Shown here in pieces: positions 1-36,734 of a DNA stretch of 36,734 nucleotides. Source of the DNA: a bacterium (GTDB taxonomy: Bacteria; UBP14; UBA6098; B30-G16). A program made the position numbers and the translations under genes. Positions within the stretch are counted from its first letter, which is position 1. Every line of letters starts with the position of its first letter. The notes beneath the pieces were generated by a model. The model ran no database searches, was not told where the DNA came from, and worked only from the letters and a program-made list of their open reading frames with translations. The DNA lies in contig JAGGZE010000044.1 of NCBI GenBank assembly GCA_021162205.1, positions 1 through 36,734 of the forward strand, read 5' to 3'.

Positions 1-8
1 AGAGTCAC

Positions 9-105
9 GGCGACAATGAATCCCGTCCCGACGGGAGAAAAGTCGCCCCTAAAAAGAACCGAAGGTTCAAAAGAAGCACCCCCAGAAAGAGCCGAAGTGC
101 TCTTT
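9..105. repeat. array of three hairpins with related spacers
   Basis: Three inverted repeats lie in tandem. The first is nested: GGCGAC (9-14) pairs with GTCGCC (42-47), enclosing TCCCGTC (21-27) and GACGGGA (30-36). The second is GAACC-gaa-GGTTC (56-68). The third is AAAGAGC (86-92), loop CGAAGT, GCTCTTT (99-105), followed by TTATTC. Read on the minus strand, the two spacers between hairpins resemble each other (T-rich, then GGGG, then CTT and T-rich). The block is far more GC-rich than bases 106-317. It could be a REP/MITE-like intergenic repeat, a structured RNA end, or in part a terminator for an upstream gene outside the window. No coding frame is evident. Confidence 0.5.
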
Positions 106-210
106 TATTCGTTCCGACAAAATATAATTAAAAAATAAATCGAGCAAGATAAAAAGTTATTTTCAAAAAAAAATAATTTGCATTATGTTTAAAGATATGC
201 AAGTTTTGTC

Positions 211-239
211 TTGACAAGAAATTATAATTATCTTAATTT
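211..239 (+). promoter_or_regulatory. possible promoter for the MEMO-AMMECR1/M23 pair
   Basis: TTGACA at 211-216 is a perfect -35 match; 17 bases later comes a weak -10 (TAATTT, 234-239). A TATAAT at 223-228 sits too close to that -35 to pair with it. The region 106-317 is otherwise AT-rich and shows no gene. It also holds a strong but unused-looking ribosome site, AAAGGAGG at 256-263, with no ATG, GTG or TTG at normal distance behind it. Confidence 0.3.
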
Positions 240-317
240 TTAATTATCAAACCTTAAAGGAGGCATTCTTTATAGATTAAGCGTTCGATTTTAAGTGATT
301 TTCGCGTAGGGGGAATT

Positions 318-1775
318 TTGAGGTTATTATCGAGCGCAATCGAATGGGATTGTCTCCGTTCCATTATAATCGTTTCGATTCTTGTGGGCGGCATATCCAT
401 CGGCAGTGCGAAAAGTGATATTTGCACTGCGAGGGATGGACTTTATTCCATCGACCCTTCTATTTTATGGGCTCAGGTCGAAGGATTGCTGGAACTTATG
501 CCTGTTCGAAATGAGAATGCAAATATTATGGGAATATTTGTTCCCGGTGAAAATTATCTCATTTCCGGTGGATTACTCGGCACAGCATATAGTTCGATTT
601 CGGGAAAAACTTACGATATAGTCATTATTTTAACTGGGACACAATCCGCACAGCCAGGTGTTTTTATTTCGAGTTCTACTGGATTTATCACTCCACTCGG
701 AGTTTTGTATTCCGATAAAAGACTTGTCGATGAAATCGTAAAATCCTGTCCATCGATTCGGCCTGTGAAAAGACTTTCATCCGATGATTTCTGGTATCAA
801 CTTCCATTTTTGCAATATGTTTTGGGTTCATCGAAAATTATAAATATTCAAATCGGTGAGTCGTCATTTTCAAACTTGAAATCGTTAGCCGATAAGTTCG
901 GTAGAATATTTTCGGGCAAAAGAGTTTTGATAGTCGGTGTCGGTGAACTCGCCGAAAATGAAAATTCTCTTATTGTCAATAAATTAGATAAAGTGGGAAT
1001 CGGTGAACTCGAAGCGATGGATGCAAAATCGTTATTCCTATCCTGCGAAAATGGCGATGCTCGATTTACGAGCAAGGAAGTTGCCGCTTTTACTGTATTG
1101 CTTGTCGCTAAGCTCGAAGCTAAACGAGGTAAAGTTCTCAAACATATAATAGCGACAGGATTTTCACAGGAAATTTACAAAGGAATGACCGCTATCGTTT
1201 GGTCGGGTAAAAAACGCATCGAGAGGAAGATGATAGAGCTCACTCCAGCCGAGGGAATGAAACTTTGGGACCTTTCTGCAGCTATAATTTCTTCAGGGAA
1301 AGTTGTCCGCGATATTCCGAGAAATCTTTATAGTTATAAGGCAGGTGTATTTATATCATTGATTTCCGGGAATAAATTGGTCGCTCAAACCGGTGATTTT
1401 TTTACAAATATGAATATTGTCGAAGCTGTAGCTAAATTCTCTAAAATTCTCGTATCGCCGAGTAGAATCCCGAGAATTGAACAATCGATGCTCAAAAATG
1501 CTGTATTGACCGTTAGTATCGCAAATTCTGTAGAGGGAATTTCGATGCCGAAAATCGATATGGGAATATATATTCGACGGGGTGAGAAAGTTGTCGTATC
1601 TATGCCGGGAGAATTCGCAGACTATTCACCGAAAGAACGGCTCGAGAAAACTTGTCTTAAAGCCGGGTTACCATCTAAAAGTTGGTGCAATCCCGAATGC
1701 GATGTCCAATTTTTTACAGTGCAATCTTTCTCGGGGAATTTGAAGGAGTTCGATGAACAAAGTATCAAAAAATAA
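318..1775 (+). CDS. exported MEMO-AMMECR1 fusion protein, degenerate
   Basis: A 485-residue protein with a TTG start behind AGGGGG and an N-terminal hydrophobic stretch (about residues 15-30) that looks like a signal peptide or anchor. Residues about 65-297 follow the MEMO1-like fold pattern: the TPLG motif (125-128), a QLPFLQ motif (161-166) and the order of hydrophobic strands. Residues about 305-475 follow AMMECR1, including GVFISL (343-348) and the C-terminal KAGLPS...W block (448-456). The metal-site residues of MEMO are gone: PHAGY is replaced by VPGENY (75-80), the histidines before QLPFLQ are absent, and the late cysteine is not seen. The function is unknown; it is probably a non-metal-binding envelope protein. 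Its end overlaps the next gene by 23 bases, which suggests translational coupling. No radical SAM partner of the AmmeMemoRadiSam set is in the window. Confidence 0.7.
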   Translation: MRLLSSAIEWDCLRSIIIVSILVGGISIGSAKSDICTARDGLYSIDPSILWAQVEGLLELMPVRNENANIMGIFVPGENYLISGGLLGTAYSSISGKTYDIVIILTGTQSAQPGVFISSSTGFITPLGVLYSDKRLVDEIVKSCPSIRPVKRLSSDDFWYQLPFLQYVLGSSKIINIQIGESSFSNLKSLADKFGRIFSGKRVLIVGVGELAENENSLIVNKLDKVGIGELEAMDAKSLFLSCENGDARFTSKEVAAFTVLLVAKLEAKRGKVLKHIIATGFSQEIYKGMTAIVWSGKKRIERKMIELTPAEGMKLWDLSAAIISSGKVVRDIPRNLYSYKAGVFISLISGNKLVAQTGDFFTNMNIVEAVAKFSKILVSPSRIPRIEQSMLKNAVLTVSIANSVEGISMPKIDMGIYIRRGEKVVVSMPGEFADYSPKERLEKTCLKAGLPSKSWCNPECDVQFFTVQSFSGNLKEFDEQSIKK

Positions 1776-3003
1776 TGTAATTTTACTTCTATTTATTCTT
1801 TCGATATTTATCGCTGGATGCGGTTCTGTTCCCAAAGCCGATATCGTGCAGAATACAGTTGCAAACGATAATATAGATTGTATCTGCTGCGGGGAAATCG
1901 TTCCCGACCAGGCATTATTCTGGGCATTGGTGAATAAGGGTGTTTCACCTAAACTCGTGGAATCTTTCAAAAATCCATTATCGAAAGTTTTGGATATGCG
2001 CAAGATTTATCCCGGCGATAAATATAAACTCGTATATGGTCGATATGAAAATATTAAATCTTTCGAGCTTATTCGTTCACCATGGGAAAAATATGTGGTT
2101 TATTCGACAGATAGCGGATTGGTTGCAGAAAAGGACACTATCGCACTTACGAGAACGATTTTTTCTGCCGAGGGTATCGTGCATAATACATTATGGGGTT
2201 CGATGCGCAAAGAGGGAATCGAACCTGCGGCTATCGTGAATTTCACCGATGTTCTCGAATACGATTTCGATTTTGTAACCGATACTCGCGAGGGACATAA
2301 ATTTAGAATTATGTATGAAAAAATCTCATTTGGCGATTCTGTAATAAGTGTCGGTAAAATATTATTGGCGGAATATGGAACTTCCGATACTGTTCACACT
2401 GCGGTCTGGTATGTGGACCCCGATGGAAGAGATGGATATTTCGATTTGAAAGGCAATTCTATGCGGAAATCGATGCTGAAAACTCCACTGACATATCGTC
2501 GAATAAGTTCTCATTTCACATATCATAGATTTCATCCGATATTGAAAATTTATCGTCCGCATCTCGGCGTCGACTATGCTGCACCGAGTGGCACACCGAT
2601 TGTTGCATCTGGCAGTGGCACTATAATTTTTGCGGGCAAAAAAGGTGGATACGGAAATTTCATTCATATCAAGCATTCGAATGGAATCGAGACTATGTAT
2701 GGTCATCTTTCGAGATTTGCCAAAGGAATTAAAAAAGGTGTTAAAGTTAAGCGGGGCAGGTTAATCGGTTATGTGGGTTCGACAGGTCTTTCTACCGGTC
2801 CGCATCTCGATTATCGAATTAAAGTTCATGGGAAATTTGTCAATCCTGAAAAATATGCATTTCCCGCTGAACCACCGATTAAGAAAAAATATCGCAGTTC
2901 ATATATCGAATATGCGAAATCTGTTATAAATGGTGCTGAAATGCTTGCCAATGCCGATTCTGAGTATGTCGATAATAACGAAAATAATGGGGAAAATAAA
3001 TAA
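1753..3003 (+). CDS. M23 family endopeptidase lipoprotein (MepM-like)
   Basis: A 416-residue predicted lipoprotein: hydrophobic signal then lipobox IAGC with the cysteine near residue 23. AAGGAG at 1743-1748 precedes the ATG. The middle region (about 140-260) matches the MepM/YebA-type accessory domain (a second-domain motif DFDFVTDTREG and GKILLAE). The LytM/M23 domain spans about 262-385 with zinc ligands H270 and D274 (HLGVD) and H318 in YGHLS. The usual final HxH is HLD here (H351, D353), so one histidine is replaced by aspartate. The family hydrolyses peptide cross-links of murein. Activity is likely but not certain, because Asp can coordinate zinc and the rest of the site is intact. It is coupled to the MEMO-AMMECR1 gene upstream, pointing to a cell-wall role for that pair. 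Confidence 0.85.
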   Translation: MNKVSKNNVILLLFILSIFIAGCGSVPKADIVQNTVANDNIDCICCGEIVPDQALFWALVNKGVSPKLVESFKNPLSKVLDMRKIYPGDKYKLVYGRYENIKSFELIRSPWEKYVVYSTDSGLVAEKDTIALTRTIFSAEGIVHNTLWGSMRKEGIEPAAIVNFTDVLEYDFDFVTDTREGHKFRIMYEKISFGDSVISVGKILLAEYGTSDTVHTAVWYVDPDGRDGYFDLKGNSMRKSMLKTPLTYRRISSHFTYHRFHPILKIYRPHLGVDYAAPSGTPIVASGSGTIIFAGKKGGYGNFIHIKHSNGIETMYGHLSRFAKGIKKGVKVKRGRLIGYVGSTGLSTGPHLDYRIKVHGKFVNPEKYAFPAEPPIKKKYRSSYIEYAKSVINGAEMLANADSEYVDNNENNGENK

Positions 3004-3100
3004 AATAATTTAACAAATGACAAAATTTCTTGTGCATATATGAAAATGTTTTTTATTCTTAACAAAATTTTAATATTTTAGGAATAAGGGGGATTTTAAA

Positions 3101-6100
3101 ATGAGGAAAATTTTTATTTCGATGTTAATTTTTATCGGTGTAATTGCAATATTTGCGGATGACCCGCCGACACCGCTTTCTGCTGCATTGGTGAATCCAG
3201 GATATAGATATGCACCATCGGGAGCGATAGCATTACAGGTTTCACCCGCTTGCACACTGAGTAATCCAGCGGGGACTCATTATCAATTCAGACGGGCATC
3301 TATTCTGTCAGCGAGTATGGATACGATAACAACATCGCCGCTCGCACTGACGAGTTATACATTTTACGATGCCGCCGATGGCGAAATTTATGAATATTAT
3401 GTCCGAGCTATTTATGAGGATGATACATCGTTCTGGTCGGATTCACTTATTCTAACTCACGACCTCGAGCCGCCGGAACATATATCCTATCTCGTCGCTC
3501 AACATTGTTGTTCGGAAACAGATTGTGCAATCTATCTTACCTGGCAGAAAGTCGATGATTTCGCATCATCCATAAATGGCTCCGAGGTTCGCGGTTATGG
3601 TATTTATCGTTCTCCGACAACAGGCGGTATCGATATTAGTTTAGGATATATTACTGCTACTACACCCGGGATTGCATTTATTTCATCGGATGGCAGCGAG
3701 ATTTACAATTTTATCGATACAACGATTACTCCCGGCGAAACATATAGATATACTGTTGTTGCGTTCGATAGTGCAGGTTATCCTGTCGCTGGACTCGGTC
3801 ATTTTCAGCATTATGATAATCCGATTGTTTTTGCGAGTGCTGTCGGACCTGGTGTATGCAGTTTTCCATTAAATGCGGTTTTAGAAGCTGTTCCAAGAGT
3901 TATCGATGCTACGAGTCAACTCGTGCAAATCGATGCCAGGGCTGTTTGGTTGAAATGGTCGAGACTTTACCAGTTTATTCGTGAGGACATCGCCTGTGGA
4001 ACTATGGATACCACAAATTGGACAAATGTCCCATATTATACATGGTCGATTCGCGATTGCCATCGATATAATTTTTATGCGAGAATTCGCGACGATGAAA
4101 CAGCGGACACATCGGATTGGTTTATGCGTGGACCGATGCTTACCGACCGCTCTGGTCCGCAGGCAATAGATTCCACTGTTTCACACCCCGAGGGCAGTGA
4201 AATTCGCACTCATTTCTATATTCACGATGAATCCATTCTCGATTGCTTGACCGACGAATGTGGAACTCATTGCGGTATCGGTGTGATGCAATACAAACTT
4301 TATCGTGTCGATTTCGACAATCTCGATTCTTTCTTCCCTTATGACCCATCGGATACCGACCATCTTTTGTATGTGTATAATGTAAATGATACTTTCCAAA
4401 CCGATGTTGACCTTCTATTCCGCGACGATGGCACGATTCTTCCGATGGAGGACAACGAAACATATATGTATATTCTCGTGGCTTTCGACAGTCTCGGACA
4501 TTATAATTATTTCTCGAACAATATGGATACGGCGACATCCGATTTGGGAATAGTGGACCCGGAAATTTTGCCACTCGGCACCTGGTCATCGGGAGATTGC
4601 GTTACATTGCAAATTTTGGATACGAGTTATTGCGATTTCGATTCGATTTATATCGAACAATCGATAAGTGCCGATTTCACTGCGGGTGCTGTCAGTTATG
4701 GACCATATCAAGTTCACGATGCTGTGTTCTCGAACCCCGATGATGGCGATTGCAACGATTTGGATACTTTGACTTTCCAGATATGCGGTCTCGAGGAAGC
4801 GCAATATTATTTCAGAATTTATGCCACAGACCGCAATGGTAATGTATCGGAATATTCTAATATTGTGAATACGAGATTCGATAATACTCCGCCGACACCA
4901 GTTTCGATAGATTCGTTATATTCGCGGGCAGTTTGCACAGATGAGATGAAAATCACGATTTGGTGGTCCCCAGCAGACGATGCAGGTGTCGGTGTTCAAA
5001 AATATAATATCTATCGTTCGGATACGCCCGGTGTATTGGGTTCGCTCGTTGCCACTATCGACCATAATCCGTTTTTTACATATTATAGTTGGACAGACGA
5101 TTTGCCCAATTCTACGAACAATTTTAGGGATAATTACTATACTGTCGCATCTGTCGATAATTTCGATTTGGAAAATATTAGTGGAATTCAAAATACATTT
5201 GGCAGCGGAACTCCACCTTATTCCGCAAGAATAGATACTGTGTATCCCGAATTTATTTCTGGTGAAATGTATGTCGTTATCGAATGGAGCGACACTACGC
5301 CTTACGATTACGGCACGGGCGGAATCGGCAATGCCTATCGTGTAGAACATAGTGCCGATGAAAGTTGGCTTTGTATCGGCGACCCCGATATTATCGATAT
5401 CGAAGACCCTACCTACGAACATCGGTTAGTTCTTCCACGCTCGATTATAGTCGGTTCACCACATAGATTTTTCCATATTGCGACTATCGACCCGTGGGGC
5501 AATGAAAGCGCATATTCTGTTCCTTACGAATATACCGATTCGAGTTGGGCAGCGGATTCTATGGTCGTTCATCTTTATTACGGATGGAATATGGTTGCCT
5601 TGCCTGTTCTGCCGAGAAGTCTAAACTATCGCGATATATTCCCATCGGCACTTTCTGCTCCTCTAAGTTATAGTGCCGATTCGGGTATAGGATATTTCTC
5701 CGCCGATACTATGCAAATCGGATACGGATATTGGATTTATAGCCCGGGCGATATGGATATCGAGATTCTCGGCTATCATATTCCATATATAACTCGTGAC
5801 CTCACAAATCCAGGATATTATCTTGTCGGTGGAATTAGCGATACGACAGGATTTTCGGTAACTCCACATGGTTCTTTGTTGACGAGCGATTTACTTTGGC
5901 ACAATCCTGCGATTGGAACTTATGAAATGGCATCGGAATTGATTCCTGGAAGAGGTTATTGGCTTTTTGTGAATGGCGCTTGCGAATACGATGTTCCTGG
6001 CGGTATGTTGAAAATTTATTCGGATATAGAACCTGAATGGGTCGGCAATATTACCGCTGGAAATCAAACTTTGATTTTCGGTATCGGCTCGGATAAACTC

Positions 6101-6637
6101 GATTTAATAATGCCACCGGCGCCACCCGAAAACGAAATTCCATCGTTGATTTCTGATGATAAAAGTTTCATTCGCGATATTTCTGAAAATAACGAATGGA
6201 CAGTGAAATTGCCCGAAAAGATGGAATTAAATTGGATTTCCAATGATATGCCAAAAGGTTTAATTCTTATCGCCGATAATCGCACAATCGATATGAATTC
6301 GGTCGATAAAATCGAATTGCCCGCTGGCGAATATAAAATTGTGCTGAAAAATTCGGTTCCCGATAAATTTGAGGTTTCGGCTCATCCAAATCCATTTAAT
6401 TTTAGCACATCGATTAAAATTTCCGCGCCTACCGACAACGATGCATCGATTGAGATTTATTCTATGGATGGCAAACAAGTAAAGACATTGTGGCATGGAA
6501 AATTAAATTCTGGCGAGCATACTTATATTTGGAATGGCGTGAACAATAATGGTGTGCAGATGCCTGCTGGAATTTATTTTGTGAAAACTGTTTTTGGAAA
6601 TAATGTATCGAATTTGAGGATTTTATTCATTAAATAG
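3101..6637 (+). CDS. large exported FN3-type surface protein with Por-type sorting domain
   Basis: A 1178-residue protein with a signal peptide ending near residue 20 (IAIFADDPP) and an AAGGGGG ribosome site. It consists of successive beta-rich fibronectin III-like segments rich in Asp, Tyr and paired Cys. Between them recur phrases such as YNIYRSDTPG and YGIYRSPTTG, typical of FN3 domains of multidomain bacterial surface proteins. A distinct region at about 829-975 starts with WNMVALPV and contains two GYWxx units; its family is unknown. The last 85 or so residues form a Por secretion (T9SS type A-like) C-terminal domain: PNPFNF near 1096, IEIYSMDGK, WNGVNNNG and PAGIYFV. The protein is probably secreted and attached to the surface. 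The closest secretion partner in the window is the PorV-like protein at 11408. The ligand or substrate is unknown. Confidence 0.8.
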   Translation: MRKIFISMLIFIGVIAIFADDPPTPLSAALVNPGYRYAPSGAIALQVSPACTLSNPAGTHYQFRRASILSASMDTITTSPLALTSYTFYDAADGEIYEYYVRAIYEDDTSFWSDSLILTHDLEPPEHISYLVAQHCCSETDCAIYLTWQKVDDFASSINGSEVRGYGIYRSPTTGGIDISLGYITATTPGIAFISSDGSEIYNFIDTTITPGETYRYTVVAFDSAGYPVAGLGHFQHYDNPIVFASAVGPGVCSFPLNAVLEAVPRVIDATSQLVQIDARAVWLKWSRLYQFIREDIACGTMDTTNWTNVPYYTWSIRDCHRYNFYARIRDDETADTSDWFMRGPMLTDRSGPQAIDSTVSHPEGSEIRTHFYIHDESILDCLTDECGTHCGIGVMQYKLYRVDFDNLDSFFPYDPSDTDHLLYVYNVNDTFQTDVDLLFRDDGTILPMEDNETYMYILVAFDSLGHYNYFSNNMDTATSDLGIVDPEILPLGTWSSGDCVTLQILDTSYCDFDSIYIEQSISADFTAGAVSYGPYQVHDAVFSNPDDGDCNDLDTLTFQICGLEEAQYYFRIYATDRNGNVSEYSNIVNTRFDNTPPTPVSIDSLYSRAVCTDEMKITIWWSPADDAGVGVQKYNIYRSDTPGVLGSLVATIDHNPFFTYYSWTDDLPNSTNNFRDNYYTVASVDNFDLENISGIQNTFGSGTPPYSARIDTVYPEFISGEMYVVIEWSDTTPYDYGTGGIGNAYRVEHSADESWLCIGDPDIIDIEDPTYEHRLVLPRSIIVGSPHRFFHIATIDPWGNESAYSVPYEYTDSSWAADSMVVHLYYGWNMVALPVLPRSLNYRDIFPSALSAPLSYSADSGIGYFSADTMQIGYGYWIYSPGDMDIEILGYHIPYITRDLTNPGYYLVGGISDTTGFSVTPHGSLLTSDLLWHNPAIGTYEMASELIPGRGYWLFVNGACEYDVPGGMLKIYSDIEPEWVGNITAGNQTLIFGIGSDKLDLIMPPAPPENEIPSLISDDKSFIRDISENNEWTVKLPEKMELNWISNDMPKGLILIADNRTIDMNSVDKIELPAGEYKIVLKNSVPDKFEVSAHPNPFNFSTSIKISAPTDNDASIEIYSMDGKQVKTLWHGKLNSGEHTYIWNGVNNNGVQMPAGIYFVKTVFGNNVSNLRILFIK

Positions 6638-6684
6638 CAAAAAATGAAATTTATATAATAGAAAATATAAAAAGGAGTTAAAAT

Positions 6685-9600
6685 ATGAAGCGACTTGGAA
6701 TTATAACAATAATGGCATTTTGGGTGATTTTGGTTTTCGCTCAGGGCGCACCGACATTGGAACCGCTCAATGAATTCACAGGAGGACATACCTGCCAGTT
6801 GAACTGGACATTGCCGGGTGGGACAGAACCTTATGTCTACCACATTCAGGTTTTTCGAGTCGATTCCGGTGAAACCGAATTTCCAGATTCTCTCGACGAT
6901 ATGTATTCTGATTCTATTTTCTCTATTTTTCCGATACCATTGACATCTGTTCCTGAAAATAGTTTCACCGTCGGATTGGATTCCACAAGCACTCTCGCCG
7001 ATGACCCTCTTGTCGATGGAGCGAGATATTGCTATCGAATTCGATACAAGTATGAACCTACTCCTGGCGATTATCTTTTCTCCGATTGGTCGAATGTGGT
7101 CTGTTCGACTCAGGATAATTCTCCACCCGTAGTCGGTGTGGATTCGCTTTGGATTTGGACGAATACGCCGACAGTTGCAGTGAATTGCTCATTATACGAT
7201 GATATTTCAAATCGAATAGTCGGGGCGAAACTCTATGTAAGAACTGATTCGATATCGCCATGGGAATTCTATTCGGAGCGAGATGTCTCTGGAACAGATA
7301 CTGTGGATATAGATTTCACATTTGCTCCCGACAGCGATGGCTATTATGAATTTTATATCGTAGGTATCGATGGTTTCGGCAATGAAACATCGCTATTCGA
7401 TGGAATGACTCCTGTTCCCTGTCATACCTGGACAAGATTCGATACGCAGCAACCCGAGGCATCTGTTGAGCCCGATGATTTCGACGAGTATTATACAACT
7501 CGTTCGATAGAAATGCCGTTCATCGCATCGGATACTTACAGCGGAGTAAAAGAAGTGCAGATATATTATAGGCGAGATTCGGGTTCAGCAACACTTTACG
7601 ATACTCGAATTTTCGAAGGCGAAATAGATATTTCAGAATTGGATACTTTTAATGTCGCAAACGATGGAGATTACGAAATTTATCTTATGGCGGTGGATTC
7701 TGCGGACAATATCGAATTATCGACAATAACAGAAGTTCAATTCTATATCGACACGAATTCTCCCGAATTCGCTGCAACCGATGCAGTCGATACCACGACA
7801 ATTTCACATCGTTACGATGTTCCAGCGGAATCGGGTTATAGCAACGATACGACAATTTTCGTAACTCCGACCGATGCTGTGGATTTACCTCCCGATGGCG
7901 ATGTCTATGTATCGACTATCGAAAGCGTGTATGTCGCTGAAAGTGAAGCATTCGGTGTCAATCTTCAGGTATTTCCATATTTTGATGGAGCACATTACGA
8001 ATATTCTATGACCGATGGCGATAGCGCGAGGAATATATATGTTAAGCTCGAGGATGTTGCAGGCAATTTTTCGATTGTTAATTCGCAGTCGATTTATCTC
8101 GATACCGATGCACCGACTATACGCAGTATCGAAATTTACGATATCGATGCCTCAATTTCCACCGATACCACTGATAATGTGCAGGTTAAGGTTCATATCG
8201 ACCCAGACCCCGATAGTTCGCCATTCTATAAAGTTTTTCTAACACAGGACTCCACAGAATTGAATAATATTCCAGCCGATGGATGGCGGGATATCGCCGA
8301 TACGTTGCTTTTTACATTCGATGGTCTTGTCGAAAGCGGATGGGTATACACTTATGCAGTGCTTAAAGATTCCGCTGGAAATGTATCCAATGCTGTCTAT
8401 GATTCGATTTACTACAATGCAAGTCCATTAAAATACATTCATTTAATTTCACTGCGAGATTTCGATGGTCCCGATACGACTGGAACATATACCGATACGA
8501 TTGCTATCGAGGTAACTCTTACTTATGGAAGGGACATCGATTCGATATCGATTTGGGATGATGGCGCAGGTCCGTCGTTTTATGCAGTAATTACACCTAC
8601 TGGAGCGGAAACAACTGTTACTATCGACCACGAATTTTCATCTGGCGATGGTGTTCGATGGATTTATATTCAGGGTAAAAGCATTGTCGATGCTATTCCG
8701 ACAGATGAGGAATCTTTAAGTATTATACTCGATACGAGAAAACCGATTTTGCCATCCATCGTTGTCGGGGATGCATCGACAGGATTCGATTTAACTGATA
8801 CATCGGAGATTTCCGATTCGGCATATACGAACAATCCTCTTGTCGATGTTGATTTCAATAGTTCTTATGACCCGACCTCTCCTATCGGTTCGGGAATATA
8901 TCATTTGAAACTAATTTCATCGGGAAGCGAAGTGGATACCGAATATACATCGACGATAACATTCGCACTTCCAGATACCGATGCTGTTCGTTTTGTGAAT
9001 GGATATGTTCAGGATTCGGCAGGAAACTGGTCCGACCCGTTTATTCATCAGATTACACTCGATAGATATCGTCCGACGATAATATCGGTGGTTCTTCAGG
9101 ATAGTGCTGCCGGTGATGAGGATTATACGAGTGGTTTGAAAGTTCGAGTTGTTACTGTCGCAGATGATGGTTCTATGGGCAATCCCGCATATATCGCATT
9201 TTTCGAGGACCCTGACCTATGGGCTCAAAATCTCTACGACCTATGGCAACCGTATAATAGCGAACTTTACTATACATTCGATAATCCCGATACGGGAACG
9301 AAAATTCTTTATATCGCTGTTAAGGACCGAGCGGGAAATATCAGTCTTATGACAAGCGACGATATTTTCTATCGGACATCGATTGTATGCAATTTTGCCC
9401 TTTACAATGTCATTCGCGGCACAAGCCATACGGTTTATACAAATTCACCCACAGTAGGTGTTCAGTTTAGTCCACTCGGGACACCGCCCGCTTATTATTT
9501 CTTGAACGAGGATTCGACTGCCGATTTCGATTGGATAACTTATCCATCGACAGGGATGACTACATTTACGATTTCCGCCGATGAGGGTCAAAAAGTCGTC

Positions 9601-11259
9601 TATGGATGGCTTCGCTCGGTTTCGGATATTATTTCAGCGAGAGCATCCGCAACGATTATTCTCGATGAAACTCAACCAGATTTGCCATACAGTTTCTCGA
9701 TTTGGGATACGACAAGTAGCGAGACCTGGCCCACTACATTTAAGGCACATATGGGCTGGTCGAATGAATTGTATGTATATGGTTCTATCCCCGAGGCAGA
9801 CGATACACTTTCGGGTGTCGAATCGCTGCATTTTCTTGGACCTTTCGAGGATGACCTTTGGGCATCGAGACCGCATACCGCTGTCGATGGCGGAATTATG
9901 GTGACTTATCCTAATGATAGCGTCGAACTTATAATCGATGGCACCGATGGCAGTTTCGATATCACAGGTGGAGCGATGGATGGTGCTGGAAACTGGAACG
10001 ATGTAACAGTTAATGCCGGATACGATACTATTGCGCCGACTTTGGCTATGATTCCATTTACTCACGACGACCCGACTACATTGCCATCTATTATTCCGTT
10101 GTCTATTACCGATAATCATCTTTGGAAAGTATGTTTCAAAATAAACAGTCCCGATACGATTTTCTGTGCGGAATATCGTGAGGAATGGGGAACTTATCCC
10201 GATTTCGATGTCGATTTCCCGATTGCGGATTCACTTTCACCCGATACGCTTTATTTCATCGAAATTGTAGCGGTCGATTCCGCTGGAAATCCGAGTAATG
10301 TGATTACATGGGTTCCTGGAAAATTGGAATATTTTGTTGTGGACCCGCTGGATACTTTTGATAGCGAATTCACGGGGACCGATACTGTGATTACGATTGT
10401 CGATGCCGATATTGCACCCAATTTTATGCGGTTTGCCGAGGATTCATCCAATCTTATGGATATGGACTGGATACCGTTCGAGCGAACTCATACTTTCCCT
10501 TTGAGCAATGCTAGAAATGAAATGAAATATGTATATGCTCAGTTCAAATTGGATGAATATGAAACACCCGTGTTGGTCGATACGATTTTCTTGGATACAA
10601 TTCCACCGACAGTGGTTCGTGTCGATGCTTTCGATCCGGAAACTAACGACCCGAACTGGTCGAGTTCACAGGATGTAAAAATTGTGGCAACGAGTCCAGA
10701 CGATACTCCACCCGGTGTGGTTTATGCGTTTAAAATTTCCGAGTCTCCGAATTTCGATTATCACACTACGATTGTTCTGATGGATGAATATTTTTCTGGA
10801 ATATACACGGTCGCCGATGTTCCATATCAACCGACAACCGACGACCCACAGGAACTTTGGGATGTTTTAATGGCTGGTGCAAGAATGCTCTATGTTCAGG
10901 TGCTCGATAGAGCGGAGAATCCAACTCCGACTAAAACTACATCGATTGTCGTAGATTGGGATCCAGCCGAGGTTATCAATTTCCCGAACCCGTTCAATCC
11001 CGATGAGCGTGAGACATATATCAGAATTAAGGCGAAAAACACAGGTGTATCTGTGGATATAAATATTTACGATATGTTCGGAAATCCCGTGTGGAATACA
11101 AGTTATACATTGAAAGCGGATTCCCGTGAAGCCGATATCGCATGGGATGGCACAAATTCCAATGGCGATATAGTCGGCAATGGCGGATATATTTGTGTAG
11201 TCGATTTCGGTGATAGATTAATCAAGCGAAAAATTGCCGTATGGAAAGGCAGTGATTAG
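6685..11259 (+). CDS. giant Ig-repeat surface protein with FlgD-like C-terminal domain
   Basis: A 1524-residue exported protein (signal MKRLGIITIMAFWVILVFAQ) with AAAAGGAG before the ATG. It is built from repeated bacterial Ig-like domains. Hinge motifs of the type x-[IL]-D-T-x-x-P recur at about residues 251, 353, 470, 681, 791, 991, 1111 and 1301, and D-x-AGN-x-S turns recur within the units. The C-terminal 92 residues are a FlgD-like Ig domain (FPNPFNP near 1432, INIYDMFGNPVW, AWDGTNSNG, GGYICVV), the type often used as a sorting or attachment signal in FCB lineages. It may be an adhesin or a structural filament of the envelope. It lies directly downstream of another large surface protein and upstream of the PorV-like gene, so a substrate relationship is plausible but inferred. 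Confidence 0.8.
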   Translation: MKRLGIITIMAFWVILVFAQGAPTLEPLNEFTGGHTCQLNWTLPGGTEPYVYHIQVFRVDSGETEFPDSLDDMYSDSIFSIFPIPLTSVPENSFTVGLDSTSTLADDPLVDGARYCYRIRYKYEPTPGDYLFSDWSNVVCSTQDNSPPVVGVDSLWIWTNTPTVAVNCSLYDDISNRIVGAKLYVRTDSISPWEFYSERDVSGTDTVDIDFTFAPDSDGYYEFYIVGIDGFGNETSLFDGMTPVPCHTWTRFDTQQPEASVEPDDFDEYYTTRSIEMPFIASDTYSGVKEVQIYYRRDSGSATLYDTRIFEGEIDISELDTFNVANDGDYEIYLMAVDSADNIELSTITEVQFYIDTNSPEFAATDAVDTTTISHRYDVPAESGYSNDTTIFVTPTDAVDLPPDGDVYVSTIESVYVAESEAFGVNLQVFPYFDGAHYEYSMTDGDSARNIYVKLEDVAGNFSIVNSQSIYLDTDAPTIRSIEIYDIDASISTDTTDNVQVKVHIDPDPDSSPFYKVFLTQDSTELNNIPADGWRDIADTLLFTFDGLVESGWVYTYAVLKDSAGNVSNAVYDSIYYNASPLKYIHLISLRDFDGPDTTGTYTDTIAIEVTLTYGRDIDSISIWDDGAGPSFYAVITPTGAETTVTIDHEFSSGDGVRWIYIQGKSIVDAIPTDEESLSIILDTRKPILPSIVVGDASTGFDLTDTSEISDSAYTNNPLVDVDFNSSYDPTSPIGSGIYHLKLISSGSEVDTEYTSTITFALPDTDAVRFVNGYVQDSAGNWSDPFIHQITLDRYRPTIISVVLQDSAAGDEDYTSGLKVRVVTVADDGSMGNPAYIAFFEDPDLWAQNLYDLWQPYNSELYYTFDNPDTGTKILYIAVKDRAGNISLMTSDDIFYRTSIVCNFALYNVIRGTSHTVYTNSPTVGVQFSPLGTPPAYYFLNEDSTADFDWITYPSTGMTTFTISADEGQKVVYGWLRSVSDIISARASATIILDETQPDLPYSFSIWDTTSSETWPTTFKAHMGWSNELYVYGSIPEADDTLSGVESLHFLGPFEDDLWASRPHTAVDGGIMVTYPNDSVELIIDGTDGSFDITGGAMDGAGNWNDVTVNAGYDTIAPTLAMIPFTHDDPTTLPSIIPLSITDNHLWKVCFKINSPDTIFCAEYREEWGTYPDFDVDFPIADSLSPDTLYFIEIVAVDSAGNPSNVITWVPGKLEYFVVDPLDTFDSEFTGTDTVITIVDADIAPNFMRFAEDSSNLMDMDWIPFERTHTFPLSNARNEMKYVYAQFKLDEYETPVLVDTIFLDTIPPTVVRVDAFDPETNDPNWSSSQDVKIVATSPDDTPPGVVYAFKISESPNFDYHTTIVLMDEYFSGIYTVADVPYQPTTDDPQELWDVLMAGARMLYVQVLDRAENPTPTKTTSIVVDWDPAEVINFPNPFNPDERETYIRIKAKNTGVSVDINIYDMFGNPVWNTSYTLKADSREADIAWDGTNSNGDIVGNGGYICVVDFGDRLIKRKIAVWKGSD

Positions 11260-11343
11260 TTATTAGTATCGAGTGTTAAGTGTTGAGTTATAAAAATCGA
11301 GCAGCAGAATATTCGTGTGTTTTTGGGTATGCGAAGTGTTAAT

Positions 11344-11375
11344 TTTGCATTTTGACTTGATAATTGATAGTTTTG
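11344..11375 (+). promoter_or_regulatory. possible Bacteroidota-type promoter before the envelope operon
   Basis: TTTG (11344-11347), 20 bases, then TAGTTTTG (11368-11375) fits the TTTG-N19/20-TANNTTTG pattern known from Bacteroidota. It would leave a leader of about 25 bases before the ATG at 11408, enough for the AAAGGGGG ribosome site at 11392-11399. A TTGACT at 11352 is an alternative -35. The DNA is very AT-rich, so a chance match is quite possible. Confidence 0.3.
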
Positions 11376-11407
11376 AATTGAATATCAAATAAAAGGGGGC
11401 ATCACCT

Positions 11408-13201
11408 ATGAGGTGGATTCGAGTATTAACTACGATAGTAATTTTAGTGGGATTTTCAGCGTTATTCGCACAATTCGGACAGGCGGGAGATTTTCTTCGG
11501 TTCGGCTCTAATGCACGCTCACTCGGTATGGGTGGAGCATATACTATGCTGGTCAGAAATGCCGATGCACTTTTGTATAATCCCGCAGGATTAGCGAATA
11601 CCGAACGATGGGAACTTTCGTTGACTCACGCTCAACTGTTTATGGATTCTCGATATGAATTTCTTTCATTTGCCTATCCAATCGATTTGCGAAGTGCTGC
11701 TGGAATCGCTATCGCCGATATCGGTGTTTCAAATTTCGATGGCAGAGACCAGTTTGGAACATCCACAAACACTTTTGCTATGCACAATCTCGGTGTTATT
11801 GCAGGTTATGGAAGATGGATAATGCAGAGGAAATTTCGAGTCGGCGGTTCTGCAAAATTTATAATGACATCGATGGACGATAATTCCGCTATGGGTTTCG
11901 GTGGTGTCGATATCGGTGTTATAACAAAGGATGTATTCAGAAAATTCAGATTCGGTCTCGCAGTTCAAAATCTTGCCGCACTCGATGTCGCCGGCGATAA
12001 ACTTCCGATGACTATTCGCGGCAGTGTCGGTTTTCGCGCGTTGCGGAATCTTTATCTGCTCGCCGATGTCGATATGGTCGGCAGCGCATTTAAGCCCAAA
12101 GTCGGTGCGGAATATAAATTGAATAGATATGTAACACTTCGCGCTGGATACAATATGACCGAAATCACCGCAGGTCTCGGATTGGCGATGGAGAGATTGA
12201 TAAGTTCACTTCGAGGAATGGGACATCCGCTGTTAGATTACAGTGCTGGTATGATGAATCCGCTTGGCAACGATTTCGCTCGTGTTTCATTGACTTTGCG
12301 TGGAGAGGAGAAAACTCCTCCGCCACCACCACCGAAAGTCTCTATCTGCGACCATCTCAGTGAATATGAAGGTTCGTTAGAAAAGGATGGACTCATCGGC
12401 GCGAGAGCTAATGTGCTTTTCGGATATTGCAATTTCATATATGAGAGTGTCGATGCGGATTTGAAAACCGAGCCGAATCTAAAATCCGCTTACGATTATT
12501 TCCACGAAGCTTATGCCGGAAAATTCGGAAGCAATTGGACACAATCTATTATGACTCTCGAGGGCGCAAGCGAGGTATTTAACCAGCGTATTCATTATAT
12601 GTTCGCAGAATCGAAGATGAACAAAGAGCCGATTTCCGAGGAGACTAAGAAACTCGTTCAGGATTTGATTTTCGTCGGCGGTGATAGCACGCGATACGAC
12701 CCCAGACTTCAATACGATTTGGCTTATACTTATGAGATGCTCGGATACCTCGATAGTGCGAAAGGATTATATGGCAAGCTTGCAAATAGAGATGAACTCA
12801 AAGACCCGGTTCATCCGCTTTCGATGTTCAGACTCGCTTATCTTTTACGGGAATCCGACCCCGATAGTGCGATAGCATTATTGGATAAATTAACGAGGAT
12901 TTTCCCATGGGGTTTTTACGATGAACAGGGTGAGCGGATTTCCTATCCTATGTTCCCGAAATATAAGGATAATATGCTTGCCGATGATGCACTACTTCTG
13001 ATGGGTGATATTTATGCCAACAAGGGTGGGCCGGAAAATAATCGGAAGGCATTGATGGCATATTTGGATGTATTATATTTCTATTCCGATGCGGAAAATA
13101 GTGTTTTGAGAAATGCAGCAGAAAGAGCCGCAAATGCTTATGAAACACTTGGAATGACAGATGAAGCTCAACTTATGCGTCAACGCGGTGGGAATCTTTA
13201 A
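11408..13201 (+). CDS. PorV/PorQ-like outer-membrane barrel fused to a TPR domain
   Basis: A 597-residue protein. A signal peptide (about 1-22) is followed by the PorV-family opening GDFLRFGSNARSLGMGGAY and YNPAGLAN, then beta-barrel strands to about residue 300. A hinge of six prolines near 304-310 joins it to an alpha-helical C-terminal half (about 313-597) with TPR-like pairs such as YDLAYTYEMLGYLDSAKGLY and a final AANAYETLGMTDEAQLM. PorV proteins are outer-membrane shuttles of the type 9 secretion system or related exporters. Most family members are about 300-400 residues, so the TPR half is an addition, likely in the periplasm to hold a partner. It is first in the block that leads to the ExbB/ExbD genes: the stop at 13199-13201 is 14 bases from the next likely start. 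Confidence 0.75.
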   Translation: MRWIRVLTTIVILVGFSALFAQFGQAGDFLRFGSNARSLGMGGAYTMLVRNADALLYNPAGLANTERWELSLTHAQLFMDSRYEFLSFAYPIDLRSAAGIAIADIGVSNFDGRDQFGTSTNTFAMHNLGVIAGYGRWIMQRKFRVGGSAKFIMTSMDDNSAMGFGGVDIGVITKDVFRKFRFGLAVQNLAALDVAGDKLPMTIRGSVGFRALRNLYLLADVDMVGSAFKPKVGAEYKLNRYVTLRAGYNMTEITAGLGLAMERLISSLRGMGHPLLDYSAGMMNPLGNDFARVSLTLRGEEKTPPPPPPKVSICDHLSEYEGSLEKDGLIGARANVLFGYCNFIYESVDADLKTEPNLKSAYDYFHEAYAGKFGSNWTQSIMTLEGASEVFNQRIHYMFAESKMNKEPISEETKKLVQDLIFVGGDSTRYDPRLQYDLAYTYEMLGYLDSAKGLYGKLANRDELKDPVHPLSMFRLAYLLRESDPDSAIALLDKLTRIFPWGFYDEQGERISYPMFPKYKDNMLADDALLLMGDIYANKGGPENNRKALMAYLDVLYFYSDAENSVLRNAAERAANAYETLGMTDEAQLMRQRGGNL

Positions 13202-13215
13202 CTTTGGAGTTTATT

Positions 13216-13755
13216 GTGCATAAACTCATTTTAATGGTATGTATCTTGTTCTTTGTAATATTTGTTCGTGGCATTGAAAATGAAGATTCATTGTGGATTC
13301 ATATCGAGAATGTTAAACCCGATATCAATAAAGCTGATAAGGTGGAATTTTTGATTCAATGGTCGATATACGATAGTCCATTCGAGGATAGCGCTTATGG
13401 CGATTGGTATCTTGTCGAAAATGAGAATCATATGTTTTTGATTCAATGTTCTGCCGACAGCGAATTTGAAAAATTAATTTATTCCGATAGCACCGATGCA
13501 AATAATATCGTATTCGATGGACTCGATATCGATAGAGAATATTTTTTAAGAGTGAAAATACTAAATTCGAAAAATCCGATGAAATCTGATGTAGCATCGG
13601 GCGGATATTTTACGAGGTATGCACGGGCAAGGCAGACAAGAAGAGATGCGGAAACTGATAAATTTTATATCGTAGTTGGGATTTCTACTATTTTAATAAT
13701 TTTAGGATTTGGGATAATGATATTTTATTTGATTAGACAAAAGTCGAAAACCTAA
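13216..13755 (+). CDS. membrane-anchored periplasmic FN3-like protein
   Basis: About 179 residues. I prefer the GTG at 13216 because GGAG (13206-13209) sits six bases before it. A TTG at 13204 would add four residues but has no ribosome site. The layout is: signal or N-terminal anchor (about 1-17), one FN3-like beta domain, a basic stretch (RYARARQTRRD) and a C-terminal transmembrane helix near residues 149-172. The topology suggests a periplasmic domain held in the inner membrane. The domain resembles the N-terminal domain of the adjacent ExbB-like protein: DSLW versus DSVW, then I/A-W, D/E-W, a DSxF turn and a final R-V motif. The two genes probably arose by domain sharing or duplication and may pair. 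No named family recognised. Confidence 0.65.
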   Translation: MHKLILMVCILFFVIFVRGIENEDSLWIHIENVKPDINKADKVEFLIQWSIYDSPFEDSAYGDWYLVENENHMFLIQCSADSEFEKLIYSDSTDANNIVFDGLDIDREYFLRVKILNSKNPMKSDVASGGYFTRYARARQTRRDAETDKFYIVVGISTILIILGFGIMIFYLIRQKSKT

Positions 13756-13769
13756 ACAAAGGAGGAACG

Positions 13770-15110
13770 ATGCGCAGGGGTTGGTACATGCTGGTATTTC
13801 TGATGATTTTTTTGGTGCCGATGTGTATTAGAGCAGAGGCAACGAAAATCGCGGATATGGATTCTGTATGGGTAAATATTGTATCTGCTGATGAAGCTAA
13901 GGATGAACAGGGTAATTTGCAGGTAACAATCGCTTGGAAAGTATTTACACGAAAATACAACAAGCGCAAGGGAAGTTATTCTGAGTGGCAGGAGATAAAA
14001 GCACCCGAGGGATTCACATTTGGTTCTGAAGTAACTACTGATTCAGCATTTTCTAATGTTATCGAATCACATGAACTTCAAGAAATGAACTATACTTTCC
14101 ATAATCTTAATTTTGCTCAGCAATATTGGTGGAGAGTTAGATTGATTTCGCCTGAATGTCAATCTAAATGGGATTTCGCCGAAGGAATACAATATAAACA
14201 CGAGGTTCAAATTACGAAAAAAAGAGGATTAATCTCAGGTTATTTCCACTTTGTCAAAAGTGGCGGTCTTGTTTTTATGATTCCAATGCATATCTTGCTT
14301 TTATTTGGAATTATCACATGGATTTTAATTTGGCGAAGATTGTGGTTTGCAAATATTTTCCCACCGAATAAGCCATCGTTTGGGTATCGTATTCTTCCTG
14401 TGGACCGCACCGGTAAAACCGAGATTCACAGTGATAAAGGGAATATTTTCTTGAGAGAGGTTGCTAAATATTGGTCGAAGGCTATGGAAGCTATGTCGGT
14501 CGGTCCCGAACATTTTGATAACCCCGATGAATATATTAAAGCAGATAGGCAAACGCAGGAAGAAATAGAGAAGAAACTCTGGCTCGAAATGGGATTGCCA
14601 AATGTGGAAAAAGCGATAGAAATTTGCCGAAATGGTGTTCCAGGAGTCAAACTTCCCAAAAAACCACTCGAATATTCTACTGTTAGAGTTTTACTAGCAG
14701 CACTTGAAAATCATAGGTCTAATAGAAACAATTTCTGGGCATCACAAGAAATGGACAGAGCAGCAGAAAATACAGTGCTTAAAGAAATCGATGGTCTTAA
14801 AGGCTGGGAAACAACAGGACTTTGGGCAGTCGGTTCTATCGAGCCGATGATGGGGCTATTTGGAACTGTTGTTGGTATTCGAGGTTCATTCGGTAAAATT
14901 CAGGAAACTATCGCTATGAATCCTAATGCCAAAATCGCACAAATTGTCCCAGCACTCGCAGGTGGTATCTATGTTGCACTTATTACAACAATCGTCGGTT
15001 TGACATTCGGTATCCCAATGATGCTTACGCATTATTATTATCGTGGCAAGGTCGATTGGATTTTTGGGAAATGGGAAGAAATTATGACAGATATATTAAA
15101 TGAAGCATAA
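13770..15110 (+). CDS. MotA/TolQ/ExbB-type channel protein with periplasmic FN3 domain
   Basis: A 446-residue protein preceded by AAAGGAGGA. Residues 1-22 are a signal-like segment and about 24-150 a periplasmic FN3-like domain. TM1 is about 166-189 (GGLVFMIPMHILLL...), followed by a cytoplasmic region rich in charged helices (about 190-345). The conserved pair TM2 (about 349-371, IEPMMGLFGTVVGI with T366) and TM3 (about 397-421, ALITTIVGLTFGIPMML with T406/T407) follows. The TM2-TM3 signature and threonines are those of the proton-conducting ExbB/TolQ/MotA family, which works with ExbD/TolR to turn proton flow into force. Ordinary family members are about 200-250 residues; the added N-terminal domain nearly doubles this one. 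Two ExbD genes follow at 15 and 12 bases. The partner and load are unknown. Confidence 0.88.
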   Translation: MRRGWYMLVFLMIFLVPMCIRAEATKIADMDSVWVNIVSADEAKDEQGNLQVTIAWKVFTRKYNKRKGSYSEWQEIKAPEGFTFGSEVTTDSAFSNVIESHELQEMNYTFHNLNFAQQYWWRVRLISPECQSKWDFAEGIQYKHEVQITKKRGLISGYFHFVKSGGLVFMIPMHILLLFGIITWILIWRRLWFANIFPPNKPSFGYRILPVDRTGKTEIHSDKGNIFLREVAKYWSKAMEAMSVGPEHFDNPDEYIKADRQTQEEIEKKLWLEMGLPNVEKAIEICRNGVPGVKLPKKPLEYSTVRVLLAALENHRSNRNNFWASQEMDRAAENTVLKEIDGLKGWETTGLWAVGSIEPMMGLFGTVVGIRGSFGKIQETIAMNPNAKIAQIVPALAGGIYVALITTIVGLTFGIPMMLTHYYYRGKVDWIFGKWEEIMTDILNEA

Positions 15111-15125
15111 AGGAGGTGAACCTCG

Positions 15126-15662
15126 ATGAAACATAGAGCAGAGGAACTTCCAAAGGCCGCATGGACATCGTTGATAGATATTATCTTTCAACTATTGATA
15201 TTTTTTATGGTTACTATGGCAGTTGGAACGATGCAACAACAAGCGAATGCTGCGGTTGCAGGCGCAGAAAAGAAAAATTTACCCAAACTTCCTCCTGTAG
15301 AGAAACTGGCAACTCCTCAAGAATTTAGTTCGGGATTTCTTCTGCACATCAATAAAATCAATGAGAAACCATTTAATGGCGAACTTGGAGCTTATATACT
15401 CGATTCTGATGTCGCAACTGTGGATGATGCTAAGAAGGATTCTACAGGAAAGCACGGTCCATATACTCTGAAAAAGGCGAAAGGTATTCTTGAAAAGAGA
15501 ATCGAGAATATATTTTTTACAACTGGTGAACCTCCACGACTTGAAATTCGTGCTCATAAAGACACACCTTTCGGTTATATTCTCGGTATTATGGAGTTTT
15601 GCGACCAAGATTCGATAGAAGTTGTAGGTTTCAGGTTCGCGAATGTTGTTAAACAATCATAA
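15126..15662 (+). CDS. ExbD/TolR-type protein 1
   Basis: A 178-residue protein with an excellent ribosome site (AAAGGAGGTGA). The short cytoplasmic N-terminus leads into one transmembrane helix carrying SLIDIIFQLLIFFMVT, with the conserved membrane aspartate at D18 that carries the proton in ExbD/TolR. The periplasmic part (about 35-178) is longer than in typical ExbD (about 140 residues in total) and ends with the family-like strand and helix pattern RLEIRAHKDTPFGYILGIM. It pairs with the ExbB-like protein just upstream and with a second ExbD-like protein downstream. Duplicate ExbD genes with one ExbB occur in force-generating systems such as the Myxococcus Agl motor. Confidence 0.87.
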   Translation: MKHRAEELPKAAWTSLIDIIFQLLIFFMVTMAVGTMQQQANAAVAGAEKKNLPKLPPVEKLATPQEFSSGFLLHINKINEKPFNGELGAYILDSDVATVDDAKKDSTGKHGPYTLKKAKGILEKRIENIFFTTGEPPRLEIRAHKDTPFGYILGIMEFCDQDSIEVVGFRFANVVKQS

Positions 15663-15674
15663 GGGAGGTAAAAT

Positions 15675-16247
15675 ATGAGATTACGAGCAGAACCCCTCCC
15701 TGAAACAGAATTAACATCGATGGTGGACATAATATTCCAGTTGATGATATTTTTTCTCGTTACTATGTCCGTTATGCCATCGGTTAAATCTGCACCTCAG
15801 GTCGAGGGAATGATGAACTTGCCAACACCCAAAAAAGGTGATTCGGAAGCATCTGTTCTTGTTCAGTTCCATAGAACACCCGCGGGCGGTATCGACTATT
15901 ATGTTTTTCAGGGAAACGATAAGTCCGCTGAATTTTATCAGTGGTTCAAGGACAAGCGAAGTGTGATTAAATCTTCTGGTGCATATCCTGCATTTAGAAA
16001 TATTTCTTCCAATAAATATCAGCTTGTTTATAATGAAAAGACCTTGAAAGGTTTTTTGATGGAGATTCGAGATAATGACCCAGCAGTAATATTGCGGGCT
16101 CCAAGTAATCTTCCTTATGGTGATGTTGTCAAAGTAACGGGATTTATGCATACTTTAGGAATAAGCAAAATTGCTTGGGTTAAAGGAACACTGGCGAATT
16201 TGAATATCGAAATTAAAAAGGGCAGAGCAAGGAGGCGGGGAGCATGA
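15675..16247 (+). CDS. ExbD/TolR-type protein 2
   Basis: A 190-residue paralogue of the protein just upstream: MRLRAEPLPE versus MKHRAEELPK at the start, SMVDIIFQLMIFFLVT in the single transmembrane helix and the same critical aspartate (D18). The periplasmic domain ends with PAVILRAPSNLPYGDVV and a strand-helix pattern typical of ExbD. The tail is very basic (KKGRARRRGA). GGGAGG lies before the ATG. The stop overlaps the start of the TonB-like lipoprotein as ATGA (16244-16247), so translation is coupled. The two periplasmic domains differ enough to suggest a heteromeric pair rather than a spare copy. Confidence 0.87.
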   Translation: MRLRAEPLPETELTSMVDIIFQLMIFFLVTMSVMPSVKSAPQVEGMMNLPTPKKGDSEASVLVQFHRTPAGGIDYYVFQGNDKSAEFYQWFKDKRSVIKSSGAYPAFRNISSNKYQLVYNEKTLKGFLMEIRDNDPAVILRAPSNLPYGDVVKVTGFMHTLGISKIAWVKGTLANLNIEIKKGRARRRGA

Positions 16248-16792
16248 GATATAAAAAACTAATATTCGCATTTCTCTTGCTCGCTGGGATAATTTCTATT
16301 ATCGGATGTGGCGATAAAAGTGGTGAATCGTATATTAACTTACCGGAAGGTCCCAAAATACTTTTCAGAGGTGGAATCGGTAAAATTACTATTCGATATG
16401 TGCCTCCACCGGATCCGATATTTAGAATTTCAAATGCAATGGAATATGTCGAATTTCCTTACATTAAGGATAATTATGGTATTCCTGATAAACCGCTGAT
16501 TATCGATTATACGGTTGAAAATTCTGTTATTGCTCCGGTCGTTATTCAAAGAACGAGTATCCCGCAGTTTAATGATTATATTTTAAGAATTCTTCAGAGC
16601 TGGACTTATACCCGTTTTGGCAAAGGACCGATGCGAATTTCCGTGGATGTCGCAAAAAAGAGAATTTCCGTGGATGTATCGAATATTCGTCTTGCAGAAC
16701 AAGAACCTGGACGACCTATGCCAAAGATGGGAAATATGAGAGAATTGGTAAAGCAAATGGGCTTTACTGTTGTTACTGGGAATTTGTATTAG
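16244..16792 (+). CDS. lipoprotein with TonB/TolA-like C-terminal domain
   Basis: A 182-residue predicted lipoprotein: signal with IIGC, cysteine C22, followed by Gly-Asp. There is a short proline stretch (VPPPDP, about 44-49). Residues about 65-145 follow the TonB C-terminal pattern: a FPYIKDNYGI helix entry, DYTVENSVIAPVVIQ strands, then FNDYILRILQSWTY in the place of the usual D-x-A-x-x-A-x-x-x-W-x-F helix. TonB and TolA carry ExbB/ExbD force to outer-membrane partners but are normally held by a transmembrane helix. Here the anchor would be a lipid. Gly after the cysteine gives no inner-membrane retention signal by the enterobacterial rule, so outer-membrane location is possible. The gene overlaps exbD-like gene 2 by four bases. 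The domain call rests on pattern, not a search. Confidence 0.6.
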   Translation: MRYKKLIFAFLLLAGIISIIGCGDKSGESYINLPEGPKILFRGGIGKITIRYVPPPDPIFRISNAMEYVEFPYIKDNYGIPDKPLIIDYTVENSVIAPVVIQRTSIPQFNDYILRILQSWTYTRFGKGPMRISVDVAKKRISVDVSNIRLAEQEPGRPMPKMGNMRELVKQMGFTVVTGNLY

Positions 16793-16804
16793 TTTTTGTT
16801 TTAT

Positions 16805-16839
16805 GGGGAGTCGCTTTCATTTGAAATTTGCGGCTCCCC
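16805..16839 (+). terminator. stem-loop between TonB-like and TPR-PEGA-NHL genes
   Basis: GGGGAGTCGC (16805-16814) pairs with GCGGCTCCCC (16830-16839) with one G-U pair. The loop contains a smaller inverted repeat TTTCA/TGAAA. There is no T-run behind it, only CCTGAAAATTTG, so it is not a classic intrinsic terminator. It may be an mRNA processing or stabilising structure that lets the ExbB-ExbD part be expressed at a different level from the genes after it. Confidence 0.4.
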
Positions 16840-16898
16840 CCTGAAAATTTGTTTAAATTTGGAAATAATGTAAATTAACATAATTTTGGAGGATTAGA

Positions 16899-19800
16899 AT
16901 GAAGAAAGTAATAATAATGCTGGGACTTCTGGGGCTTATTTTTGCTCAGGAGGTCGACCTCGCTTCGATTACCGCAAAACTCGACAAAGGCACTAAATTG
17001 TATCAAGAGAATAAGTTAGAGGATGCACTCGTTCCATTTCAGGAGGCGGCAAATGGTTTCGAGCAGATGCTACAGGGTGTTCTTTCTCCCGAGGATGAAG
17101 CTTATGCTACATATTTTTTATCGACAACGAAATATTATATCGCTCGTATCCAGAAGGATGTTTCGGGATTCGAGGCTACATCGAAATTATTCAATGAATC
17201 CGCCGCTGCATTCAAAAGTCTCGACATTGTTGGTGAGGAGTATGTTCGCTCGAAGTATATGAAAGCTCTTTGTTCATTTAGACTTTATCAATTGGCTAAT
17301 ACCGAACGAGCACAAATTAAAAATCTCGACCCGGCTATCGGTGATTTCGACAATTTTATCAATGATGAAGATGTTATGAAACACGCCGACGATTTTCAAG
17401 ATTTAATCGACAATGCTCAGTATTTTCTTGGATACTGTCAATATCGGCTTGCTTTTCTGAAAAGTTTCGATATGGGACAATTGTCCAATGCTAAACAGAA
17501 TTTTGAAAAAGCTATTACATCTTTCCAATCCGCTAAGAAATCTCCCGATGAAAAAATTTCTCTTGCCGCATCGCTGATGGAAACTAACTGCCATTATATG
17601 ATTGCGAGATTATTTTTCCGTGTTAGCGATGATGATTGGAGTAAATATAAGTTATCGAGCAAAGGAAGATTGTTTGCCAGCGAGGATGAAATAAATAATT
17701 CGATAAGTCTTTTGGATAAAATGATTTCTGCTGCTGGCACGCAAAAGGAGCTTCAGATGTTCGGTAAAGTAGGTAAAGTTATAGATAATGTAGCATTAGG
17801 TTCTGTCGGTGTTAAGGAAAAATTGAACGATGCAATGAACACTATGACGACTCTTAAAGATAACAAAATCTGGGGAAAAGACATTCTTAGCAGACTCGCG
17901 TATGGTTCACTTTTGAATTACTTGATATACAGTGGTCCACCTAAAGCGGCAATAACAGGATTTAATAGAATTTCGGGTTCGGAACCCGAAGGACTTTATT
18001 GGATAGGTATGGTTCACTTTATTCAGGGAACTTATGACAAAGCTAATGCTAAATTGACTGCGTTTTCAGGGCAAATCGGTTCGAATCGTTCGACTCGAGC
18101 AAGAGAGCTTGTTGCCGATGCTAAATATCGTCAGGCAGAATGCCTTTTCTGGATGGGAGTTAAACAGGAGAATATTGCATTCCTTTCACAAGCCGATGCG
18201 ATTTATAAAGCATTGGAAAATCCTAAAGGTGAATACTACGATTTTCTCACGAAGGATATTCGGGATGTTGTTACTATCCGAAGATTTCTTATTGGAATCG
18301 AGAATAGTCTTGGGAAACAACAGGATATAGGCACTTTCGATGCTGCGATGTCGCTTGCGGGACTTCAACTTCCCAAAGATGCCGATAAATATCTTAGTGC
18401 GGGGAAATATTTTCTTCAGAAAGCTATCGAGGTCGCTGCGGATAAGAGAAAAGTATCGCTTAAATTCGCTATTCACGCATTCGATAAAGTTATCAATGCT
18501 AATGTATCGTCGGGTATTAAAAATAAATCGAGATTTATGAAAGGTGTCGCGCTTGTCAAGCGTGCGACTATCGAGGAAGATAATGTCGCTAAAAGCACGG
18601 TCGATGAGGCGAAAAATGTGCTCGATGCTTGCACTTCGCCCTATAATAATGAAGCAAAATATGTTATTGGAATCGGATATTTTAATAATAATGATTATGG
18701 GAAAGCCCTGCCGATTCTTCAACAATTGAAAGCTAAAGGACATATTCGTGCTGCATTTACTTATGCTCTTGTTCAAATCGAGAAAAATAATTGTTCGAGC
18801 GCCGCTAAAGCACTCGGTTCTGTTAAGATTACAATTAAAGACCGCACGGACCCGATTTATCAAAAAGCCGACCTCGAACTTTCAAAACTTTCCTGTCGAG
18901 GCGAGGCAAAGGGTGCAAGTTCACTCGCGCATTTGTCTGAAGCGCCTATGACTTATGAAAATCTTGTCGATGAGGAAGCTGAAAGAGCACGCAAAAAATC
19001 GGAAGCTTTGTTTATATGGCAACGTTCATCTAAATTTATCGAAACACCCGATATCGATGAACTTGTTCCCGATAGACCACCCGAGACAAATGTAAAAATC
19101 GAAATTGCTATCGAACCCGCCGGCGGTGAAGAAAATATTATTATCGATGGTGATGAAAAATCTGCTCAACTTGTTGAAAATTCTGTATATAAGGTTATTC
19201 TAAATCGTGGAACACATAGGATTCAAATTAAGAAAAAGGGTTTTTATCTTTTAGATGACAAATTGAAAGTTACCAAATCCGAACGAATTAGTTTTAAACT
19301 TTCTAAAGCTGTTCGTTATACTTCTGCAGGAGAAATCGCTGGGACTGCGAATGCTCTCGCCGTTGCTGCGAATGAAAACGAAATTTTCGTTGCACCGATA
19401 GGGAAAAAGTCCATTGTGAAAATGAATAAAGATGGCAAGAAAATTAGCGAATATTCATATTCGGCTCTCGGTATCGGTGGAGTCAGTGGACTCGCTCTCG
19501 ATGGCGAAATGCTTATTATCGTGGACCCCAAGCAAAATCAAGTGGTTGCACTTTCGCTTGGAGGCGAGGAAAATAATATGGAACCGACCGAAATCGATAC
19601 GAGTGAATCTGTCGAAAAACCTACCGATGAAAACGATACATCGGATACAGTAGAGAAAATTGTTCCCATTGCCAATGCAAAAAAATCCAATGTTTCTGTT
19701 ATCGCATACAGCGGCGAAACTTATGGTTCTATTCCACTTTCGAGACCTGCTGGAATTTATGCTGATGATGGAGTTTATTATATCACAGATGCTGGGAATC

Positions 19801-20225
19801 ATCGAGTTTTAGTTTTCGATGGCAATTCGTTCAGGAAGGAAATTGGCGTCGATACACTCGTTCATCCAATAGATGTCGCTGCTAAAGGTGATATGCTTTA
19901 TATTGCCGATATTGGTAATGGCAAAATCGTTCGATTTTCCACTGCTGGTGAGTTTATAGATAAAGTCGAATTGAAAAACCAAACTCAACCATCGGGGATT
20001 TTTGTTAGCCCTGAAGGATTCGTTTTCGTAAGCGATTTCGTTAAAAACAGTATTGTCAAATACACTGAGGATTTGGAACCTCTTTCGGTTGCTGGTGAAA
20101 ACATTGTTGCACCTCGAGGTATCGCGCAAATTGGCAACGGTCCCGAATCTGTCGTTTATGTATCCGATTTATCGGGTTTGACAATTCTCAAAGGCGGATG
20201 GGACAATACATATATGCCTAAATAA
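16899..20225 (+). CDS. TPR-PEGA-NHL beta-propeller exported protein
   Basis: A 1108-residue exported protein (signal MKKVIIMLGLLGLIFAQ), with GGAGG before the ATG. Residues about 20-700 are helical TPR-like repeats. About 730-803 is a PEGA-like beta domain (NIIIDGDEK, GTHRIQIKKKGF). About 810-1108 forms NHL-type propeller blades: ALAVAANENEIFVA, GLALDGEMLIIVD, ITDAGNHRVLVFDG, LYIADIGNGKIVRF, VFVSDFVKNSIVKY. An acidic Asp/Glu/Thr-rich loop at about 893-922 interrupts the propeller. TPR and NHL modules bind proteins; PEGA is common in surface-associated proteins. In position and parts it recalls a fusion of the Tol-Pal accessory roles (TPR protein CpoB and propeller TolB), but no homology to those is claimed. 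Its likely job is a periplasmic scaffold for the ExbB/ExbD machine. Confidence 0.75.
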   Translation: MKKVIIMLGLLGLIFAQEVDLASITAKLDKGTKLYQENKLEDALVPFQEAANGFEQMLQGVLSPEDEAYATYFLSTTKYYIARIQKDVSGFEATSKLFNESAAAFKSLDIVGEEYVRSKYMKALCSFRLYQLANTERAQIKNLDPAIGDFDNFINDEDVMKHADDFQDLIDNAQYFLGYCQYRLAFLKSFDMGQLSNAKQNFEKAITSFQSAKKSPDEKISLAASLMETNCHYMIARLFFRVSDDDWSKYKLSSKGRLFASEDEINNSISLLDKMISAAGTQKELQMFGKVGKVIDNVALGSVGVKEKLNDAMNTMTTLKDNKIWGKDILSRLAYGSLLNYLIYSGPPKAAITGFNRISGSEPEGLYWIGMVHFIQGTYDKANAKLTAFSGQIGSNRSTRARELVADAKYRQAECLFWMGVKQENIAFLSQADAIYKALENPKGEYYDFLTKDIRDVVTIRRFLIGIENSLGKQQDIGTFDAAMSLAGLQLPKDADKYLSAGKYFLQKAIEVAADKRKVSLKFAIHAFDKVINANVSSGIKNKSRFMKGVALVKRATIEEDNVAKSTVDEAKNVLDACTSPYNNEAKYVIGIGYFNNNDYGKALPILQQLKAKGHIRAAFTYALVQIEKNNCSSAAKALGSVKITIKDRTDPIYQKADLELSKLSCRGEAKGASSLAHLSEAPMTYENLVDEEAERARKKSEALFIWQRSSKFIETPDIDELVPDRPPETNVKIEIAIEPAGGEENIIIDGDEKSAQLVENSVYKVILNRGTHRIQIKKKGFYLLDDKLKVTKSERISFKLSKAVRYTSAGEIAGTANALAVAANENEIFVAPIGKKSIVKMNKDGKKISEYSYSALGIGGVSGLALDGEMLIIVDPKQNQVVALSLGGEENNMEPTEIDTSESVEKPTDENDTSDTVEKIVPIANAKKSNVSVIAYSGETYGSIPLSRPAGIYADDGVYYITDAGNHRVLVFDGNSFRKEIGVDTLVHPIDVAAKGDMLYIADIGNGKIVRFSTAGEFIDKVELKNQTQPSGIFVSPEGFVFVSDFVKNSIVKYTEDLEPLSVAGENIVAPRGIAQIGNGPESVVYVSDLSGLTILKGGWDNTYMPK

Positions 20226-20230
20226 AAAAT

Positions 20231-21754
20231 ATGGGGAAAATGATGTCCCAAAAATGCCGATTAGAGATTAGATGTTTATATCTTTTAAGAGGACTCCTGT
20301 TTTTTTCGGGAGTCCTTTTGGTTTTTGTATCGAGTCTCGGTGCATCACAACTCGATTCTCTCGAAAACTGGACGAATAAAACTTTCTGGGGACATTACAT
20401 TTCACCGGATAGCTTAAAAATGGATTACTATATCGCATCGTCATCGAATGATTTTCCACTTATGGTGAGACTTGCCGCTGGAATTTCATATCTTAATTAT
20501 AATACAATCGATTCTGCGATGTATGATATCGCATATTGTTTCATTCGTAGCGGAGATTTTTCATCGGCGGGCGATGCAATCGATAGAGCGGAAAATATTT
20601 GGGGTGAAAATGCACAGTTGGTTTATTTGAAAGCACTCGCAGAACTTTATTCGGGTAATTCAGGGAAAGCTCGAAAGATTTTGAAAAAGAAATCGAAAGA
20701 TGTATCGACCGACGATGATAAAAAGTTTATATCGATTGCATTGGGGATGGTCGAAATTCTCGATGGAAAAACTCGTAAAGGATTCACTCATTTGCAAAGG
20801 GCTGAAAATCTCACGCCGATTGGATTCGACTCGCCATTATATGAGATAAGATTGTTCGGGCAGACAGCCAATTACAATGCAATCGTTGGAACTTTATGGA
20901 TAAGACAATATTATGGTTTTCCGTCGATTATTATAAGAATGCGTCCTATTTTTCAGATGATGGACGGTTCGATATATAATGGTGCTATTTTGGGAATCGA
21001 ACAGGTTGCATCGCTTTTCGGAAGTCCATATTTTCAAGCCGATGTTCATCGAAGTTCGCAGATAGTTATTCCTCGATGGAGTGGAATACCTACAAGTGCC
21101 AAAATGTCGATGTGGATTGTTTATATCGATTCGCGAAATGAATTCGATTCATTATTAGTGAAAGTAATCGGCAAGGTCGAGGGTTTTCCTCCTGCGGATA
21201 ATTTCACTGCGGCTATCGAGGATTTGCGAAAGGATGCGATAAAAATGTGGTTCGATTCACTTGCGAAACCGACTAATGAAATCGGTGAGCCATTTTGGCG
21301 GTTGGTTCTTTCCGCTAAAGTCGCATCTGCGCTGGCGGATTCGACACAATGGGAATATGGCGAGGCAATGGTGGATAGTTTTATAGATGTCGCCCCATAT
21401 ATTACCGAACTTTATCTGTGGCGAGGCGCTTTTTCGCTATTTTTAGAAAATTATGACGACGCATTCAAATATTTCTCGAAACCATTGGAGAAAAACCCCC
21501 ATAATATCGATGCTCTTTACGATGCCGGTATCGCCTGTTATTTTCTCGATGATTATGAAACAGCCGAATCCCTTTTTATAGCGGTAATAGAATGTCAGAA
21601 AGATTTTGCGCCGCCTTATTTTGCACTCGGAGTATTAAATCAGGATGTGTTCGAGGATTATAAAAAAGCGACCGATTACTATGAAAAATATTTGAAATTG
21701 ACTCCATACTTAAAAATCGAGGTCGAAAAGTGGATAGACGAAATGAAACAATAA
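20231..21754 (+). CDS. exported TPR protein
   Basis: A 507-residue protein starting five bases after the previous stop. ATG codons at 20231, 20240 and 20243 are in frame; GGGG at 20233-20236 suits the later two. The h-region of the signal peptide (about residues 21-38, GLLFFSGVLLVFVSSLGA) is followed by helical repeats. Clear TPR units lie near the C-terminus, for example GAFSLFLENYDDAFKYFSK (about 398-416), AGIACYFLDDYETAESLFI and DYKKATDYYEKYLKLTP. The middle part (about 215-330) contains a stretch with GTLWIRQYYGFPSIIIRMRP that I do not recognise. It is probably periplasmic and part of the same machine as the genes before it. A strong terminator-like hairpin lies inside its signal-peptide codons. 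Its end overlaps the SbcD-like gene by 25 bases. Confidence 0.7.
   Translation: MGKMMSQKCRLEIRCLYLLRGLLFFSGVLLVFVSSLGASQLDSLENWTNKTFWGHYISPDSLKMDYYIASSSNDFPLMVRLAAGISYLNYNTIDSAMYDIAYCFIRSGDFSSAGDAIDRAENIWGENAQLVYLKALAELYSGNSGKARKILKKKSKDVSTDDDKKFISIALGMVEILDGKTRKGFTHLQRAENLTPIGFDSPLYEIRLFGQTANYNAIVGTLWIRQYYGFPSIIIRMRPIFQMMDGSIYNGAILGIEQVASLFGSPYFQADVHRSSQIVIPRWSGIPTSAKMSMWIVYIDSRNEFDSLLVKVIGKVEGFPPADNFTAAIEDLRKDAIKMWFDSLAKPTNEIGEPFWRLVLSAKVASALADSTQWEYGEAMVDSFIDVAPYITELYLWRGAFSLFLENYDDAFKYFSKPLEKNPHNIDALYDAGIACYFLDDYETAESLFIAVIECQKDFAPPYFALGVLNQDVFEDYKKATDYYEKYLKLTPYLKIEVEKWIDEMKQ
20290..20330 (+). terminator. intrinsic terminator-like hairpin inside the TPR gene
   Basis: AGGACTCCTG (20290-20299) pairs with CGGGAGTCCT (20307-20316), ten pairs with one G-U wobble, around a seven-T loop. 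TTTGGTTTTTG follows. By form this is a good Rho-independent terminator, yet it lies about 60 bases inside the reading frame that starts at 20231 and encodes the signal peptide core. It may act as an attenuator that lowers expression of the TPR and SbcD genes, or the terminator may have been overrun by an upstream extension of the gene. Confidence 0.55.
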
Positions 21755-22923
21755 AATTTGTTCATACAGCGGATTGGCATCTCGGGCTTGCAAATTTATC
21801 GAAAAAGGATGACAGCGGAATCCCTATTCAATATATCTGCGTCGAGAAATCCGCCGGGGAAATTGTCGATTTCGTCCATTCGAACGATATCGATTTAGTT
21901 CTTATGTGCGGCGATATTTTGCATACGAGAAATCCAAGCCCGACAGTCGAAAATATTTTAGCGAAAATTCTCCATAAATTAACATCCGATGGTGCAATTG
22001 TGATATATCTCATCGGGAATCACGAAATTCCAGGTTGGGGAGACAATCCTGTAAAAATATACGATACATTGGATATTCCTGGAGTAATCGTTGCAGATAA
22101 AGTAGAATTGCATAAAATCGAACTTAAAAATGGACAAAAAATCCAAATCGGGACAATTCCGTATCCTGTCGATTTCGATTTAAGCGATGCTATTTCGTCG
22201 TTTGCTGGAAAAGTCGAACGGGGGATACCATCGTTGCTTATGCTCCACAGTTTCGTGAACGGTGCAGGACTTTCGGGCAGCGATTTGAAACTTCTACCCG
22301 ATGAACCGAATCTTAATCCCGATGAGTTCGATGAATTGCCATTCGATTATATCGCTCTCGGGCATATTCATCGCTACCAGCAAATCTGGGGGAAACCGCC
22401 GGCGGTTTATTCGGGAAGTATTCAAAAAGTAACATTCGCAGAGGAGAAGGAGCGAAAAGGTTTTGTCGCTGGAACGATTTCAAATCCGCAATCGTTCAAA
22501 AATGAATTCAATAAAAACAGGCGAATGTCTGAGTGGCATTTTGTTCCGGTTGAAAGTTTGAATTATATCACATTGAATATCGATGTTTCGGGTGAGAATA
22601 ATCCGACAGAAATTATATTGCAAAAATTGAGAAATCGTCCGGTTGCGAATTCGGTGGTGAAACTCAAAATCACTATTCGCCCCGACGACCCTAAAATTTC
22701 GCTCGTTCAAATCAAAAAGTTGGCGCAGGAATTAGGAATTTTTGTTATCACGAACGACCGGAATATCGTGGATACGATTCGAGGGAAAATCGAGTCGGCA
22801 ATCCCTACTGGAAATATGTCTGCGGATATCGAAAAATATATTATAGAAAAAATGCCCGAACATAAAGAAAAAATCCCGGAAATTTTAAATATTATAGAGT
22901 TGTTGCAGAAAAATGAAAAATAG
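21730..22923 (+). CDS. sbcD: SbcD/Mre11-family nuclease subunit
   Basis: A 397-residue cytoplasmic protein with a GTG start and GAGG seven bases upstream inside the previous gene. Metallophosphoesterase motifs are all present: TADWHLG (D15, H17), CGDILH (D62), IGNHE (N97, H98), LLMLHSF and ALGHIHRYQ. The length and the capping region fit SbcD, the nuclease half of SbcCD, which cuts hairpins and blocked DNA ends with its ATPase partner SbcC. No sbcC gene follows; the next gene is a lipoprotein, so the partner must lie elsewhere or the protein acts alone. The 25-base overlap with a periplasmic TPR gene suggests transcriptional hitchhiking more than shared function. Confidence 0.85.
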   Translation: MDRRNETIKFVHTADWHLGLANLSKKDDSGIPIQYICVEKSAGEIVDFVHSNDIDLVLMCGDILHTRNPSPTVENILAKILHKLTSDGAIVIYLIGNHEIPGWGDNPVKIYDTLDIPGVIVADKVELHKIELKNGQKIQIGTIPYPVDFDLSDAISSFAGKVERGIPSLLMLHSFVNGAGLSGSDLKLLPDEPNLNPDEFDELPFDYIALGHIHRYQQIWGKPPAVYSGSIQKVTFAEEKERKGFVAGTISNPQSFKNEFNKNRRMSEWHFVPVESLNYITLNIDVSGENNPTEIILQKLRNRPVANSVVKLKITIRPDDPKISLVQIKKLAQELGIFVITNDRNIVDTIRGKIESAIPTGNMSADIEKYIIEKMPEHKEKIPEILNIIELLQKNEK

Positions 22924-22982
22924 TTATATTATAAAAATGTTCGATTATATATATTATTAAATAATTCGATTGGGAGATAATT

Positions 22983-24476
22983 ATGAACGGAATTAAAATA
23001 TTTGTGAGCGTTCTTTTGATTGTCCTTTTTGTTGTCGGCTGTTCAAAAAAGGACGATAGCAACGGTGACAATGCACCTGTTGTGGAAATCACCGAACCTG
23101 CCGATGGCGATACGATTTCGTTCCCACAGATTATAACTGCAAATGCCACGGGCGATGAAATCGAGCAGGTTATATTTCTCGTTTCCGATGATACTATCGA
23201 TACCGATACAGCAAGTCCATATTCGGTTTATTGGTCGTTTTATATGGGGACGGGAGATGTTGTCTTAAAAGCTTTTGCTATGAATAGTCGGGGACAAACA
23301 GGCGCCGATTCTATCACTGTTTTCGTCCCGCAGCAGGAATACGATTTTCCGCTGACATATATCGATAAAAGTTCTCACAATGTTTATTTATCCTGGTGGC
23401 AGTTCGACGAGCTTTTTTTCAATCGATACGATGTTTATATGTCGGATGGCTCGAGTGTCGATTCCACCGATGAACTCGTAGCGAGTATTGTAGGCAGAGT
23501 CGGCGATACCTGCGCTTTTATCGATGAGCTCATTCCCGAAAGCGATTATATGTTTATTGTCTATGCTTATTCTCAAATTGGAAGTTGTTTTGTATCCAAT
23601 ATATTGTTTGTCCAGACGAACAGTGTGCCATCGGCGAACGATGATGGCGCCGAGTTAATCTCGCTTTCCACCGATACTTTCACGATGGGATACAGTTGGA
23701 CAGAAGGCGGTGGCGAAAGCGAGGAATATCCTGCTCATCCTGTTCGTTTGAATTCTTACAGCATATATAAAAACGAGGTTACCTGCGAGCAATTTAAGCA
23801 GTTTATCGATGCCGACGGATACAGTAATCCAGAATGGTGGGACAGCTCGGGATGGATGTGGAAAGAAAGTAATGAAATTACACAACCGCAACAATGGAAT
23901 AGTGCCGATTTTCCCTGCGGAGACGATTATCCCGCTTATCCTGTCGTCGGCATATCGTGGTTCGAGGCAATGGCGTATGCGAGATTTGTCGGTAGGGATT
24001 TGCCCACCGAAGCACAATGGGAATATGCGGCACGAGGAACACTCGGGAGCGATGAAAATGGCGATGGTTACCTGGAGGGTGAAAGATTCCCCTGGGGAAA
24101 CGATTTTCACGCAGGCGATGCTGTTCATTGCAATTACCTTTCAGGCGAGCAGGGCGATACATACGATGATGGCTACGAGCAGACCGCTCCTGTCGGTTCA
24201 TATCCCAATGGGGCATCGGTTTTCGGTGTCGAGGATATGAGCGGCAATGTCGAGGAATGGTGCAGCGATTGGTTCGAAAATACTTATTATTGGGATAATC
24301 CATTCGATAATCCGACAGGTCCCCATACAGGAACCGAGAAGGTTACGCGCGGCGGTTCATTTATTCTGTATTCGACAGCGAGTTTGCCGGGATATTTCCA
24401 CAGAACTACAATCAGAAGTGGTCTTCAACCGGGTAATCGAAGATATTTTGTCGGATTTCGGCTTGTGCAGAATTAG
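22983..24476 (+). CDS. lipoprotein with Ig/FN3 domains and SUMF1-type domain lacking catalytic Cys
   Basis: A 497-residue predicted lipoprotein (lipobox VVGC, C20), with GGGAGA before the ATG. Residues about 32-118 form an Ig-like domain (VEITEPADGD), about 120-210 an FN3-like domain, and about 220-497 a SUMF1/formylglycine-generating-type domain: the EYPAHPV and NEVTCEQF entry, PVVGISWFEAMAYARFVGRDLPTEAQWEYAARG split over several turns, FPWGN, VEDMSGNVEEWCSDW and RGGSF. In true formylglycine enzymes two cysteines follow RGGS and bind copper; here that stretch reads ILYSTASLPGYFHR with none. It is therefore likely a binding or structural module rather than a sulfatase activator. No sulfatase is near. 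Confidence 0.8.
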   Translation: MNGIKIFVSVLLIVLFVVGCSKKDDSNGDNAPVVEITEPADGDTISFPQIITANATGDEIEQVIFLVSDDTIDTDTASPYSVYWSFYMGTGDVVLKAFAMNSRGQTGADSITVFVPQQEYDFPLTYIDKSSHNVYLSWWQFDELFFNRYDVYMSDGSSVDSTDELVASIVGRVGDTCAFIDELIPESDYMFIVYAYSQIGSCFVSNILFVQTNSVPSANDDGAELISLSTDTFTMGYSWTEGGGESEEYPAHPVRLNSYSIYKNEVTCEQFKQFIDADGYSNPEWWDSSGWMWKESNEITQPQQWNSADFPCGDDYPAYPVVGISWFEAMAYARFVGRDLPTEAQWEYAARGTLGSDENGDGYLEGERFPWGNDFHAGDAVHCNYLSGEQGDTYDDGYEQTAPVGSYPNGASVFGVEDMSGNVEEWCSDWFENTYYWDNPFDNPTGPHTGTEKVTRGGSFILYSTASLPGYFHRTTIRSGLQPGNRRYFVGFRLVQN

Positions 24477-24540
24477 ATTTTACAAAAATATATAACGAAA
24501 AAAATAATGATAGAATGAAAAAAGCTCAAACTTGAATTGA

Positions 24541-24562
24541 ACCCACGACTTCAGTCGTGGGC
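24541..24562. repeat. REP-like palindrome
   Basis: CCCACGACT (24542-24550), TC, AGTCGTGGG (24553-24561): a perfect nine-base stem with a two-base loop. It is flanked by GCTCAAACTTGAATTGA on the left. Short palindromes of this CCACG...CGTGG kind are common intergenic REP elements moved by TnpA-REP (Y1) transposases in other bacteria. Only one copy is in the window. It also sits in the leader of the next gene. Confidence 0.5.
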
Positions 24563-24592
24563 AACGAGAAACATAAAATTTAAGGAGGCATT

Positions 24593-25129
24593 GTGAAAAA
24601 GTTAATCGTTGTTTGTCTGCTCGTTTTGATGGCATTTGCCATCGTTTCAGCGAAACAGTATAAGCCCATGTTCGGGGGAGGACTCGGATTCGGCTTGGTA
24701 AATACGAGTTCGGGTGATTATAGTAATTCCGATTTCGGTTTCCAGATGACCGCCGAGGGAATGGCTCCCGTCTATCGAGCGCTTTATGTTCGAGCGAGTT
24801 TGCTTGCTCTTCGAGCGGGAGATGCTACCACATTTTCGCTCGGCACAGGTTCCGCATTCGATTTGGTGTATTTCCTCAATCCAATGAGCAATGGTATCGA
24901 GCCATATGGTGTCGGTGGATTGAGATTATCCAATCAATCGACCGGTGGATACAGCTCGACTACATTCGGTTTCGCATTAGGCGGCGGCGCTCAAATGTCG
25001 CTCAAAACCGCGTCTGTCAAACCTTACGGTGAAATTCAAATCGGTATCGGGACAACTTCATATACAGGTTCGAGTTTGACCGAATTCGATTTCTCGATGA
25101 TGTTCGGTATAAGATTTGGAGGTAAATAA
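24593..25129 (+). CDS. small outer-membrane beta-barrel protein
   Basis: A 178-residue protein with a GTG start at 24593 behind AAGGAGG (24582-24588). The signal peptide is about 1-20 (ends IVSAKQ). The rest alternates polar and hydrophobic residues with many Gly, Ser and Tyr and ends in a strand with aromatic and Gly residues (FDFSMMFGIRFGGK), as expected of an eight-stranded OmpA/OmpW-size barrel. No exact family recognised. It is 17 bases upstream of the M14 carboxypeptidase and may share its transcript. Confidence 0.6.
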   Translation: MKKLIVVCLLVLMAFAIVSAKQYKPMFGGGLGFGLVNTSSGDYSNSDFGFQMTAEGMAPVYRALYVRASLLALRAGDATTFSLGTGSAFDLVYFLNPMSNGIEPYGVGGLRLSNQSTGGYSSTTFGFALGGGAQMSLKTASVKPYGEIQIGIGTTSYTGSSLTEFDFSMMFGIRFGGK

Positions 25130-25146
25130 TTTAGCGAGGTGTTTTA

Positions 25147-26631
25147 ATGAAATATTTCTGGGTAGCAGTCGCAATTTTTATTGCAGCCGCGGTATTTGCG
25201 CAGCCATCGGATATCGACCCACGCTATCGGACTATCGATGAAGTTTTCACCGAAGTTTCCGCACTTGCGGACACATATAGCACGATTTGCTATGTGGAAA
25301 CACTCGGTTTTTCAGCGGTCGATTCTATCCCGATTATCGGTGTAAAACTTTCACATAACGCTTTTCTCGATGAGGATGAAAGCGTCGTTCTAATTGTCGG
25401 TGGACAACATGCAAACGAACCTTCGGGGACCGAAACTGTTATGTGGCTGCTTCACTATTTGACATCTCATTATGGAAGCGTTCCCGATGTTACCCGATGG
25501 CTCGATTCATTGCAATTATGGTTCATCCCTATCGTAAATGTAGATGGTCGACAGATTGTTATGAACGAAAGTTCTCCACATTCTCTAATGTGGCGAAAAA
25601 CAAATCGTGATAATAATGAAAACGGCGAGTTCGATTTCGGGATAGATGGTGTGGACCCGAACAGAAACTATGAATATAAATGGGATGAATACAACGATAC
25701 GCTGTGGTCATCGCCAAACTATAAAGGTCCTTATGTCTGGTCGGAAAATTGTGTGGTTACTGTCCGCGATTTTATCGAACTTTATCGTCCCACAGCGTTA
25801 TTGGATTTGCATTCGCCGGATAGCACAGGCGGGAATAAACTTTGGTTCTGCTGGTTCGATACATCGCTTGGAGCTTACCATAGTGGCGGTTTTCCGCATT
25901 ATCTCAATGTTGCTATGGAACTTGCGGCGAATACAGAAACCGAAATCGATGGTCAGTATTATGAATATACCGCCGCGTATAATATCAAGCCGAAATTGCA
26001 GCTATGGTCTTATTGGTTCACAGGAACTTGCTCGATAATTATGGAAATCACAAACCAATGTTTTTGGACTGGCGATACTGTAGATACAGTCGCTGCGAGA
26101 GTTGGCAGAGGACTTTTCTATATATTCGATAGAATGTTCTATGCTGGGCTTGTGGTTAAGGCGTTCGATAGCGAGAACTCGTTACCATTGTGTGCAGAGA
26201 TTATTATCGATGGTGTAACCGATACGACTTTCCCTGCACGGCTTTGCGACTATCATGGCAGATTTCATAGGTTTTTGTATCCTGGAACTTATACGGTTCA
26301 TATTAAATACGATACATTGGAGCAGGTTTTTGAAAATATTTCGATTAACAACGATAGCAATACATATATCGAAGCGGATTTCCCCGGTGCAAATGTAAAA
26401 GAAATAGTGCAGAATAGCGATTGCGATATAAAATTATTTGCGGATAAAGTATTTTTCACTGCTTTTCGCGGGACTGTCGAGATATTCGATGTTATCGGTC
26501 ATAAGGTTTTCGAGAAAAAATTTGATAGAAGTTTAGAAATACTTCGCAATCGATTTCCCGAAGGAGTTTATTTTGCAAGATTAACCACGAATTCCAAAAC
26601 GATAAAGAAAAAATTTATCGCGATAAAGTAA
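25147..26631 (+). CDS. exported M14 zinc carboxypeptidase with C-terminal sorting-like domain
   Basis: A 494-residue protein with a signal peptide ending near VFAQP (about 19). The M14 catalytic site is complete: zinc ligands H88 and E91 in GGQHANEPSG and H222 in LDLHSP, substrate-binding N172-R173 in DPNRNYEYKW, and catalytic E300 in IIMEITNQ. After the catalytic domain comes a carboxypeptidase-regulatory-like beta domain (about 335-415: VVKAFDSENSLPLCAEIIIDG) and a short Por-type C-terminal domain (about 420-494: VEIFDVIGHKVFEKKF, PEGVYFARL). It is likely a secreted enzyme that trims C-terminal residues from peptides for feeding, or from surface proteins. It ends its transcription unit: a terminator follows 83 bases later. 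Confidence 0.85.
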   Translation: MKYFWVAVAIFIAAAVFAQPSDIDPRYRTIDEVFTEVSALADTYSTICYVETLGFSAVDSIPIIGVKLSHNAFLDEDESVVLIVGGQHANEPSGTETVMWLLHYLTSHYGSVPDVTRWLDSLQLWFIPIVNVDGRQIVMNESSPHSLMWRKTNRDNNENGEFDFGIDGVDPNRNYEYKWDEYNDTLWSSPNYKGPYVWSENCVVTVRDFIELYRPTALLDLHSPDSTGGNKLWFCWFDTSLGAYHSGGFPHYLNVAMELAANTETEIDGQYYEYTAAYNIKPKLQLWSYWFTGTCSIIMEITNQCFWTGDTVDTVAARVGRGLFYIFDRMFYAGLVVKAFDSENSLPLCAEIIIDGVTDTTFPARLCDYHGRFHRFLYPGTYTVHIKYDTLEQVFENISINNDSNTYIEADFPGANVKEIVQNSDCDIKLFADKVFFTAFRGTVEIFDVIGHKVFEKKFDRSLEILRNRFPEGVYFARLTTNSKTIKKKFIAIK

Positions 26632-26713
26632 AAATCAGGTTTTAAATTCTGTGAACAAATTTTGATAGATTATTTTAAACAATAGATGATATTATAATTA
26701 TTCTATAAATTTT

Positions 26714-26738
26714 ACCTCGCTTCTGCGAGGTTTTTTTT
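26714..26738 (+). terminator. Rho-independent terminator
   Basis: ACCTCGC (26714-26720), loop TTCT, GCGAGGT (26725-26731), then a run of T to 26738. This is a compact, GC-rich stem with an eight-T tail and closes the transcript of the carboxypeptidase gene. It is the clearest intrinsic terminator in the window. Confidence 0.9.
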
Positions 26739-26814
26739 ATAAATTTTGTTTGCAATTTTGGTTGTTGGAAATATAATTTAACAATCGAGAATCTTTTTAG
26801 TAGAAAGGATAAAA

Positions 26815-27978
26815 ATGAAAATTTCCGCTCTCGCTCGTTCGCTCCATTCGAGCCCTACTCTATCGCTTTCTGCGAAAGCACGAGCAATGAAAGCTCGTGG
26901 AATCGATGTTATCGCTTTATCCGCAGGGGAACTCGATTTTTCTCCGCCCGATGTCGTTGTCGAGGCTGCTGAAAAATCTATCGAAGCGGGCAATATCAAA
27001 TATACCGCCGCAATCGGTATGCCGAAATTGCGTGAATCTGTCGCAAAACGATATTCGCAAAAATATAGTGCATCGATAGACGCACAAAATATCGCTATAA
27101 CTGTCGGCGCAAAACAGGCATTAGCGAATACTTTGCTGGCGCTTATCGAACCGGGCGACGAGGTTATAATCCCTGCGCCATATTGGGTCAGCTATCCAGA
27201 GATGGTAGAATTAGCTCGTGGGAAAGCCGTATTTGTCGAAACTACTGCCGGGAAAAATTTCCATCTCGAACCAGAAAAGTTTGAAAATGCGATATCTGAA
27301 AAGACGAGGATTTTAATGTTGAATTCTCCATCTAATCCGACCGGTGCTGTCTATTCCGAATCCGAATTGACCGAAATTTTCGAGATAGCGAAACGACATA
27401 ATATCATAATTCTCGCCGATGAAATCTATGAGGATTTAATTCTCGATGGCGAATTCTTTTCGTTTCTTCAATTCCATGAGAATATATTCGATAATGTCGT
27501 TGTTATAAGTGGAATATCCAAAACATTTGCAATGACGGGCTGGCGAATCGGCTGGGCGATTGCCGCTCCCGAACTTATATCGGCACTCGGCAGAATTCAG
27601 GGACACCAGACATCGAATTCCTGCACGATTTCGCAATATGCGGCGATTGCTGCACTCGAGAAAGCGAATGATTTTGCTCCTAAAATCGTAAGGGAAATTA
27701 GAAAAAGGCGAGATGTCGCAATCGAAATGCTCTCTCAAATACCCGGTTTTAAACCTGTCAAACCCGCCGGTGCATTCTATATTTTCTGCGATGTTAAAGA
27801 TGCTCTCGGCAAAAAATTTTCATCGTCGGCAAAATTATCTGAATTTCTGTTGGAAAATGCTCATGTCGCCGCTGTTCCTGGTGAAGCTTTCGGTATCGAG
27901 GGTTATTTGAGAATTTCGATTGCAGCGAGTATGAAGAATATAGCAGAAGCTATCACTCGAATAAAAAATACTATTTGA
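26815..27978 (+). CDS. pyridoxal-phosphate aminotransferase, class I/II
   Basis: A 387-residue cytoplasmic enzyme of the aspartate aminotransferase subgroup. An AAAGGAT ribosome site precedes the ATG. Signatures: the LSAGELDF entry, YTAAIGMPKLRE, NSPSNPTGAVYS (conserved Asn), DEIYEDL (Asp for the cofactor ring nitrogen), and the cofactor lysine K236 in ISGISKTFAMTGWRIGW; the C-terminal LRIS arginine binds the substrate carboxylate. The length is normal. The exact substrate (aspartate or another amino acid) cannot be told. It has its own start after the 26714 terminator and is separated from pyrH by a hairpin. Confidence 0.9.
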   Translation: MKISALARSLHSSPTLSLSAKARAMKARGIDVIALSAGELDFSPPDVVVEAAEKSIEAGNIKYTAAIGMPKLRESVAKRYSQKYSASIDAQNIAITVGAKQALANTLLALIEPGDEVIIPAPYWVSYPEMVELARGKAVFVETTAGKNFHLEPEKFENAISEKTRILMLNSPSNPTGAVYSESELTEIFEIAKRHNIIILADEIYEDLILDGEFFSFLQFHENIFDNVVVISGISKTFAMTGWRIGWAIAAPELISALGRIQGHQTSNSCTISQYAAIAALEKANDFAPKIVREIRKRRDVAIEMLSQIPGFKPVKPAGAFYIFCDVKDALGKKFSSSAKLSEFLLENAHVAAVPGEAFGIEGYLRISIAASMKNIAEAITRIKNTI

Positions 27979-27991
27979 AATATTTGAGGGC

Positions 27992-28013
27992 AACCTCTTT
28001 TCCAAAAGAGGTT
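27992..28013. other. perfect inverted repeat before pyrH
   Basis: AACCTCTTTT (27992-28001), CC, AAAAGAGGTT (28004-28013). The ten-base arms are perfect but no T-run follows; the next bases are ACTCCCTGAAAATT. It lies between the aminotransferase stop and pyrH, so it may be a weak terminator, an mRNA stabiliser or part of a dispersed intergenic element. The CCCTGAAAATT behind it also follows the hairpin at 16805-16839. Confidence 0.5.
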
Positions 28014-28052
28014 ACTCCCTGAAAATTCATCAATTTAAATCGAGGTAAAATT

Positions 28053-28775
28053 ATGGCTATTTATAAACGAGTATTATTAAAACTTTCGGGCGAGATTCTC
28101 GGCGGTGGTAAGGGTCATGGAATCGACCCGAATTCTATTCTGCGAATCGTAAAAGAAATATCGGAGGTTAAAAATTCCGGTGTCGATGTCGCTATCGTTG
28201 TCGGTGGAGGAAATATTTTTCGTGGACTTTCGGGAACCGAACTCGGTTTCGATAGGGTCGCTGGCGATTATATGGGTATGCTCGCTACTGTGATAAATGC
28301 TTTATCGCTGCAGGTTGTTTTAGAGGGAATCGGTGTTCATACGAGAGTATTATCGGCGATTATTGTCGAGCAAGTTTGTGAACCATTCATCCGAAGGCGA
28401 GCTATTCGTCATCTGGAAAAGGGAAGAGTTATCGTGCTTGCTGGCGGAACTGGAAATCCATATTTCACAACCGACACTGCGGCGGCTCTTCGCGCTGTCG
28501 AAATCGGTGCCGATGTCATTCTAAAAGGAACGAAAGTCGATGGCGTATATTCCGCAGACCCTGTTGTTCAACCCGATGCCCAAAGATTCGATTTCATCAC
28601 TTATGAAGATGTTCTGACGAAAAACCTTAAAGTTATGGATGCTACTGCAATAGCTATGGCTCGCGAGAATAATATCCCGATTATGATTTTCGATATAACA
28701 AAACCCGGGAATCTTATGCATGTGATAGATGGCGAAAATATTGGAACTCAAGTCAGCGAAAAAAACGAGGTATAA
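28053..28775 (+). CDS. pyrH: UMP kinase
   Basis: A 240-residue cytoplasmic kinase that phosphorylates UMP to UDP with ATP. Family features: [11 protein letters not shown] at the N-terminus, [10 protein letters not shown] (uridine/phosphate loop), [19 protein letters not shown] (the strongest pyrH signature), [12 protein letters not shown] and the C-terminal [17 protein letters not shown]. The length is exactly that expected. A GAGGT ribosome site is present. The usual neighbours tsf and frr are absent; instead a PorQ-like envelope gene follows after three bases, an unusual context for this essential gene. Confidence 0.95.
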
Positions 28776-28778
28776 ATT

Positions 28779-29654
28779 ATGCGGTGTTTTAATAGAAATG
28801 CAATTATAAAAATCTTGCTATTACTTATTTCGATTGGTGTTTCTTCGATATCGGCGCAATCGAATTATTCGAAAATTCCATTTGCGAGTTATCTGATGTT
28901 GCCTGTTTCTGCCGAGGATGAGGCATTAGGCGGCGTTAAACCATCGTTCTGGAATAGTCCCGCAATCGATGCCGATGTGAACGATTATGTTCGCGGTGGA
29001 TACCGCAATCGTTTCGGTATTTTCAACGATGAATATATTACAGGAGAATTGTTATTCGGCAAATTTTCGACTTTTTCGCAATTAGGAATTACATCTGTGT
29101 CTGATATCGAAGGGAGAGAATTTGCGACATCCGACCCCGATTATCTGTTTTCTGCGAATCGAGCAAATTTATTGCTCGGTGGAAATTTTAGATGGAAATA
29201 TTTTGCGATAGGACTTGCATACAGACATATATATGAAAATATCGAACTGCGAAAATTCGATGCGAACACATTTTCGGGCGGTTTCGGTTTCTCATACAAA
29301 AGTCTTATCGTTAGTGTTTCCGCCGTGGATTGCGGTGCAATGCAACCATATTTTGATTATGAATATCCTGCACCAACTATATATCGAGCGCAAACTTGGT
29401 ATTCGTATAGGTTTCTATCCGCTGGTGCTGGATTTTTCAAGCCCGATATGACAAAACTCTATGGAGCGGCTGCTATCGAGGCATCCCCGACCGATTGGCT
29501 GAAACTGCAAAGTTCGTATACATTTTTGCACGATAGTCGTTCGTTCGCATTTGGAACAGAATTCGACTGGAACGATATAGAATTGAATTATGCACTGACT
29601 TTTATGGGCGACCTCGGCGATGTCCATTCTGTTTCGTTCGGGTATAAATTTTGA
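28779..29654 (+). CDS. PorV/PorQ-like outer-membrane protein
   Basis: A 291-residue exported protein (signal about 1-27, ends SISAQS). An ASYLMLPVSAEDEALGGVKPSFWNSPA opening, spread over two short motifs, recalls the PorV/PorQ start where a conserved Gly-rich turn and NPA mark the first strands. The rest is Tyr/Gly-rich barrel strands ending MGDLGDVHSVSFGYKF, with a terminal Phe as expected for outer-membrane insertion. PorQ-type proteins belong to type 9 or related secretion sets. A GAGGT ribosome site lies in the end of pyrH, and the M23 gene follows 34 bases later. Confidence 0.65.
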   Translation: MRCFNRNAIIKILLLLISIGVSSISAQSNYSKIPFASYLMLPVSAEDEALGGVKPSFWNSPAIDADVNDYVRGGYRNRFGIFNDEYITGELLFGKFSTFSQLGITSVSDIEGREFATSDPDYLFSANRANLLLGGNFRWKYFAIGLAYRHIYENIELRKFDANTFSGGFGFSYKSLIVSVSAVDCGAMQPYFDYEYPAPTIYRAQTWYSYRFLSAGAGFFKPDMTKLYGAAAIEASPTDWLKLQSSYTFLHDSRSFAFGTEFDWNDIELNYALTFMGDLGDVHSVSFGYKF

Positions 29655-29688
29655 TAATCGATAATTCATTTAAATTTAAAAGATTATT

Positions 29689-31827
29689 ATGAAAATTTTA
29701 TTCATTTTTTTAACTTTATTTTCCACATTATTTGCCCAATACAAATGGGTGCTGCCATCGTCACATATGATGACATCGAGTTTCGCCGAGTTTCGAGTCG
29801 GGCATTTTCATGCAGGGATAGATTTACACGCTCCTGTCGGGATGCCGATTGTCGCTCCCGCCGATGGATGGGTGCAAAGAGTTTCGATTTCACCATGGGG
29901 GTATGGAAAAGCGCTATATTTCGTATTCGATGATAGTCTAACAGCGGTTTTCGGACATCTTTCGCGTTATGCTAAAAAGGTTCAAAATCGAGTCGTATCC
30001 GAGCAATACAAGAAAAAAAGTTCGATTGTGAATCTATATTTCAAAAAAAATGAAAATAGTTTCAAAGCTGGCGATGTCATAGCATATACTGGAAAAACAG
30101 GTGTCGGTCTGCCGCATCTTCATTTTGAAACAAGGCGAGGGCTGAAAACTCTTGTTTCACCATTTCACTATGGGTTTACTTCACCCGATACATTTGCTCC
30201 TACGATTGTGAGAATAGCGGTAGTTCCACTTTCGCAGGATGCCTGGGTCGAAGAAAGTCTTTTACCATTGATTATTAAATCGGGAGATGATTATTATTCG
30301 CGGAAAAAGCCTGTTAGGTTCTGGGGTAAAATTGGATTCGCATTGGATTTTTTTGACAAAACAAGTTCTGAAAATTCAAATCGTCTTGGAGTTAGATTTC
30401 TCGAACTGTTTCTCGATGGCGAAAAGATATTTTCCTGCGATTACGATTCATTTAAAATAAGTGAAACGAGAAATATCGGTTTTCTATATGATGGTGGACT
30501 CGAGTATCTTTATCATTCTCGATTTCATAGATTATTCGTGAAGGATTCATTGAAAATAACGCAATTTGCGGGTAATAAACCCAATGCTGGAATTTTAGAT
30601 GGCTCGATTCTTACATCGAGAATTCATAGTTTGCGTATAAGACTCGAGGATTTTACTGGCAATGTTACGGAGGAAACGCTTTCGATTATACCATCGCCTG
30701 TGGAGGATGTGTCGTTGCAGTTTATATATAACGATTCTGGGGAAGCGATGGTAACTGTGCTCGGCGATACGGATGACCTCGCTATTCAGTTTTGCAAAAA
30801 GGGTGAAAATAAATTTCATACTATCGCTCAAAATAAGAAATCGATTCCATTGAATAATAGAAATGGTTTTTTCCGCCCTATCGGTTTGGGTTCGCGACAG
30901 ATTTATTCATTCATTTTGGGAACGATGGAGGAACAGAAATATCGTTCTGAGCAGTGTTCGCTTTTTGTAATGGAGGATTTTCTATATTATCTCGATAAAC
31001 TCGATATCCCGCCTGTTTGCGTTCCCGAATTCGCAATTTCGGGTATTTCGATAGAATATCAAATGCTAACGCCGACAAAATGGCTGTTGAGGCATAATTC
31101 GGCAGAATTGGAGCAAAATATTTTACCCGCTGTGGAGGTTTTTCTCGGAGACCCCGAATTTCCGTATGCAAAACTCGGTGAATTCAGTCCTGTTCTTTGT
31201 CTAATGGGATTCTGGACTGAAAGTAAAGAATCGAGCAAATTGTGGAAAACCGCTCTCCGAATTCCCGGTGATGCTCTATATAGTTCTACTGCGATATATA
31301 ATTGGTTCGAACCTGTGCGAGGCGAAAATATAGCGAGTTCGCTGTTTCATTATCTTCCAGATTGGCTTTATTTCAAAGAACCTGCCAGCATTGTCTTTGA
31401 ACCGACTGCTAAAAATTCTTTGCCCGATGATAGTTTGAAAAAATTGTGCATCGTGAGATGGTGGAACAATAATTGGTATTATGTGCCATCGAAATTAAAG
31501 GGTAGACAAATTATCGCAAAAGTTCGTGCATTGGGAAGTTTCGCATTGCAGTGGGATTTTGAACCGCCGATAGCGAAATTGCTTTCCGCCGATGCCGATA
31601 CGATTGTGCTTTCTGTGAACGATAATCTTTCAGGTTTCGGTGCGGGAAATTTACCGACAGCATATATCGATTCCGTATGGACACTCGCCGAATACGACCC
31701 CGAAGGCAAAACTATTACTATCCTTCCGCATAATCCATTAGACAAGGGAAAACATAGTCTAAAAATTCTCGCTATAGATAGAGCCGAAAACAAATTCGAG
31801 AATGATTGGGAGATAAAAATCCCATAA
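29689..31827 (+). CDS. exported M23 peptidase with large C-terminal region
   Basis: A 712-residue protein with signal peptide 1-16 (LFAQ). The M23 domain sits at the very N-terminus (about 36-155) with a full active site: H41 and D45 (HAGID), H90 (GHLS), H143 and H145 (PHLHFE). An insertion rich in Lys (about 97-125) separates the last two motifs. Residues about 155-712 are beta-rich with no family I recognise, ending in an Ig-like segment with DNLSGFGAG and AIDRAENKF. The domain order is opposite to the lipoprotein at 1753. It is likely a murein hydrolase or a structural relative, exported to the periplasm or surface. The ribosome site is weak. The stop lies eight bases from the end of a convergent surface-protein remnant. 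Confidence 0.85.
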   Translation: MKILFIFLTLFSTLFAQYKWVLPSSHMMTSSFAEFRVGHFHAGIDLHAPVGMPIVAPADGWVQRVSISPWGYGKALYFVFDDSLTAVFGHLSRYAKKVQNRVVSEQYKKKSSIVNLYFKKNENSFKAGDVIAYTGKTGVGLPHLHFETRRGLKTLVSPFHYGFTSPDTFAPTIVRIAVVPLSQDAWVEESLLPLIIKSGDDYYSRKKPVRFWGKIGFALDFFDKTSSENSNRLGVRFLELFLDGEKIFSCDYDSFKISETRNIGFLYDGGLEYLYHSRFHRLFVKDSLKITQFAGNKPNAGILDGSILTSRIHSLRIRLEDFTGNVTEETLSIIPSPVEDVSLQFIYNDSGEAMVTVLGDTDDLAIQFCKKGENKFHTIAQNKKSIPLNNRNGFFRPIGLGSRQIYSFILGTMEEQKYRSEQCSLFVMEDFLYYLDKLDIPPVCVPEFAISGISIEYQMLTPTKWLLRHNSAELEQNILPAVEVFLGDPEFPYAKLGEFSPVLCLMGFWTESKESSKLWKTALRIPGDALYSSTAIYNWFEPVRGENIASSLFHYLPDWLYFKEPASIVFEPTAKNSLPDDSLKKLCIVRWWNNNWYYVPSKLKGRQIIAKVRALGSFALQWDFEPPIAKLLSADADTIVLSVNDNLSGFGAGNLPTAYIDSVWTLAEYDPEGKTITILPHNPLDKGKHSLKILAIDRAENKFENDWEIKIP

Positions 31828-31835
31828 ATAATATA

Positions 31836-32195
31836 TCACGGGATGGTTTTACATCCTCGAATTGTGAATATTGAATCTAATGTTACTATCACCGAATCTC
31901 CCTCGCTCCATATTGGATTGACTGTTATGTATAAGGAATCGGTTGTGCCGGAAATATCCAGAACCGGCGGCGATGTTACAGTCGTGTCCAAACCATTTAC
32001 TTCGATGGTGAAATAGAGTTCCGATGGGTCGGGTGAATCGATGTGAGTAGTATCGACCACGATGAACGAAACGGGAAACGGCTCGCACGATACGAAACTC
32101 ATGAGTGGAACGGGGCACCAGAGTTTTGTTTTAAGTCCATAGCAGCAGGGGATTCGGAAAGATACTGCGAGTCCTTCGATGGATAAGTTGTGGGA
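31836..32195 (-). pseudogene. remnant of a large surface protein
   Basis: An open frame of about 119 codons in the same frame as hicA, beginning right after its stop and ending TAA at 31836. It has no usable start: the first ATG is internal at 32102, and coding-like sequence (AVSFRIPCCYGLKTKLWCP and onward) already precedes it. The translation shows FIVVDTTHID, ELYFTIEVNG, ITVNPIWSEGDSVIVTLDS and ends RGCKTIP, the Ig-like module style of the surface protein at the right edge of the window. I read it as a 5'-truncated fragment left after rearrangement. Confidence 0.55.
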
Positions 32196-32378
32196 TTAGC
32201 ATTGTTGACCCAACTCCTTGCAAATAACCTCGACGATGATATTCTCGATTTCGCTATGTTTGGGGACTGCAGCGCCGCGCTCCGTTTTAGAATTCCAGAA
32301 AATCGTGTGTTGTTTCCCCTCACGAGATATTTTGCAGCCATGACTGTGCAAATATTTAAGCAATTGAATACGCTTCAT
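32196..32378 (-). CDS. hicA: HicA-family toxin (mRNA interferase)
   Basis: A 60-residue protein that matches HicA along its full length: MKRIQLLKYLHSHGCK, then REGKQHTIFWN with the catalytic histidine at H24, AAVPKHSEIEN and ICKELG. HicA folds like a double-stranded RNA-binding domain and cleaves mRNA; HicB neutralises it. There is no ribosome site of its own, so translation is likely coupled to the overlapping hicB frame (23 bases as read, or ATGA if hicB is frame-corrected). The toxin appears intact while the antitoxin looks damaged, which is unusual. Confidence 0.85.
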   Translation of the reverse strand: MKRIQLLKYLHSHGCKISREGKQHTIFWNSKTERGAAVPKHSEIENIIVEVICKELGQQC

Positions 32379-32571
32379 ACTGCAACTTGCATAGGTTCAG
32401 TTTGCTCCATAGAATAGTTACTTTTCTCATCCTATATTCATCGACAAGCTCCTCGACAGCTTCGCGAATTTCCTCGATTGTCTTGCCCTGTCCAGTTGCG
32501 CCGGGAAGTTCGGCGGCAAATCCTGCATAACCGCTATCAACCGAATATATGACAGGAGTTATTTCTCCTAT
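32356..32571 (-). CDS. hicB: HicB-family antitoxin, atypical start and probable frameshift
   Basis: A 71-codon frame whose core is HicB-like: VIYSVDSGYAGFAAELPGA (about 7-25), GQGKTIEEIREAVEELV. The HicB domain binds and blocks HicA and may repress the operon. The expected start is ATA at 32569-32571, seven bases behind an excellent GAGGAGG (32579-32585); no ATG, GTG or TTG lies in frame before residue 48. From residue 51 the sequence (VTILWSKLNL...) looks out of frame. Adding one A to the run at 32422-32425 gives SNYSMEQTEPMQVAV and a TGA overlapping the hicA ATG, as usual for such pairs. It may be a pseudogene, an error, or a real use of a rare start. Confidence 0.65.
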   Translation of the reverse strand: MGEITPVIYSVDSGYAGFAAELPGATGQGKTIEEIREAVEELVDEYRMRKVTILWSKLNLCKLQYEAYSIA

Positions 32572-32599
32572 TTTTATTCCTCCTCGTTTTTGTTTCCAC

Positions 32600-32734
32600 T
32601 TAATTTATTGTTTTATACTGAATAGTCAACCAAAATATTATCACTGCTGTGTGTAAGGGCTTATCGAATACGCCAAATATAAAAATTAGAATCGTAAAAA
32701 CATAAAATAATATACTCGATATAATTCTTCTCAT
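32600..32734 (-). CDS. 44-residue hydrophobic protein upstream of hicB
   Basis: ATG at 32732-32734 with AAGGA a few bases upstream; the stop lies 28 bases before the hicB start. Two hydrophobic stretches (about residues 4-21 and 28-39) flank VFDKPLH. A longer frame from 32875 exists but its extra N-terminal part runs through the tandem repeat and promoter, so I prefer the short form. The gene would be first in the hicBA transcript. Function unknown; it could also be chance in AT-rich DNA. Confidence 0.35.
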   Translation of the reverse strand: MRRIISSILFYVFTILIFIFGVFDKPLHTAVIIFWLTIQYKTIN

Positions 32735-32756
32735 AATATCCTTTTCTTCTTTCACT

Positions 32757-32811
32757 AAAATACAATAAATTTTTACAAATGTCAAATAGAATAAATTTTT
32801 ACAAATGTCAA
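32757..32811 (-). promoter_or_regulatory. duplicated promoter for the hicBA operon
   Basis: On the minus strand TTGACA (32785-32780), 17 bases, TATTTT (32762-32757) forms a sigma70-type promoter whose transcript would start just upstream of the 44-residue frame. A second copy, TTGACA at 32811-32806 with TATTTG at 32788-32783, arises from the 26-base tandem repeat. Its -10 overlaps the -35 of the first copy. Confidence 0.5.
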
Positions 32812-32815
32812 ATAG
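32764..32815. repeat. perfect 26-base tandem duplication
   Basis: Two identical 26-base units lie head to tail (32764-32789 and 32790-32815), each starting AATAAATTTTTACAAATGTC. The unit carries the TTGACA of the minus-strand promoter. The duplication looks recent, as no base differs. Confidence 0.9.
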
Positions 32816-32924
32816 AAATCGTGTCAGAATTCCCATAGAGTGAGTAATACTCGAATAAAAAATATCCTCGCACAAACTTCAAATCGGTAGCATATTTCAT
32901 AAAATTCTGAAGGAGAATATTTTT

Positions 32925-34262
32925 ATGGAAAAAGTTCTAATTGCAAATAGAGGCGAAATTGCCTTGCGGGTGATTCGCGCCTGTATCGAACTCGGGATTA
33001 AGACAGTTGCGGTATATTCCGAAGCCGACCGCGATAGTCTTCACACCTGGCTTGCCGATGAGGATATTTGTATCGGGAAAGCTCGTGCAACCGAATCGTA
33101 TCTCGACCCGAGAAGAATAATTTCTGCGGCGGTTGTTACCGGTGCCGATGCTATACATCCCGGTTATGGTTTTCTCGCCGAGAATGCAGATTTCGCCGAG
33201 ATGTGCGAGGAACACGGTATAACATTTATCGGACCAACTGCCGAACAAATCCGTTCGATGGGCGATAAGGCACAGGCGAAAAAATTGATGCGGGAAGCCG
33301 ATGTTCCGACAACTCCTGGCAGCGAAGGTCTTGTCGAGGAACTCGACGATGCGATTCAGATTACGAAGGAAATCGGCTATCCTGTGATAATCAAAGCCAC
33401 AGCGGGCGGTGGCGGCAAGGGAATGCGTATCGCAAACGATGAAAACGAGTTGATTAAAAATTTCGAGATGGCTCGTGTCGAAGCCGGTGCGGCATTTGGA
33501 AATTCGGGTGTGTATATCGAAAAATTCATCGTGAATCCACATCATATCGAGGTGCAGCTGCTCGGCGATGGACAGGGCAATGTAATTCATCTCGGTGAGC
33601 GCGATTGCTCCATTCAGCGAAGACATCAGAAGTTAATCGAGGAATCGCCATCTCCGATTGTAGATGATGAGTTGCGAGCGAAGCTCGGTAATGCTGCGGT
33701 TTTGGGAGCAAAGAAAATAAATTACCGCGGTGCAGGCACAATCGAGTTTCTTGTCGATGATGATAAAAATTTCTACTTTATGGAGATGAATACGAGAATT
33801 CAAGTCGAACATCCTGTCAGCGAGATGATTAGCGAAATCGACCTTGTGAAAGAGCAGTTGCGAGTGGCGAGCGGTCAGAAATTGCGGTTCACTCAAAATG
33901 ATATTCATTTCCGTGGGCACGCTATCGAGACCAGAATCAATGCGGAAAACCCATTTGATAATTTTATGCCATCTCCTGGTAAAATCACGAGTTTCCATAT
34001 CCCCGGCGGACTCGGTGTCCGTGTCGATACTCATGCCTATGCCGGGTATATTATTCCACCGTATTACGATTCGATGATTGCGAAACTTATAGTCTGGGGC
34101 GAAGACCGAGCCGAGGCAATCGCTCGAATGCAAAGAGCATTGCAGGAATTCATTGTCGAGGGAATAAAAACCACTATTCCATTCCATCAAAAAGTTATGC
34201 AGGACAAAAGATTTAGAGATGGCAAATTCGACACGGGATTTTTAGACGATTTTGAACTATAA
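32925..34262 (+). CDS. accC: biotin carboxylase subunit
   Basis: A 445-residue cytoplasmic ATP-grasp enzyme that carboxylates biotin with bicarbonate and ATP. Features: [16 protein letters not shown] at the N-terminus, [10 protein letters not shown], a glycine-rich ATP loop at about 158-170 (TAGGGGKGM), [17 protein letters not shown], and catalytic [12 protein letters not shown] with E287, N289 and R291. The length equals the usual AccC. GAAGGAG precedes the ATG. accB, normally adjacent, is absent. It may serve acetyl-CoA carboxylase or another biotin carboxylase (pyruvate or propionyl). The divergent region 32735-32924 shared with hicBA holds a possible promoter (TTCAAA 32878, TAAAAT 32900) and an inverted repeat GAGTA-A-TACTC (32842-32852). 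Confidence 0.93.
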
Positions 34263-34283
34263 TTGCTTATACTAAAAAATATT

Positions 34284-35258
34284 ATGGCAGATTGGCATAG
34301 TAAAATTTCTAAATTATTCACGGCGGACCTTCACTGCGATGCGTTGTCATCGGTTAAAAATGGTGCCGTTTTAGCTGGACGACGCACAAAAGGTCATTTC
34401 GATTTGGTCAGAATGGCCGAGGGTGGAATATGGGCTGAAATCCTGTCGATTTTCGTTCATCCCAAATGGATACCCAAAATATTCTGGTGGCGAGCCGTTC
34501 TCAAACAAATTGTTCGGCTGGAACAATTTATCGAAGCGGGTGATGGCAAAGTTAAATTGGCTCGTTCTCCCGCAGATTTAATCGATAATTTTAATAATGA
34601 CATTCGCTCGGTTATTCTTGAAATCGAGGGTTTGCATTCAATCGAACAAAATCCCGATAAATTGGTTGAATTATGGGATATGGGAGTTAGAATTTTCACT
34701 TTGACCTGGAATAATTCGAATCGATTTGCACATTCGGCGGTGGAAAATCAGGATGCTGGACTTACCGACGATGGCAGAGCGATTGCGAGAAAAATTACCG
34801 AACTCGGCGGGATAGTCGACCTGTCACATTCATCCGACCAGACATTTTACGATATACTAAATTTAGGAATTGTTCCGATGCTATCACATTCCTGTGTGCG
34901 TAAATTGAAAAATTCATCTCGCAATGCCACAGATGATATGATTCAAAAACTCGGCGAGGTCGGTGGAATTATCGGAATAAATTTTTTTGCTGGATTTCTT
35001 TCGACAAAGAGTTATTCTAATGTTTCGAGTGAGGATATTGTTCGGCATATAGTTGAGATTATCGATATTGCAGGGGAAAATGTTTCAGCGATGGGTTCAG
35101 ATTTCGATGGTGTCAGTTATTTACCGAACGATATTGCCGATGCTGGTTCGTTCTATAAAATAGCTGAAACTATGGAACAGCATGATATTGAATTCGATAC
35201 AATCGAGAAAGTAATGGGTAATAATTTTTTAAATTATTGGATAGCAAGGAGCAAATAA
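34284..35258 (+). CDS. M19-family (membrane) dipeptidase
   Basis: 324 residues from the ATG at 34284; a TTG at 34263, directly after the accC stop, would add seven residues, and neither has a clear ribosome site. Zinc-site motifs of renal-dipeptidase-type enzymes: DLHCD (H17, D19), LEIEGLHS (E115), DLSHS (H182) and LSHS (H202), plus GSDFDG near the end. The family cleaves dipeptides, including D-amino-acid forms. No signal peptide is seen, so it is likely cytoplasmic, acting on peptides from wall recycling or diet. It is followed with a one-base overlap by the methyltransferase gene, so the accC to methyltransferase stretch reads as one operon. Confidence 0.88.
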   Translation: MADWHSKISKLFTADLHCDALSSVKNGAVLAGRRTKGHFDLVRMAEGGIWAEILSIFVHPKWIPKIFWWRAVLKQIVRLEQFIEAGDGKVKLARSPADLIDNFNNDIRSVILEIEGLHSIEQNPDKLVELWDMGVRIFTLTWNNSNRFAHSAVENQDAGLTDDGRAIARKITELGGIVDLSHSSDQTFYDILNLGIVPMLSHSCVRKLKNSSRNATDDMIQKLGEVGGIIGINFFAGFLSTKSYSNVSSEDIVRHIVEIIDIAGENVSAMGSDFDGVSYLPNDIADAGSFYKIAETMEQHDIEFDTIEKVMGNNFLNYWIARSK

Positions 35259-35776
35259 TGAAAACATTCGCACTCGACAGAAAATATATTATCGCATATT
35301 GGGTTACACTTGCGACATATATCGTTGCGTTTACTATAATGATATTGACAATCGGGTATTCGTATAATCAGTCGTTTGAAAATCCGTGGATAAGAAGAAT
35401 CGGCTTGTTAATTTTTCTATTCGGATGGCTTGTCTGGTATCTCGGCAGGAAAAAACTCGGTCCCGATAGCGTGGATATCGACCCACTCGGCAGTATTTCA
35501 CGGAAGATGCTTTATCCATCGCATAAAAATATTCATATAAAACCACCGAAAGTTATAAATAATGGAATTTATAGTATAACCCGTCATCCACAGTATTGGG
35601 GCACGGTTCTTTTCTATATCGGTCTGTCGATTGCGCTTGCCTCGATACCAGCGCTGGTATTTTCGGTATTATTTGTTCTTCCAGCACATATCTGGCGTGC
35701 AGCGGTCGAGGAAAAAATGCTTATGGATTTATTTGGCGAAAAATATATAGATTACAAAGAAAAAGTTAAGCATTAA
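35258..35776 (+). CDS. ICMT/PEMT-like membrane methyltransferase
   Basis: 172 residues from the ATG at 35258, which shares one base with the previous stop (TAATG) and has AAGGAG at 35246-35251. A TTG further upstream has no such site. There are about four transmembrane helices. The C-terminal half carries the family pattern NGIYSITRHPQYWG (compare G-x-Y-x-x-x-R-H-P-x-Y-x-G) and EEKMLMDLFGEKYIDYKEKV, both typical of isoprenylcysteine carboxyl methyltransferase-like proteins that use SAM at the membrane. Bacterial members act on lipids or unknown small substrates; the substrate cannot be inferred here. Confidence 0.82.
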   Translation: MKTFALDRKYIIAYWVTLATYIVAFTIMILTIGYSYNQSFENPWIRRIGLLIFLFGWLVWYLGRKKLGPDSVDIDPLGSISRKMLYPSHKNIHIKPPKVINNGIYSITRHPQYWGTVLFYIGLSIALASIPALVFSVLFVLPAHIWRAAVEEKMLMDLFGEKYIDYKEKVKH

Positions 35777-35907
35777 TTTAAATTATATACTATTATACTA
35801 TAACTGAAAAAGAGAGAACATAAAGCCGATGTCGGATTTGAAATTACGGCAGATATACTAAAATATTGTTATTAGAAATCAGAATGGGGATGCTCAATAA
35901 ATTATAT

Positions 35908-36734
35908 TTATCTCGCTATAGTAATTGTTCCTTCACATACGATTTCCCCATCGACTTCGATTACATATATATATAATCCTTGTGGCAAACTTCGCTTATT
36001 TTCATCCAATCCGTCCCAGCGTGATAATTCCTTGGCTCGAGCACCTGTCTGCACTACAATTTTACGAACACAGATTCCAAAAATATCGTAAATATATATA
36101 TGTCCAACTTCATATACTAATCCAGGGAATGTGAATCGACAACAATCGTTTTGTTCGTCATTGTTCGGTGTAAACGGATTGGGCATTCTATAACAACCCG
36201 AACCTGGAATTAAAAAGAATCGCCAGAAATATGTTGCACAGTTCGGGGAACATATATCGGGTGAATCGCATACGGTTAATATAACATATATAGTATCGCC
36301 GGGATAGTATTTTATACCAATATCATCGGGTGATAAAGTCAGTATATTGCCCGTTATGTCGAAATCTGAAAAGGGATAGTATGTCCCTTTAATATAATTA
36401 CAGTAGATTCTGGCAGAACCCCTGCAATATTATCATCCAGTCCAATCGAAATAGGATGTTCGAGGTCGTAAATATAAACAGGCACATAAGTATTGATAAT
36501 AGATGTATCCATCGGCTCGCCTATAGGTGGGTCGAACATATATGCCGTAGGAGGGTCTATATCGAATATCGCAGAATATATAGAATCGAATGTATTGCCA
36601 CAATCATCCTGCAAATGCAGTTGAAAAAAATGCCATCCGCTATGCCAATATCCCGAATCGGGTTGAAATTGGAGCAGCGATTCGGCGGGGTCGAAATATA
36701 GTTCTGTCGAATCGAGTGTATATGTATCGACACT
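35908..36734 (-). pseudogene. 3' part of a large surface protein, frameshifted, runs off the window
   Basis: From 36734 the minus strand is open in phase (SVDTYTLDSTELYFDPAE...) through Ig-like text (IYDLEHPISIGLDD, PESTVIILKG) to a stop at 36354. A shift of -1 at 36384-36390 (A AAG GGA) restores sense at once: after LKG comes TYYPFSDFDITGN, then LTLSPDDIGIKYYPGD, and the frame runs to the TAA at 35908. The C-terminus is a gliding/FlgD-like sorting domain: PNPFTPNNDEQND, IYIYDIFGICVRK, RWDGLDENKRSLPQGLYIYVI split by loops. The style matches the fragment at 31836-32195. The 5' end lies outside the window. Whether the shift is programmed, a mutation or an assembly error is open. Confidence 0.75.

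Follow-up and report, generated by a model that had tools for sequence, protein, structure and literature searches.

A MEMO-AMMECR1 fusion without the MEMO metal residues, apparently exported and encoded in overlap with an M23 peptidase gene in a UBP14-like bacterium

Introduction

MEMO and AMMECR1 proteins range from bacteria to humans, and the function of AMMECR1, like that of MEMO, is unsettled. PMC11081632 states that what MEMO primarily does at the molecular level is unknown and reports that MEMO1 ligates iron or copper via H49, H81, and C244; the title of a paper cited there (Qiu et al. 2008) describes a vestigial active site in MEMO1 that binds a peptide. In the open-licence literature, no paper on bacterial MEMO together with M23 was found. 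Here we describe a MEMO-AMMECR1 fusion lacking the MEMO metal residues (hereafter the stripped copy) and its overlapping M23 peptidase gene, both located in the window, i.e., the whole 36,734-nt stretch of DNA analyzed, which is an entire contig (C76) from a genome of a UBP14-like class within an uncultured phylum of bacteria.

Results

The gene pair and its domains are as follows.

318..1775, + strand: MEMO-AMMECR1 fusion, apparently exported, that lacks the MEMO metal residues (485 aa; start codon TTG)
339..395, + strand: N-terminal hydrophobic helix at residues 8-26, resembling a signal peptide or signal anchor (AlphaFold helix, orthologue N-termini)
444..1145, + strand: MEMO domain, residues 43-276 (Pfam Memo E 6.4e-15, fold match)
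1320..1730, + strand: AMMECR1 domain, residues 335-471 (Pfam AMMECR1 E 2.2e-10, fold match)
1753..3003, + strand: ShyA/NMB0315/Csd3-type M23 peptidase, putative (Pfam Peptidase_M23 E 4.4e-32; domain layout, fold)
2557..2847, + strand: M23 catalytic domain (HxxxD (H270/D274), H318, and H351 kept; PHLD, D353)

The TTG start of the first gene is preceded by GGGGG, and its 3' end overlaps the M23 gene (416 aa) by 23 nt (1753-1775), exactly as a sequence-only reading of this DNA had reported. The product scored 55.5 bits against Memo (PF01875, curated cut-off 27) and 40.8 bits against AMMECR1 (PF01871, curated cut-off 25), while the NCBIfam AMMECR1 model (TIGR04335, AmmeMemoSam_A) gave 28.8 bits, below its cut-off of 99. 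The AlphaFold model (mean pLDDT 88.5, 37 aligned sequences) is well packed, and the structural comparison that the same reading had called for returned human MEMO1 as the first match (7l5c/7kq8, TM(target) 0.79; E 1.9e-17 for 7l5c) and AMMECR1-family structures next (archaeal 1vaj, TM 0.67, E 6e-12), with extradiol dioxygenases ranking after both, consistent with a MEMO/LigB-like fold. The product is a real and conserved variant of a known family, beyond a chance fusion.

The signal-like N-terminus noted earlier corresponds to the hydrophobic helix at residues 8-26 and recurs in orthologues, and on this evidence the stripped protein appears to be exported into the envelope, where its location would be periplasmic. 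The accompanying view that MEMO and AMMECR1 proteins normally reside in the cytoplasm holds only in part, since many MEMO-AMMECR1 fusions in other bacteria carry signal or lipoprotein N-termini together with an intact active site, and the canonical copy of this very genome is signal-bearing; export therefore probably preceded residue loss. The broader statement that every such fusion is exported was rejected, being true in a mixed sample while about half of the fusions in a Zixibacteriota survey have no signal.

We then located the ligand columns with a canonical-MEMO profile, in which H49, H81, and C244 correspond to the PHAGY, PSH, and CGGGP motifs. The loss of the metal residues that had been claimed was borne out, with G77 (nt 546), Q109 (nt 642), and T251 (nt 1068) standing at H49, H81, and C244, respectively; in addition, E210 and E213 replace the near-site residues D189 and H192, and VAQTG (within nt 1371-1397) replaces RGCIG, the AMMECR1 motif that the aligned canonical fusions carry. 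H81, EH, D189, H192, and C244 are absent from all 15 cluster copies, and H49 from 14 of them, G014 having VPHAPY. The canonical UBP14 paralogues and most Zixibacteriota copies keep the site residues, apart from single substitutions. Among 13 aligned stripped copies, the invariant columns are M, P, G, T, F, L, and one Cys, with no new invariant His, Asp, or Glu; the Cys (C446) lies in the AMMECR1 domain and is shared with canonical copies. Two relatives with a stripped MEMO site (G008 and G011) still carry RGCIG, which indicates that loss of the MEMO site preceded loss of the AMMECR1 motif in their lineage.

Conservation of the pair, for which a survey had been proposed, was assessed in 98 genomes, 17 of which, including that of the window, belong to the UBP14-like class. 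The order stripped copy, M23, FN3 proteins was found in 15 of the 17, as far as contigs or fetched stretches reach, and the two genomes without the stripped pair are 59% and 74% complete. Neither of the outcomes that the sequence-only reading had named as counting against it, a missing structural match and a missing pair in relatives, was observed. The junction between the stripped and M23 genes mostly consists of short overlaps or short gaps, and the stripped copy is intact in the 15 genomes, which span four families. In a MEMO-domain tree, one branch (97/94; 96% of bootstrap trees) set the 15 stripped copies apart, and nine canonical copies from UBP14 formed a separate clade (100/98); long branches obscure the attachment point of the stripped group. 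Orthologues share 20-44% identity with the window copy for the stripped protein and 41-64% for M23. In two close pairs, dN/dS of the stripped copy was 0.28 and 0.20, which marks it as a maintained gene. The values were 0.14 and 0.15 for M23, with 0.06 for a pair of canonical copies; the stripped copy is under constraint, yet looser than either.

The M23 protein, whose active-site roles we took from PMC9662197, has the HxxxD motif and not HxH, as its third zinc ligand is Asp (D353 in PHLD, nt 2797-2814) instead of His. HxD in place of HxH was present in all 14 UBP14 M23 copies examined and in 10 of 12 Zixibacteriota survey copies, the other two having HLE and HLH, so that the position is acidic in 14/14 and 11/12 copies; the HLD counts come from the survey only, as one pattern of the public search with an M23 alignment selects for HLD. 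Such retention suggests use rather than decay, and the acidic ligand seems to be a stable M23 variant. With one canonical zinc ligand replaced, endopeptidase activity is nevertheless best called putative. The AlphaFold model of this M23 protein was weak in the catalytic domain (pLDDT <50 in parts). The earlier description of this protein as a lipoprotein fits the window copy, which has a FIAGC lipobox (nt 1807-1821), and applies to this genome alone, the lipobox being absent from the orthologues. A second M23 protein in the window (29689-31827, 712 aa) is distant from the first and has the usual PHLHFE motif.

Downstream of the pair, the following genes run in the same direction.

3101..6637, + strand: FN3/FlgD-Ig protein whose C-terminus is a Por-type sorting tail (next gene in the conserved cluster)
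6685..11259, + strand: another large surface protein, its tail FlgD-Ig/CHU_C-like (follows in the conserved cluster)
11408..13201, + strand: PorV/PorQ-family outer-membrane protein with TPR (NCBIfam PorV_fam E 4.5e-28)
13770..16247, + strand: MotA/TolQ/ExbB-like gene and two ExbD/TolR-like genes

The start of a PorV/PorQ-family gene is also next in line in the relative G005. The same-strand run at 3101-16792, with its FN3/sorting-tail, PorV/PorQ, MotA/TolQ/ExbB, and ExbD/TolR genes, resembles components of a type IX-like secretion system or of an energised envelope system.

At least 9 of the 15 stripped-copy genomes also encode a canonical MEMO-AMMECR1 copy whose N-terminus is of the signal or lipoprotein type. 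In the window genome, the AmmeMemoRadiSam set comprises the signal-bearing canonical fusion (L005:1474-3039, contig C15) and two AmmeMemoSam_rS genes (contigs C84 and C72), neither of which adjoins the stripped copy. The lipobox Cys of the canonical fusion is replaced (VGYAK vs SGCAK in the relatives G005 and G007). The radical SAM protein on C84 (L056, L148:3-1172) has an N-terminal hydrophobic segment, MKNRIAKISLVLISAFILFLIFAPARSS, which the second copy (L057) is without; two in-frame stops in one radical SAM match were an artefact, as the profile had run past the gene end. Elsewhere, a 1721-aa protein with a MEMO-like stretch (L044:8825-13990) directly adjoins a signal-bearing MEMO-AMMECR1 fusion, and genes just upstream of such fusions at L045 and L050 have Tat-like N-termini (RREF, RREA, RRTF), which suggests that they may encode further exported AmmeMemo-linked proteins.

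To place the pair in a wider context, public genomes were searched with the M23 alignment and the neighbouring genes were read. In Zixibacteriota, signal-bearing MEMO-AMMECR1 fusions with site residues kept lie 5' of the same M23 at L065-L070, MEMO and AMMECR1 adjoin it as separate genes at L071, and MEMO alone does so at L073, L077, and L079 and, divergently oriented, at L072. For M23 homologues of other phyla, no MEMO neighbour was detected save one weak opposite-strand match (L124). In a survey of 59 Zixibacteriota-class genomes, a same-strand M23 gene lay no more than 400 nt away at 11 of 52 examined MEMO loci; the majority of MEMO genes are not beside M23. A signal was present in 7/8 M23-adjacent survey fusions compared with 12/31 elsewhere (p 0.02, uncorrected for phylogeny), and in 13/14 M23-adjacent fusions when all Zixibacteriota fusions were counted against 12/31 others (p 0.0009, uncorrected for shared ancestry). 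Since several stand-alone M23-adjacent MEMO proteins have no signal (L071, L073, L077, L079, and L219), adjacency alone does not mean that MEMO and M23 meet. As M23-adjacent MEMO in Zixibacteriota often keeps its residues, the MEMO-M23 pairing looks older than the residue loss, and because MEMO and M23 adjoin there without FN3 genes, the M23 link also looks older than the FN3 link.

Discussion

The tight gene coupling, export signal, kept fold, and lost chemistry of the stripped protein point to an envelope binding protein, probably a non-catalytic helper rather than an enzyme. Our preferred reading, which we hold tentatively, is that it is a periplasmic or outer-envelope pseudoenzyme acting as a partner of the co-encoded M23 enzyme and supporting wall opening for surface proteins. 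The M23 protein is the preferred partner because it is the tightest and apparently the oldest neighbour, with the FN3/sorting-tail proteins as the next candidates. An exported MEMO-AMMECR1 fusion would have been encoded beside an M23 murein endopeptidase gene in an ancestor; the metal site would have been lost in the class ancestor while a second, canonical exported copy was retained elsewhere in the genome, leaving fold and cleft as a binding module that would most likely serve as a docking, activating, or localising subunit of the M23 enzyme, whose opening of the wall may serve the adjacent surface proteins and the PorV/TolQR-like machinery. Contact with M23, the direction of regulation, and the link to surface-protein assembly are all what we infer from these features, and regulation is offered as a hypothesis.

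A doubtful alternative makes the stripped protein a chaperone or assembly subunit of the surface-protein/secretion cluster, with M23 a mere neighbour that makes wall holes for the same machine. The MEMO-like, M23, FN3, FN3 block is conserved in the class and is followed in this genome by PorV-family and TolQR-like genes, as this alternative would have it, but the Zixibacteriota loci, where MEMO and M23 adjoin without FN3 genes, speak against it. It is also unlikely that the protein is a ligand-sensing or substrate-presenting pseudoenzyme of an exported AmmeMemo pathway, working with its canonical paralogue instead of M23: it is common in other families for an active paralogue to form a heteromer with an inactive one, and both the coexisting signal-bearing copies and the two radical SAM genes fit such a role, yet neither the canonical copy nor the radical SAM genes of the window genome belong to the cluster, being found on different contigs.

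That the stripped copy is a decaying, functionless duplicate kept in place by the gene overlap we regard as very improbable; its faster evolution relative to M23 and its lost catalytic residues would agree with decay, but an intact gene in 15 genomes of four families, a well-packed predicted fold, and dN/dS values of 0.20-0.28 indicate purifying selection. There is just as little to recommend a metalloenzyme whose metal site has moved, although the retained cleft fold would allow for one, since the aligned stripped copies offer no new invariant His, Asp, or Glu.

Returning to the preferred reading of an M23 partner, a further and unlikely extension is that MEMO-AMMECR1 proteins of this region of the bacterial tree originally had an envelope role connected with murein remodelling, from which this class made one copy a dedicated non-catalytic M23 regulator. 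If so, MEMO-AMMECR1 function could become approachable through the bacterial cell wall. An exported, metal-site-stripped copy beside a wall peptidase also separates binding from catalysis and hints at where partners may be sought.

Compared with MEMO1 (PF01875, TIGR04336 AmmeMemoSam_B), the window protein shares sequence and fold but is without the metal-binding residues and has an N-terminal hydrophobic segment and a fused AMMECR1 domain; with AMMECR1 (PF01871, TIGR04335) it likewise shares sequence and fold but is without RGCIG and scores below the TIGR04335 cut-off. The exported fusions of its own genome (L005) and of Zixibacteriota (L065-L070) match it in domain order and signal-bearing N-terminus, are of similar length, and differ in having the MEMO site residues and RGCIG. 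The window M23 has the domain layout and fold of the ShyA, NMB0315, and Csd3 endopeptidases, with HxD where those have HxH. As for EnvC and NlpD, to which the sequence-only reading had likened a possible regulator of the peptidase, the comparison proves loose: these are degenerate M23 (LytM) domains that activate amidases, whereas the candidate regulator here has the unrelated MEMO and AMMECR1 folds and the window M23 keeps most of its catalytic residues, so that the likeness is confined to the proposed role, that of an envelope protein with no catalysis of its own that acts on a wall hydrolase.
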